Origin: a virus
Strand: one strand, 5' to 3'
DNA length: 48,114 nt
Virus record (IMG/VR): IMGVR_UViG_3300037200_000025
Span: 1-48,114 of that record
Under the pieces are notes generated by a model. It was not told the DNA's origin. It was given only the letters and a program-made list of their open reading frames with translations, and made no database searches. Of the stretch, positions 1 to 48,114 are shown in pieces. The position numbers were made by a program, and so were the translations under genes. Within the stretch, counting starts at the first letter, position 1, and the number at the start of each line of letters is the position of its first letter.

Positions 1-127
1 ATTGAGGTAGTTCTACCAGCACAACCGAACCCACGGACGCCGCGCCGATCGCCAGAACTTTGGATTGATCGTCAGAAGCCGCTATAAGGTTGCACCGTTC
101 ATCGAACAGCAGCCAGCGCATCGCCAG
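1..127. repeat. 127-bp direct terminal repeat, left copy
   Basis: Bases 1-127 are identical to 47988-48114. The length is a common largest k-mer of short-read assemblers, so the simplest reading is that the contig is a closed circle with an assembly overlap. This means either a circularly permuted phage genome or a circular molecule. A real short terminal repeat is possible but less likely. The repeat lies inside the 3' part of a MerR-like gene, which is whole only when the circle is closed. Confidence 0.95.
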
Positions 128-394
128 GGACGCTTCGCTGATATCCGCAAGGAAGATGCGCCGCGGATGAAAATGCAGTTCGCGCAGCCGTTTCATCACG
201 AACAAGAGCCGGATATCGCGCTCCGTGTAGCCGCGTGACATTCCGTCGCCACCGTGACCGCCCCGCGGGACACGGCGCCGCGATGGCCGCAAAACCCCGC
301 GCTCATCCCAAATCTGAAGTTGCCGCAACGTCGCTCCCGTTATCTTCGCGACCTGCGCTGTCGAATAATCGCTTTGAACATTCCTTCTGTCCAT
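1..394 (-). CDS. MerR-like transcriptional regulator, 131 aa, cut by the contig end
   Basis: ATG at 394. The frame stays open to base 2, and the TGA stop is completed across the circle closure (47986-47988 on the right-hand copy). The translation is 131 aa. Residues 10-38 read STAQVAKITG, then LRQLQIWDERGVL, then RPSRRR: the helix-turn-helix and wing layout of MerR-type DNA-binding domains (STxxVAxxxGxTxRxLxxWxxxGLLxP). The C-terminal half (RDIRLLFVMKRLRE onward) resembles the second helical part plus a short effector-like tail ending VELPQ. It overlaps the 52-aa gene upstream by one base (TAATG) and the next gene downstream (ATG at 47989) by ATGA, so it belongs to the early leftward operon. 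It is a likely regulator of early or host genes. The family call rests on motif reading only. Confidence 0.8.
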   Translation of the reverse strand, partial: MDRRNVQSDYSTAQVAKITGATLRQLQIWDERGVLRPSRRRVPRGGHGGDGMSRGYTERDIRLLFVMKRLRELHFHPRRIFLADISEASLAMRWLLFDERCNLIAASDDQSKVLAIGAASVGSVVLVELPQ

Positions 395-552
395 TAGGTT
401 TTCGCCTTTGTCGTCTTTAATAAATCCATACGATCAATAGCCCGCTTCATAGCTGCTATTGCATCCGTTACGACGGTCCAGTGTGATTCGGCTTCCATCA
501 AACGGCACACTTCGCGCGCCTGCCCTATGATTAACGCTTCGTCTTTATTCAT
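394..552 (-). CDS. small hypothetical protein, 52 aa
   Basis: ATG at 552, TAA at 394-396. The protein begins MNKDEALIIGQAREVCRLME and is helical and charged, with no motif I recognise. It is retained because it overlaps the upstream gene by 8 bases and shares TAATG with the MerR-like gene, the coupled spacing seen throughout this operon. The bases before its start are an A-rich tract with GGGAAATT. Confidence 0.7.
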   Translation of the reverse strand: MNKDEALIIGQAREVCRLMEAESHWTVVTDAIAAMKRAIDRMDLLKTTKAKT

Positions 553-799
553 AATTTCCCTTTTTCGGCTGAGACGCTGGCCGGTAGCATACTTCCTTAT
601 CTCCGTTTCTTCGTTGATTTTTCCACCAGTCGTTATTGTTGCGGATCAGAGCGAAGCCGCAATGCACCAGCAGTTCCTCCTCGCGATGGCCGCACGCTTC
701 GTCGGGGCGTCCGCAGATGGAACACGGCGGAAGCTGCGCGCGGCGTTCGGTGGGCGTCACTCCGCACCTCGCTCTACAATTTGGGCAGTCCGTGCCCAC
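545..799 (-). CDS. cysteine-rich zinc-binding small protein, 84 aa
   Basis: Pairs CPNCRARC (residues 5-12) and CSICGRPDEACGHREEELLVHCG supply at least four CxxC/CxxH-type ligands, so a treble-clef or ribbon zinc site is likely. It overlaps the end of the nuclease-like gene by 43 bases and the start of the next small gene by 8. No function can be assigned. Small zinc-ribbon proteins of this kind are common in phage early operons. Confidence 0.75.
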   Translation of the reverse strand: MGTDCPNCRARCGVTPTERRAQLPPCSICGRPDEACGHREEELLVHCGFALIRNNNDWWKNQRRNGDKEVCYRPASQPKKGNYE

Positions 800-1419
800 G
801 CAAAGAAATCACGCATCGAAAGGAAATGCGCCAGCGGAAGGTTATCGACGGGAGAATTGAACCAGATTCCGTCTTTTGTCTCTCTCGTACCGACTATCGC
901 GCACGGCTTCCGGTCTGATGCCCATGTCCACACGTCTCCCGGCCTTGGTTCGGTTATCGGATCTCGTTCGCTCATGCCATCCACCTTGCGAGGATCATCG
1001 CTGCCCCGACGCTGAAGACCTGACGCCTTGTACCACGCCGCGAATCCTTCGATCGTCGCCGGGAAGTCTTCGCCTGCGATAAGCGTCAACGCACCGCGCG
1101 CCCGCTCTGCCGTGTGCCAGTCCTTCTGATAGTCTGTAGCCTTCGTTGCCACGCCGCGCCGCGTGCGTTTCCACTCGATCCACATCACGAGAGCGGTTCC
1201 CCAATACGTATCGTTCGGAAACCCGTACCGGATGTACAGCCGGTCGGCCATCCCCAATTCCCCGAATCCTTTGCCGCGCTCGCGGTTGCTCACCGGATCA
1301 GTGATGAACATCCGCCACCCGTCCGCCTGGAGTAGATCGCTGCACGTTCGCGCGATATCGGCCTCACTCAGTTCGAGCAGCGGCGCGCGCTCCCGTCGCT
1401 TCTTCGCGTTTGCTATCAT
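757..1419 (-). CDS. VRR-NUC-like nuclease with C-terminal extension, 220 aa
   Basis: Residues about 15-130 carry the VRR-NUC (PD-(D/E)xK) pattern: an aspartate in GMADRLYIR, then IEWKR as the E-x-K, then a Q in DYQKDWH, followed by AL-LIAGED. VRR-NUC domains occur as stand-alone phage nucleases acting on branched or structured DNA. The last 75 residues (from PITEPRPGDVW) form a separate, unidentified domain. The frame opens earlier with GTG at 1443, but ATG at 1419 follows a GGGGAAAAAG stretch at a better distance and gives a normal domain start. Gene order puts it with the Gp157 and recombination-like genes of the early operon. Confidence 0.7.
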   Translation of the reverse strand: MIANAKKRRERAPLLELSEADIARTCSDLLQADGWRMFITDPVSNRERGKGFGELGMADRLYIRYGFPNDTYWGTALVMWIEWKRTRRGVATKATDYQKDWHTAERARGALTLIAGEDFPATIEGFAAWYKASGLQRRGSDDPRKVDGMSERDPITEPRPGDVWTWASDRKPCAIVGTRETKDGIWFNSPVDNLPLAHFLSMRDFFAWARTAQIVERGAE

Positions 1420-1531
1420 AATTTTCTTTTTCCCCTGAAGCACCGGGAGCGGTTAGTCTCCACTTTCTCTCAATCCGCTATCGAATTGTAAGAACAGGGC
1501 CCGGTGTTGGAATTTTCAGGCTCCTTTGTGC

Positions 1532-2164
1532 TTACTGCACATCCTTTGCCGGGCGCCCGCGCTTGCGGCGCTCCACGATCTCTGCTACGGCCTCTTCCGC
1601 TGTCTGTTCGCCGGTCGGGATATCGGCCACTGCCGCGGCCTGTTCCGCGGTCGGGGTAACGTTCGGGATCTCCATTTGAGCTTCATCCTGCGTCATATCC
1701 ACGCGCGTGCCCGGTAGTTCGTCCTGCTGCGGCTGCGGATCGTAGACCACCAGCATTTCCGAGCGCGCCGCGCTGAGCATGTAGGCTTCGAGTTTCGCGC
1801 AGCCGAGCGGATCTCCGAACGTCACCACGCACATGACCTCCGTGATTTTCTCCGCGCCTTTGACCGAATCCTTACCTTTCTTTTTGGCTTTGCGAATGAT
1901 CTGGAAGTCGCCCATGTGCTGACAGTCGATCACGCACGAAACTGCCTTCAGTTCCTCGTTATTCGGCTTCAGTTCAATGAGCGTAGCCGAGAGTTCGGAA
2001 TCCTCCGGCGACCATCCTTTCGTTCCGTCCGGCAGTTCCGGCCAGCCCAAGCCGCGTGCAATTTTTGACGTCAGAGGAAAGGTAAACTTCGCCTTGCCTC
2101 CGGTTTTCGGTGTGCGGGAAACGCTCCGCAGCAGCGTGTTACGAGCGATCAATCTTTTACTCAT
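1532..2164 (-). CDS. hypothetical early protein with basic C-terminal tail, 210 aa
   Basis: ATG at 2164 is preceded by AGGAG seven bases upstream. A longer open frame to 2266 has no ribosome site. The body (residues 1-150) is mixed and unrecognised. The rest is acidic and alanine-rich and ends RRKRGRPAKDVQ, a match to the AT-hook core (RGRP), suggesting minor-groove DNA contact. The start overlaps the preceding 67-aa gene by ATGA. A 112-base gap separates it from the nuclease gene, in which I see only a long-range CACCGGG/CCCGGTG inverted repeat. Confidence 0.65.
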   Translation of the reverse strand: MSKRLIARNTLLRSVSRTPKTGGKAKFTFPLTSKIARGLGWPELPDGTKGWSPEDSELSATLIELKPNNEELKAVSCVIDCQHMGDFQIIRKAKKKGKDSVKGAEKITEVMCVVTFGDPLGCAKLEAYMLSAARSEMLVVYDPQPQQDELPGTRVDMTQDEAQMEIPNVTPTAEQAAAVADIPTGEQTAEEAVAEIVERRKRGRPAKDVQ

Positions 2165-2364
2165 CGTTCTCCTGTACCTGCCATCTTCCAATCGAAAGCC
2201 TGTTGACGTTTCCGTTTTCGGGGCCGTTCCGTCGCGGCCAGAGCCCTGCCACGCGGACAGTCGCATCTTTCCATGCCGCCGTTCTCAGCCATCGCCCACG
2301 CGCCCCCGTAGGGCTTGCAAAACACGCAACTCGGCGGGAGCGGAGCTTTGAGTCTGCGGCGCAT
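2161..2364 (-). CDS. small zinc-site protein, 67 aa
   Basis: MRRRLK start, then CVFC (residues 13-16) and CDC (33-35) as probable metal ligands, then a very basic stretch TERPRKRKRQQ. It could bind nucleic acid. It abuts TAG of the 54-aa gene and overlaps the next start by four bases. Confidence 0.65.
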   Translation of the reverse strand: MRRRLKAPLPPSCVFCKPYGGAWAMAENGGMERCDCPRGRALAATERPRKRKRQQAFDWKMAGTGER

Positions 2365-2529
2365 CTACTTAACCGGACGCACGACGTAGTAAATCCGATG
2401 CTGACCAGCGCGCTGTCCATACTTCCACAAACGCCTGCAAATCTCGCACGCCGTCTCGAAATCCCACTTCGCATCGTAGCCGACAATTTCCGGCTGCGCC
2501 CCTTTGGCTAGCATCCACACGCGATACAT
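2365..2529 (-). CDS. small hypothetical protein, 54 aa
   Basis: ATG at 2529 directly follows the TGA of the Gp157-like gene; TAG at 2365-2367 directly precedes the next ATG. The sequence runs MYRVWMLAKGAQPEIVGYDA and later CEICRRLWKYGQ, with a probable CxxC. The exact end-to-start packing on both sides is the main evidence. No function is recognised. Confidence 0.65.
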   Translation of the reverse strand: MYRVWMLAKGAQPEIVGYDAKWDFETACEICRRLWKYGQRAGQHRIYYVVRPVK

Positions 2530-3333
2530 TCACTTCACCACCAGCGAATCGCCCCGAGGCTTGAGGCGACAGCCGGCGACGGAGTTCTTTCCGCTGCCGC
2601 CGCACGCCTTGCATGGAACCGCGTTGGGAATCTTCCATTCCACGCCTTTGCCTTCGCACGCGCCACACGGCTTCGCGAGTGCATCTCCTATCGCGGATAG
2701 CGAAGGCTCGCGATCGATCACTCTGGCATCCGCTACGAGCGCTGGCTCGACTCCGTTACCTGCGAGATTCAGAAGGCGCGTCCATTGAGCCAAGGTAAGC
2801 CGCACGGTGATGTTAACGAATTCGTCCGGTACCAGCGACTCATCATCAACTTCCACCGGCTGCTTTCCGCCGTTTCCCCGGAGCGAGAGCGAATGCCGCG
2901 TGCCCTCCAGTTTCTTCGGTTGCCCCGGCTTCCACTGCCCCGTCTCGAGCACGAATTTAACAGCGTCAACGATACGCGAATACCGAGCCCGGATTTCGTC
3001 CCGGCGCCACTTGAGCCGCGCAATCTCCTGATCGATCTCGCCGCGCTCCTGCTTGCGGTCCATGCGCTCCGAGCCGGCCGCCAGTTCGAGTGCCCAGAGG
3101 TAATCGGCTACAGTATCGACTTTTTTCGGCAACGCGGCCATGTACTCCGCAATCGCCGCGTCAAGCGCGGTTGCTTCTGATTTCCAGTCCTGAAGGGACT
3201 TCCCTTCGATCTGGTAGGCGTCGGCTATCACCGGGTCTGAGAGTTCCACGATTGCGTCTTCGGCCTGCTGGCGCATGTCGTAGAGCGTGGCGAGGTCCTG
3301 GTCGAGGCGGTACAACGAAAGGTCGAGGCTCAC
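2530..3333 (-). CDS. Gp157-family protein with DnaJ-type zinc tail, 267 aa
   Basis: Residues 1-170 match the siphovirus Gp157 pattern: a long coiled coil beginning LYRLDQDLATLYDM, with paired helices and RMDRKQERGEIDQEIARLKW, then the KFVLETGQWKPGQPKKLEG region. Gp157 proteins sit in phage recombination/replication clusters; one member was linked to phage resistance in Streptococcus thermophilus. The odd part is the C-terminus: CGACEGKG at about 223-230 and CKACGGSG at about 241-248, a pair of CxxCxGxG repeats as in the DnaJ zinc finger. The same module ends several other proteins of this phage. Start overlaps the upstream stop by ATGA. Confidence 0.75.
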   Translation of the reverse strand: MSLDLSLYRLDQDLATLYDMRQQAEDAIVELSDPVIADAYQIEGKSLQDWKSEATALDAAIAEYMAALPKKVDTVADYLWALELAAGSERMDRKQERGEIDQEIARLKWRRDEIRARYSRIVDAVKFVLETGQWKPGQPKKLEGTRHSLSLRGNGGKQPVEVDDESLVPDEFVNITVRLTLAQWTRLLNLAGNGVEPALVADARVIDREPSLSAIGDALAKPCGACEGKGVEWKIPNAVPCKACGGSGKNSVAGCRLKPRGDSLVVK

Positions 3334-3527
3334 GCGGCTACCTCGCCTGCGCAGTCACACAGCATCGAGGCTGCATGTTTCTCGCGAAACTCCGCAACCG
3401 GAATGCAGCGAAGCGTTAACCCGCGTTCCAGCCAATCGAGCAAATCACTCTTCGAAACGTGATCCACGCCGCTGACCACTTCGACGTGGCCGCATTTCTT
3501 CGTCGCGATAATTACTTTTTCGCTCAC
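3330..3527 (-). CDS. small hypothetical protein, 65 aa (GTG start)
   Basis: Translation probably starts at GTG 3527, eight bases after GGAGG and overlapping the upstream TGA (GTGA). The protein opens VSEKVIIATKKCGHVEVV and ends CDCAGEVAA. The cysteines at KCGH and LCDC could form a small zinc site. A longer frame to 3743 overlaps another good gene and is rejected. Confidence 0.65.
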   Translation of the reverse strand: MSEKVIIATKKCGHVEVVSGVDHVSKSDLLDWLERGLTLRCIPVAEFREKHAASMLCDCAGEVAA

Positions 3528-3721
3528 GGCTTCTGTCCCTCCAGTAGCGGCGCATCGGCCCGCTGTTCGGTTGAATCTTCGTCCTTGCCGCGTTTCGCGC
3601 GGCGCTTCGTTTGCCGGTGCAGGAGGTCGCACGTGTCTAACATGCGTTCCTGCGTTTCGGCGTCCCAGTCGGCGAACTGGTCGAGCCAGGTGTCGCGGGT
3701 ACTCTTCTGCGGTTTTGGCAT
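3524..3721 (-). CDS. small charged hypothetical protein, 65 aa
   Basis: MPKPQKSTRDTWLDQFADWD, then a helical, highly charged body with RQTKRRAKRGKDEDS. It shares TGATG with the upstream zinc-ribbon gene and GTGA with the next. No family recognised. Confidence 0.65.
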   Translation of the reverse strand: MPKPQKSTRDTWLDQFADWDAETQERMLDTCDLLHRQTKRRAKRGKDEDSTEQRADAPLLEGQKP

Positions 3722-3888
3722 CAGCCTTTTTCCTCTGCTTCAAACTTCAATTGCTGCTTCAGACGCTTCGAGCCACATGACTTACAGAACTTCCCGTAGG
3801 AATCGTTCCGCTTGCCGAGAAGTTCGACCGTGGCAGGTTTCTTACCGCATTCACGGCACATGCTGTTGATATCGCGCAACCAGGCCAT
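3721..3888 (-). CDS. zinc-ribbon small protein, 55 aa
   Basis: ATG at 3888, TGA at 3721-3723. Two CxxC pairs, CRECGKK (residues 11-17) and CKSCGSKR (36-43), are separated by about 20 residues: a classic four-cysteine zinc ribbon. GGAGG lies 8-9 bases before the start. It may act as a nucleic-acid-binding accessory to the adjacent DNA genes. Confidence 0.7.
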   Translation of the reverse strand: MAWLRDINSMCRECGKKPATVELLGKRNDSYGKFCKSCGSKRLKQQLKFEAEEKG

Positions 3889-3890
3889 CG

Positions 3891-5066
3891 TTACTGTCCT
3901 CCGAAGGGACGCGGAAGATCAGCGAGAGCCGTGTCGGTCGATTGCAATGCTTCACCGGCCTCGTACAGGTCGATTAGCATTCCTTTGAGCACATTGAGAT
4001 CGGTCGTGCCTCTCGGGTAGAGCTTGTTGAACTTCGCCGCGACTTCAGCATAGGCGTCTTCGCCGGCCTTTCCGGCTTTCGCTATCATGCGGTCAGCCAG
4101 TTCTTCGCAAGCCTTTCCGAACACGCCGCGATTCTTGACGACCTTTTCGTAGAGCGCCAGAATCGGAACCGGAACCGGGCGATTCTTCGGGTCTTCAGGT
4201 TTTGCGTCTGAGGCGCGATCTGCTGGTGCAGGTTCGTGTGCCGCCTGGTGCTGCGGCGCGTGGTCTTCGAAGTCTTCGATGTCCTGCGTAAAGGCGTCCG
4301 AGCAGTTCGTTACAACCAGCACGGCAGCCACCAGCGCGCGTTTCTGCGCCATCTTCTGCACGGTGTTGATGGTGTCGGATATCTCTGGGTTCGGCACGCG
4401 ATACTGCGTCTGATCCATCGTGATCTCCCAACCGTCGTGCTTTTTCTGCCCCATCTTCCGATCTTTGACGCGCTTCGCTGTCCCGTTCTTTTTACCGTCC
4501 TCGAACAGTTGCCAGTAAGATTCCGGTTTTCCGTATTGACCTGTCGATTCCTTTCGCTCTATAGCCCAGTCCGCCTCGAACTTCGACGTGACGCCGCCGC
4601 GCACCTGCAATGCGTCGAAGTCTTTACGCAGTTTCGCTACTTCGATAGGAACCCAACGGTATCGGTATTTTGATTCCCACGAGTTGCACGATCCGATAGC
4701 TTCGCCCATGAACTTTCCGCCGCGTGAAAGCTGGCAGCGGTAGGAGTAGTAGAACAGCGCTTCTCCGCCGTGCTTGTCGCCGGTCCAGTCCTCAATGATC
4801 TTGTCTTCGGCATAGGTTACGGACATCCCGAAGATCGAGCAGAGCTTTTCCGCTCCAGGCTTGAGCAGAACTTTTTTCGTCCCGGCGCCCGGAATCGCGC
4901 CGTAGTCTTCGCCTTCGATCATGACTTTTTTGATGAACAGGTTCACGCCGTCCTTGCGCTGCACGGCCTGTTCTATCGTCATCAGCGGCATGAAGTCCGA
5001 CGCTGTGACTGCCTGCGGATCGCGCACGGCGACCTGCGTTTCGATTGCTCCTGCTATACCTAACAT
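3891..5066 (-). CDS. probable phage recombination/ssDNA-binding-like protein, 391 aa
   Basis: ATG at 5066 follows GGAGG by 7 bases and shares TGATG with the gene before it; a GTG at 5069 is an alternative. The N-terminal 80 residues include the pattern GVNLFIKKVMIEGEDYGAIP, with GTKKVLLKPGAEKLC. Later comes a conserved-looking NTVQKMAQKRALVAAVLVVT followed by FTQDIEDF. I have seen this combination in phage and plasmid proteins placed with recombination genes, but cannot name the family for certain. A Pro/Ala linker (about 265-300) leads to a helical C-terminal domain. Its position between Gp157 and the control region fits a DNA recombination or repair role. This is the largest early gene. Confidence 0.55.
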   Translation of the reverse strand: MLGIAGAIETQVAVRDPQAVTASDFMPLMTIEQAVQRKDGVNLFIKKVMIEGEDYGAIPGAGTKKVLLKPGAEKLCSIFGMSVTYAEDKIIEDWTGDKHGGEALFYYSYRCQLSRGGKFMGEAIGSCNSWESKYRYRWVPIEVAKLRKDFDALQVRGGVTSKFEADWAIERKESTGQYGKPESYWQLFEDGKKNGTAKRVKDRKMGQKKHDGWEITMDQTQYRVPNPEISDTINTVQKMAQKRALVAAVLVVTNCSDAFTQDIEDFEDHAPQHQAAHEPAPADRASDAKPEDPKNRPVPVPILALYEKVVKNRGVFGKACEELADRMIAKAGKAGEDAYAEVAAKFNKLYPRGTTDLNVLKGMLIDLYEAGEALQSTDTALADLPRPFGGQ

Positions 5067-5212
5067 CACATCCCTCCCAGAAACAGATCGTCTATGTAAT
5101 CGTCGGACTCATTGCATTCGCACTCGCAGTTGTCGGCTTCGAGTTCGTTTTCATGGTCATCGATATCGCCGTTGCAGTGACAAGCCTGCCCGCAATCAGG
5201 ACACGTGTGCAT
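5066..5212 (-). CDS. acidic cysteine-rich miniprotein, 48 aa
   Basis: ATG at 5212, TGA at 5066-5068. It reads MHTCPDCGQACHCNGDIDD and ends in an acidic CECECNESDDY stretch. Seven cysteines in 48 residues suggest metal binding. It overlaps the upstream gene by 17 bases and the downstream start by one base (TGATG). Confidence 0.65.
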   Translation of the reverse strand: MHTCPDCGQACHCNGDIDDHENELEADNCECECNESDDYIDDLFLGGM

Positions 5213-5495
5213 GCTGCGCCTCCACTCTTGCTTTCCACTGCCGCACGCTCATGCGCGTCTGCCGGAACTCTTCAGTCTCCAGCAGCCCGTACACCATGAG
5301 CTTCGTGCGGTCATCTTCGGTGTTTGGCGGATTGCAACCCGCGGCCCGGGCTACGAGTTTCCATTCGTCATCGGTGATGAGCCGCGCCTTGTGCGCCGGG
5401 ATGCCCACAGCCCGGAGAGCGCCCGCGAGGGCCTGCGCTTTCTTCTCGCGGGCCCTCTGTTCGTGTGAGTCCAGAGGACGCCGGGTGAGGTTCAT
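5196..5495 (-). CDS. hypothetical early protein, 99 aa
   Basis: MNLTRRPLDSHEQRAREKKA, then a helical body with KLVARAAGCNPPNTEDDRTK and EFRQTRMSVRQWKARVEA. No hydrophobic segment. It overlaps the first early gene by ATGA. No family recognised. Confidence 0.65.
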   Translation of the reverse strand: MNLTRRPLDSHEQRAREKKAQALAGALRAVGIPAHKARLITDDEWKLVARAAGCNPPNTEDDRTKLMVYGLLETEEFRQTRMSVRQWKARVEAQHAHVS

Positions 5496-5887
5496 CGGTC
5501 ACCATCCCGCATCTCGCAGAGAAACCGATCATCGCGCGTTGCCTGATCCTCTTCCGGCTCTTCCGTTTCCGCGATGCACGGCGTACATTCGACCGTCAGG
5601 CCGTGAGGGCACGGAATTACGATCTCCCGCGCCTGGCAGTCGGCTTTAATGACCGCGATGCCGAGCGGCGATGTGATCTGATAGACCTTCGACGCGATAG
5701 GTAGCGTCTGGGAGAATTGATATCCTTTGTCGCGCAGGCTGACCTGATCGCGTCCAGTCAGAGCGCGGACGGTATGAGTTACATGCGACAAGGTTGCCGG
5801 GACGTTGCGTGTCATGACGATTTCGCAGCCGAGGTCTTCGGCTCCGGCGATCTGAAACTCTTTCGGGGTCGGAGTGGTTTTGCTCAT
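5492..5887 (-). CDS. first gene of the leftward early operon, 131 aa, unknown function
   Basis: ATG at 5887 lies six bases after a TAAACT -10 box with TTGACA 17 bases upstream, so its mRNA should start at the ATG itself; there is no Shine-Dalgarno site. The protein begins MSKTTPTPKEFQ and carries CPHGLTVECTPC (a CPxG...CxxC cluster) near residue 93-104, then an acidic tail. First-position early genes are often host-takeover proteins, but nothing in the sequence identifies this one. Confidence 0.7.
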   Translation of the reverse strand: MSKTTPTPKEFQIAGAEDLGCEIVMTRNVPATLSHVTHTVRALTGRDQVSLRDKGYQFSQTLPIASKVYQITSPLGIAVIKADCQAREIVIPCPHGLTVECTPCIAETEEPEEDQATRDDRFLCEMRDGDR

Positions 5888-5893
5888 GAGTTC

Positions 5894-5922
5894 AGTTTAA
5901 AGCGGAGTTTGCTTTTTGTCAA
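5894..5922 (-). promoter_or_regulatory. leftward early promoter, predicted leaderless
   Basis: On the minus strand TTGACA (5922-5917), 17 bases, TAAACT (5899-5894), then six bases to ATG 5887. The -35 box is a perfect consensus match. Transcription start is expected at the A of the ATG. Confidence 0.75.
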
Positions 5923-5936
5923 ACTTTTTGTTTGAC
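5918..5936. promoter_or_regulatory. palindromic operator holding both -35 boxes
   Basis: GTCAAAC, five T, GTTTGAC: a perfect inverted repeat with 7-base arms. Each arm contains the TTGAC of one of the two divergent promoters, so one protein bound here would block both. The ribbon-helix-helix protein encoded at 5967 is the obvious candidate. Confidence 0.7.
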
Positions 5937-5960
5937 TTTTTGAAAACTATTTCGCATACT
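5932..5960 (+). promoter_or_regulatory. rightward promoter, predicted leaderless
   Basis: TTGACT (5932-5937), 17 bases, CATACT (5955-5960), then six bases to ATG 5967. It mirrors the leftward promoter exactly in spacing. No Shine-Dalgarno site is present. Confidence 0.75.
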
Positions 5961-5966
5961 CAATTC

Positions 5967-6113
5967 ATGGAGAAAACAAAGAAGTCTGTAGCGGTCCCGG
6001 ATTCCGTCTGGCAGGCCGCTAAGGCGGAAGCAAAGCGACAGGGCATCTTGTTCTCTGTCTTTATTGAGCGCCTGATTCGCGCGGGCGTTCCGAACGGAGC
6101 GAAATTGAAATGA
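5967..6113 (+). CDS. ribbon-helix-helix DNA-binding protein, 48 aa
   Basis: ATG at 5967 is six bases past the -10 box; the frame also runs upstream through the promoter, which is not credible as coding. The sequence KKSVAVPDSVWQAAKAEAKR followed by QGILFSVFIERLI fits the Arc/CopG ribbon-helix-helix fold: a short beta strand (SVAVP), helix A (DSVWQAAKAEAKR), a GI/L turn and helix B (SVFIERLI). Such dimers bind palindromes in the major groove through the beta ribbon. It is a likely autorepressor acting on the palindrome at 5918-5936. A similar protein is encoded at 42260. Confidence 0.75.
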   Translation: MEKTKKSVAVPDSVWQAAKAEAKRQGILFSVFIERLIRAGVPNGAKLK

Positions 6114-6361
6114 ACGCTCCTGCTCTCTTTCAGTTACGCGGCCGACTAGCCGGCGAACGCGACTGGGCCGCTCTGAGCGAGCCGGTTTCGCGCCGCGATG
6201 CGCTGGCGGAGTTCGACGCCAAGATCAAAGAAATGCGGGGCCACGGATTTCGTGCTGTAATGCGAACGCAGGCCGGAACAATTCGCCGCTGCGAAATCAT
6301 CAACCCGATCAGCAAACAGTACGAGGCGATTTACTGGGTCGTTCCGACAGGTGCAGCATGA
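6110..6361 (+). CDS. hypothetical protein, 83 aa
   Basis: Overlaps the ribbon-helix-helix gene by ATGA and the next gene by four bases. It reads MNAPALFQLRGRLAGERDWA and ends with an EIINPISKQYEAIYWVV strand-like segment. Small alpha/beta protein, family unknown. Confidence 0.7.
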   Translation: MNAPALFQLRGRLAGERDWAALSEPVSRRDALAEFDAKIKEMRGHGFRAVMRTQAGTIRRCEIINPISKQYEAIYWVVPTGAA

Positions 6362-6480
6362 GCGCCGACACCCGCACACCCGCACAGCAAGACAAACCTC
6401 TTTGCCTGTGCTTTTACAATCCGGAAACAGGCTATTTCGAGCCGTGCTGCGAAGCGCACGAGCAAGAACTGAAGCGATGA
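6358..6480 (+). CDS. cysteine-containing miniprotein, 40 aa
   Basis: ATG at 6358 overlaps the previous TGA; TGA at 6478-6480 overlaps the next ATG. CLCFYN and PCCEAHEQE give four cysteines plus a histidine, a probable small zinc site. Support comes mainly from the double ATGA packing. Confidence 0.6.
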   Translation: MSADTRTPAQQDKPLCLCFYNPETGYFEPCCEAHEQELKR

Positions 6481-6575
6481 TCTGCCTCGCAATCCCCGCG
6501 CTCATCGGTTTGGTTCTGGCCGGTCGCTGGTGGTCGAAAGTGCTTAAGGCGCACGAAGAGGTAACGCGCGAATGA
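6477..6575 (+). CDS. GRWW membrane peptide, 32 aa
   Basis: MICLAIPALIGLVLAGRWW is one membrane helix, followed by SKVLKAHEEVTRE. About 20 of 26 residues match the start of the protein at 41600-41836 (LAIPAL-GL, AGRWW, VLKAHE), so the two are paralogues. A longer frame to 6351 is only read-through of the preceding gene. Both copies lie downstream of a ribbon-helix-helix gene. Role unknown; a small inner-membrane effector is the minimal reading. Confidence 0.65.
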   Translation: MICLAIPALIGLVLAGRWWSKVLKAHEEVTRE

Positions 6576-6916
6576 GATTCTACGAAGAATATAAGTGCGG
6601 ATGCGTATCTCCGATGACCGCCAAGAGTAACCTGCGCGGTTATTGCGCGGCCCACGGAACTGACCCTCTTCAGGTATTTCGTGCGGATGGAAAGATGGTA
6701 TGGAATGGTAGATTTGATGCGCCTGCGGACCATCCGGCTGTAAGACGTAACTGCATGAAGGCGCATGACATGGAGAAGCGGGTTATCGGGCCGGAAGATT
6801 TTGACGAGGACGAAGATGACGATGCAGATACCATCATCGGATGTCCTGAGTGCGGTGCTGGCCCGTACGATCAGCACGATGCTGAATGCATCTACAACGA
6901 TTGCGAGGATCTATGA
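6572..6916 (+). CDS. zinc-binding acidic protein, 114 aa
   Basis: Begins with KCGCVSPM and CAAHG, then an aspartate/glutamate run (about residues 75-86), then CPECGAGPYDQHDAECIYNDC near the end. The C-terminal cysteine/histidine cluster looks like a zinc finger of the kind seen in phage DUF-type proteins. It overlaps its neighbours by ATGA. Confidence 0.7.
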   Translation: MRFYEEYKCGCVSPMTAKSNLRGYCAAHGTDPLQVFRADGKMVWNGRFDAPADHPAVRRNCMKAHDMEKRVIGPEDFDEDEDDDADTIIGCPECGAGPYDQHDAECIYNDCEDL

Positions 6917-7413
6917 CCAAAGAAGAGAGAGTGATCGCCAGAGAGGCCATAGCCCGCGTTAATGAACGGTGGGAGTTTACGTTTGACATGCTGTGCGGGA
7001 CTACTGTAGTTGCTGATCTTAACGCGCTACGGAATTCCCTCCCCGCAGCGCTCAATGCATTGGACGACGCAGAGAATCAGGGCATTGCCGAAGGATGGAG
7101 GGCCGACGCAGCACAACAAAAACTGGACGAAACGCGCGCCGAACTCGCCAGAGTCAGGACCCACTCCGCAGCACAGGCGGAAACGGTAGCGGAGTTGAAC
7201 GGCGAGATCGCCGAACTGCAAAACCAAATTCACGAATGGGAAGAATCCGACGCGGCGGGAGAAGCGTTCACCGCTATCATCGACAGGCAGCAAGCTTTCA
7301 TCGCCGAACAGACATGCAGTATCTTTTCCCTGGATGAACGCAACCTTGAGCATCAGCACGAAGAAAAACGCCTGCGCGCGGAGATCGATCGGCTCAAGGC
7401 GCCCGGAAGATGA
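6913..7413 (+). CDS. coiled-coil protein, 166 aa
   Basis: ATG at 6913 overlaps the preceding TGA; the frame also opens at 6886 without support. From residue 75 on, heptads rich in A, E, L and Q (LDETRAELARV, ETVAELNGEIAELQNQI, RLRAEIDRLKA) form a long coiled coil. No function recognised. Confidence 0.7.
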   Translation: MTKEERVIAREAIARVNERWEFTFDMLCGTTVVADLNALRNSLPAALNALDDAENQGIAEGWRADAAQQKLDETRAELARVRTHSAAQAETVAELNGEIAELQNQIHEWEESDAAGEAFTAIIDRQQAFIAEQTCSIFSLDERNLEHQHEEKRLRAEIDRLKAPGR

Positions 7414-7679
7414 GCCTCAATCTTGATAAGATCGAGCGCGAGACTGCCGCCGCGGGAAAGAACTCACCGGCCGGCATCATGCGCTCACAGACCAATATTC
7501 TTCTCGCCGAGATAAAACGTCTTCGGGCCGGGGAAGACACGCGGTTGTTGGATAAGTTACTCGCCGATATCAACGGCTGCGACGATAACCCGATTCGCAA
7601 CATCTTTGGAGACGTGGACGGCGAGGGCGAGCTTGACAGGGATTGGATACGCGCCCAGATAGCGGCGGATGGAGAGTAG
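7410..7679 (+). CDS. hypothetical protein, 89 aa, last gene of rightward unit
   Basis: MSLNLDKIERETAAAGKNSP, then helices (QTNILLAEIKRLRAGEDTRL) and an acidic end. It stops eight bases before the convergent tail-end gene; I see no terminator hairpin in that gap. Confidence 0.65.
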   Translation: MSLNLDKIERETAAAGKNSPAGIMRSQTNILLAEIKRLRAGEDTRLLDKLLADINGCDDNPIRNIFGDVDGEGELDRDWIRAQIAADGE

Positions 7680-7687
7680 GGTAATTT

Positions 7688-7984
7688 TCATTTCTGGCAC
7701 GTAACGCCGGGTACGTCCAGTTTGCCGCCTGTATCGGCGCACGCCTTTTTGATTGCCTCGCCGAGCGCCACGGTCGCATTGCCGTAGTCCTGTCCGTTCA
7801 TCAGTTGCTCGTAGTACTGGAGGATCGCCCGATACCTGTTTACCATCAGGTTGAGTTGGGCGATCTCGGCCTTGTCCTTCGCGGACTGCGCTTTGTACAC
7901 CTCGATAGCCGCGTCTTTCGCGTCCGGTTTCTTGTCGGCCCCGAACAGCGCGGATGCGAGAAGGAGTGAGACGGTGATTTTCAT
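7688..7984 (-). CDS. exported coiled-coil protein, 98 aa
   Basis: MKITVSLLLASALFGA is a Sec signal peptide, probably cut before DKKPDAKDA. The mature part is helical (YKAQSAKDKAEIAQLNLMV) and ends with a two-cysteine loop, CADTGG and CQK. It is the last gene of the virion operon. Its place and small size would fit a periplasmic lysis or virion accessory role, but this is inference. Confidence 0.65.
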   Translation of the reverse strand: MKITVSLLLASALFGADKKPDAKDAAIEVYKAQSAKDKAEIAQLNLMVNRYRAILQYYEQLMNGQDYGNATVALGEAIKKACADTGGKLDVPGVTCQK

Positions 7985-9553
7985 TTATGTCCCTAATCTT
8001 AAAACACTGATTTCGTCCGTTGCAGTCAGGGACACCTGATGCGAGGTTATCGTGAGCGCCGTTGGCTGCATGTTCCAGTTTGAATCGTAGGTGTAGAGTG
8101 TTGCATGTCCGATGGTGTTGGGGAGCGTGATAGTTACCGGCAGAGACAAGGGGAAAAGATAATGCGCAGTTCCGACGATCTGACTCCCGTCGTCCTCCTG
8201 CTTCTTTACGTCCGCGATCTCGTGCCAGAACAGCAGGTAAAACTCCCCATTGCTTTTCTCCAGCAACAGGTCGTGCATGTACTGGGTGCGGGTGAATGCA
8301 CCGTTCGCACTCACCGAAACAGAATACGTGAGCGTGCCAGGTGAGAATGCTCCGCCTGGATCAAGTAGCAACGTGTTAAGGCTCTTCATCGCGTAATAAG
8401 CAGGTTTCAGCGTTTTATCAAAGCGCATCAGGCCCCAGTTGCACTGTGGATTCGTCAGGTCGCTGCACTGATCGTCAAAACGAAAGGTAATCGAACGTGG
8501 CATGCCATGTCGGTACATCTCAGCGTAGATGCGAGGGTAGTACTTGGCATGCGTATCTTCAGGAACGGAATTATTAGCCGTGCCAGTGTAAAATCCTTGT
8601 TCAGACGGCGCCAGTGGCGTTGTTCCGTAAACCGTTCCAGTTGGAGCTCCGTCCGTCGTGCTGCTGTTGCACTGCTGCCACGCGAATGGAGCGAAGTCTA
8701 CCTGAGATGACGGTAGAAGTGTATAGCCCAGATAGTACGATGTATTATCGTAAGTCGTCTGCGGAACACCATAACCATTTCCAGCCGTAGCGTATGGATG
8801 GCACCCGCCGAAGTCGGCGTAGCCCTGTAAATCCGCACCGCCGCCTCCCGCAGCCACCGCGAAAGGGGAAGGAAAGGCGGTAGCTATGGATGGGCCTAAT
8901 ATTTTGACAGTAGATGTTTGTGAGTTACCTTTTAGAATTGCCCACAAAGACTGCTGGTAATTAATGCCGAATTGTCCGTACCATTTTCCACAACTATTCG
9001 TGGCGCAAAGAGTTGTAGAAGGATAATCAGAAGGGAGCCAGTATGTTTGGTTATATTCCGCGTCGAGTTCGTTCGGCGCTTCTATTACATCCACAAACGA
9101 TTGCACGGTGGGGCCAAAGCTGGAAGTCAAGAATGTAAAGAGGCTTGTAATCTGACCTGTTGCGCTCCAGTAGAGAGTAGTGTCGATGGCTGGGTTTCTG
9201 TCCGTGCTGGCAACGTACTGAGTCAATATCCCTGATGCTGCCATGTCCTTCACATTAGCAATATATGTACTGGTAATCGCGCCACTGCGAACATGGTGAA
9301 TGCCAAGTATGATTGTGTTAATCTTCTCGAACCCGTAATAACTTACAGATGGATCAAACAGAATACCTTGAGAGTTTAGATAGGTCGTAGCGCTCGTGGC
9401 TTGAACAGTCTGCGACCCTGAACATGGGTTGTTCACATTTGTCTGACAGGTTGATGTGAGAACCTGCGAGACAGTGGATTGCCCGAATGCTGAGAGGGCT
9501 AATAACAGCATAACGATTAAGGGCAAGTTATCACCGTTGACACAATTGAACAT
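7985..9553 (-). CDS. glycoside-hydrolase-like tail/exported protein, 522 aa
   Basis: The middle of the protein (residues about 70-390) looks like a TIM-barrel glycoside hydrolase of clan A type: INTIILGIHHVRSG early, then DVIEAPNELD, where the Asn-Glu pair matches the acid/base 'NE' signature. The end (about 395-520) is a beta-rich domain with LLLEKSNGEFYLLFWHE and the all-beta C-terminal feel of family 39/5-like enzymes. The N-terminus holds a short hydrophobic signal-like stretch ending LLALSAFGQ. ATG 9511 is an alternative start just after the stop of the previous gene. Next to the fibre genes, it is best read as a depolymerase acting on host surface or exopolysaccharide, virion-borne or secreted. 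Confidence 0.6.
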   Translation of the reverse strand: MFNCVNGDNLPLIVMLLLALSAFGQSTVSQVLTSTCQTNVNNPCSGSQTVQATSATTYLNSQGILFDPSVSYYGFEKINTIILGIHHVRSGAITSTYIANVKDMAASGILTQYVASTDRNPAIDTTLYWSATGQITSLFTFLTSSFGPTVQSFVDVIEAPNELDAEYNQTYWLPSDYPSTTLCATNSCGKWYGQFGINYQQSLWAILKGNSQTSTVKILGPSIATAFPSPFAVAAGGGGADLQGYADFGGCHPYATAGNGYGVPQTTYDNTSYYLGYTLLPSSQVDFAPFAWQQCNSSTTDGAPTGTVYGTTPLAPSEQGFYTGTANNSVPEDTHAKYYPRIYAEMYRHGMPRSITFRFDDQCSDLTNPQCNWGLMRFDKTLKPAYYAMKSLNTLLLDPGGAFSPGTLTYSVSVSANGAFTRTQYMHDLLLEKSNGEFYLLFWHEIADVKKQEDDGSQIVGTAHYLFPLSLPVTITLPNTIGHATLYTYDSNWNMQPTALTITSHQVSLTATDEISVLRLGT

Positions 9554-10275
9554 GTATGGCCGTTGAATGAAAATGTAGACCCGGAGATAGTCATACTAGG
9601 TGAAATAACATTGTTTGTAAAACTGAAGTTAGTTCCGTCAGAATATAAATACACTCCTCCTCCTGTCCCAAAGAAAATCGCGCCTGCCACTCCTCCGACA
9701 CGCGATATTGAAAGATCGCCTGCTTGCGCAAATGTTGGGGTTCCACCCACCGATAGATATCCGGAGGTTATATTAAGGTTGTTGTTTATGGTCTGAACTG
9801 CAGTAAATGGACTGGTATTAGCCAGGACTGCCGTCAGTGTTGTTCCGCCAATCGCCGCCAGATTAGCCGCTGCATTCACCGCAAGGTCCGCGCCTACGAT
9901 AGCCCTGTATATCGGAGCCGCATTTGATCCGCTCGTCGGACCCGCCCAGAAACCATTCGCCGGAGCGCTTAGGATCGTTGAGCTTGGCATCGCGTACTGA
10001 TTATTGCTGGCGTCGATGGACATCAGACCACCGGAAGTCGGTTGCCAGACAGCCCCGGTATTTGCCGCCGGAGTCGATGGCGTCGAAGCGGTTGGTAGAG
10101 TCAAGACACCGCCCGAAGTCTTCAGGGATGACGCCGCCGCACAATTCGTTCCGTTCCCCACTGCCACGGCACCGGAGGCGATTGTTCCGCAGGAACTTCC
10201 GTTCCCACTTGGCGGTGGAGTAAACTGCGCGGCGCATGACAGAGCCGCCAGCGCAAAAACCGTTACAAGTTTCAT
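9517..10275 (-). CDS. fibre-like protein with Sec signal peptide, 252 aa
   Basis: ATG at 10275 follows GAGGA. MKLVTVFALAALSCAAQF is a clear signal peptide. The rest is low-complexity, rich in S, T, G, A and N, with the phrase YRAIVGADLAVNAAANLAAI typical of phage tail-fibre shafts and a C-terminal beta segment ending in a Cys pair (HTCSIV, VITCP). A fibre-like chain with an export signal is unusual, because virion fibres are normally assembled in the cytoplasm. Confidence 0.6.
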   Translation of the reverse strand: MKLVTVFALAALSCAAQFTPPPSGNGSSCGTIASGAVAVGNGTNCAAASSLKTSGGVLTLPTASTPSTPAANTGAVWQPTSGGLMSIDASNNQYAMPSSTILSAPANGFWAGPTSGSNAAPIYRAIVGADLAVNAAANLAAIGGTTLTAVLANTSPFTAVQTINNNLNITSGYLSVGGTPTFAQAGDLSISRVGGVAGAIFFGTGGGVYLYSDGTNFSFTNNVISPSMTISGSTFSFNGHTCSIVSTVITCP

Positions 10276-10299
10276 GGTTCCTCTCATTTTAGACGATTC

Positions 10300-13200
10300 T
10301 CACGGGAACGTCTGAACCAGGCTCATCACCGTGAGGCTGCAAAGCGCGTTGAAAATATTAATACCGAAGCCGAGGAAAACAAATCCTGAGCTACCCAGAT
10401 AACTCGAAGTCTTCGAGATTGGCCCGTACACCGAATCCCAGATAATTCCGTCTGTCGAGATCCAGAACTGAATGTTCGTTCCGTCGTCCTTATATTTGCA
10501 CCACTTGTATGGGTAGGAATTGTGGTTGAATGTGGCAAGGGTCGAACTGAAGGTATTCGGGGTTGAATAGGCGAACGCGCTTGATCCGGCACCGTCAGCC
10601 GCGAACCCCATGACTTTGCCGGTCGTTGAAGCAAATACGATAAGGCCGTTCCAGTCATTCGCGCCGAACGCAATCGGGGTAGCCTGAAGCCAGATCATAG
10701 TGAACGGACTGCCGGGGTACGATGTGTAAATTCCTTCGATGTGGTCACCCCCGGCACCGGTAGTGTCGTTAAGTGAAAACCCCACAGCGTTATCAGACTG
10801 CGTAAAAGTTCCCTGCTGGTTGAGATTGTTCGTGAGTCCGAATGCCGCGCGGGTCGGAAGCGCTGACATGATCCCGGCAAAAAGCCCCGTCCCTCCAGCT
10901 GTCGCCCAATCTGGCGTGCCTCCACTCACGGTAAGCACCTGGCCGCTTCCGCCGATCCCGAGCCGTGTAGCCGCGCCGGCCGTTCCGCCGACGATGATAT
11001 CCCCAACGTTCGTCATGGGGTTTGTCAGGACTGCGGCCCAGTCCACACCAAGCGGTTGAGCCGAATTCGCTGTGAGCACGGTTCCGTCCGCGCCTACCGG
11101 AATACGGTCTGCCGCCGTGTCGAACCCGAGGATATCCCCTTTGGTGGTGAGAGGGCTTGCAAACCCGGTCTGAGACGCTGCTGTAGACACGGCGCCGCCC
11201 GAGGTCGCCACCAGACCCGAGCCGCCGCTGCCGCCCGATGAGCCGCCGCCCATGCGCGCCCAGAATGCCCAATCGCCGTCTACCTGCTGAATGTTGTAAC
11301 AGGTCACGGTTAGGAGGTAATGACCGTAGCCGAGCGGCCCGTACAGCCAGGGATTCGCCGAGCCGTACACTACCCCCGGCACGAGCGTCGCTTCGATCGT
11401 CTCGATTACCCAGTCGCTTGCGTTGAAAAATCCGCCTGAACCGGTCGGCAGGGAAAGCGATGCCGGGAGCGTCATCCCGACGTACAGGCCGGTGAGATAG
11501 GTTTGGAATGTAAACTCGTTCGGCGCGACGGAATACGCCGCAAGCGTCTGCTGGCAGAACAGAAGCGCCGCCGCGGCTGAAGTCGAGAGCAGCCCCGACG
11601 AAGACATATCGGTGAGTTGCTGGACTTTGCCCGTTCCGTGCGTTACGGCCGCCAGCGCGGCCACGAGCGCGGTGTCCTCGCACTCGATCACGTCGCCGTC
11701 CGCCCGGGTGTACTCGATATTGAGGTTCGTCCCGCTGTTGAGCGGAGTAGCCAGGGTGATTACCGCGGAGCCCACCGTATACGCCACTCCAGGCGCCGCG
11801 GTAGAAGTGCCCTGCGGATAGGCCTGAATATCGATCGTCGCCGTCTCGTTCGGGCCCACCGAGCCCTGCGGAGATGTCCCGCCCGAGGTCTGCGGCGCGC
11901 TCCACGAGAAGTTCGTTGCGCTTTCGGAAAGTTGGGCAATCCAGCCCGCGCCCGCCGCCTTCTGCTGGAGCGTGAAGCCTGAACTGGTAACGCTGATCGC
12001 GTTGCACTGCGTATTCTCCCATGTGGGCAGGCTGTACTTGATCCCCGCATAGACCGTGACGGGCGAGCCGCCGTTATCCGCCGTCGCGTTTATCGCATAG
12101 GCCAGATTCTGCGCCGTGGCCGCCGCGCTCGAGTCGATGAGCACCTGGCCGAACTGGGTATTGTCCAGCGTCGTCACGAAGGTATAGGTCTGCGTTCCGG
12201 TCGCAAGTCCGGACGGGCCCTGGCATTCCCATATATCGCCGTTATGCGTGTCCGTAGTCCTGTCGTCCAGAACGTTAAGCCATGCTGGAGCGCTACCCGA
12301 CGTAACCAGTCCGCTGGGAATAACGAGTGTCTGGACTATGCCATCCTCAACGATTGCCGCGCCCATGCCGTAAATCACGCCATCGGCCCATGCCTGAGCC
12401 AGCGGTCCGATAGTCACCGTGTCGCCGTTGTTCGGCTGGCCGGTGAAGGTCGCTGTCGCTGTATTGCACGTGCTCAGAGTGATGTAGGCGTGAACGACCT
12501 GGTTCACGGGGCGCATGAGCGTGAAGCTCTGCTGCCCGGCGCCTACAAAGAACTCCATGGAATTGCTGAAGCCCTGCGCGCTGAAGTCGATCCGCACAGC
12601 CTGCCGGTTCCGGTAATCCAGTCCGTTCTGTTTATAGTTCGGCGTCTCCCACTGGATTTTGTCTGATGTGAGAGTGAACGGAGCTGGAAGCAACGACGGA
12701 GGCCCGTAGTAGAAAGCGGGAACGTAGGGGTTCGGTTGGTTGATGTCTACCTTCCAAATGAACTGATCGGTCGTTGCCAGGCTGTCGGCCAGCTCGGAAA
12801 TCTTGTCGCCTTTCTTCGTGTTGAACTGTGCGAGCGTCTGATTGGCCTGGATCGTCCCGTAGGCTACTCCAGAGCCGGTTTCGTACCGCTGGAGCAGATC
12901 GGCCATGATCGCCGCGCACGTCTGGTTGACGTAGAGCATCGGCTTGGAATACACCGTGTCGTACACCATTTCCCAGCTCACGCACGTGATGATGTAGTAA
13001 TGCTCTCCGGCCGTACCTGCCGTGTAGTCGCTCTCGAAGTCGAGAATCAGTCCGCTCCAGCAGATCACGAAGCCGGCTGGAACCTGATCGAACAGATAGA
13101 CCGGAGCGCCGCGGGTCGGAGTGTAGGTGTCCGAGCGGTAGATCACCATGTGGATCGTGGCTTTACCGCGCTGGCGAAGTTCATTGCTCCACGAGTTCTT

Positions 13201-14019
13201 ATGGCCTACCCCGTTGAACATCCGCGCGCTCTGATCTGTCAGGCCCGTGGATGGTTCGCGAATCATCAGCCAGCCAGCAGGCACGGAAAGCAGCGTGGAG
13301 TCCCAGCAGAACAGCGCTGGAAGTCCTGACGGCGTGTTCGTCGTCTGAGTGAGCGAGAACGCCGTGAAGAAACTGTTCGACGTCGGAGTAAACGGGGTGG
13401 TGGTCACGTTGAAACAGCACGCGAACAGGCTTTCGGTTGCCACTGATCCGGCGAGGCCAGAGAGATCCAGCAGACCTACCGCGCACACCGGACCGGGCCC
13501 TCCGTTCGGCCCCTGCGGTCCCGGAAATGTCACGGTGACATTTGCATTGAAGCTGTCAACGAATGACATCGGAATCGGATTGCCGCCGGGCCCTCCGTAT
13601 AACTGAACCACGTTACCGTAAACGAGCGAAGGAGTGCTGATTGCCGATGCCGGGTATTCGGCGACGCATATCGCATACGACAGTCCGGATGCGCCGATTG
13701 AGGCGGTAAAGAGGAACTGAAACGTGAAGGTAACAGTAGATGCGCTGTCGGTCGCATTGACAGCATAAAATGCTCCGACAGTCCCGCCATCCTCGAAATG
13801 AGCGTCGTCCCAGAATCCCTGCGTGTAGACGTTCAAAAGCGAGTCTGAGACAACCGGCGTTGTGATTGCGCCCGCGACGAACGGATCACTCACGCCAACG
13901 CGGATAACAACCAGGTTGCCGAGTGTGAGTGTCGAGAGGGTAACAGCTATGCTGATCGTCTGAGTGCCTGAATACGACCCGTTATTACCCGCGCCGTTTA
14001 TCTGGAGAGGTGTCGCCAT
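10300..14019 (-). CDS. tail tip / host-specificity fibre protein, 1239 aa
   Basis: The largest gene. The N-terminal third is beta-rich. Residues about 310-560 (SDTYTPTRGAPVYLFDQ, then a stretch on support loading and ELADSLATTDQFIWKV) resemble baseplate-hub or central tail-tip proteins. A module near 540-720 has the DTVTIG / TYTFV / NLAYAINAT pattern found in many tail proteins. Near residue 1000 come fibre repeats (GDIIVGGTAGAATRLGIG, then SGQVLTVSGGTPDWA), and the last 190 residues look like a concanavalin/LamG-type carbohydrate-binding fold. It follows the tape measure in gene order, as expected for the adsorption protein. Confidence 0.75.
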   Translation of the reverse strand: MATPLQINGAGNNGSYSGTQTISIAVTLSTLTLGNLVVIRVGVSDPFVAGAITTPVVSDSLLNVYTQGFWDDAHFEDGGTVGAFYAVNATDSASTVTFTFQFLFTASIGASGLSYAICVAEYPASAISTPSLVYGNVVQLYGGPGGNPIPMSFVDSFNANVTVTFPGPQGPNGGPGPVCAVGLLDLSGLAGSVATESLFACCFNVTTTPFTPTSNSFFTAFSLTQTTNTPSGLPALFCWDSTLLSVPAGWLMIREPSTGLTDQSARMFNGVGHKNSWSNELRQRGKATIHMVIYRSDTYTPTRGAPVYLFDQVPAGFVICWSGLILDFESDYTAGTAGEHYYIITCVSWEMVYDTVYSKPMLYVNQTCAAIMADLLQRYETGSGVAYGTIQANQTLAQFNTKKGDKISELADSLATTDQFIWKVDINQPNPYVPAFYYGPPSLLPAPFTLTSDKIQWETPNYKQNGLDYRNRQAVRIDFSAQGFSNSMEFFVGAGQQSFTLMRPVNQVVHAYITLSTCNTATATFTGQPNNGDTVTIGPLAQAWADGVIYGMGAAIVEDGIVQTLVIPSGLVTSGSAPAWLNVLDDRTTDTHNGDIWECQGPSGLATGTQTYTFVTTLDNTQFGQVLIDSSAAATAQNLAYAINATADNGGSPVTVYAGIKYSLPTWENTQCNAISVTSSGFTLQQKAAGAGWIAQLSESATNFSWSAPQTSGGTSPQGSVGPNETATIDIQAYPQGTSTAAPGVAYTVGSAVITLATPLNSGTNLNIEYTRADGDVIECEDTALVAALAAVTHGTGKVQQLTDMSSSGLLSTSAAAALLFCQQTLAAYSVAPNEFTFQTYLTGLYVGMTLPASLSLPTGSGGFFNASDWVIETIEATLVPGVVYGSANPWLYGPLGYGHYLLTVTCYNIQQVDGDWAFWARMGGGSSGGSGGSGLVATSGGAVSTAASQTGFASPLTTKGDILGFDTAADRIPVGADGTVLTANSAQPLGVDWAAVLTNPMTNVGDIIVGGTAGAATRLGIGGSGQVLTVSGGTPDWATAGGTGLFAGIMSALPTRAAFGLTNNLNQQGTFTQSDNAVGFSLNDTTGAGGDHIEGIYTSYPGSPFTMIWLQATPIAFGANDWNGLIVFASTTGKVMGFAADGAGSSAFAYSTPNTFSSTLATFNHNSYPYKWCKYKDDGTNIQFWISTDGIIWDSVYGPISKTSSYLGSSGFVFLGFGINIFNALCSLTVMSLVQTFP

Positions 14020-14238
14020 CTATCTGCGCCGTCGCTTCGGATATTCGTTGTAATATCCCAGATACATGCGGTCCAGCACGTCGATATAAAGCCTTTGGTA
14101 GTCATCCACTGAAAGAACCGGCATCGGCTTCGGAATACTGATGAGTTTCTGGCCCGGTACCCACAACGCCTTTTCCGGTTCGAGCGTGAGAGCCGCTGCG
14201 AAACCTGCCAGTGATCCGAGAAAGCCGCGTCTGTTCAT
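14020..14238 (-). CDS. twin-arginine-signal miniprotein with capsid-like tail, 72 aa
   Basis: MNRRGFLGSLAGFAAALTL fits a Tat signal (RRGFLG followed by a mild hydrophobic run). Residues 43-66 match residues 105-128 of this phage's own major capsid protein at 18 of 24 positions (DYQ-LY-DVLDR-Y-GYYN-Y). The tail is KRRRR. It lies between tape measure and tip gene, abutting the latter. Function unknown; the pairing of an export signal with a capsid-derived segment is, to my knowledge, not described. Confidence 0.7.
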   Translation of the reverse strand: MNRRGFLGSLAGFAAALTLEPEKALWVPGQKLISIPKPMPVLSVDDYQRLYIDVLDRMYLGYYNEYPKRRRR

Positions 14239-14250
14239 AGTCTTCTCAGT

Positions 14251-17200
14251 TTACCTGCCAGCCGGTGAGAGCCGCGGAAGTCTGGTCTTGAGCACGCCGG
14301 GCAGTTTGCGCGCCACGTGGTCAACGAAGCGGTCGGGATCCGTAATCCCGTGAGTTGCGAAGTGCATCGACCCGATATTGACCGCATGGCTCGAAGTCAT
14401 CGACGTGGACACGTCCGAGGTTCCCTCCGCGTAGCCTTTCAGCATCTCGTGAGGCATCATCGGCGGGATCATGCGGAGCGCCGCGCCGTCTGCGAAATGC
14501 TTCATTCCCGGGTGCTCGCTGATCGAACTGGAGTAGAGTTTTTCCGTGTGACTCGAAAAGTGGCTCAGCGCCGCGCCGTCTGCATAGCCCTTCATCCCCC
14601 GGGAGGCCAGGAACGCACCGGCCATGTGGTTCGGTACGATGCTCATTTTCTCGCGCGGCGTGAAAATCTGAGGCCCGCGGGCCCCGATCATCGACATGGC
14701 GCCGGTCGCGTGAGAAACGCCGATCTCCGGACCGCGCTCGCCGCCTAGAGCCGGAACGCCGATCGCGGGAGTGCCGCCGCCTTCGAAGCCGAACAGTTTG
14801 AAGATTCCGGCCAGCGGAGCTATCGGACTGATCGAAACCACGCTCACAGGCAAAGCGCCGGCCGCCGTGATCCCGTTGAGCAGATTCACAAATGGATTGA
14901 AGCTGCCGCTATCGTTCGGATTCTGCACCGTGGAACCCGAGGCCGTTCCGTTCGACGCTACCGCCTCCTGTGGACCGAGCCGCGATCCGAGCGCGTTCAC
15001 CGCCGCCGTAGTCCCGTTGACCGCCGCCACGATCTTGGCATCCCCGGCCCATGTCGTGATCGAGGAAATGATGCCGCCGATGATGCCGCCCGCCGCAGAG
15101 ATCAGAGGCCCGATGAATCCGGTAGCGGCGCCGCCCGCCACGCTCCCGGCTGCACTGCCGACGCCTCCGGCGATACCACCAGCCGCCGATGCTCCCGCGC
15201 CCGCGCCCTGAGCCGCCGTGTTCGCTGCGAGCGCCCCAACGACCGTGGCGTTGGACGCGATAAGCGCTTGCGTAGATGAGGTTTGTAGAGCCGCGACTGC
15301 CGCCTGCCCGATAAGTTCAGAGATGAGCTTTTCAATCGCCTGAGTGATGAGGTTGCCGAGCAACTGCTGGCCCGCGCTCTTGACGGCCTTGACCAGATCG
15401 CCGCCGATCTCCTGGCCCTTTGATTCGCCTTTCTTCGGAGCCTGGAAGATTCCGGCCGCCAGCGCGTTGCCGATCTCCCCGGGGAGCTTTACCGCAGCGC
15501 CTTCGAGCGAGAGCGCCACGTTGCCGATGTCGAGCGCCTTCCACTGCGTGAGCGTCTGCGCGAGTTGCGCGTTCGCGAGCTGGAGCTTGTCCGCTACGTC
15601 AGTCTTGCCCTGCGCCGCGGCGAGCGCGATCTGCTTTTGCAGGATCTCTTCGAGCAGCGCCAGGCGTGTCTGAAGAGGCTGATTCAGGAGATTTTCGGCT
15701 GCGAGCAGTTCCTTGTCGTGCGTGATAGCATCCTGCTGGACCTTGACGGTCTGCACTCGCGCGTTCTGTAGTTCAAGCTCCGCGCCGATCTGGGCAAGCG
15801 CCGCCCGGTTGCCGGGTTCTGTCGCCGTTTTCTGCGCTTCCGTGATGCGAGTTGCAGGCGTGCCAGAGAGCGCGCCGCCTTCGCGGATTGGCGTTCCGCC
15901 TTTCTCAGGGTTGAGGAGGTCCGCCGCCTGTCTTTCGAGGGAGTGTGCTTCGCGGGATTCTTTGTTGATCCGCTGCCAGAGTTCCTCCTGTTGCCGAAGT
16001 TTCTGTTGGTACTCTTCCTCCGCTTTCGTCTCTTCGCGCGTGGCCGTGGCAATCGTGGCCGTGAGTTTGATTGCGCTTTCTGTTACGTTCGTTCGCAGCG
16101 TATTTTCCTGCTGCAAGGCTTCGTCTCGCTTCGCTGCGATCTCGCCGGCCGCCGTGGTGTTGATCCGCGTCCGTTCCGGTTCATCTTTCCCGCGTGATTC
16201 AGACCCGGCCCGCGAACGGATCAGTGCAATCTGTTCGGCGAGGTTCTTTTCGATCGCGATGACTTGAGACGCTTTCGACTGCGCCGCGCGCACTTCCTCC
16301 TGAGCCGCCGCGATTGCCCGCGCCTGCGGACTGACCAGCGCATCGATTTCCACCTGAGCGGTTTCCCGCGCGATCTTCGCCGATGCTTCCGACGCCTGGC
16401 GCTGCGCCGCTAAAGCGCGGTCGCTGGCCGCTATCTGGTTACTGACGCGCGCCGCCGCAAGTGACCCGGCTTCCTCTTCCGCTTTCTTTGCTGCACTGGC
16501 CCGGTCGTTATCGGCCTGCTGTTCCTCCGTCTTGATCTTTTCGCGAAGGGTTTCCGCCTGATCCTGAACAGCCTGAAGGTTCTTAATCTGCGCTTTCGCG
16601 TCCTGATTGCTGGCGAAGTTAATGCCCAGCGTAAGTGGATTGAAAGCCTGAAGAATGGCCGTCAGTGGCCCGACGTTCTGAAAACTCAGATCCTCTTTGA
16701 TCTTCTTCTGGATCTGATCAATCTTCGTTCCGAGTTGATCGAGCAGACTTCGGTCGCGACTCGCGGTATCTTCGTCGTAAATGCCTTTGAGTTTGAGGCC
16801 GGCGAGTGCCCCGAATTCGGTTGTCAGTCGCTCGATTTTGAGCTTTTCGAATGTATCGGCGAGTCGGTTCCATTCCGCGTCGTTCTGTTTGGTGACTTCG
16901 GCGAGGTTCTTTTCGGCTTCGACAAGAGGGTTGACGCGTTCATATATTCGGTAGATGGCCTCCCCGAGCGCCACAGCGCCAATGATCGGGAATGCGGCGC
17001 CGAGCGCTTCAGTAACGCCGGGTATAGCGGCCAGAAAACGCTCTGCTGCTAAGATTCCCTGTTGCCCCTGCAACACACGCAGAGAGGCGCCAACTAGCCG
17101 CGCCTGACTTGCGGTCGCTCCGAAGGCATTCCCAAGCGCTACAACCTTCGGAGTCGCTGCGGCCGCCGCCGCTCCACCCGCTGCCACGCCTTGAGCCGCC

Positions 17201-17499
17201 GCTACCCCTGCCTGCTGTGTCGCTGTAGCCGCCGCCGCAACTTGCCCCAGTCTGGTAGTCCAGGTAGCGTAAGCCGCATTCGCTGCCTGCTGAGTACCTG
17301 TCTGGAATCCTTTGCCGAAGTTCTGGACCGCGACAAGAGTCTGAGCGAGCCCCGGCGCCACGCCTGCGTTGAAGTTCGCCGCAACCGTGCCGCCGGCCCG
17401 TTGTGCGATCTGCGCCGCATTCGCGAAATCCGCCTGTAACCGGGAGGTGTCGCCTTCGATAACGATTCGGACACCGCCGATAATAAGACCGTCGCCCAT
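14251..17499 (-). CDS. tail tape measure protein, 1082 aa
   Basis: ATG at 17499 shares TGATG with the chaperone frame. The chain has an Ala/Gln-rich start, long coiled coils (about 200-700, with many AQEEVRAAQ and KAEEE-type heptads), Gly/Ala hydrophobic stretches near 720-870 (transmembrane-like, as in tape measures) and a C-terminal His/Gly-rich end. Tape measure length sets tail length: at about 0.15 nm per residue this predicts a tail near 160 nm. Order chaperone, tape measure, tip is the standard siphovirus arrangement. Confidence 0.9.
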   Translation of the reverse strand: MGDGLIIGGVRIVIEGDTSRLQADFANAAQIAQRAGGTVAANFNAGVAPGLAQTLVAVQNFGKGFQTGTQQAANAAYATWTTRLGQVAAAATATQQAGVAAAQGVAAGGAAAAAATPKVVALGNAFGATASQARLVGASLRVLQGQQGILAAERFLAAIPGVTEALGAAFPIIGAVALGEAIYRIYERVNPLVEAEKNLAEVTKQNDAEWNRLADTFEKLKIERLTTEFGALAGLKLKGIYDEDTASRDRSLLDQLGTKIDQIQKKIKEDLSFQNVGPLTAILQAFNPLTLGINFASNQDAKAQIKNLQAVQDQAETLREKIKTEEQQADNDRASAAKKAEEEAGSLAAARVSNQIAASDRALAAQRQASEASAKIARETAQVEIDALVSPQARAIAAAQEEVRAAQSKASQVIAIEKNLAEQIALIRSRAGSESRGKDEPERTRINTTAAGEIAAKRDEALQQENTLRTNVTESAIKLTATIATATREETKAEEEYQQKLRQQEELWQRINKESREAHSLERQAADLLNPEKGGTPIREGGALSGTPATRITEAQKTATEPGNRAALAQIGAELELQNARVQTVKVQQDAITHDKELLAAENLLNQPLQTRLALLEEILQKQIALAAAQGKTDVADKLQLANAQLAQTLTQWKALDIGNVALSLEGAAVKLPGEIGNALAAGIFQAPKKGESKGQEIGGDLVKAVKSAGQQLLGNLITQAIEKLISELIGQAAVAALQTSSTQALIASNATVVGALAANTAAQGAGAGASAAGGIAGGVGSAAGSVAGGAATGFIGPLISAAGGIIGGIISSITTWAGDAKIVAAVNGTTAAVNALGSRLGPQEAVASNGTASGSTVQNPNDSGSFNPFVNLLNGITAAGALPVSVVSISPIAPLAGIFKLFGFEGGGTPAIGVPALGGERGPEIGVSHATGAMSMIGARGPQIFTPREKMSIVPNHMAGAFLASRGMKGYADGAALSHFSSHTEKLYSSSISEHPGMKHFADGAALRMIPPMMPHEMLKGYAEGTSDVSTSMTSSHAVNIGSMHFATHGITDPDRFVDHVARKLPGVLKTRLPRLSPAGR

Positions 17500-18238
17500 C
17501 AGTTCACCAGGCCTTTGTTTATCTTCAGGTCTTTGAGCCATTCAGGATCATCCACGGCATCCGCGTCAACGCCCGAACCCGTGCGCATCATGGCGATACG
17601 CTCTTTGAGTCCGTGGAATTTCTGTTGTTTGATCCGGTCCTCGCGCGTGGACTTGCCGAGGAAGTCTTCGGCAGTCCACGGAACGCCGTCAGTGAGGTAG
17701 CCGACGTTGAACATCGTAGCTATAATTTCGGCGTGCATGGCGCTCTCCCGATCAAGGCCTTCTTTCCAGATATCGCGCAAGGCCGCATACTCGCGCGGCG
17801 TCAGGCTCCAGACGGTATCGGCGTCGAGTCCGAGGCCGGATCGGGAAGTTCCGAAAGCCCAGATGCGCAACCATTCGGCTTCGCTGATTGTGCTGCCGCT
17901 TCTGCGTTCGTCATCAGCGCCGGAACCGGCTTCAGCGAGAGAGTCAGTTCCGGGTACGCTTTTTTTAGCGCTTCGATAACGACTTCCACGAGCCGTTCCT
18001 CCTGACTCGCTTCCATGAGGTCGGCAAAGTGAATCGGCTTTTCGTATCCTTCCGAAACCCATTTACCCTTGCGGTCGAAGGTTCCGGCCATCGCCGCCGC
18101 GCGCTCGAGAATCGAAGCGTGTACGATGTCCGTTCCCCACCGCGCAAGTTGCACATGCGAAGAGTAAGACATTCGAAAGGTGAGTTTGCGGCCCGCGATC
18201 TCCATCACGGGCCATTCAATCGGCTGAATCGGTTCCAT
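17499..18238 (-). CDS. tail assembly chaperone, long form made by -1 frameshift, 246 aa
   Basis: The short chaperone frame (ATG 18238) and the frame ending at 17499 overlap. Between codons 91 and 93 the message reads CTA AAA AAA, giving an A AAA AAA heptamer. A -1 slip there joins 93 residues to 153 more, continuing SVPGTDSLAEAG and then EAEWLRIWAFG. The fused tail then runs directly into the tape measure start. Many siphoviruses make their tape measure chaperones (lambda G/GT type) this way. The downstream frame has no good start of its own. Confidence 0.85.
17801..18238 (-). CDS. tail assembly chaperone, short form, 145 aa
   Basis: The unshifted product, starting MEPIQPIEWPVMEIAGRKLT, with ASILERAAAMAG and ERLVEVVIEALKKAYPEL. 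After the slip site its last 50 residues are Pro/Ser-rich and look like an out-of-frame tail. It would be made in excess over the long form and coat the tape measure before tube polymerisation. Confidence 0.8.
   Translation of the reverse strand: MEPIQPIEWPVMEIAGRKLTFRMSYSSHVQLARWGTDIVHASILERAAAMAGTFDRKGKWVSEGYEKPIHFADLMEASQEERLVEVVIEALKKAYPELTLSLKPVPALMTNAEAAAQSAKPNGCASGLSELPDPASDSTPIPSGA
17960..17966 (-). other. slippery heptamer for programmed -1 frameshift
   Basis: Seven A on the minus strand, read as A AAA AAA in the chaperone frame (CTA AAA AAA GCG). It fits the X XXY YYZ rule, and both lysyl-tRNAs can re-pair after moving back one base. Confidence 0.8.
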
Positions 18239-18245
18239 TTACGGA

Positions 18246-18704
18246 TTATTGCAGGTTCGGTTGACCGTTGTTGCTGAGTTCGATCGTCGCTTCGAAGACA
18301 CCGCCTACCTTGCCCGTGATCGAGAACGAAGTCACGTAAGCCGGGAAGTAGTCCTCCGAACTATTCGAATCCGGATAGATGGCTTTATAGTTCGCCAGGA
18401 TGCGGTTGTAATACAGATACCGCAATCCGCGGACGGAACCGGACACGGCATTTTCCTGAGTCGGGTCTTCCATTACCCAGAAAATCTTGAATTTGATCTT
18501 GCCCATGTCGAGCAAGGTAGCGATGCGGGCGCGCCATGTCATCGCCACGTTGGTCACGTCGGCAGTTTCCGCGGTCAACGGCTCTTCGTAGTCCGCGATG
18601 TTGGTGACGCTCGTGAAAATTTCCGGGGAGGCTCCGTTGCCCACCTGAAGCTGAAAATTCTGAACTGCAATTCCGTTTGCTACACCCGATAGTCCGGCTG
18701 GCAT
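18246..18704 (-). CDS. major tail tube protein, 152 aa
   Basis: MPAGLSGVANGIAVQNFQL, then a compact beta-rich protein with VTNIADYEEPLTAETADVTN and ending ITGKVGGVFEATIELSNNG. The pattern 'N-terminal loop, strands, terminal TGxV/ATIxLxxNG' is that of siphovirus tail tube subunits. Position directly before the chaperones agrees. Confidence 0.8.
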   Translation of the reverse strand: MPAGLSGVANGIAVQNFQLQVGNGASPEIFTSVTNIADYEEPLTAETADVTNVAMTWRARIATLLDMGKIKFKIFWVMEDPTQENAVSGSVRGLRYLYYNRILANYKAIYPDSNSSEDYFPAYVTSFSITGKVGGVFEATIELSNNGQPNLQ

Positions 18705-18713
18705 TTTGTCTCC

Positions 18714-19136
18714 TTAAAGGTTCCCGTCGTCGTATATCCGGGCGTCAACCACCCGCAAATAAGTCATTGGCTGCGTCTGAGCGATTCCGAAGTCGCGGTC
18801 GCCCTCCACATAATTCGCGCCGCCCAGAGGCTGCGCGGAAGCATTGAAAGTGTCGAGAAACGGCAGAAGCCCGTTTGAGATCACGAGGTCTGCGTTCTGG
18901 CTGTCGTTCCCGGCGCCGTAGACCTTGAATTCCACGCGCCCGAACGAACTGGGCATCCGCCCGGCAGTCACGTAAGACCGCGGATTGCTGATGAGCCGCA
19001 CCACCACGGCCGGAAACGCGGTCCCTTGCTGTAGTTGCGTGTCGTACCAACGAAACGGACTGGAGCCCAGCAGCGCCGTCAGTGCGCCATAGGTCGAGGC
19101 CGCTGCGAACAGCTTTGCTTTGATCGAGGTGCTCAC
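18714..19136 (-). CDS. tail terminator/completion-like protein, 140 aa
   Basis: Likely start is GTG 19136 (GTGA overlap with the 52-aa gene, GGAGG upstream). STSIKAKLFAAASTYGALTA, FPAVVVRLISN and GRVEFKVYGAG fit the DUF3168/tail-completion family: an N-terminal helix, then strands with a 'P-VV-' core. It sits at the tail entrance in gene order, between neck proteins and tube. Confidence 0.65.
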   Translation of the reverse strand: MSTSIKAKLFAAASTYGALTALLGSSPFRWYDTQLQQGTAFPAVVVRLISNPRSYVTAGRMPSSFGRVEFKVYGAGNDSQNADLVISNGLLPFLDTFNASAQPLGGANYVEGDRDFGIAQTQPMTYLRVVDARIYDDGNL

Positions 19137-19291
19137 GCGCCGCGCAACCTCCAGATCACGAACCGATTGAACGCGCCTTTCCATCCACTTTCGGAAACTC
19201 GCCACTGACGCCAGCCGTTCGAAGGCTGAAGTTCGTCCACTAGCACGCCGCGAAGCGTAATCACCATCCAGAAATGCTGAAGATTTCTCAT
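19133..19291 (-). CDS. small neck-region protein, 52 aa
   Basis: ATG at 19291 overlaps the preceding TGA (ATGA), and its own TGA overlaps the next GTG. Tryptophan-rich: HFWMVITL, NGWRQWRV, SGWKGA, VIWRLRGA. Seemingly real on packing alone; role unknown. Confidence 0.6.
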   Translation of the reverse strand: MRNLQHFWMVITLRGVLVDELQPSNGWRQWRVSESGWKGAFNRFVIWRLRGA

Positions 19292-19704
19292 AAAGTCACC
19301 AACTGAAGCCGTAGCCGCGTTTGCGTATTCTGACTGTCCTGATCCGCGCCCAGCAGATCATAGAGAACACCGTCCACCGTCACCCGCCAGCCCAGGCCCG
19401 CGCCGCTGTTCGCCTGCGGATACCAGGCGTCGAGCAGCACATGCCGGTACTGCCCCGCTTCCGTCGTCGGTACCGTCTTTTTCTCATCGGACGGCACGAT
19501 GCGAATCGATTCCGGCGCATCGAAGCATGGAATGTTCTGAAGGCCGGCGATTGCGGTGTAGTTCCCTGTCGTGTTGCCGGTCGGCCCCTGCGTCGGCGGC
19601 GGCTGCGTGAAGCTCGCGAGCGAGACGAACAGCCCCGTCGCAATGGCATCGGCCATCACGGAGGGAACCACGAGGTTCTGAATATACTGGTAGCCTTGCA
19701 GCAT
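19288..19704 (-). CDS. head closure / head-tail joining protein, 138 aa
   Basis: The C-terminal half contains the phrase QYRHVLLDAWYPQANSGAG with WRVTVDGVLYDLLGADQDSQ, typical of short beta-barrel head-closure (neck) proteins, where a variable N-terminal region is followed by this barrel. Gene order (adaptor, closure, small protein, terminator) supports it. Confidence 0.6.
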   Translation of the reverse strand: MLQGYQYIQNLVVPSVMADAIATGLFVSLASFTQPPPTQGPTGNTTGNYTAIAGLQNIPCFDAPESIRIVPSDEKKTVPTTEAGQYRHVLLDAWYPQANSGAGLGWRVTVDGVLYDLLGADQDSQNTQTRLRLQLVTL

Positions 19705-19709
19705 GGTCT

Positions 19710-20192
19710 TTATCCGAAGGGAATTCCCTGCTGGCGCTGGACCTGCTTCCAGTAGCGCGAGATCAAAGACCAGTCGTTGTTGACCTGCTCGATAATGAAG
19801 AACGCGCCCGCGTTATCGTCCGTGTCGCGATACGATTTCGCCTGAGCCATCAGGAATTTAGCCGCCTTGTCCGGGCTCAGTTCCACGTCCAGAATCCGCG
19901 TAATCATCGCGAGCTTCGAGGCGTTCGACGCCATCGCATCGAGCAGATACGCTGCGATGCGCAGCCACGGGATACCGCCCGTATTCGGAAGGTTCTGCCC
20001 GAGCGGAGGGGAGTAGAACTGCGCCGACTGGAACTGCCCCGGCGCCACGAAGGTTTCAATCATCGTGATCTCTTCGTCCCAGAACACATTGCCCTGCGTT
20101 CCGTTCGGACCCGTGGCGTTTGTGTCCGAGATCAGAAGCCGAGGTACGTCGATCAAGGGGTTAGCGCCGTACTGGTAACTGAAGGTCGGCAT
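19710..20192 (-). CDS. head-tail adaptor, 160 aa
   Basis: Start ATG 20192 overlaps the lysin stop (TGATG); the longer frame is read-through. A beta-like N-terminus (FSYQYGANPLIDVPRLLISD) is followed by helices with WLRIAAYLLDAMASNASKLA and KAAKFLMAQAKSYRDT. The helical half matches the adaptor that docks under the portal in HK97-like phages. Confidence 0.6.
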   Translation of the reverse strand: MPTFSYQYGANPLIDVPRLLISDTNATGPNGTQGNVFWDEEITMIETFVAPGQFQSAQFYSPPLGQNLPNTGGIPWLRIAAYLLDAMASNASKLAMITRILDVELSPDKAAKFLMAQAKSYRDTDDNAGAFFIIEQVNNDWSLISRYWKQVQRQQGIPFG

Positions 20193-20545
20193 CAGGCCTG
20201 GATCTCCAGCACGCGCGAGAGTGGCGTGTCTGCGTCCACCAGACCGCCGAATCCGGCTATCACGTTGGCGAGATACTGCGCGCTGTTGTTTTCGGTTTGC
20301 GGCGCCCACTCATAGATCGCCTGGCCGAGCGTGAGGCCGCGCGCCGCGTAGAGTTTCAGTTGCCGTTCCTCGTCTGTCCATCCATCCGCGTCTGTATCGA
20401 TCACGCCGATGCCGTTCGGGTCGCCCGCGGCGTGACTGGAGTGCGGCGAGTGCCTGAGATCGCCCGGATTGTGATCGCGCGCAGGAACGCTGCCGGGCTT
20501 GAAAAACCCTTCCTGCTTTGCGATTAGATAGGCGAGTTTGGTCAT
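20192..20545 (-). CDS. lysozyme/transglycosylase-like muramidase, 117 aa
   Basis: Start ATG 20545 (longer frames run through the terminator and capsid gene). LAYLIAKQEGFFKPGSVPAR starts a lysozyme-type fold, with the Glu of KQEGF as the likely acid catalyst, then HNPGDLRHS, DADGWTDEERQLKLYAARG and LGQAIYEWAPQTENNSAQYL. This is a compact peptidoglycan-cleaving domain seen in phage lysins and virion-associated lysins. It lies between capsid and neck genes, so it may ride in the virion to open the wall on entry rather than, or as well as, acting in lysis. There is no visible Shine-Dalgarno site; the start abuts a terminator U-tract. Confidence 0.7.
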   Translation of the reverse strand: MTKLAYLIAKQEGFFKPGSVPARDHNPGDLRHSPHSSHAAGDPNGIGVIDTDADGWTDEERQLKLYAARGLTLGQAIYEWAPQTENNSAQYLANVIAGFGGLVDADTPLSRVLEIQA

Positions 20546-20586
20546 AAAAAAATAAAGCCGCGCCGCCCGGTGAGGCCACGCGGCTT
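20546..20586 (-). terminator. intrinsic terminator after the capsid gene
   Basis: Minus strand AAGCCGCG (20586-20579), loop region rich in GC, CGCGGCTT (20562-20555), then a T-rich tract to 20546. The 8-base stem and T-run fit a Rho-independent terminator. It lies between capsid stop and lysin start, so the capsid message could be trimmed and the lysin expressed from read-through only. Confidence 0.75.
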
Positions 20587-20600
20587 GTCCCTGCGCGGCG

Positions 20601-21968
20601 TTAAACGCTCTGGCCGGTGCTCCCGACGCAGTAGCGACCGTCGATCTGTTTGCCGCCGAACACCGTAACGATCTTGGTGTCCGAGTCCATCGTGTTGAAG
20701 TCGCCCAGCATCGCATCGACGCCGCCGCCCATGCGCTGTGTGTTCGGCACCTTGCTGAACAGTTGCGCCTCTTTGAAGCCGCTGAGGAAGCCGACCTCGA
20801 TCTGAGGACGTTCGACCTTATCCGGATCCGCGAACAGCGCCCACGCGCTATTCTGCACGCCTGTCGATGTGACCGTGATCGGCATCCAGGGATCGAGCAC
20901 CATGTCCAGCTGATCCATGAGCCAGCCGGGGTTGACGTTGAGCCACTGGGTTGGGAAGCCCTGCGCGTTCTGCGATCCGCCTTCGACCGAAAGCCCGGTC
21001 GAGATGGTCTTTTTCAGGTTCATCGCCACTGCCGCGTTGGTGGGACCGAAGACCAGTTTCATGCGCATCCCGGCGACGTTGATCGGATTGCCGGCCGAAT
21101 CGCGCATTCCGACGATGATCTTGTAGGCGTCCATCAGACCCTGCGAGCCGAGCGGAGGATTGTTGATCGATGCGCCGTTGGCGATGGTGATCTGGTTCCG
21201 GTAGCCGGTGCTGAACAGATTAGTGTTCAGGCCGGTGCTCTGGAGCCAGAGAGTCGAAATGAACGAAGCCAGCGTCATGCGCGCTGACATACCAAGACGC
21301 TTGGCGATGTCCTGGAAGATTCCGAGGTCATCGTTGACGAACGCGCGCCAGTTGACCGAGGCCATTGCCTGGTAAAGCAGCGGCTGATACTGAATCGGCG
21401 CCGTGTTGGTAGTCGGGTAAGTCGATCCGTCCTGCGGAACGGGCCCGCTGAGTGCGCGTTGTGCAGCAGGTGCAGCCGGATCGATGGCCGTCATCGGTCC
21501 TACCATGCCGTCAAGCAAGTAGCGCGAGACAAGCCGGAAATCGCGGAGGTCTTTCGATCTCACGATCTGGAGTACGTCAACGGCATAGTCGTTGTAGTAG
21601 CCGTAATACAGCCGGTCCAGCACGTCCACATAGAGCGCCTGGTAATCCGTGACGGACATCGTTTCGCGGAGTCCGAAGGATCCGCGCCGGTCTCCGTAAA
21701 GACCCGGATAGTCCTGCTGGATGATCTCCACGATGCGCTGCGATTTCGGGAAGATCGCCTCACGAAGGAAGATCGGATCGGTACGGCCGCCGAGGACATC
21801 GATGTAGAGCCGCATCGCCTCATTGACGCGCCGCTTACGGTTGAAGCCCGCGCGAGAGAATCCTTCCATGCCCGCGGCGTCCTGAACACCCCGGTCGCCT
21901 GGTCCGAAAAGTTGGCCGTTACGGACCTCGCCGTAATTGCCTGCGAAATTCATCAGTTCTGCGGGCAT
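20601..21968 (-). CDS. major capsid protein (HK97 fold, Mu gpT-like), 455 aa
   Basis: The long middle (FVNDDLGIFQDIAKRLGMSA, TLWLQSTGLNTNLFSTGYRN, NPINVAGMRMKLVFGPTNAA) and the end (WALFADPDKVERPQIEVGFLSG and then GGGVDAMLGDFNTMDSDTK) match the Mu-like gpT branch of HK97-fold capsids. The N-terminal 100 residues carry RLYIDVLGG and then, at 104-128, a similar DYQALYVDVLDR segment that recurs in the 72-aa gene at 14020. It sits between decoration protein and terminator, as expected for the most abundant virion protein. Confidence 0.85.
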   Translation of the reverse strand: MPAELMNFAGNYGEVRNGQLFGPGDRGVQDAAGMEGFSRAGFNRKRRVNEAMRLYIDVLGGRTDPIFLREAIFPKSQRIVEIIQQDYPGLYGDRRGSFGLRETMSVTDYQALYVDVLDRLYYGYYNDYAVDVLQIVRSKDLRDFRLVSRYLLDGMVGPMTAIDPAAPAAQRALSGPVPQDGSTYPTTNTAPIQYQPLLYQAMASVNWRAFVNDDLGIFQDIAKRLGMSARMTLASFISTLWLQSTGLNTNLFSTGYRNQITIANGASINNPPLGSQGLMDAYKIIVGMRDSAGNPINVAGMRMKLVFGPTNAAVAMNLKKTISTGLSVEGGSQNAQGFPTQWLNVNPGWLMDQLDMVLDPWMPITVTSTGVQNSAWALFADPDKVERPQIEVGFLSGFKEAQLFSKVPNTQRMGGGVDAMLGDFNTMDSDTKIVTVFGGKQIDGRYCVGSTGQSV

Positions 21969-22384
21969 TAGATCCTCACCACCCCTGCCGTGTTCGTTAC
22001 ACCGGCCAAAATCGGAACCTGCGATTCGTCGTACTTCCCGAACGGGATTCCGGCCGGGTTTTTGTCGAGCACGCCGCCGTACCAGACATTCGTTGCGGCA
22101 TCGAGCGTCCAGCCGCTATCGCTGAACGCCATGTAGAGCTGGTCGCCAGGGTTGACCTGAGAAGTGACCAGCGGTGAGTTGGCCGAACGCGCGATGATCG
22201 TTGTCGAGAACGATCCGTTCTCAAACACCGTACAGCCGGAGACCGAAGCCTGGTAGGCGTCGAGGGTGAAGCCGGGAGTCGTGCCTTTGACGACGGGTTG
22301 CCCTGCCACCTGAAGCGCCGTGACGTTGGGCAGCGTCCACTGGCGCCGGCTGGTGGGTGTCCCGCTATAGACCTGGTTAATCAT
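21968..22384 (-). CDS. capsid decoration-like protein, 138 aa
   Basis: Beta-rich small protein: MINQVYSGTPTSRRQWTLP, GTTPGFTLDAYQASVSG, VNPGDQLYMAFSDSGW. It overlaps the capsid start by one base (TAATG). A small beta-protein just upstream of the capsid gene and after the protease is typical of head decoration or stabilisation proteins, but the family is not certain. Confidence 0.6.
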   Translation of the reverse strand: MINQVYSGTPTSRRQWTLPNVTALQVAGQPVVKGTTPGFTLDAYQASVSGCTVFENGSFSTTIIARSANSPLVTSQVNPGDQLYMAFSDSGWTLDAATNVWYGGVLDKNPAGIPFGKYDESQVPILAGVTNTAGVVRI

Positions 22385-22387
22385 GGG

Positions 22388-24094
22388 TTACGCGCTCCCT
22401 CTTGCGGTCCGTGTCGCCTGTTCTTTCGTCATCCCGAAAGCGGACTCGTAGAGCGCGACATAGTCTGCGTCAGGGTCCGCAGCCTGACGCCGGGATTCCT
22501 TCGGCTTCATTTTTCCGGTACCGCCGCAGTCCGAGCAGTCCTCGCCGTCTTCGTCTTCGCCCTCGCCTTTGCAGGTAGGGCACATGGCTCTCTTCGCCTC
22601 TTCAGCAGAGACAGTGCCGAGGCCCGTAACCTTCGAGCCGTTCGGGAGAGTCGCGCCAAAGCGCCGCGCTTCCGCCATCACGAGTTCCGAGAGTTTGGTC
22701 TCGTTGAGAACGCCCGCATCGTTGGGGATCGGATCACGCAGCACGTTCGCCACGATGTAATCCTTCTGAGCTTCTGAGAGCGAGACGCCTTTCAGCGCCC
22801 GCATCCCGGCTACGGTCGCATCCCCCCGGAGCGCCCGTTCCCGCAGCGGAGTCGTGGCCGACGCTACCGCCGATTCGATGAGTTTTTGTACTTCGGCCTT
22901 TTCGGCTTCTGTCATTTCAACCTGCCCTTCATTTGAGTTGTCGGTTCGGGCCGACTCCCGCAAAAACATTCCTCCCGCCCCGGCGCGCGTGACCATATCC
23001 ACGCCTTCGGCCGCGGTCAATTCCTTAAGGATCGGTACGCCCTCGCGCAACTTAGGCTTGCCGGATTCCATGACTGCCGAGCCGTTCGCCCGGATCGAGA
23101 CACCCGCGTAGGGCCCCTTTTCGTCGATCAGCCCCGCGTAGTCAGAGAACGGCTTGATGCGCCCGTAGAGTCCTGGACCTTGGGCGTGATCGTCATGCCA
23201 GACCGCATCCGATTCGAGCACGGCGCCCCAGTCCTTGACCGAGCCCTCGGGCCGCGCCGCCTCTTCCGCCCGGGTCGGGTGATCGATCCGCATCGGAGTT
23301 CCGGCTTTGAACACGTTTGGCCCGTCGCGCTTCAGCACTTCAGCCGGGTAGAACGCGCTCGAACCCTTGCCTGGCGCGATGAGCTTGATGTTGTACGACG
23401 GCTTGAACGCCTCCCGAAGCTCGATATCGACCGGGAAGGTGACGGATTCCTTCAGTTTCAGGATGCCGCTGGTTTCACGTGAAACCGCGGATTCCTTCGG
23501 AGAGATCACCGCGAAGCCCTTGCGCTTCGCTATCGCGTCCGCACGCTTCCGAATGGTCGCTGCGGAGTAGTTCCCGCTTCCAGCCCTTCCGAGCGCTCGA
23601 ATCGCGTTGTGGTAATCCTCTTCCGTTTCAATCGGGTACGAGGTTCCCTTACCGGCGAAGTCGGATTTATCCATCGACTCGCGTTTGGTCTTGGAGATGA
23701 AACGCTCTGCCAGACGGAGATCGGTTCCCGGCTTGTAGAGTTTTTCCGATTCCATCGACGCAATGTGCTGGTCGAAGTCTTCATCGGTGGGCGCTTCGGG
23801 GTAGGTCACCTGGGCGTAGACCTTTTTCGCTTTCGCGTGATCGATCGAGGCCGTGGGCTTGCCGTCGATCTCCCCCATTTCGTAGGGAGCCTTTTTCAAA
23901 GTTCCGTTGTGGGAGTAAACCACGTCGCCGGATTCGTCATCTCCGAAGACACCGTGGATGTAGCCGTAGTTATTGCCGCTTTTCAGATGCGCGTCGAGCG
24001 CATCTGAGAGCCGCCCGCGGATATCCTCGTGAGACAGCGCGGTTGCCGCCTCGCAAAGTGTCAGCGCCAGAAAAGGCGTGCCGTCGGGAGCCAT
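22388..24094 (-). CDS. capsid maturation protease fused to scaffold, 568 aa, with DnaJ-type zinc module
   Basis: Residues about 1-200 include a helical part with KSDFAGKGTSYPIETEEDY and NYSAATIRKRADAIAKRKGF. The protease region spans about 215-385 (FYPAEVLKRDGPNVFKAGTP, MRIDHPTRAEEAARPEG, GLYGRIKPFSDYAGLIDEKG, GVSIRANGSAVMESGK). The scaffold-like part (about 390-500) is helical (EMTEAEKAEVQKLIESAVAS). A CPTCKGEG/CSDCGGTG pair follows at 505-527. Protease plus scaffold in one chain is known for Mu- and HK97-type phages; the zinc pair is an addition. Its start abuts a minus-strand TACTAT box ten bases upstream. Confidence 0.7.
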   Translation of the reverse strand: MAPDGTPFLALTLCEAATALSHEDIRGRLSDALDAHLKSGNNYGYIHGVFGDDESGDVVYSHNGTLKKAPYEMGEIDGKPTASIDHAKAKKVYAQVTYPEAPTDEDFDQHIASMESEKLYKPGTDLRLAERFISKTKRESMDKSDFAGKGTSYPIETEEDYHNAIRALGRAGSGNYSAATIRKRADAIAKRKGFAVISPKESAVSRETSGILKLKESVTFPVDIELREAFKPSYNIKLIAPGKGSSAFYPAEVLKRDGPNVFKAGTPMRIDHPTRAEEAARPEGSVKDWGAVLESDAVWHDDHAQGPGLYGRIKPFSDYAGLIDEKGPYAGVSIRANGSAVMESGKPKLREGVPILKELTAAEGVDMVTRAGAGGMFLRESARTDNSNEGQVEMTEAEKAEVQKLIESAVASATTPLRERALRGDATVAGMRALKGVSLSEAQKDYIVANVLRDPIPNDAGVLNETKLSELVMAEARRFGATLPNGSKVTGLGTVSAEEAKRAMCPTCKGEGEDEDGEDCSDCGGTGKMKPKESRRQAADPDADYVALYESAFGMTKEQATRTARGSA

Positions 24095-24102
24095 CTATTC
24101 GC

Positions 24103-24108
24103 TGATAG
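24103..24108 (-). promoter_or_regulatory. possible -10 box for protease/capsid unit
   Basis: Minus strand TACTAT, ten bases before ATG 24094, no good -35 box. Proposed because the two rightward genes at 24182-24750 would otherwise separate the capsid unit from the portal promoter. Weak. Confidence 0.35.
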
Positions 24109-24167
24109 TAATGGCTTTACGAGATGCGTCCCTACTAACGCACGATTATTCCTGTGGAACGCGGCGG

Positions 24168-24173
24168 TATGAT
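24168..24173 (+). promoter_or_regulatory. -10 box of rightward accessory unit, predicted leaderless
   Basis: TATGAT, then eight bases to ATG 24182. The -35 position (ATTATT) is poor. The short distance to the start matches the other leaderless promoters of this genome. Confidence 0.5.
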
Positions 24174-24181
24174 TGTTTTCA

Positions 24182-24430
24182 ATGGCTACGCTTCTTGAAA
24201 TGCCGCGCAAGACCTACACGGCCAAATTAATCGAGGTCAAATGGGAAAACCGATATTTCGCCGTCGCAGGAACGCTCGACGGTTTTATCGATTTGGCAAC
24301 GCCGGAATCGGGAACTTATTGCCTTAGTCTGGATGAAGCCAAGCGATTGTCCGACGCCCTCATCACATCAATCGCCGACGTAAAAAACAATTGCTTGTAC
24401 GGAAGCGATGCGCTTCTGAATGACCGGTGA
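24182..24430 (+). CDS. accessory protein in capsid module, 82 aa
   Basis: Rightward, against the surrounding virion operon. MATLLEMPRKTYTAKLIEVK, then FAVAGTLDGFIDLATPESG and SLDEAKRLSDALI: a small alpha/beta protein of unknown family. Its own -10 box lies eight bases before the start. Together with the next gene it looks like a 'moron' unit inserted between portal-side and capsid-side genes. Confidence 0.6.
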   Translation: MATLLEMPRKTYTAKLIEVKWENRYFAVAGTLDGFIDLATPESGTYCLSLDEAKRLSDALITSIADVKNNCLYGSDALLNDR

Positions 24431-24750
24431 TGTCTGGACGATCCCTTTGCTCGAAGTGCGGCGTCAATCCGCCCACAACCGGTCACCGCTGGTGCTCGCT
24501 TTGCAAGACCGAACAAAGGTCCGGCAGCATCGAAACGCGGATCAGTCAGGCGCGAGCTTCCGGATTCAGAGAAGGGATCGATGCGATGCGGGAGACACTC
24601 GCGCTGGAGTTCGCGCTGCGCGTCGGAAACGTCGAGATTACCGGAATCGAAGTTGCGAAGGTGATCCGGCTGGCGCCGCGGCCGATACTGCGGTCAATGT
24701 CCGATATGCCAAGCCTTACAGAAGGGACATCGGTAAGAGGTAAGATTTGA
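24430..24750 (+). CDS. zinc-ribbon accessory protein, 106 aa
   Basis: Shares TGATG with the preceding gene. LCSKCGVNPPTTGHRWCSLCK gives two CxxC pairs about 15 apart. The rest is helical (RISQARASGFREGIDAMRET). Possible nucleic-acid-binding or regulatory protein. The 120 bases after it, before the convergent gene at 24871, hold a weak GCCTG/CAGGC hairpin without a T-run and nothing else that I can support. Confidence 0.6.
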   Translation: MSGRSLCSKCGVNPPTTGHRWCSLCKTEQRSGSIETRISQARASGFREGIDAMRETLALEFALRVGNVEITGIEVAKVIRLAPRPILRSMSDMPSLTEGTSVRGKI

Positions 24751-24870
24751 GCCTGTTTGGCGGTGCAGGCTTATCATGGCTCTGACGGCTGAGGTCTGAT
24801 CGGCATGCCTGATCTTATTGCCGCATTTCTTTCTCCTGACATGACGCTTGCTCGCCATGGCGCGTGAAGC

Positions 24871-25155
24871 TCAATTAAACGGCTCGTACCCTACCGAAAG
24901 CGTTGCTCCGGTAGGGATATAGGCGTAGATCCCGGACAGCGAATACGGAGCCGTATCGTGCCCGACAGCCTGCACCGGCAGAAAGAATCCGCCCCCCGTG
25001 GGCACCGGCAGACCGAGCGTTGCGCCTACGGTCGAGCCGCCGATCCGCACCGTGCCCGTGCCCGATACGATGAACTGAATCCACCGGGCCGTGATGTTCG
25101 GTGAGGCGATCTGGACCGTCGTACTGGCCCCGGCGATATCGGGCAGGTTGTTCAT
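24871..25155 (-). CDS. small structural-type beta protein, 94 aa
   Basis: Start ATG 25155 (ATGA overlap with the J-domain gene); the longer frame lacks support. It reads MNNLPDIAGASTTVQIASPN, with glycine-rich strands (GTVRIGGSTVGATLGLPVPTGG, shortened here by context to a beta pattern) and a C-terminal GATLSVGYEPFN. A small virion decoration or neck protein is likely; family unknown. Confidence 0.55.
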   Translation of the reverse strand: MNNLPDIAGASTTVQIASPNITARWIQFIVSGTGTVRIGGSTVGATLGLPVPTGGGFFLPVQAVGHDTAPYSLSGIYAYIPTGATLSVGYEPFN

Positions 25156-25829
25156 AGACGCGATTTTACACCGAACATGTTGCCCAGTGTTATCGTCGGC
25201 ATTTCGCCGTACCGGATCGCCGCCCCCGGCGCGCCTTCCCACGTCGCCTCTTCGATCATCGCGAGCGCCATCTTTGCGGTTTCGATATTGCGCTGGATCG
25301 GCGCGAGGTTCGCCCGGTCCTTGCCGATCTGTTCGGCTACCATCGCGAGGATTACCGTCTTCGCGCCCTCTGCACCTTTCCAGCGCTTCTCAACGTTCGC
25401 CGCGGCCTTCTCTGCTTTCTCCAGCGCGCGTTCCACTTTCCGCACTTCGGTCTCGTTGGCCTTGATGTCGTTCTGGAGCACCAGGCGAATTCGACCGAGG
25501 ATGTCGAGGTTCTCACCGCCTTCGGCAATGACGCGGAACGCCGTGACCTTGATCGCGTCGAGTGCCCTGGCACGGAAAGCGCCGCCCGATTCGTTGGCGT
25601 CGATCCCGCAGGCGTCGTAAATCGTGCGGGTTGCCGGATTGCTCAGGATGTCAAAAGCGCGCTTCGCCGCCGTGAAAATCTCGTTTTCCACGCCGCCGCA
25701 CAGGTCGGGGTGATACGCCCTCGCGATGTTGAAGAACGCTGCGCGGATTTCGTCTACAGACGCCGATTCAGGGAGTCCGAGCGCCGCGTAGAGAGGCTTT
25801 GAGCTTGCCGACGTGCCGATGAGTTTCAC
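25152..25829 (-). CDS. J-domain (DnaJ-like) cochaperone, 225 aa
   Basis: Residues about 11-75 are a J-domain: LYAALGLPESASVDEIRAAF, then IARAYHPDLCGG with the HPD tripeptide that activates Hsp70 ATPase, then AAKRAFDILSNPATRTIYD. The rest is a long helical, coiled-coil region (EVRKVERALEKAEKAAANVE). It lacks the Gly/Phe and zinc regions of full DnaJ. Start is uncertain: GTG 25829 or the upstream TTG 25847. A J-domain protein within a head gene block suggests it brings host DnaK to capsid or portal assembly. Confidence 0.75.
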   Translation of the reverse strand: MKLIGTSASSKPLYAALGLPESASVDEIRAAFFNIARAYHPDLCGGVENEIFTAAKRAFDILSNPATRTIYDACGIDANESGGAFRARALDAIKVTAFRVIAEGGENLDILGRIRLVLQNDIKANETEVRKVERALEKAEKAAANVEKRWKGAEGAKTVILAMVAEQIGKDRANLAPIQRNIETAKMALAMIEEATWEGAPGAAIRYGEMPTITLGNMFGVKSRL

Positions 25830-25833
25830 TGAT

Positions 25834-26250
25834 CTATCGTAATGCAACGGCGATGGTTGCTTTTACCATCGAAGGAGCCTCTTCCCGATGCTGGTCGAAC
25901 GCGGGACGCAAATAGGGTTGCGAGGGCATTCCCGGCCAGTTCGGATCGTAGGGGCCGTCGCCCGCGCCCGCCGATGCCGCGCCGCGGATTCCCGTGCCGA
26001 ATTCCACGTAGACGGAGTGATCCGAGTCGTAGACGATTGCCGCCGTAAAGGTCTTTCCAGTGATGGCTACTTCGACGCGCCCGGACGCCTTGAGTTCGCC
26101 CGTATCCACGGCGACGAGTTCCTGCGAAGTCTGAAATACAAGGTTTGCCCAATCGGTTACGGCCTGTAATACAGCGTCGTCAATCGTCGCGGCGACGAAG
26201 CGGCCGCCGTCGCGCGGCTGGTAGCGGGCAAAACTTGTCAAGTTAATCAT
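25834..26250 (-). CDS. HK97 gp10-like head-tail/minor protein, 138 aa
   Basis: Contains VDTGELKASGRVEV, then YDSDHSVYVEFGTGIRG and MPSQPYLRPAFDQHR: the VDTGxLxxS...YxxYxExGT...QPFLxPA pattern of the HK97 gp10-like family. These sit at the neck or act as tail-component proteins. It overlaps the gene before it by ATGA. Confidence 0.75.
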   Translation of the reverse strand: MINLTSFARYQPRDGGRFVAATIDDAVLQAVTDWANLVFQTSQELVAVDTGELKASGRVEVAITGKTFTAAIVYDSDHSVYVEFGTGIRGAASAGAGDGPYDPNWPGMPSQPYLRPAFDQHREEAPSMVKATIAVALR

Positions 26251-26540
26251 CGGGTACCGTCGAGTTTGAGTCCTTCAAGTGTCGCCGCTGCAATACAGCA
26301 TTGACCTACCGGGCTGTCCGGATACCACTGAATCACCCAAAGGTTATCGGTATCAATCGCCTTCTGCATTTCTTCCGGTGATTCGAAATACTCTGCAAGC
26401 CCGTTGTTTTCCACGTATTCAGCAACGGTCGCGTAATCGTTTCGGTGCTCGTTGTGGCTTAGGGTCATCCCGCATTTGTAGGCAGGAAGCCGTATAGCCG
26501 CACCTGTCGAGAAAGAGACAGAAACCTCAGAAGAGTTCAT
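26247..26540 (-). CDS. hypothetical protein, 97 aa
   Basis: Start ATG 26540 shares ATGA with the upstream gene. MNSSEVSVSFSTGAAIRLPA, then HNEHRNDYATVAEYVENNG and WVIQWYPDSPVGQCC. Mixed alpha/beta, unrecognised. Its place between portal and gp10-like genes suggests a virion-assembly role. Confidence 0.6.
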   Translation of the reverse strand: MNSSEVSVSFSTGAAIRLPAYKCGMTLSHNEHRNDYATVAEYVENNGLAEYFESPEEMQKAIDTDNLWVIQWYPDSPVGQCCIAAATLEGLKLDGTR

Positions 26541-26755
26541 CCGCGCAACCTCAATACCTCTAATTGTACAACCGGGGTCCAGTGCCGCACACCTGCACCG
26601 GCATCGCGCGGCTTCCATTCGCATCCGCACTTCGGACAGGCCCACACCGTGACGCCTGCGAGTTTACCGGCTCGCGAATCCCGCGCGAAAGGCTTGTTGC
26701 AGCAGTCGTCTTGTTCGGCGATTTCGATGTAGCAGACCGGCGCTTCACTCTCCAC
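26537..26755 (-). CDS. zinc-ribbon protein, 72 aa (GTG start)
   Basis: GTG at 26755 overlaps the portal stop by 11 bases. CYIEIAEQDDCCNKPFARDS and CPKCGCEW supply two cysteine pairs, a zinc ribbon. Unknown role; it follows the portal gene. Confidence 0.6.
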   Translation of the reverse strand: MESEAPVCYIEIAEQDDCCNKPFARDSRAGKLAGVTVWACPKCGCEWKPRDAGAGVRHWTPVVQLEVLRLRG

Positions 26756-28766
26756 CTTTGGACTCCATGAGTTTCAGCATTACCATGACGCGCGCCATAG
26801 CCTCTTTGACGGCCTTGGCGGTAGGTTTGACAGGCGGAGCGCCGGGCGCCCCCGGTTCAGTGCCGGGTTCCGGTTCCGGATCATCCTTGCGCACCGGATC
26901 GTAGGCGTCAGGTCCGGTTTCCGGGTACTGATCCTCGATCAACTCGTCGTTATCGGGCAGTCCGATGACCTTGCCGAGCAGCCGCACGCTCTCTTTTTCG
27001 TCGGTTCCGACGACTTCGCCCATCGTGTTTCCCAAGGTCATCGCGTTCACGATTGCCGCCACTTCCGCCGGCACGTCGGCTTCGATGATGGTAGGGAAAT
27101 CGGCCATCACCTGAATCTGTTTCGTGTTCGTCGGGTCCGGGTTGTACTTCATGCGCCCAGATTCAGAGACGACGCGCGGACAATCCACGATCATCGGAAC
27201 TTCGTAGAGTGGAACTTTACTGCCGGATTCGTTGAGATTCAGCGCTGTGGCCTTGCGCTCTTTGAACGCTTCCATGAGCTTGCCGGACGGCGCACGGGAA
27301 CTGGCCTGCAGTTGGTATTTCGCAAGCTCTACGAGGTCTTCGCTCCAGACTTCCTGCTGCTCGCTGAAGTTCAGTTCCGTGGGCCGGTCGAGGCTTGTAG
27401 CGGTCGCCAGATTTGACGTGTTCATGTCGGCCCAGAACGACTCCGGGCAACCGAACACCATAGCCACCTGTAATTTGTATTCGCGGACCTTCGCCGGGTC
27501 GAATCCCGCGCCCTTCGTTTCGAACGCCTTCAGTTCCGTGCCTGGACCGCCCGCGAAGATCGCGCCAGCCACAGCCGTGGGGTTCTGATCCCAGAGGTCC
27601 GCGTTCGGCCCCACCGTCGTGCTCAACTGCGTTTTCGCGCCCTCCAGCGCCTGCTGACCGCCCTTCGTGGTGAGCAGCAGCGAGAACTGCGCCAGCGAAT
27701 TGTTGATGGTCATGCAGTCCTCGAGGAACCGCTGGACCGCCTTCGCCATGCCGAGCGCCGGGTAGATTAGGGGGAGCGCGAAATGCCACCACACCGGGAC
27801 GCTGGAGCACTTGCGGTGATAGACACGCGCGTTCCACTGGATATCGATGCCCTGCCACTGCGCCGGCAGATCGGAGCCAAAGGTATCAGGGTAATTTGCC
27901 GGGTCGAACTTCAGCGCCGGATACCAGGCCTTTCGCGCCTGCACTCGCAACGTGCCGTCTGCCGGATTGACTTCCTTCGCAACCCACTCGCGCCGATAGA
28001 ACCACGGCACACTCGAATCGTCGGGGTCGCACACGATATCGAGTATTTCCAGCGCGTCGAGCAACCGCACGTTGACTTCGCCGGTCGCGGTTTCGTCGGT
28101 GAAGTTGACCCAGAATATGTTGCCGTCCGTGAACTTGAGCCGGTGCGTCTCCGCAAGAGCCGTGTGACCGAGCACGCGCTTATTGCGCTCGCGCCAGTCC
28201 TTCAGTACCTGGTTGGCATCTTCGTCCGTGCTTGTGATTTCGACGCCGCGCCCGAACACGTACTGCGCCGAAACATTGATGCCGCGGTTCAGCATCGGGT
28301 CTTTCACGGCCCGCAGCCGCGCGATCAGGATTACCTGCTGGATCCCCCACCGCGTGAACTCCAGCCACGAGAGATTGGTTTCCCGGCGCCAGTCGATGTT
28401 CTGAAGCATCAGTTCAGTGTCGCCGTAGGCTCCCTGCGCCACAAACGGACTGGTGGATTCCCCGAGCTGGAGCGGAGTGGATTTCGGATCGTTGCGCAGC
28501 CGGTCGGCTTCCGGCATCCGCCACGGGCCTGTACCTCGCATCATGCTCATTTCGTACAGTTCGGCGTCGTTCTCGCGTTCGGTGCGGATGCGGTCGGCCT
28601 CGCGCGCCCGGTGCATCAAAACCTCGTTTGCGAGTGCGGCGTTCGTGCGCTCTAACGCCGCCTCACGCCGGATGCCGTCTGATGCCTGGCGGATGTAGGA
28701 TTCGAGCGGAGCCGCGGGCAGTGGAGAAGTGAAACGACGGACAAAGGAGCGCGCGGCTTCGAGCAT
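26745..28766 (-). CDS. portal protein, 673 aa
   Basis: ATG at 28766, six bases after a perfect TATAAT box; the upstream start at 28811 would overlap the divergent gene and is rejected. A typical lambda/HK97-type portal layout: N-terminal helices (about 30-90), a 'wing' with WLEFTRWGIQQVILIARLRA, the core DGNIFWVNFTDE-VRLLDALEILDIV, a stem/clip region rich in hydrophobic helices (WHFALPLIYPALGMAKAVQR), then helices with QVAMVFGCPESFWADMNTS and an acidic Pro/Gly-rich tail. Forms the dodecameric DNA gate at one capsid vertex. Confidence 0.85.
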   Translation of the reverse strand: MLEAARSFVRRFTSPLPAAPLESYIRQASDGIRREAALERTNAALANEVLMHRAREADRIRTERENDAELYEMSMMRGTGPWRMPEADRLRNDPKSTPLQLGESTSPFVAQGAYGDTELMLQNIDWRRETNLSWLEFTRWGIQQVILIARLRAVKDPMLNRGINVSAQYVFGRGVEITSTDEDANQVLKDWRERNKRVLGHTALAETHRLKFTDGNIFWVNFTDETATGEVNVRLLDALEILDIVCDPDDSSVPWFYRREWVAKEVNPADGTLRVQARKAWYPALKFDPANYPDTFGSDLPAQWQGIDIQWNARVYHRKCSSVPVWWHFALPLIYPALGMAKAVQRFLEDCMTINNSLAQFSLLLTTKGGQQALEGAKTQLSTTVGPNADLWDQNPTAVAGAIFAGGPGTELKAFETKGAGFDPAKVREYKLQVAMVFGCPESFWADMNTSNLATATSLDRPTELNFSEQQEVWSEDLVELAKYQLQASSRAPSGKLMEAFKERKATALNLNESGSKVPLYEVPMIVDCPRVVSESGRMKYNPDPTNTKQIQVMADFPTIIEADVPAEVAAIVNAMTLGNTMGEVVGTDEKESVRLLGKVIGLPDNDELIEDQYPETGPDAYDPVRKDDPEPEPGTEPGAPGAPPVKPTAKAVKEAMARVMVMLKLMESKGGE

Positions 28767-28772
28767 GAGCCG

Positions 28773-28780
28773 ATTATAAT
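28773..28780. promoter_or_regulatory. shared bidirectional -10 box, both transcripts predicted leaderless
   Basis: The octamer ATTATAAT reads TATAAT on both strands (28775-28780 rightward, 28778-28773 leftward). Six bases later in each direction is a start codon: GTG 28787 rightward, ATG 28766 leftward. No -35 box is evident on either side, so an activator, extended contacts or the phage sigma-like factor may help. Confidence 0.75.
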
Positions 28781-28786
28781 TCAGCG

Positions 28787-29506
28787 GTGAACTATTCTCC
28801 TTCGTCTGCATTTCGTGGTGAACTGCTGTGTTCTACGGTTGGCCGGCTTCTTGGAGACGCCTGGATGGTAGTTCCTTCCCTGATAGCCCTTCGCAGGCAC
28901 TCTTTCATCGAACTGATCTGCGGAACATACGCGCTGCCGGTCTTCGAGTGGGCGCGACACAATATCGAGGGAGCCGACTGGGAAATCGTTGATACCGTAG
29001 ACGATCCAGACGAGCCGGGACACCCGTACTGTCCAGGCTACGGAAGCATCGCGCTGGACCGTGCCGAAGCCGATCTGCGGAAACTTCACCCGTGCGTCCT
29101 CGGAGCCAAGGAGATTGGGATTGCCTACGGACGCTCCGACCAGCTTTTTCTAAAGAATCCGCCGAAGCCTACCGGCGACATCGTGATTCACCCCTACACG
29201 CGCCACGATTGGAAGAATTGCGATGGCGTTGTAGGGCAAGCCTGCTATCCATCCAGTCCGCGTGTAGTTGGCCTGCCAGACGAGCCCGGCGTGACAGTGA
29301 GCGAGTTCGGTGCGATCTGCACCGCGATCCTTGAGGCCCGCTACTTCGTCGGGGTGCTGAGTTCGTGGACCAACTTCGCCGCGATCTTTCAGAAGCGCCA
29401 GATTATCGCCTCATTCACCGAAGATGTTCCTGTGGTGAACCCGAACGCAATCGCGCTGTACCGGCCATCGCTGGAGCGGCTGCAAGCTACAATCGACGCC
29501 ATGTAA
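28787..29506 (+). CDS. GT9/heptosyltransferase-like glycosyltransferase, 239 aa
   Basis: GTG start six bases past TATAAT. The pattern LLGDAWMVVPSLIALRRH near the N-terminus and EARYFVGVLSSWTNFAAIFQ near the end resembles GT9 (ADP-heptose transferase) proteins: GDxxxxxPxLxALR and GxxSSWTHxAAxFxKP. The middle carries DIVIHPYTRHDWKNCDGVVG. It stands alone on the plus strand with its own promoter and two terminator hairpins after it, the hallmark of a moron. Possible role: changing host surface sugar to block other phages. Confidence 0.6.
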   Translation: MNYSPSSAFRGELLCSTVGRLLGDAWMVVPSLIALRRHSFIELICGTYALPVFEWARHNIEGADWEIVDTVDDPDEPGHPYCPGYGSIALDRAEADLRKLHPCVLGAKEIGIAYGRSDQLFLKNPPKPTGDIVIHPYTRHDWKNCDGVVGQACYPSSPRVVGLPDEPGVTVSEFGAICTAILEARYFVGVLSSWTNFAAIFQKRQIIASFTEDVPVVNPNAIALYRPSLERLQATIDAM

Positions 29507-29510
29507 AGCA

Positions 29511-29546
29511 AAAGGCCCGGTAGCCTTCAGAGCTTACCGAGCCTTT
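29511..29546. terminator. hairpin between convergent genes, leftward-type
   Basis: AAAGGC-CGGTA paired with TACCG-GCCTTT around a loop. Read leftward it is followed by TTTTGCTTT. It would stop leftward transcripts before they run antisense into the GT9-like gene. Confidence 0.55.
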
Positions 29547-29601
29547 GCCAGTTTCAGAAACTTCGTGCGCCGAAATCTATTTTACCAGTTTCGTGTGACA
29601 A

Positions 29602-29640
29602 CACAAAGGGCGATGCCCGAAGACATCGCCCTTTTTTGTG
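29602..29640. terminator. strong hairpin terminator with T-run, rightward-type
   Basis: CACAAAGGGCGATG (29602-29615) pairs with CATCGCCCTTTTTTGTG (29624-29640), ending in T6. On the leftward RNA the loop reads CUUCGG, a stable tetraloop, so it may work both ways. Confidence 0.8.
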
Positions 29641-29655
29641 CAGCGGCGATACGGG

Positions 29656-29764
29656 ACCGGATATTTCGCGTTACCGGATAACGTCGGTTTTCTACTCCAA
29701 CGCCGCACACCGGATCGCGAAACCCGGTCGCCGAAATCCCAGCATAAATCAGCGTTCACCGGAT
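29656..29764. repeat. four ACCGGAT direct repeats in a non-coding gap
   Basis: ACCGGAT at 29656, 29673, 29709 and 29758, all on the plus strand, in the stretch between the terminator and the next leftward gene (noncoding 29641-29774). An ACCGGAT-A-ATCCGGT palindrome also occurs at 30165-30179 near the next gene boundary. They could be iteron-like protein-binding sites, for example a replication or packaging element. No proof in the sequence. Confidence 0.5.
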
Positions 29765-29774
29765 TGCAAGCTAA

Positions 29775-30080
29775 TTACGGTGTTGGCGTGCCGAACGTGA
29801 ACACCAGCGCATCCGGAGGCCCGGTCAGAACGATTGTTACGCTTCCGCTAAGGCTGGACGGTGCCGTATTCGGAATCGTCGCGGTTGCCGTCGCCGATAG
29901 CGTTGCCGTGCCGGCTGCCACGCCGGTCAGAATGCCGCCCAGAGGATTTGAGGTATCGGGAGCGACGGTAAACACGGTCGAATCCGAGGAGGAAAGCGAG
30001 AGGTTGGAAAGTTGAGCGTTGAGCGTTGAAGCCGAAACGGTTACACCCACCGATTGACTCGAAAGCATCGTAAATGTCAT
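29775..30080 (-). CDS. Ig-like (Big2-type) domain protein, 101 aa
   Basis: Start ATG 30080 has AGGAG upstream; an in-frame ATG at 30185 (TAATG) is an alternative that adds 35 unlikely residues. MTFTMLSSQSVGVTVSASTL, SSDSTVFTVAPDTSNPLGG, VAAGTATLSATATATI: the bacterial Ig-like 2 pattern, with strands ending in VTIVLTGPP. Phage Ig-like proteins decorate the capsid or tail and stick to polysaccharide. Confidence 0.65.
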   Translation of the reverse strand: MTFTMLSSQSVGVTVSASTLNAQLSNLSLSSSDSTVFTVAPDTSNPLGGILTGVAAGTATLSATATATIPNTAPSSLSGSVTIVLTGPPDALVFTFGTPTP

Positions 30081-30184
30081 GTGGACTCCTTTGATTGTGA
30101 AGGTTGAGAGGTGGAAAGTGAAGACAAGCGAGTCTCGCCGCCACCGAAGCGATTGAAAGAGAAACCGGATAATCCGGTGGAGCA

Positions 30185-30328
30185 TTACGGGGTCGTAGGG
30201 ACCGGAGTAACCGGAGTAACCGGAGTTGTAGGGTTTATTTTCTCCGCCAGGATACCGATAAGGCCCTGAAGAAATTCGGCGCTGGCAGCTTTGGCTAGTT
30301 GAAGGAGAAGTTGTTCGAATGCACTCAT
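30185..30328 (-). CDS. small amphipathic protein with TPV repeats, 47 aa
   Basis: ATG at 30328, TAA at 30185-30187. The first 30 residues (MSAFEQLLLQLAKAASAEFL) form an amphipathic helix; the tail is TPVTPVTPVPTTP. The repeated DNA ACCGGAGTA codes this tail. A TAGAAT box six bases before the start suggests a leaderless promoter. Possibly a small virion or membrane-active peptide. Confidence 0.6.
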   Translation of the reverse strand: MSAFEQLLLQLAKAASAEFLQGLIGILAEKINPTTPVTPVTPVPTTP

Positions 30329-30334
30329 GCGCTC

Positions 30335-30340
30335 ATTCTA
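30335..30340 (-). promoter_or_regulatory. -10 box before the 47-aa gene, predicted leaderless
   Basis: Minus strand TAGAAT, six bases, ATG 30328. -35 region weak (TTCAGA at 18 bases). It fits the spacing rule seen elsewhere in this genome. Confidence 0.5.
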
Positions 30341-30344
30341 CACC

Positions 30345-30668
30345 TTAAAACCAGTGCTTCTGAATCGCGATATTGACTAGAGTGTAAGCCGCGCCCGCTA
30401 CCAGCGATATCACCGTCAGGGTCCGTGACCGCGTAGCGTTCTCTTCCGATAGTTCCCGGCTACGCCGTTCGGCCAGCTCCGCGATCGCACGCGCGGCCCC
30501 AACCTGTTCGGCCCGCGTGTTCACCAGCGTATCGAGGCTTGCCTTCATACGGTCCACGGAAGCATTCAGTTCGCCAAACCTTCGCACGTGGTCTTCGAGG
30601 CCGATCTTAAGTCCTTCAACCACACCTTCGAGTCTGGTGATTCTTTCAGTGCATCCCGTTTCAGCCAT
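30345..30668 (-). CDS. holin-like coiled-coil membrane protein, 107 aa
   Basis: Residues 1-80 are a coiled coil (ITRLEGVVEGLKIGLEDHV, LNASVDRMKASLDTLVNTR), then one hydrophobic helix RTLTVISLVAGAAYTLVNI and a short charged end. The layout resembles the XhlA group of phage holin-associated proteins. It sits next to a second small membrane gene, so a lysis pair is plausible. Confidence 0.6.
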   Translation of the reverse strand: MAETGCTERITRLEGVVEGLKIGLEDHVRRFGELNASVDRMKASLDTLVNTRAEQVGAARAIAELAERRSRELSEENATRSRTLTVISLVAGAAYTLVNIAIQKHWF

Positions 30669-30750
30669 GGTGTGAACTTTTGTACGAGCATAGCACTTCT
30701 ATGGCAATTTACCTTAAACTGAGGTGGAATTTATCACGAAGTCGCGCGGT

Positions 30751-30978
30751 TCAGGTTGGATTTTCTTTTTCGTCCGCGTGGCCCTGAAGATTGCCTTTGG
30801 CCTCGCGCGCATCAAGCATCTGCGACATCTTGCCGTTCACGTCCTGCCGAACGACTTCCACGCTTGCCGCGATTTCGGCGTGCTGAGAGTTGCGCGTGCT
30901 GCGGTTTATCAGAGCGATGACGATCTGGACGACGCCCAGAATTGCTGTAGTCCATACCCCGCCATCTGTAGCGCTCAC
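30751..30978 (-). CDS. small membrane protein with coiled coil, 75 aa (possible holin partner)
   Basis: GTG at 30978 overlaps the upstream TGA (GTGA). VWTTAILGVVQIVIALINRS is one membrane helix near the N-terminus; the rest is polar and helical. Opposite topology to the neighbour (N-terminal versus C-terminal membrane helix) suits a two-part lysis system. Nothing definitive. Confidence 0.55.
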   Translation of the reverse strand: MSATDGGVWTTAILGVVQIVIALINRSTRNSQHAEIAASVEVVRQDVNGKMSQMLDAREAKGNLQGHADEKENPT

Positions 30979-31121
30979 TTTGGAGGCTCCCGGTCAGGAA
31001 CGGAGCCGCGTCCACCGCATACCTGACAACGCTCGTCGTGTTTGGTTGTTCCGAATCCTTCGCAGTCGGCGCACACCTTGCGCTTCGGCGAAAGGTTCTC
31101 ATGAGGCTTGCGCTTATCCAT
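30975..31121 (-). CDS. stand-alone DnaJ-type zinc-finger protein, 48 aa
   Basis: ATG at 31121, TGA at 30975-30977, GTGA with the next gene. CADCEGFG (residues 17-24) and CQVCGGRG (32-39): two CxxCxGxG repeats spaced by seven residues, as in the DnaJ cysteine-rich region, with almost nothing else in the protein. In this genome the module also sits on four larger proteins. Confidence 0.75.
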   Translation of the reverse strand: MDKRKPHENLSPKRKVCADCEGFGTTKHDERCQVCGGRGSVPDREPPK

Positions 31122-31172
31122 GCAAGCAAGGATACCACCGGAAGAAAGCGGAGCGACGTGGCCCCGCTGCCT

Positions 31173-31457
31173 TCATTTAGCGACACTACCTCCGTTGACG
31201 GGGCCGCCGGTATCTGGCCTGCATCCCTGCGAATCCGGATGCTGCCCGCAGTACTTCACCGTTTCATCGTGACCTACTGGATGTGGCTCACTGAACGGGA
31301 AAGGTCCGCACGGAGGGCCACCGCAACCGCAGAAACATGGCGGAGGCCATAAGGAACATGGGTCCGGAAACTGAAATGCGAAGACTGACGACCCGGCCAG
31401 CGATAGCGCCATTGTGGCGAATACCGCACGAATTGCTAATGCCTTTAATGCTTTCAT
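31173..31457 (-). CDS. secreted Cys/Pro-rich protein, 94 aa
   Basis: MKALKALAIRAVFATMALSL and SSVFA are a Sec signal peptide. The mature part has many prolines and cysteines: PCSLWPPPCFCGCGGPPCGP, then YCGQHPDSQGC. Likely a disulfide-rich exported protein. The start is preceded by GGGAAATTAA; a small AGCCG/CGGCT hairpin lies further upstream. Function unknown. Confidence 0.65.
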   Translation of the reverse strand: MKALKALAIRAVFATMALSLAGSSVFAFQFPDPCSLWPPPCFCGCGGPPCGPFPFSEPHPVGHDETVKYCGQHPDSQGCRPDTGGPVNGGSVAK

Positions 31458-31550
31458 TTAATTTCCCTTTTTTAGCCGTAATGTTCGGCTGAATTCAGAG
31501 TAAAGATGAAATTAAACGTTAAGTGCTCAATACTGAACAGAGCGTGAATT

Positions 31551-32606
31551 TTATTTCACTCCGCAAAAACCGTTCTGAGCGTTCGCCCATGCGCTCATGC
31601 GCCAGCGGCCGCCCTCGTTCCACGCCGCAAGCTCCAGCGGGCCCGCGTGCATCAGAACATCGGACGGGGAAATGATCGTCAGTCGGTTGATATCCGCCGC
31701 CGTCAGAATTCCTTTTTCCATCAGCGCCATAATCCGCGGCAACTCTTCGAGTTGCGGATAATCGCCCTGCGTCATGTGGCGATACCAGTCCTCCGGGTCG
31801 TTTTTCCAGTCGATTGACGTGTAGTAGTCGAGCTTGGCGACACGCCACTCGCGCTTCATGTACCCGTAGTGCTTCAGCCGCGCCGGGATGCGCTTAAAAC
31901 CGTGGATGAGACGCTGAGGCACGCTGGAGCAATGCAGGTTCGGCTTGTCGCTGTTGACGTGCCGCCCGAACGGTGTGCTCTGAAACCGGAACTCCTTCAG
32001 AAGCGTGCGCGAGTCGGGCTTCGAAGGGTCTTCGTGGAACGGGCGAAAGAGACTTGGACGCCAGAAATCACCATAGATGCGGTCCTTGCGCACGGTACCC
32101 GGGTCGTTCCACAGGAACTCGATCTTCAGCGCCCAGCTCTGAACCTCCGGGTGGATCGCGATCTCGTTGCGGATAGCTTCGCCGGCCGGTCCCTCCAAAA
32201 CCTCGTCGCCGTCGATGCAGAGTATCCAGTCCGGCGCGCAAACTCGGATGATCTGGTCATAGAGCCAGTTCTTATCTCTGGACTCGTTGAGCCCTTCGAA
32301 GGGTGAATCGAACACCGTAACGGTCTTCTGGCCCTTCAGGTAGCCGTGCGGGTGCGCGTCGGTCAGCGCGCGGCAGAGATCCGGCGTGCCATCGGTCGAG
32401 TGATCGTCCAGCACGAAAACATGGTCGCAGAGCTGGAACGTGGAGCGGATTACCTCTTCGATCCAGCGCGCCTCGTTATGGACGCGGAGCATGGCTACAA
32501 ACGGGAAGTGACGCCGGGAGAATGCGTGGTGGTGTTCGCCGTTCGGGACGCCGCACCCGGAACATTGCCAGTGCTCGAAGGTGGTAAGGCCGGTGTATTC
32601 GGTCAT
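31551..32606 (-). CDS. GT2 family glycosyltransferase, 351 aa
   Basis: FVAMLRVHNEARWIEEVIRS and FVLDDHSTDGTPDLCR form the GT-A nucleotide-binding start; WILCIDGDEVLEG holds the DxD-type metal motif. A CSGCG near residue 15-19 may bind zinc. The C-terminal half (YMKREWRVAKLDYY onward) is helical. It overlaps the 64-aa gene by ATGA. One of four GT2 genes here. Confidence 0.8.
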   Translation of the reverse strand: MTEYTGLTTFEHWQCSGCGVPNGEHHHAFSRRHFPFVAMLRVHNEARWIEEVIRSTFQLCDHVFVLDDHSTDGTPDLCRALTDAHPHGYLKGQKTVTVFDSPFEGLNESRDKNWLYDQIIRVCAPDWILCIDGDEVLEGPAGEAIRNEIAIHPEVQSWALKIEFLWNDPGTVRKDRIYGDFWRPSLFRPFHEDPSKPDSRTLLKEFRFQSTPFGRHVNSDKPNLHCSSVPQRLIHGFKRIPARLKHYGYMKREWRVAKLDYYTSIDWKNDPEDWYRHMTQGDYPQLEELPRIMALMEKGILTAADINRLTIISPSDVLMHAGPLELAAWNEGGRWRMSAWANAQNGFCGVK

Positions 32607-32797
32607 AATTCGAATGAGCGAGGCACCCGCTCCCGGTTATGGGTCTCATAGCCGGGAAGGTGGATCGCGTGGCCGGTGTTGGTGTCGAGCACCACGTACC
32701 CTTCCCTGTCATTCCCTCGCGCCTCGAACCCTTCAGGAAGGTATGGGCTTTCGACACTCTTCAGCCTTTCCCACTTCTCAGATAGCTCTGCCGACAT
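32603..32797 (-). CDS. small hypothetical protein, 64 aa
   Basis: MSAELSEKWERLKSVESPYL, then REGYVVLDTNTGHAIHLPG. An AAAGGGG site lies just upstream of the ATG; the gene overlaps both GT2 neighbours. Family unknown. Confidence 0.65.
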   Translation of the reverse strand: MSAELSEKWERLKSVESPYLPEGFEARGNDREGYVVLDTNTGHAIHLPGYETHNRERVPRSFEL

Positions 32798-33761
32798 AGC
32801 ACCCCTTTGGCTTCAGAATTTCAACCGCGTCCATTTCCCCGACGCCGGCAACCATCACCGTGCGCGGCGCTGCGTTCCAGTTCGGGAACTTCGCGAGCGT
32901 CATACGCTCCAGATACATCGTGCACGGCGGCCAGTCCGTATATCGGAGCGTGCGCGGGTCGTAGCCTTCGCCGCTGTCCGGATCCGGGTTCGGGTACGTC
33001 AGAACGTCGCCCACGAAGTACCGATTCCATTTGTTCATCCACCGGACCACGCCCGCGTGAATGCGTTTAGCCGATTCCGGCGATTTGGTCGAGGATTCGT
33101 GGTGCAGGATATCGACGCCGGGTATGCAGGCGATGCGGTAGCCCGCCAGGCGCAGCCGGATCATCAGGTCCACTTCTTCATGGTGACCGAGCGTGATGTC
33201 CATCACTCCGAATACCGTCTTGGCGAAATTTTTTGGATTTGGCCTGTAAGGCCAAATCGAATTCTGGTTTGGTTGAGGTCGCTTCCAAACGTCGCGCCGA
33301 ATTGCAAAACAGTACCCTGCACTCCACAGGCACTCATTGTACAGGCCGTTGTTAAAGCCGTAGTGACCAGCGCCGGGAAACACCTGAGCTACTTCCGGGT
33401 GCGCGTCGAGTATCGCGCAGAACTGCTCATCCCAGCCGCGCGTGCGGATGTCAACGTCGTTATCGAGGTAGGCTACGTAGGGCGTTTCGGCGAGTTCGAA
33501 GAGTTTGTTCACTGCGCCTGCGTAGCCGACGTTCGAATCAAGTTGAACGATCTCGAATCGTGGATTACGCATCTTCGCGTTGATTATGTGCGCCTGAGTA
33601 AAGCCGTCTTCGAGTCGCCCGTCCGCTGACAATGCATCACTCGGGTTATGCACGATGAAGCACCGCCAGTCTGTTGTGCTCATCGCTTCGATGCTGGCCA
33701 GCGTGGCGCGCAGTTTCTCAGGGTTGCGGTAGGAGGCTACTCCTATGTCGAGGCGTCTCAC
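32778..33761 (-). CDS. GT2 family glycosyltransferase, 327 aa (GTG start)
   Basis: GTG 33761 overlaps the upstream TGA. RRLDIGVASYRNPEKLRATL and VGYAGAVNKLFELAETPYVA lead to YLDNDVDIRTRGWDEQ, the acidic D-x-D-like site. Later HHEEVDLMIRLRLAGYRIAC and DILHHES resemble the ED/HH end of GT2 enzymes such as rhamnosyl- or galactofuranosyl-transferases. Substrate not readable from sequence. Confidence 0.8.
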   Translation of the reverse strand: MRRLDIGVASYRNPEKLRATLASIEAMSTTDWRCFIVHNPSDALSADGRLEDGFTQAHIINAKMRNPRFEIVQLDSNVGYAGAVNKLFELAETPYVAYLDNDVDIRTRGWDEQFCAILDAHPEVAQVFPGAGHYGFNNGLYNECLWSAGYCFAIRRDVWKRPQPNQNSIWPYRPNPKNFAKTVFGVMDITLGHHEEVDLMIRLRLAGYRIACIPGVDILHHESSTKSPESAKRIHAGVVRWMNKWNRYFVGDVLTYPNPDPDSGEGYDPRTLRYTDWPPCTMYLERMTLAKFPNWNAAPRTVMVAGVGEMDAVEILKPKGCYVGRAI

Positions 33762-34129
33762 AGATCCACTGTCCTGATTTCTCCGGTTACTTTGAAATCG
33801 ATACTTGTCATAATTGAAATGCCTTGGCGGTAATCCGAATTGACATGCGATGTAACATCGGCAATTTCGCGGGTCCAGTTCATCGCAAATGCCTTGCAAT
33901 CCATCCTGAAAACCGACTTATCGGGATTCTGAACGAACACAACCACCTTCGATTCGCCGAACGCAGGAATCTTATTGAATACCTTCACTTTTGGCGGTTC
34001 AGGTATTTCCACGGTCGGCGGCGTCACAATCAACGCCCGCTGGTCAGTGTCCGGTACACCACCGATAATCGGAGCAATCATTGCGCCCGCGCCGAAGATG
34101 CCGAGAAAGCCGCGCCGGTTTGTGTTCAT
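33758..34129 (-). CDS. twin-arginine-signal protein, 123 aa, unknown function
   Basis: MNTNRRGFLGIFGAGAMIAP matches a Tat signal (NRRGFLG plus hydrophobic run). The mature part is beta-like: VTPPTVEIPEPPKVKVFNK, SKVVVFVQNPDKSVFRM, ITSIDFKVTGEI-type strands. It is the second Tat-type protein of this phage with the same NRRGFLG start. Likely exported folded. Confidence 0.65.
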   Translation of the reverse strand: MNTNRRGFLGIFGAGAMIAPIIGGVPDTDQRALIVTPPTVEIPEPPKVKVFNKIPAFGESKVVVFVQNPDKSVFRMDCKAFAMNWTREIADVTSHVNSDYRQGISIMTSIDFKVTGEIRTVDL

Positions 34130-34150
34130 CGCGTCATCCAGTCTTTCGGT

Positions 34151-34690
34151 TTATCGGCCATAGAAAAATCCTTTACCGCCGCAGTTCGCGCAGCGCGAGT
34201 TTGTAATCGAGCCTCCGCTGCCGCCGCACGCCGGGCACGTCACCTTGCGCGGCTGTGGCCAATCCTCCGGGTCTTTCCAATCGAACACCGGATGGCCGTC
34301 GGGATCTTCAGCGCTCCATGCGGGCGATGGCATGTTGAGCACCAGCGCTTCGGTATCGCCGTAGTTGTAGAGCGCGCATGGCACGCCGGGTTGCACGATC
34401 TTTTTCTGACCGGGCAACAGAATATAAGTCATCTGAGCTATGACCGGAGAATCTTTTGCTCCAGGACCGTTTAGTATTCCTTTGGTCCTTGTTACCAAGG
34501 TGACATCCCCCGACAGGCAACAGAAGTAGCCGCGCCGCCGCATATGGAGGTGCGGACCCTTGCGCGAGTGCGGAGCGATGGCTGTTACGTACACCTGTTC
34601 CGGTCGCAAGTCCGGACTGTCGAGCGCGTTCCAGATCGGCATGAGCCAGCCGTTCGGCCTGCCTTCGGTGTCCAGCGTTGGAATCTTCAT
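34151..34690 (-). CDS. cupin (RmlC/WxcM-like) with DnaJ-type zinc tail, 179 aa
   Basis: Residues 1-135 look like a cupin of the dTDP-sugar 3,5-epimerase/isomerase group: PEQVYVTAIAPHSRKGPHLH, RGYFCCLSGDVTLVTR, QMTYILLPGQKKIVQPGVP. The HxH in GPHLH fits the active or metal site. The tail carries CPACGGSG (152-159) and CANCGGKG (167-174). A sugar-modifying cupin amid glycosyltransferases suggests a dedicated sugar donor. Confidence 0.65.
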   Translation of the reverse strand: MKIPTLDTEGRPNGWLMPIWNALDSPDLRPEQVYVTAIAPHSRKGPHLHMRRRGYFCCLSGDVTLVTRTKGILNGPGAKDSPVIAQMTYILLPGQKKIVQPGVPCALYNYGDTEALVLNMPSPAWSAEDPDGHPVFDWKDPEDWPQPRKVTCPACGGSGGSITNSRCANCGGKGFFYGR

Positions 34691-35172
34691 AGTCCCTGCT
34701 CCTTAACCACCTCGCGCATTTTAGACAGCGCCTTAGACTTCATGACTCTCCACTGCGCATCGGTTATCTTCATGTCGCGGCAAATCTGCTCAACAGACAT
34801 ACCGGCCATGAAACGCGATAAAGCCTTTTTTTGGGCCGGATAAAGTCCGGCTAAACTCCAGAGATGCGGAATTAACCTGTAGCGCTCCTGCTCTAGGATT
34901 GATTCCAGAGGAAGCCTGTCCGAAGACGGGATGTTCCGGTCGAGCTCCACAGTCGGACGATTCCGGCGCGCATCAATCCCGAATCTGGCTTGCCAGGCTA
35001 TTGTTTTTGCGTACGCAATCGGGTCTTTTACTTCGACCTTGAGCATAGCTTCCATAGTCAGTAAAACTACGTGCTGTCTTATGTCGTCGCGATCTTCGGG
35101 CCGCGCGAGAATGAAGAGTCGCGGGTGAAACCTGTTAAATACTTCGAGCGCAGCGTCTTGCAACTTACTCAT
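34687..35172 (-). CDS. sigma70/ECF-like sigma factor, 161 aa
   Basis: Residues 10-75 resemble sigma region 2: LFILARPEDRDDIRQHVVLL, DPIAYAKTIAWQARFGIDAR. The last 60 resemble region 4: LYPAQKKALSRFMAGMSVEQ, then ICRDMKITDAQWRVMKSKAL, a helix-turn-helix with the recognition helix DAQWRVMKSKAL. Between is a short linker. It is shorter than a primary sigma factor. Plausible job: steering host RNA polymerase to the phage promoters. A YlxM/Sigma-like transcription factor of other kind is the alternative. Confidence 0.65.
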   Translation of the reverse strand: MSKLQDAALEVFNRFHPRLFILARPEDRDDIRQHVVLLTMEAMLKVEVKDPIAYAKTIAWQARFGIDARRNRPTVELDRNIPSSDRLPLESILEQERYRLIPHLWSLAGLYPAQKKALSRFMAGMSVEQICRDMKITDAQWRVMKSKALSKMREVVKEQGL

Positions 35173-35177
35173 AATCT

Positions 35178-35975
35178 CTACGTGCCCGGAGCATACTCGT
35201 AGTCACAGAACAGGATTGCGGCGGCGTTGATCGCATCCCAGTACGCCGAAGTCAGCACGCTGCCGACCAGTGAATAAGCCGCCTGCACCGGCCCGCTGGA
35301 CGTGGTGTACGTAACCGGGAACTGTCGCGCCGTGCCGACGTAGCACGAGACCCCGTAGAGCGGGGGATGAGCGAGTGTATACGCTCCCACCGGACCGCCG
35401 CCCGGCGCCGTAACGGTTGAATACGCCGGCTGCTCATTGCGCACTGGAATAAACGCCGCGCCTGTCGTACTTCCTGAACCAGGAGGGCCTTGAGGACCCG
35501 CAGGCCCCTGAGGCCCGGCGGACCCGGCGGGGCCTGTCGCCCCTGTGGGCCCCGTGGGGCCGGGTATTCCCTGCGGTCCTTGAGGGCCGGGAGGTCCGGG
35601 TGTACCAGGCGACGTGGAACTGCCATTCGTGAGGCTGAAGTTTGCGCTCGATCCGCCCGGCGCGTAGGCCGTGACCGTGTAAGTTCCGGCGATGGAGTTG
35701 GCATAGAACGGAGGCGCGGTAGCTATACCGCCCGTCCCTGTATTTGCGTTTACGGTCTGAGGGCCATTAAATGTCCCCGATGCTCCGGTGGCCGGCGCGA
35801 TGAAGGTAACGGTGATGCCGTTTACCGGCTGGCCGCCCTGAGTCACAGTCGCCTGAAGCGATTGAGCGAACAGCGCGCCCGGATTGGCACTCTGAGGCGT
35901 GCCTGCGGTTGCGGTGATTGTGAGAGTCTGCGCGATCGCGGCCGACGCGAGAATGAAGATCGAGAGCACTTTCAT
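35178..35975 (-). CDS. secreted Ig-like plus collagen-like protein, 265 aa
   Basis: Start ATG 35975: [16 protein letters not shown] is a Sec signal peptide. Then an Ig-like domain ([58 protein letters not shown]), a collagen-like GXY region of about 50 residues ([19 protein letters not shown] onward), and a C-terminal 85-residue domain with one Cys pair likely. Phage fibres use collagen repeats, but an export signal is unusual. The Ig unit has the look of surface proteins of Acidobacteriota (my impression). It may trimerise and be a target of the neighbouring glycosyltransferases. Confidence 0.65.
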
Positions 35976-37516
35976 ATGCGAATCCACCAATCCGGGGTAG
36001 ACGGGTCGTACTTCTCGAATCCCGCCGCCCTGCAAAGTTTCTCCCATTCTGCCACGTCCTCAAACCGATCGTTAACGGCCAGGTGCATCGGCATGGCTCC
36101 GCCCGGGCCCGATCCTTTGCCGAAGGCATTGCGGGCCATCATGAGTCCGTTGGGCTGCAGTGACTCGTAAATACCGCGCAGCCACTCAGAGAGATTTGGC
36201 AGATGCTCAAGAAAGTCCAGCGCTACCACCGCGTCGTATCCACAGACAGGCCACCCGACAGGCCAGAAACTCTCGCTCATGTGCATCGTGTGCATTTGCT
36301 CGCCTGTCTGTCGCCAGTACCGGAAAGCAGCGTATGCTGCTGTCCTCGATCCAGCGAGGTCATGGTAGGTTGCCGGGATGCCCGCGCGGTTCAGAGCCAG
36401 CGTCAGATCGCCAATGCCATCGCCCAGGCAGAGCACGCGCTTGCAGCCGTTCGAGATGAGGCACTGAGCAATCCCGGCGCACATGCCCGCGTAGTTGAAG
36501 CCGAGGTCTTCGTGGTAGGCGCTGAGTTCCCAGATATATGCTTCGGTATTTCGGTAGAAGTCAAGGATTTCGTTTTCCGTGAACGGCGCGCGAGCCGAAC
36601 CTTTCAGTCCGGACCACTCCTGCACCGCAGTATTCCACTCTTCCGTTACTGCCTCATGGAGCGGCCCGAAGCCCTGCGCCAGTTTCTCCGAAGCATCGTC
36701 GGAAGAGATACCAAAGAAAAGAGCTAGTTCAATCGCGCGATCGCTATCCTTCTGAGCTTCGCATATCGCGAGTCCGTTCAGCATAGGGATTGTGAACCGA
36801 GATCCCGTGTACGTCGTGTCGATCGGCCGCGGCGCCAGACCGGCGAAGTCGTCATGCGAGCACGCCTGAACATCGGGATTCACCAGCCGCGCGATGTCGT
36901 AGCGGCTCCAGCGCTCCGGTATCCCGCACTCTCGCGTCTCGCCCAGTTGTCCGGTCAGAACCGCATCCCAGAGCAATTCCGCGGCGTCCCACGCGAACAG
37001 TGGCGAGAACCAGCGGTCGTTGACCTGTGGCGATTGTCCGCGCAGCATGGCTTCGAGCGGGTTTTCGCGCCCGACATGCAGCAACGGGCGAATGCCCAGC
37101 AGGAACGTGAGCCGCACGATGGTATGTCCGCGCGTGGCCGATTCCGCCTCGCGTTTCTGATGCCCGTATCGGTTGGTGGCGGAGCAGACCGCCTGCGAAG
37201 ACACCTGCACCAGCCGCCGGCCATTTTCACCACACCACCATGCCAGATAGCGCGGCAGCAGCACGTTGATCGGGTAGGAGCGGGACGGAGGTTCGCGCTC
37301 TACCAGGTCTACATTCGATTCGCCTGCGAGGTTCACCACCACGTCGGGATTACGCGCCGTGAGCAGGTTCGCGAGCGTGTCCTGATCGGTGAGGTCGTAG
37401 CCTAGCGTGATCGGGTCCGGTGTGCGGCGTACCCAGATGGGCTCTACGCCCGGAGGGATACACAAGCGCATGTGCTGGCCTACGATGCCGCTCGCTCCTA
37501 AGATGAGAACTTTCAA
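35972..37516 (-). CDS. fusion of SDR sugar epimerase/reductase and SAM methyltransferase, 514 aa
   Basis: TTG 37516 has GGAGG seven bases upstream and overlaps the previous TGA (TTGA); ATG 37534 is the alternative. Residues about 1-290 are an extended SDR (RmlD-like): [15 protein letters not shown] with GxxGxxG, then [30 protein letters not shown] with YxxxK-type catalytic Tyr/Lys. Residues about 330-514 are a SAM methyltransferase: [20 protein letters not shown] and [17 protein letters not shown]. The fusion could make and methylate a deoxysugar. Confidence 0.7.
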
Positions 37517-38268
37517 AGCTTTGCCTCCGGCCATTTCTTTCTGAATATGGCGAAATTGCGTGAGAAGTCACCTGATGCAGTCGGCGCGCCACGGAACGAT
37601 GAAGTAAGGCTCCCGTGGTCAACGTAACACCAATCGGATACTCCGACTTTCAATCCGGCAGCGTTGACGGATTCACAATAATCACGGTCTTCACAACCGT
37701 ATCCCTCGCAGTAGCGTTCATCGAGCAGTCCCACGGTGTTGAGCGTGCGGCGCGGGATGTAGACGCAGACGAAAGCGATGTGCGGTACTTCGCGGACCAA
37801 GCTCCCGTCGATGCCGTGAGGACCGCCGCGACGATGCTGAAGAGGCTGGCCCGTCAGATTAGTGGTTGCTCCCACGATGCCGAACACATGCGATTTATCT
37901 TTCCGCATCGTTCCCGCTGCCGTCTGAAGAGCGCGAAACCCTTCCTCGCTTTCCAGCAGCGCGTCGTCGTTGAGCAGCACCACGTCGTCTTCACCAGCCG
38001 CCCTGATGCCGATGTTGCAGTTCCGCGCGAACACGAAGGGGTCGATTCCAGTGACCCACAGATCGCTCACCGCATCCTCGCGATCGTGGCGCCACAATAC
38101 CTCCCGTAGGAACCCGGCATCAGCCATTTGTTCCATCGAAGGTATTACTCCGACATCGAAGTCGTCTACCACGATAATGCGCGCTGTTTCGCCGGCCGCC
38201 CGCACGGCCTTGATACACGCTACAAGATTTGTGGCGTTGCGCGAGGGGATTATGATCGAGAAACTCAC
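37513..38268 (-). CDS. GT2 family glycosyltransferase, 251 aa
   Basis: SIIIPSRNATNLVACIKAVR is the start of GT2; VVLLNDDALLES holds the acidic metal site; DYCESVNAAGLKVGVSDWCY is the late acid region. Overlaps the SDR-methyltransferase gene by TTGA and the small gene before it by ATGA. Confidence 0.8.
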   Translation of the reverse strand: MSFSIIIPSRNATNLVACIKAVRAAGETARIIVVDDFDVGVIPSMEQMADAGFLREVLWRHDREDAVSDLWVTGIDPFVFARNCNIGIRAAGEDDVVLLNDDALLESEEGFRALQTAAGTMRKDKSHVFGIVGATTNLTGQPLQHRRGGPHGIDGSLVREVPHIAFVCVYIPRRTLNTVGLLDERYCEGYGCEDRDYCESVNAAGLKVGVSDWCYVDHGSLTSSFRGAPTASGDFSRNFAIFRKKWPEAKL

Positions 38269-38426
38269 GAGTTGGCAGTCCTCGCAGCGCGAAACAGACG
38301 AGCATTCGCAGAACGGAGATCCTCAATGGCTTTGGTAGCCATGCCGCCGGGATCAGGAACAAGTTTATTTCCAAACAGAGCTTCGAAGTAAACCTTCTCC
38401 CAGAGTTGCTTTTCTTTTTCCGTCAC
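38265..38426 (-). CDS. small hypothetical protein, 53 aa (GTG start)
   Basis: GTG 38426 overlaps the methyltransferase stop (GTGA). TEKEKQLWEKVYFEALFGNK, then KAIEDLRSANARLFRAA: a helical, charged protein. A longer frame to 38603 overlaps the methyltransferase and is rejected. No function. Confidence 0.6.
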   Translation of the reverse strand: MTEKEKQLWEKVYFEALFGNKLVPDPGGMATKAIEDLRSANARLFRAARTANS

Positions 38427-38959
38427 TTCACTGCCTCCAGCGTTGCCTTGATCTTCCACACGCGCTCGCGCGGGTCTTCCCCGCTGCACTCGATCTCTTC
38501 CAGTTTCACCACGCGAAACGACGCTGTGATTCCATAGGACTTCGACAGGCGCCCGTGTGCGAACGTCCCTGCCTCGAAGTACTTGAACGTGCTGAGGCAC
38601 CACGGCGTCTTGTGCGTTGGATCGCAGACGAAGCCCACTCCCTTCGCGGCGTTGGGCACTTCGATGGTTGCGCGGCCGCCCGGCTGGAGCACGCGGTGAA
38701 GCTCGTTCATGAAGTGGATGCGCCCGAGCGGTGATATCTGCCGCATTTCCATCGTTGCCTGATCCATCGCGAACATCCGATTGTGGTTGTCTCCGATGTG
38801 TTCGGCCACGTCGAAGGCTACCACATCTTCAATGCTGGAATCCCGCCAGGGCCACGGCCCCTCAAGGTCTACAACCTGCTGCACGCACGGACCCGGCGTG
38901 ATGTCTACTCCGATAAATCCTTCGACGGCGCGATCACAGCAGCCAAGGTTCAGGCGCAT
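38423..38959 (-). CDS. SAM-dependent methyltransferase, 178 aa
   Basis: ATG 38959 shares TGATG with the HNH gene. RLNLGCCDRAVEGFIGVDI is motif I with GxG-like turn and acidic end; DVVAFDVAEHIGDN is motif II; VLQPGGRATIEVPN is the LxPGG strand. Class I methyltransferase, probably small-molecule or sugar. Partner of the glycosyltransferase cluster. Confidence 0.75.
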   Translation of the reverse strand: MRLNLGCCDRAVEGFIGVDITPGPCVQQVVDLEGPWPWRDSSIEDVVAFDVAEHIGDNHNRMFAMDQATMEMRQISPLGRIHFMNELHRVLQPGGRATIEVPNAAKGVGFVCDPTHKTPWCLSTFKYFEAGTFAHGRLSKSYGITASFRVVKLEEIECSGEDPRERVWKIKATLEAVK

Positions 38960-39606
38960 CAGCGGACACCCACGCAAGAGATAGATACCGTCCTGTCTCC
39001 GAGATCTCTCTCGGCAATGTAACAGGTCGCCTCACCGTCAGCAAACTGGTAAACAGTGATGCCAGGGTTATCGTTGTTATGCCAGCGTCCCATTCCACCC
39101 GTCCAGCCGAATGCTGTCTTGGCTGTCTTGGCTGTCTGCGCTTCGACGTTATCAGCAACATAGGCGCAAACTCCAAGCACAGCGAAACCAAACGCGACTA
39201 TTAAATTAAATCTCCAATGTCTCAGGCGCATTCTTCGATTGACTCCTTCCAGATCCAAATAGGTTGAGTAATGGGTTGCGGCCTCATGCTCAAGGTCGAG
39301 CCCGTACTTTGCCGCGAACGCGGACTTCGTGGTGATGGCCGTCGAGAGCCGCCCGTCCATTTCGTCGTGATGGAACCGGCAGAGCGGGATACACGATGAG
39401 TCCGGACCTTTCGAGCCGCGCCCGTTGTTGACCGTGTGCGCCGGGTCAACGATCTGTGTCCAGAATGACGGAATTGGCAGGCGATGCGCCTTCAGTTCGC
39501 GACACGCCACGCACGAGCGGTCGCAAAGCCATTCCATGTACGCCTTGTCGCGAGCTGGCCCGCGGCGGGGCTCTTTGCGCTTTGGGTTGATCCGGCTGCG
39601 CTTCAT
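38959..39606 (-). CDS. HNH-like nuclease domain fused to membrane/exported domain, 215 aa
   Basis: Start ATG 39606. Residues 1-110: basic start KRSRINPKRKEP, CVACRELKAHR, then DPAHTVNNGRGSKGPDSSCI and PLCRFHHDEMDGR: paired cysteines with an HH pair, as in HNH/DUF968-type phage nucleases. Residues about 125-150 form a membrane or signal helix (RFNLIVAFGFAVLGVCAYVA), followed by an 80-residue tail with YQFADGEATCYIAERDLG and SISCVGVR. A cytoplasmic nuclease joined to a secreted-like tail is odd; an internal start at the ATG before RLRHWRF could make the tail separately. Confidence 0.55.
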   Translation of the reverse strand: MKRSRINPKRKEPRRGPARDKAYMEWLCDRSCVACRELKAHRLPIPSFWTQIVDPAHTVNNGRGSKGPDSSCIPLCRFHHDEMDGRLSTAITTKSAFAAKYGLDLEHEAATHYSTYLDLEGVNRRMRLRHWRFNLIVAFGFAVLGVCAYVADNVEAQTAKTAKTAFGWTGGMGRWHNNDNPGITVYQFADGEATCYIAERDLGDRTVSISCVGVR

Positions 39607-39746
39607 TTGCTTCTGATCTCCCACTGGATTGCCCACAGAGAGAAGATCACAGAAGCCAGCGCAGCGATGCGAAACCAGATCGGATCAGCAGCGTAATCCG
39701 CGGCGATCATAGCTATCGCCGAAAGAATCGCGAACCAGTATTTCAC
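39603..39746 (-). CDS. two-helix membrane peptide, 47 aa
   Basis: GTG 39746, TGA 39603-39605. KYWFAILSAIAMIAA and WFRIAALASVIFSLWAI are two hydrophobic helices. Overlaps both neighbours by GTGA/ATGA. Small size and two membrane spans are holin-like, but no proof. Confidence 0.55.
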   Translation of the reverse strand: MKYWFAILSAIAMIAADYAADPIWFRIAALASVIFSLWAIQWEIRSK

Positions 39747-39952
39747 GAGGTTTGCTCCATCGCGGCGCACATGTCTTTCACTTTTTTCTGCGATGTTTTT
39801 CGGCGGATTCGATTAAACTTCTGTTCAAGTTTCGCCCATCGCGCCCGCGCCTTCGGAGTAGAGCAATCGTCAATGATCGTCCACCACAGCGCGCGCCAGA
39901 TGTCGTGAACCTGCCCCATAGTTAGAGTCACTTCGACAGTTGGACTTTTCAT
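39743..39952 (-). CDS. small helical protein, 69 aa
   Basis: Start ATG 39952 (longer frame is shadow). MKSPTVEVTLTMGQVHDIWR, then ARARWAKLEQKFNRIRRKTS. Basic, helical. Unrecognised. Confidence 0.6.
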   Translation of the reverse strand: MKSPTVEVTLTMGQVHDIWRALWWTIIDDCSTPKARARWAKLEQKFNRIRRKTSQKKVKDMCAAMEQTS

Positions 39953-40044
39953 TTGCCGAGCACCCGGCGCATGTGGCCGTTCGTGTCGCGCAACTGCGGC
40001 GGCGGGAAGAGCTTGCGCACGATGCGCTCCCAGATTCGTTTCAT
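39949..40044 (-). CDS. tiny basic protein, 31 aa
   Basis: MKRIWERIVRKLFPPP, then RRVLGK. Kept for ATGA packing only. Amphipathic basic helix; unknown. Confidence 0.5.
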   Translation of the reverse strand: MKRIWERIVRKLFPPPQLRDTNGHMRRVLGK

Positions 40045-40149
40045 TTAGCGAAAGCATCCTTTCCAAAGCTGAAATGCGATGTACCAGCAGGCATAGAGCG
40101 CCCACACTCCGGCGAAAGCAAAAAGAAACGCTATGAATTTGTCTGTCAT
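40045..40149 (-). CDS. tiny membrane protein, 34 aa
   Basis: MTDKFIAFLFAFAGVWALYA forms one membrane helix. Overlaps the GT2 stop by ATGA. Unknown role. Confidence 0.5.
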   Translation of the reverse strand: MTDKFIAFLFAFAGVWALYACWYIAFQLWKGCFR

Positions 40150-40979
40150 TTAGCAAAGACTCCCCGGCAGTAATCGTTCCACTCCGGAACTCTGCGCCAG
40201 TGGTGCGGATGTGTTGCCATCTCTTCGGGCCAGTACGCCGGGTTGCCTGCGTTGCCTGCATGGATACGGGCCACCATGCGCGGTTCGTTCCTGACACCTT
40301 CAGCGATTCGGAATGGCGTAACAAATGAGTGAGTAGCCATTACCTTGACCCGGTTGAACCATTCCGTATCTTCCCCCGAGTTCAGCGCGGCGAACGGAGC
40401 CCGCTCCCATGTCCTGCGCCAGTAGCAGAGGCTGGTGCCGAGCGCCCACGTTGCCGAGCGGTTCGTGTAGAGCCACGCCTCTCCGAGCGAGTGAATGCCG
40501 GTGATCACTGTGCGCTTGCCGGGTCCGCACGTTCCGCAGGTACAGGTGTCGAGATGCTCCGTCTCGCGAAACTCCGAGGTCGGCTCCCGCCAGAACAGCA
40601 TCTCGTTGAAACCCACGCACTCAGCCCCGCTCGCGTGCAGCAGCGCTACCTGCTCTGAGATGCGGTTCGGATGTGACCAGTCGTCGGAGTCCCAGTGGCA
40701 GATAATGTCGGCATCGTGCGCCATTGGGAATGTCGCCGCCTGGTTGCGCAGCGATCCAATCGTATCGCCGAACTTAGCCCCGCGCTGCGCGTACCATTCC
40801 GGAGCGGATTGCTCATTGTTGTCAGCGAGATCAGCGAGCATCGGACTTTTGCCGGTATCGAAGACCAGCAGCCGCTTGGCCGGATATGTCTGAGCGCGAA
40901 ACGAAGCAATCGCCTGCCGCGTCATGTCCGGCCTGTCTGCTGTGAGGCATACAGCAACAACCATCGGGCGTGAACTCAT
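40146..40979 (-). CDS. GT2 family glycosyltransferase, 277 aa
   Basis: MVVAVCLTADRPDMTRQAIA is the GT2 start; IICHWDSDDWSHPNRISEQV is the DxD-like metal site. CTCGTCGPG near residue 147-155 may bind zinc. The N-terminal VVAVCLTA is copied in the upstream small membrane protein. Confidence 0.8.
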   Translation of the reverse strand: MSSRPMVVAVCLTADRPDMTRQAIASFRAQTYPAKRLLVFDTGKSPMLADLADNNEQSAPEWYAQRGAKFGDTIGSLRNQAATFPMAHDADIICHWDSDDWSHPNRISEQVALLHASGAECVGFNEMLFWREPTSEFRETEHLDTCTCGTCGPGKRTVITGIHSLGEAWLYTNRSATWALGTSLCYWRRTWERAPFAALNSGEDTEWFNRVKVMATHSFVTPFRIAEGVRNEPRMVARIHAGNAGNPAYWPEEMATHPHHWRRVPEWNDYCRGVFAK

Positions 40980-41245
40980 TTAACACCTTCGTTTTTAGTA
41001 AATTCGTAAATCTTTTTCAGAGCTTCCCGAATAATACACCCGTCTGCGCAGTCAGATGGAGTTACGATGGCAATAAACGCCAACCCCACCCACGCCAAAA
41101 ACATCCTGAATCCCGAATCCCTTCTCATCGCCGCACGCCGCGCCTCGTGAATCCTCCACCAGCCGCGCAGGCAATACACGGCCACCATTACCCAGGCTGT
41201 GAGGCATACGGCCACTACGGTGGGTTGCGCGCTCAAAATTCCCAT
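40976..41245 (-). CDS. two-helix membrane protein, 89 aa
   Basis: TVVAVCLTAWVMVAVYCLRG and MFLAWVGLAFIAIVT are two membrane spans. Residues 8-17 match the start of the adjacent GT2 (PTVVAVCLTA versus PMVVAVCLTA), and 14 bases (GTATGCCTCACAGC) are identical in the DNA. Unknown role. Confidence 0.6.
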   Translation of the reverse strand: MGILSAQPTVVAVCLTAWVMVAVYCLRGWWRIHEARRAAMRRDSGFRMFLAWVGLAFIAIVTPSDCADGCIIREALKKIYEFTKNEGVK

Positions 41246-41496
41246 CCCGCGAAAAATACATGGTAAGCAAAATTATTGCGCTGGAAAGTTCCTATGTAAT
41301 CCATAGTGGACCTCACGCCCGGACTCCCCGTCCTGAATACTCTCACTCGGACTTTGATTCGTGGCGATTCTGGCTCTACCAGCATCCAAAGACACGGAAC
41401 GTCAGACTGAACCTCCACATGGAGCGGTCGATTGACTTTGGGCATTTCTATAAACTGCTCATCGATGATTTGAATAGGAAATCTCCAAACAGTCAT
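41233..41496 (-). CDS. DUF7352-like phage protein, 87 aa
   Basis: Start ATG 41496 (ATGA overlap). MTVWRFPIQIIDEQFIEMPK, then VEVQSDVPCLWMLVEPES and VFRTGSPGV; ends YHVFFAGWEF. The pattern of a small beta protein with 'MP...VQ...P-LWxLV' and 'YxGTxQ...HVF' is a widespread phage family of unknown function. Confidence 0.65.
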   Translation of the reverse strand: MTVWRFPIQIIDEQFIEMPKVNRPLHVEVQSDVPCLWMLVEPESPRIKVRVRVFRTGSPGVRSTMDYIGTFQRNNFAYHVFFAGWEF

Positions 41497-41600
41497 CTGC
41501 CGGCCTTTCGCTCTGCAATGAAAGCGCCGATGCCGATCGCAATCAATCCAATAGCCACAAGAGCCATCAGACCGAACAGAATACGCTCTCCCCACGTCAT
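41493..41600 (-). CDS. tiny membrane protein, 35 aa
   Basis: MTWGERILFGLMALVAIGLI, then IGIGAFIAERKAGR. A single hydrophobic helix ending in basic residues. Overlaps both neighbours. Confidence 0.55.
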   Translation of the reverse strand: MTWGERILFGLMALVAIGLIAIGIGAFIAERKAGR

Positions 41601-41836
41601 TACGCGACCTCAACAGTAACGCGCGTAACGAGGCAATCGGCGCACGTTCCGTTACATCTGGGAAGTTCCTGCATGGGCATCGCCGCGCCTTGCGGCATCG
41701 GGATCTCGACCTTTAGCGGGCGAGTGAGCCGGTCTCCATGCACGTCTTCATGTGCCTTCAGGACTCTGGCCCACCATCGGCCCGCTGCAAGGAGACCAGC
41801 GAGCGCGGGAATCGCAAGCCACTTCATTGGGCGCAT
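41600..41836 (-). CDS. GRWW membrane protein with cysteine tail, 78 aa
   Basis: MKWLAIPALAGLLAAGRWW, then ARVLKAHEDV: paralogue of the 32-aa peptide at 6477-6575. It adds a 45-residue tail with CNGTCADC (two CxxC-like pairs). One membrane helix. Lies in an operon headed by the second ribbon-helix-helix gene, parallel to the first locus. Confidence 0.65.
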   Translation of the reverse strand: MRPMKWLAIPALAGLLAAGRWWARVLKAHEDVHGDRLTRPLKVEIPMPQGAAMPMQELPRCNGTCADCLVTRVTVEVA

Positions 41837-41946
41837 GCTCTTTCAACCGCCGCCGTGAACTGCAGGCGCCGCGTTTTGCGGGCAGATGCGATGCTCATCA
41901 AGACCGCGGCGACAACTGCTATCGCACAAATCACAATTCGTTCCAT
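41824..41946 (-). CDS. tiny membrane protein, 40 aa
   Basis: Start ATG 41946, two bases after the ribbon-helix-helix stop. MERIVICAIAVVAAVLMSIA is one membrane helix, then a basic tail. Longer frame to 42078 overlaps the regulator and is rejected. Confidence 0.55.
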   Translation of the reverse strand: MERIVICAIAVVAAVLMSIASARKTRRLQFTAAVERACAQ

Positions 41947-41948
41947 CG

Positions 41949-42260
41949 TTACGCTCCAAAGTCCTGATTGGGATCGATTGTCAGTTCCCCGGGTGCGTCC
42001 GAATCCTCGCTGATCGGGGAATGTTTTTCCGTGCGCAGTTGAGCCAGAGATTCGGCGCGTTCCGATGCCGAAGGCCATTCAGGTGCGTCGGTTTCGACGG
42101 GCTCCGATTTCGGAAACGTCGCCGTGAATGTGATGTGCGGAGCGGCGCATTCGTGAACTGCCTTCGCCACCCAATCCTTGAATAGCATTCCGGCTTGAGC
42201 AGCAGCTATCTTTGCCTCGTTGTAAATCTCGTCGCCAACCGGCACGTTGATCTGTTTCAC
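41949..42260 (-). CDS. ribbon-helix-helix-type regulator, 103 aa
   Basis: GTG start 42260, seven bases after TAAGAT. The first 40 residues, KQINVPVGDEIYNEAKIAAA followed by QAGMLFKDWVAKAV, have the same spacing as the 48-aa protein at 5967 (strand, helix A, G-M/I-LF turn, helix B). A 60-residue acidic, Ser/Glu-rich tail follows. Probable autoregulator of its own operon through the GTAAG boxes at 42274-42322. Confidence 0.65.
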   Translation of the reverse strand: MKQINVPVGDEIYNEAKIAAAQAGMLFKDWVAKAVHECAAPHITFTATFPKSEPVETDAPEWPSASERAESLAQLRTEKHSPISEDSDAPGELTIDPNQDFGA

Positions 42261-42267
42261 GCTTCTG

Positions 42268-42322
42268 ATCTTACGGTAAGAACGGTAAGCGCGTCAAGCG
42301 AAATAACTGTAAGCTCCGTAAG
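42268..42322 (-). promoter_or_regulatory. promoter with iterated GTAAG operator boxes
   Basis: Minus strand TTGACG (42297-42292), 18 bases, TAAGAT (42273-42268), seven bases, GTG 42260. On the plus strand CGGTAAG at 42274 and 42283, CTGTAAG at 42307 and CCGTAAG at 42316: two pairs, each repeating at 9 bases. The first pair fills the spacer, the second lies just upstream of the -35. This is the sort of array bound by ribbon-helix-helix dimers. Confidence 0.65.
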
Positions 42323-42325
42323 TTT

Positions 42326-43693
42326 CTACGGCCTGATCTGGTACGGCTGATTGAACTGCACTACAGCAGGTTGATCGTTCGGCTGCAGCAAAAGCTCCGT
42401 CACGGCCCACACTACCGCGTCCATGCGGTTCGGCGACGGCTCCTCGCCTTGGGGCGTCCACGTGCACATTTCGTCTTCGAGTTCTGTGAACGCGCCGACG
42501 TGGTGCACGCGGCCCTGCTCGTAGAGCGATGCCACCGGCTCCGCACGGATGTACTTCCCCCGGCTGGCCCAGACGCTCGAGTACGCGACGTTCGGGTCGA
42601 CGCTGCGGATGTTGCTCTCAACGAGATCGCCGCCGTTGTTCCGCTCCGCTACGATCTTGTCGGCCTGGTGTCGTCGATACGCTTCGATTGCAATTCCTGC
42701 CCACGCTGACGGCGATTTGCGGCAGCTAAGGTCTTGCAGGATCAGCACATGGCCTCCGGGCGTCAGCGCGGCCACCACGATGCCAGTGAGGTCGGAATTG
42801 GCGTTGTGCGAGACAGCCGGATCGATCGCCACCACCACGCGCACCAGCAGATTGATCTTCACGTCGATATTGCGGATGCGGTGCTGATCGATCAGATCGC
42901 GCGTCCAGAGCGCGCCAGGCACGTCCGACAGCAGTTCCGCCTCGATCTCCTGCCGCCCGAGCCGCGTGCCGCGGTACGGGTCGATCACGTCACTGATGTA
43001 TTCCGGCGCGAGATTCGCCCGGTTCTCGTCGCTCGATCCCTTCGTGACGACGGTTCGCGCGTTTGCAATCAACGCTTTAAGCACCGCTATCGGTTTTGGC
43101 GTGGTGGTGATAAGACCCTGTAGTGCAGCGTCCGGCTTGCGGAATCCGAACATGATCTGATCCCAAGCCTCTTGCGCAAACCTGCAGGCCGCCAGCTCAT
43201 CGAACCAGAATTTGCGGAACTGCGGCCCGCGGAGGCGTTCAGGCTCATCGGCTGAGCGCGTAATGCCGATGGCGCCCGACGGGAATTGCACGATGTGGCG
43301 GGTCGGCAGGTAGACAGGCCGGCGATATGCCGGGTAGCAGGACATCAAGCCGGACGGACCCTCGATCATCACGTCGCGCACGTCGGAGGATGTGGGCGCG
43401 ATCATCAGGATGCGTTCGGTCGGGTCTTCCGCCCATTCACGCACAGTTTCAGCGCCTACGCGCGTCTTGCCCCAGCCGCGGCCCGCGAGACAGAGCCAAT
43501 AGCGCCAATCGCTTCGCGGGTTTGCAGCGCCTAGACTACCTGGAGGAAGTTGACTCGGGCGCGCGTTCCATCTGCGCCAGTCGTACAGCATCCCCGTCAG
43601 TGTCGCCGGGTCGGCCGACTGGATCAGCCGGTTTAATTCCGAGTCGGGCTCGAATGCCAGCAACTCGATCGGTGAAAGATTGTGCGGCTCCAA
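42326..43693 (-). CDS. terminase large subunit, 455 aa
   Basis: Walker A GRGWGKT (about 72-78), Walker B KFWFDELAA (about 163-171), the coupling motif LITTTPKP (about 192-199), and nuclease aspartates in VVAIDPAVS (about 283-291) and late NRMDAVVWA. The start region LYDWRRWNARPSQLPPG is normal for this family. Packages DNA through the portal. The first 158 bases overlap the small subunit gene in another frame. Confidence 0.9.
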   Translation of the reverse strand: MEPHNLSPIELLAFEPDSELNRLIQSADPATLTGMLYDWRRWNARPSQLPPGSLGAANPRSDWRYWLCLAGRGWGKTRVGAETVREWAEDPTERILMIAPTSSDVRDVMIEGPSGLMSCYPAYRRPVYLPTRHIVQFPSGAIGITRSADEPERLRGPQFRKFWFDELAACRFAQEAWDQIMFGFRKPDAALQGLITTTPKPIAVLKALIANARTVVTKGSSDENRANLAPEYISDVIDPYRGTRLGRQEIEAELLSDVPGALWTRDLIDQHRIRNIDVKINLLVRVVVAIDPAVSHNANSDLTGIVVAALTPGGHVLILQDLSCRKSPSAWAGIAIEAYRRHQADKIVAERNNGGDLVESNIRSVDPNVAYSSVWASRGKYIRAEPVASLYEQGRVHHVGAFTELEDEMCTWTPQGEEPSPNRMDAVVWAVTELLLQPNDQPAVVQFNQPYQIRP

Positions 43694-43964
43694 CGTAGAT
43701 GTTTACAGTATCGCCAAGTCCTGTATGCTCAACAGATTTACGCTTTGCGTAGACGAAGTTAGCGAGATCGGCGAAACACTTGGCGCGCGTTCCGAAGTCA
43801 GCTTTCTTGTTGTTTGCGATCTTCACCAAACCTTCGATGGGGTCACACCCAAGCTCTTCGAGCCGAGTCGCCACGTCGCGAGAAAGCACCGTTAACTTCT
43901 TTGGCTGCTGCCCTTTACGCCTGCCCGCGTTTTCAGGGCGTTTCATTCCGCGTGTGAAAGGCAT
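43536..43964 (-). CDS. terminase small subunit-like protein, 142 aa
   Basis: Basic start (MKRPENAGRRKGQQPKKLTV), then helices DVATRLEELGCDPIEGLVK and TRAKCFADLANFVYAKRKS, as in small terminases that recognise packaging sites. Position directly before TerL and short length agree. ATG at 43964 or, inside, 43946. The gene ends 158 bases into TerL. Confidence 0.7.
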   Translation of the reverse strand: MPFTRGMKRPENAGRRKGQQPKKLTVLSRDVATRLEELGCDPIEGLVKIANNKKADFGTRAKCFADLANFVYAKRKSVEHTGLGDTVNIYVGAAQSFTDRVAGIRARLGIKPADPVGRPGDTDGDAVRLAQMERAPESTSSR

Positions 43965-43994
43965 GAGAAAAACGTGTTAATCGCTACTATCGAG

Positions 43995-44000
43995 ATTCTA
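43995..44000 (-). promoter_or_regulatory. possible -10 box for terminase unit
   Basis: Minus strand TAGAAT, with 30 bases to ATG 43964, -35 poor. It lies just after the terminator at 44012-44043, which makes a new promoter here likely. Confidence 0.4.
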
Positions 44001-44011
44001 ACGCATGACGT

Positions 44012-44043
44012 AAAAAAAAAGCCCCGTGGTTCAGACGGGGCTT
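44012..44043 (-). terminator. strong intrinsic terminator ending the early operon
   Basis: Minus strand AAGCCCCGT, loop of 7, ACGGGGCTT, then nine T. Nine-base GC-rich stem and long U-run: a textbook Rho-independent terminator for leftward transcripts, lying just after the early unit and before terminase. Confidence 0.9.
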
Positions 44044-44142
44044 CATTCCAAAGCCTGATTCCAATCAACTTGCGACAGTAAGACAGGAGCGCGAGTGCGT
44101 GCGGGCTTCTCTGTCATTATACGGGATCTTCGACGATTCCAC
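44043..44142 (-). other. region with two possible tiny frames at operon end
   Basis: Two overlapping short frames (GTG 44142, 25 aa, with AGGAG upstream; ATG 44117, 24 aa, ending at the terminator). Either could be translated. Neither has a recognisable sequence, so I do not call a gene. Confidence 0.3.
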
Positions 44143-44154
44143 GTCTTTTCTCCT

Positions 44155-44358
44155 TCAGTCCCCTTCGAGAAGGGGAAAATTACCGTGTCTCGCACGGCGC
44201 GGCGCGCCGATCTGAGATCGCCAGCGGTGCTTCCCGCGCACGAAAGAGCTTTGGCCGCGAAGGTGGTAGAACGCCTTGCCACAGCCCGGACGATCCCAAC
44301 TGCCTCCGATGCCGCCGCCGGGCGTCTGAGCGCCGGTCCCGCGCGAAAAAAGCGGCAT
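44155..44358 (-). CDS. small basic protein, 67 aa
   Basis: ATG 44358 follows the methyltransferase stop by three bases. Gly- and Arg-rich: GGGIGGSWDRPGCGKAFYHL, then RGKHRWRSQIGAPRRARHG. Possible nucleic-acid-binding; no family known. Last clear gene of the early operon. Confidence 0.55.
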   Translation of the reverse strand: MPLFSRGTGAQTPGGGIGGSWDRPGCGKAFYHLRGQSSFVRGKHRWRSQIGAPRRARHGNFPLLEGD

Positions 44359-44361
44359 CTG

Positions 44362-45267
44362 TCAGCGCGGCTTGAACACGCTCGCAATGTGGCGCGCGAG
44401 CTCGAACGGGATCTTAGCTATCTGAGCAGACGCCTGCTTACGTGCGCTGGACTTGCTGCCGGTGCGCGAGATCCCGACGCAATGTTCACCCTTGTAGTCG
44501 TTGAACCATCCGCCGGATTCCTTCGCAGATTTCGTCTCTGCCACCGATGCGCTCTGGAAAGATCGCCCTGAGCCGTCGAAGCGGAAGCCAGGTACTTTCT
44601 GGCCTGCGAGTTCATGCACTGGGTTCCGGTTCGTCTCAGTTTGTCCCGGCGAGCCCACGTTAAACCACGATCCGCTTTTGTTCTTCGATCCGCGCTTCAG
44701 GTTGATCGGCATAAGCGCCGGCACATCGCCCCACAAGTGAAAACTGCCGTAGTTCCAGACGCTTCGGCCCACCCACGGCTGCGCGCCGCTAACGTTCTCG
44801 ACTACGAGCGGGATGTACCGGCCCGCAGCTTCAATCGCTTCCCGCTGAATCCTGAAGCAGGTTCTGAACAGATAGGTGTTTGGGCACGGCTTGTGCAGGT
44901 AATTGCCGGGAGGCCCGCCGTCGTCATCCATGCGGTCATGCTCATGCCAGAGCGCGCCGAATGGCATCGCATATCGCGAGAACTCTTGGCAAGGCGGTGA
45001 CGCGACAATGACCGCCGCGTCCTTAAACTGCGAGCCGTGGATTGTCTTCACATCTTGGATTACAAGCTGCGCCGGGTACGGCCGCCGCTCGATATCGAAC
45101 CCGACGACGCGGTAACCCTCCGCGATAAATCCTTCAGTCCAGCCGCCGAGGCCGCAGAAGAGGTCGATACAAAGCGGTAAAGCATGCTTTTGTTCCGCCA
45201 CAAAGCATGCTTCTGGTGCGCTCACGAAGCACGCTCCATCACCATCCGATGTCCGTTTTCCAGCCAT
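44362..45267 (-). CDS. DNA (cytosine-5) methyltransferase, 301 aa
   Basis: CIDLFCGLGGWTEGF is motif I (SAM binding). ASPPCQEFS is motif IV with the catalytic Cys. PLVVENVSGAQ is motif VI (ENV). The target-recognition part is short, so the recognised sequence cannot be read from here. The N-terminus has near-repeats ACFVSAPEACFVAEQ just before motif I and carries AAGCATGCTT palindromes in the DNA. It likely protects phage DNA from host restriction. Confidence 0.85.
   Translation of the reverse strand: MAGKRTSDGDGACFVSAPEACFVAEQKHALPLCIDLFCGLGGWTEGFIAEGYRVVGFDIERRPYPAQLVIQDVKTIHGSQFKDAAVIVASPPCQEFSRYAMPFGALWHEHDRMDDDGGPPGNYLHKPCPNTYLFRTCFRIQREAIEAAGRYIPLVVENVSGAQPWVGRSVWNYGSFHLWGDVPALMPINLKRGSKNKSGSWFNVGSPGQTETNRNPVHELAGQKVPGFRFDGSGRSFQSASVAETKSAKESGGWFNDYKGEHCVGISRTGSKSSARKQASAQIAKIPFELARHIASVFKPR
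45181..45216. repeat. two AAGCATGCTT palindromes at methyltransferase 5' end
   Basis: AAGCATGCTT at 45182 and at 45205, 23 bases apart (same helical face roughly), in the methyltransferase leader region; a third copy at 46678-46687 lies upstream in the same operon. Possible operator or methylation-sensitive site. Confidence 0.45.
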
Positions 45268-45430
45268 CTGGTTTTGTTGTCAGATACGGAGGGATCTGAG
45301 CAGAAAGCGGCCACCAGTTGCGACGGCATTCCAGAATTGCGTAGTGATAGATGCCGAACAGTTCAGTGTCCCGACAACTGAAAAGAGGAAGTTCCAGCCA
45401 ATCACGCTGTGTTTGTGAATGTGCGCTCAC
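45239..45430 (-). CDS. small hypothetical protein, 63 aa
   Basis: MSAHSQTQRDWLELPLFSCR, then FGIYHYAILECRRNWWPLSA. Two cysteines and many aromatics. Overlaps both neighbours. No function. Confidence 0.6.
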   Translation of the reverse strand: MSAHSQTQRDWLELPLFSCRDTELFGIYHYAILECRRNWWPLSAQIPPYLTTKPDGWKTDIGW

Positions 45431-45448
45431 GCTGTTTTCTCCTTTGCG
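45426..45448. repeat. 23-bp start-site repeat, copy A
   Basis: CTCACGCTGTTTTCTCCTTTGCG, identical (23/23) to 45692-45714. On the minus strand it carries AAGGAG, the last codons KEKTA, the TGA stop and the next GTG start. The two copies bracket the 89-aa gene. Confidence 0.9.
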
Positions 45449-45696
45449 CCACGCACGGATTTTTTGTACCGTCGATAGTATCGCTTCGCTACGCGGAAGA
45501 AGTATTCCATCTGATCGGCTGACCAGAACACGTCCTGCACGTGCTCGCCGCCTTCGAGACGATCACTTATCCCCTCTTTTTCGCGCCGAGCCTGCAATCG
45601 CGCCGTCGCCTCGCGAATGAACGCTGCGCGCTTCGTGAAGTAGCATCGCCCCGCTGAGGTCCGGTAGACTACGCGCATTTCAGATTTCACACTCAC
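45427..45696 (-). CDS. basic helical protein, 89 aa (GTG start), repeat-flanked cassette
   Basis: GTG 45696 overlaps the upstream TGA, with AAGGAG eight bases before. RVVYRTSAGRCYFTKRAAFI, then ATARLQARREKEGISD, and the end YYRRYKKSVRG plus KEKTA. Very basic. The gene lies exactly between two 23-bp repeats, so it looks like a gene gained by recombination at shared start sites. Confidence 0.6.
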   Translation of the reverse strand: MSVKSEMRVVYRTSAGRCYFTKRAAFIREATARLQARREKEGISDRLEGGEHVQDVFWSADQMEYFFRVAKRYYRRYKKSVRGAKEKTA

Positions 45697-45714
45697 GCTG
45701 TTTTCTCCTTTGCG
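45692..45714. repeat. 23-bp start-site repeat, copy B
   Basis: Same 23 bases as 45426-45448; includes the end of the winged-helix gene (KEKTA stop) and the start of the 89-aa gene. Confidence 0.9.
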
Positions 45715-46274
45715 GGCCACATGAAGCCCCGTCCCTGGCACCACCCGCACCCCACGAAGCGTTTTGTGCTGCGCCCCTGATTGCCGGTTCCCTCGCACCT
45801 CGGACAGAGTTTGTAGCCTTCGGCGGTCGCGTTCGGGTTTTCGGAGAGGGTTTCGAGAAGTCCCCCGCTTGCGGGGGATATAGGGGGATTCTTACTTGTA
45901 CTCTTACTTGACGCGCGCGCGCGTTCCTTATAGGCGATTGACTCATTTTTGCCGATCTGATCGGCACATTCGTTCCGGTCTGATCGGCACGTTTGTTCCG
46001 CTATCAGGCCCTTCGCCCACAGCATTTCCACACGATTTAAACGACCTGTGCGCGTCACGGTGAGGTAGCCCGTCAGTTCCAGTTCGCGTAGTCGATAGCG
46101 AATTTCGCGCTCACTGACTCCCGCGATTTCGGCCAGACGCTCCTGGCGTTCCGTGAGCAGCGGATTGCCGCGCGCCGTGTCGTCAATGACGCAGAAGAGA
46201 ACGCGCGCCCCCTGGCTGAGTCGCCGGTCGGAGAGCACCTTCGAACGTGAGGCCCACCGCTCCGGGCAGTTCAC
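45693..46274 (-). CDS. winged-helix replication-type protein with DnaJ-type zinc tail, 193 aa
   Basis: Residues about 15-90: RRLSQGARVLFCVIDDTARG, ERQERLAEIAGVSEREIRYR, LRELELTGYLTVTRTGRLN: a winged helix of the phage replisome-organiser type. A Ser/Thr/Pro linker follows (with GC-rich alternating DNA behind it), then CPRCEGTG (157-164) and CGWCQGRG (176-183). Probably binds an origin. The zinc pair matches that on other proteins here. Confidence 0.65.
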   Translation of the reverse strand: MNCPERWASRSKVLSDRRLSQGARVLFCVIDDTARGNPLLTERQERLAEIAGVSEREIRYRLRELELTGYLTVTRTGRLNRVEMLWAKGLIAEQTCRSDRNECADQIGKNESIAYKERARASSKSTSKNPPISPASGGLLETLSENPNATAEGYKLCPRCEGTGNQGRSTKRFVGCGWCQGRGFMWPAKEKTA

Positions 46275-46579
46275 GAAACCTCGCCGCGAAGCTTTCGTAT
46301 CTCAGCAAGGTAGACAGAAACGAGCCTCTGTCTACTTCGAATAGCGCGTTGAGTCAGGAATTCTTGAGCGCTAGCCAGCGTCAAAAACTTTTTCTCTCCG
46401 CTGTTTATCGAATAGTTAGGCCGGGCTTCTGAGGGGCCGTCGATTGATCCGATGAGATCAGGGGCCCACTGGCCCTCACAATAAAGAAGCCAGCGTTTTC
46501 TGCGGTGTTTGGAGGAACATTTTGTAACTTCTGTTTCGCTCCAATACGGAAAACTTCGGGATACAATGGAATCAGGCAT
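46271..46579 (-). CDS. hypothetical protein, 102 aa
   Basis: ATG 46579 has AAAGGAACC upstream; longer frame unsupported. MPDSIVSRSFPYWSETEVTK, then APDLIGSIDGPSEARPN and FLTLASAQEFLTQRA. Unknown. 87 bases lie between it and the next gene upstream; they hold no convincing promoter. Confidence 0.6.
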   Translation of the reverse strand: MPDSIVSRSFPYWSETEVTKCSSKHRRKRWLLYCEGQWAPDLIGSIDGPSEARPNYSINSGEKKFLTLASAQEFLTQRAIRSRQRLVSVYLAEIRKLRGEVS

Positions 46580-46666
46580 CAGCGGGGTTCCTTTCAAACC
46601 CTGCAATCTCAGGACAGCCGGAAGCGGCAAACTTCCGGTTGATCCGAACTTCGATATTACAACACC

Positions 46667-46906
46667 TCAGTTGCCAGAAAGCATGCTTTGCGACCTGTCA
46701 TGACTGGCGCGCAGTTTCCGCGTAGTGACGCGCGATGTCCGTTTAATGACGCGCGCCGAGCGGTCGAAGCGCTGATCCGATACGAAGCCGCGGAAACATT
46801 CAGAGCCCCACTCGTGTAGCGGCGCGCAGCCTGTTGCCGGATCCAGATGCTTACCGGGGAAGTGCGGATGCAGCGGCAGCGCCGCGCACGTTGAGCAGTG
46901 GCACAT
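46667..46906 (-). CDS. Cys/His-rich protein, 79 aa
   Basis: ATG 46906 shares TGATG with the ASCH gene. MCHCSTCAALPLHPHFPGKH, then CAPLHEWGSECFRGFVS; the tail is Arg-rich. Probable zinc protein. Confidence 0.6.
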   Translation of the reverse strand: MCHCSTCAALPLHPHFPGKHLDPATGCAPLHEWGSECFRGFVSDQRFDRSARVIKRTSRVTTRKLRASHDRSQSMLSGN

Positions 46907-47484
46907 CAGAGGATCACCGGGTGTTCGAAGTCCCAGTAGATGATGGCACCAACCCATGGTTTGCTGTCCAGCAGCCGCTTCTCGGCGTGCCAGAACTTCA
47001 GCATCAGGGCGAACGCGCCGCGCGCCGTGTCGAGTTTACCCGTGCAGTTGCATTTCTGGCAAAGCGTGCTGATCGTGTACATTGCGAGGTGACTGCAATC
47101 CGGGCAATCATCCCCTTCCGGTCGGAAACCGTCCCGCCAAGCCAAACTATCGAGTTCATCCGGCGACAGCGCCTCACCGTCAATCGTTACCACCACATGC
47201 TCATTGATCACGGATGGCATGTGGGTCGCTGCGGTGCATTCCATCCCGTACAGCCCGTCACCGCGGCAGATACAGCCCAGCGTCAGAACCGGCGTGAACA
47301 CGATCTCCGAAACACGCACACACGGCCAGCGCCCCAACAGGTGCATGCCCTTCTGCCGGACCTTCCCGTAGCAGTGGCAGACCTCACCGGACTTCGGACG
47401 GATCTTCCGCCGGGCGCGGATAGTGTGGACTTTGGACCCTTCGAGGATCATCGAATGAAACTGATCTTTGAATCCGAGAATCAT
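46906..47484 (-). CDS. ASCH/PUA-type RNA-binding-like protein, 192 aa
   Basis: ATG 47484 follows AAAGGA. MILGFKDQFHSMILEGSKVH plus TIRARRKI is the ASCH signature (F...I..G.K.HTIR). The ending EKRLLDSKPWVGAIIYWDFE fits the last strands. A zinc-like insertion CPDCSHLAMYTISTLCQKC with CTGK breaks the barrel near 125-150. ASCH proteins bind RNA or modified bases; possible role in phage RNA control. Confidence 0.7.
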   Translation of the reverse strand: MILGFKDQFHSMILEGSKVHTIRARRKIRPKSGEVCHCYGKVRQKGMHLLGRWPCVRVSEIVFTPVLTLGCICRGDGLYGMECTAATHMPSVINEHVVVTIDGEALSPDELDSLAWRDGFRPEGDDCPDCSHLAMYTISTLCQKCNCTGKLDTARGAFALMLKFWHAEKRLLDSKPWVGAIIYWDFEHPVIL

Positions 47485-47734
47485 AAAATCCTTTCAGAGG
47501 GGCCCACCATGAAGAATCTCCGGTATTTATGCGCGCGGCCTCGTCTCTTATGCGCAAGAACGCCTCTCCGCAGTCGGCAACGCCCTGCAAATATGCGCTT
47601 GCGGCCAGCGCGTTGAGATCCAAATTCCCGAGCGCCGCGACTTCCGCCGCGTGCCGCACGAACGGAGCCATGCGCCGCAACGCCAGATTGTGCGGTTCGG
47701 TCGGAACTTCGATGATTTCGATTTCGCGCTTCAT
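47384..47734 (-). CDS. hypothetical protein, 116 aa
   Basis: ATG 47734 right after the 26-bp start repeat. MKREIEIIEVPTEPHNLALR, then ALAASAYLQGVADCGEAFL. The last 101 bases overlap the ASCH gene out of frame, which is longer than usual here. The body looks real; the tail may be incidental. Confidence 0.55.
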   Translation of the reverse strand: MKREIEIIEVPTEPHNLALRRMAPFVRHAAEVAALGNLDLNALAASAYLQGVADCGEAFLRIRDEAARINTGDSSWWAPLKGFYDSRIQRSVSFDDPRRVQSPHYPRPAEDPSEVR

Positions 47735-47758
47735 TGAGGTAGTTCCACCAGCACAACC
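47733..47758. repeat. 26-bp start-site repeat, copy 2
   Basis: 25 of 26 bases equal to 47988-48013 (one C/T difference). On the minus strand it reads GGTTGTGCTGGTGGAACTAC and ends at the ATG of the next gene. Here it is non-coding, whereas the other copy encodes the end of the MerR-like protein. Confidence 0.9.
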
Positions 47759-47989
47759 TTAGACATCGATATCGCTCCGATTAATCGTGCGTCCAAATGC
47801 GGACTTCCACGATTCGACCTCGCCCTGCAATCGTTCAATCTCAGCGGCCATTTCGCGAATGTGATTGAAGCCGGAAGCGTGTCCCTTCAGGTACTCAAAA
47901 CGCTGGAGAAGCATGCGCTGCCCCGGTCGCGTTTCTGATTCCCGCTCTAACTGCAATTCCCGATTGATCGACGCTTCTGATTTTGTCAT
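47759..47989 (-). CDS. coiled-coil protein, 76 aa, repeat-flanked cassette
   Basis: ATG 47989 overlaps the MerR-like stop (ATGA). MTKSEASINRELQLERESET and MAAEIERLQGEVESWKSAFG: helical, heptad-like. Bracketed by two 26-bp repeats that carry the start site, so it looks like an inserted gene. Confidence 0.6.
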   Translation of the reverse strand: MTKSEASINRELQLERESETRPGQRMLLQRFEYLKGHASGFNHIREMAAEIERLQGEVESWKSAFGRTINRSDIDV

Positions 47990-48114
47990 TGAGGTAGTTC
48001 TACCAGCACAACCGAACCCACGGACGCCGCGCCGATCGCCAGAACTTTGGATTGATCGTCAGAAGCCGCTATAAGGTTGCACCGTTCATCGAACAGCAGC
48101 CAGCGCATCGCCAG
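47988..48114. repeat. 127-bp direct terminal repeat, right copy
   Basis: Identical to 1-127. On the minus strand it holds the last 42 codons of the MerR-like gene, with the TGA at 47986-47988. Marks circle closure. Confidence 0.95.

Follow-up and report, generated by a model that had tools for sequence, protein, structure and literature searches.

A palindromic −10 box between divergent start codons: a candidate minimal two-way promoter for leaderless genes in an uncultured phage

Can a single eight-base box act as the −10 element of two divergent genes whose transcripts begin at their own start codons? The question is raised by a virus record of 48,114 bases from an uncultured phage, hereafter the window, to which all coordinates refer unless another locus is named. 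The octamer ATTATAAT occurs in the record once, at 28773–28780. It is palindromic and comprises two perfect TATAAT hexamers, one on each strand with a two-base offset; −10-type sequences on both strands thus overlap within it, as in bidirectional promoters with a shared −10. The start codons ATG 28766, of the leftward portal gene, and GTG 28787, of a rightward ORF, are separated by 20 bases, and the predicted RNA starts lie 21 nt apart (Table 1). We propose that ATTATAAT is a minimal two-way promoter serving a leaderless portal gene leftward and a leaderless gene for a 239-aa protein rightward, a reading to which we assign a probability of about 0.6.

Table 1. Features around the octamer (window coordinates).
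Feature	Position	Strand	Basis or remark
Portal protein, 673 aa from ATG 28766	26745..28766	−	PHROG 10963 portal, E 3.6e-48; N-terminus agrees with relatives
In-frame upstream extension MQTKENSSPLNYNRL	28767..28811	−	Judged not the normal start; no clear counterpart in relatives, no SD
Six-base spacer	28767..28772	−	Sequence; predicted RNA +1 = A of ATG 28766
−10 element, portal gene: TATAAT	28773..28778	−	Matches position of −10 in 39/43 dereplicated relatives
Proposed −10 element, rightward gene: TATAAT	28775..28780	+	Gap 6 to GTG; clade enrichment
Six-base spacer	28781..28786	+	Sequence; predicted RNA +1 = G of GTG 28787
Divergent ORF, GTG start, 239 aa	28787..29506	+	No earlier usable start; codon score 0.15
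Hairpin with U-rich tail, likely stops leftward transcription from upstream genes	29505..29550	−	−25.5 kcal/mol, z −5.0
Hairpin then U run, likely terminator of rightward unit	29600..29641	+	−19.9 kcal/mol, z −5.1

A preliminary description of this DNA had reported the octamer, the TATAAT on both strands, the six-base gaps and the 20-base separation, and all of these coordinates were confirmed. The arrangement CA[T/C]-N6-ATTATAAT-N6-[A/G]TG was absent (0 cases) when the window was simulated 1000 times under a first-order Markov model. A looser version, with gaps of 6–8 and three start codons, occurred at a mean of 0.002 per simulation, and the bare octamer at a mean of 0.143, or about one in seven. 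One could argue that an A+T-rich word came into line with two start codons by chance and has no promoter function, and it agrees with this that TATAAT is not enriched in the window as a whole (4 seen, 4.84 expected). The outcome of the simulations and the equal −10-to-start spacing across the clade (see below) nevertheless make such a coincidence very improbable. No sigma-70-type site with both hexamers was found just upstream of the portal or the rightward gene.

The portal frame has no stop codon upstream as far as ATG 28811, a point absent from the preliminary description, and on the mechanical ORF the box is therefore intragenic (L-N-Y-N-R-L). Because a start at ATG 28811 would place the octamer in the coding region, relatives were fetched. 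Single-sequence IMG/VR scans with the portal gave nothing usable; when aligned distant portals served as the query instead, 80 loci came up, about 60 of them at 40–59% identity. A genome scan returned two distant loci only, in MAGs named Bacillota (32% identity) and Dehalococcoidales (26%). We then aligned 21 portals, namely that of the window and those of 20 relatives 42–60% identical to it. The relatives' portals have a short, mostly basic N-terminus and start at or within a few residues of window residue 16, which corresponds to ATG 28766, whereas nothing in them clearly matches the extra 15 residues from 28811. Since the 20 relatives begin near there, ATG 28766, the start named in the preliminary description, is upheld, and the alignment supports its position independently of the promoter-like sequence. 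With TATAAT at a gap of 6 and no SD, the portal gene has the TANNNT element about 6–7 bp before the start that characterises leaderless genes. Its first codons score poorly as coding (−0.32).

If the portal did start at ATG 28811, the octamer would be coding (Asn-Tyr-Asn) and no leaderless portal RNA would arise from 28766. The open frame is compatible with this, as is the coding score of the 15 extra codons (0.33, from a very short sample). However, the extension is missing from the portals of the relatives, an SD precedes neither 28811 nor 28766, and 39 of 43 relatives conserve a −10 ahead of the start that corresponds to ATG 28766; we regard a start at 28811 as very unlikely.

To assess the conservation of the −10, an approximate E. 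coli −10 matrix was run, position by position, along the sequence upstream of the portal start in 43 dereplicated relatives. High scores fell at gaps of 6, 7, 8 and 9 nt (11, 16, 7 and 4 sequences, respectively), against 0–3 elsewhere. With a slightly looser cut, a −10 hexamer ends 6–9 nt before the portal ATG in the 39 relatives mentioned above, and their logo reads TA[AT]A[AC]T, with A2 and T6 present in all 39. In 29 of them the fourth base ahead of the box is a G, and no −35 element above control was found at their portal promoters. The portal starts had been chosen by homology and inspection. The −10 element had been seen by eye before scoring, and for this reason loci from a later scan were checked; L372 and L392 carry the element, L391 and L393 do not. 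Portals about 30% identical show no such element, and several have SD-like sequences instead. The preliminary description had proposed a search for conservation in relatives: the portal −10 at 6–9 nt proved to be conserved, but the palindromic octamer did not, since it is unique to the window and the boxes of the fetched relatives are asymmetric. The refuting condition named in that description, loss of the octamer in relatives with both genes, does not apply here, as every fetched relative lacks the rightward gene. Given the −10 in 39 of 43 relatives, leaderless portal expression is likely a trait of this clade, and ATTATAAT is very likely a leaderless portal promoter, as judged from sequence and comparison.

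Extended −10 promoters have the form TGn TATAAT. The portal hexamers of the relatives share the TGn in 16 of 39 cases (2.4 expected), whereas in the window the TG is missing on both sides of ATTATAAT; AT stands there and makes the palindrome. The window's box may be weak because neither side has the TG extension.

The start of the rightward ORF was placed only by exclusion: its frame has a stop at 28766–28768, no start codon before GTG 28787, and the next in-frame ATG at 28865; no homologues were found. This ORF also has the leaderless-type arrangement, with TATAAT at a gap of 6 before GTG 28787 and no SD. Its codon score lies within the held-out range of window genes (0.05–0.42) and is the best among + strand ORFs of at least 150 aa, and its first 40 codons score poorly (−0.24). 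Terminator-like hairpins set the rightward unit and the portal apart from the upstream leftward genes; the hairpin on the + strand lies about 100 bp past the ORF stop. No other + strand promoter-like site was found in 28000–32700.

The preliminary description had labelled the rightward gene glycosyltransferase-like. We found no homologue of the protein in profile libraries, PDB sequences, phage and plasmid records or the fetched loci, and the label is therefore unsupported: up to E 10 neither Pfam nor PHROG gave a match, no similar sequence was found in the PDB, and PF01075 was not found in the record. A single-sequence IMG/VR scan with the protein gave nothing usable, and the gene is absent from every fetched relative. 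No glycosyltransferase profile matched, and the GT9-like appearance of the N-terminus is no more than our impression. A weak match, H21 (E 0.2), was dropped; it lies in a sugar epimerase-like ORF. The AlphaFold2 model of the protein alone (pLDDT 31) was useless.

The orphan nature of the rightward ORF bears on a one-way reading, in which the box drives the leaderless portal only, the rightward hexamer simply follows from the symmetry of the −10, and the + strand ORF has a promoter elsewhere, is not expressed, or is no gene. The portal −10 is conserved though the rightward gene is missing from all fetched relatives, as this reading would have it. Nevertheless, the ORF has coding-like codon use and is followed by a terminator-like hairpin, 28000–32700 offers no other promoter-like site on the + strand, and a GTG stands exactly at gap 6 behind a perfect hexamer; we consider one-way use rather unlikely. 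Our preferred reading, that ATTATAAT fires both ways, is probable. Of the two leaderless starts put forward in the preliminary description, the portal half is borne out by the relatives' starts and by the −10 in 39 of 43. The rightward half is plausible, in view of the perfect hexamer, the gap of 6, the lack of an SD, the coding-like ORF, the terminator and the gap-6 GTGs of relatives. We must also note that some hosts may make poor use of a leaderless GTG.

Some features of the surrounding genome were also observed. The portal and the large terminase (42326–43693) lie about 13.5 kb apart (28811–42326), whereas in distant reference phages they are adjacent or nearly so. The interval holds several family 2 glycosyltransferase genes, a collagen-like tail-fibre protein and an epimerase + methyltransferase fusion (35972–37534). 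Among the head genes, 25152–25847 codes for a protein with a DnaJ domain (PF00226, E 7.6e-13), and a protease-like protein at 22388–24094 has a weak DnaJ zinc-finger-like match.

Leaderless-type starts are not confined to the portal. In the window and its relatives, ATG ORFs of at least 100 aa following a strong −10 numbered 31, 26 and 15 at gaps 6–8, against 0–6 elsewhere. GTG ORFs following a strong −10 numbered 12 at gap 6, a count that includes near-duplicates and some examples that are probably internal codons, against 0–4 at other gaps. Some of the gap-6 GTG starts stand, by eye, at recognisable N-termini, for instance of methyltransferase-like proteins in L058 and L060. Another start of leaderless type in the window is at 5887 on the − strand (TAAACT, gap 6, ATG, 131 aa).

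Divergent pairs were searched for in 48 dereplicated loci, the window included, with starts 12–60 bp apart and −10 gaps of 6–8. Seven leaderless-type pairs were found, against 0–1 in five control-gap sets; the numbers are small, and by our own estimate about one pair is expected after allowing for the greater number of starts at gaps 6–8. A pair with a common box, ATGTTATCAT, is present in L053 (7044–7068) and in L051, L052 and L055, and consists of an HK97-gp10-like gene (PF04883, E 1.5e-8) and a 95-aa ORF. In L011 (3980–4010) and L013 (327–357) the portal is preceded by AGTTTACTGTAAAAT, in which two −10 boxes face outward at a distance of three bases. The same sequence is kept in L015–L017 (near 2030 in L015), where there is no divergent ATG at the right distance. 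In L039 and L057, a similar divergent gene of 108–111 aa adjoins the portal and has its own box. TTG-start pairs in L020 and L036 look spurious. Of the divergent pairs found, no other with ATG/GTG starts is as tight as that of the window, which also has the sole perfect palindrome. We would give even odds to a broader proposal, in which leaderless −10-only promoters are a main mode of expression in this clade, also where the structural genes begin, −10 boxes that are symmetric or adjoin one another have served divergent leaderless pairs more than once, and in the window the region has shrunk to 20 bases.

The collection was also searched for CAT-N6-ATTATAAT-N6-ATG, with an 11/11 spacing as control; the figures cover the matches listed for each, and the two totals do not bear comparison. 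Among the distinct matches listed, ORFs stood on both sides in three cases against one in the control, which is too few, and a larger excess of one-sided ORFs among the matches listed is inflated by two large families. At 2750–2775 of L129, the arrangement lies within a 16-bp palindrome, TACTATTATAATAGTA, with a 290-aa ORF (PF12322, a T4 baseplate family) on one side and a helicase ORF of 461 aa (PF04851) on the other; this may be a late promoter of T4 type that works in both directions. Among the matches listed, L092 and 42 similar entries make up a large family of prophage-like loci. There, a 127-aa protein (MERERLTVCFHAQLKQRHATM...) has its ATG six bases beyond ATTATAAT and may be the product of a further leaderless phage gene.

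Bacteria are known to have promoters that work in both directions from one symmetric −10 (Warman, Grainger and colleagues; PMC12825309), in agreement with a remark in the preliminary description. Those promoters and the window have in common a pseudo-symmetric −10 read in two orientations, with no need for a −35; the window differs in having predicted starts on the start codons and two complete TATAAT, and its activity is predicted from sequence. In E. coli, the preferred distance between divergent starts is 18 bp, also 10 and 23 bp, with small variations possible (PMC12825309); the predicted 21 nt of the window, if RNA begins at the start codons, is not among these. It had also been argued that the two genes would be forced to compete for polymerase. 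This does not follow, given that five E. coli bidirectional promoters showed no such competition at basal activity, which is too low for it (PMC12825309); the portal and the rightward gene may compete, but need not.

Leaderless genes with a −10 motif adjoining the ORF have been reported in Deinococcus-Thermus (PMC12340547) and in a survey of 953 bacterial genomes (PMC3160421). They share with these phages a TANNNT about 6–7 bp before the ORF and the lack of an SD, but there each motif serves one gene, whereas in the window we propose one box for two. The text of the Deinococcus paper makes no mention of divergent or bidirectional use (PMC12340547). Searches of the open-access literature, from which most subscription journals are missing, turned up no account of a single −10 shared by two leaderless genes. 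The streptomycete ermE region combines divergent promoters with a leaderless gene. It resembles the window in that leaderless transcription occurs beside divergent promoters, but the ermE promoters are separate and are not known to share one octamer.

In the proposed mechanism, TATAAT on either strand would be read by the host RNA polymerase, carrying a sigma factor of the housekeeping type. The leftward RNA would start at the A of ATG 28766 and encode the portal, at the head of the structural genes; the rightward RNA would start at the G of GTG 28787 and encode the 239-aa protein. Both mRNAs would be leaderless and translated from the 5′-terminal start codon. The box probably derives from an ancestral TGn TAnnnT leaderless portal promoter in which TG was swapped for AT; this would have made it symmetric, so that polymerase could load in either orientation.

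If our reading is right, bidirectional −10 elements and leaderless genes, each already known, come together here at perhaps the smallest possible size, as 20 bases between start codons leave no room for a leader, an SD or an operator. A single-base change at either end of the octamer should kill one direction only, which would provide a clean test of how polymerase chooses its orientation. The case is also a warning that gene callers can misplace such starts. The comparison also marks out a clade of uncultured phages in which a leaderless portal gene appears to be the rule, which hints at a host with strong leaderless translation.
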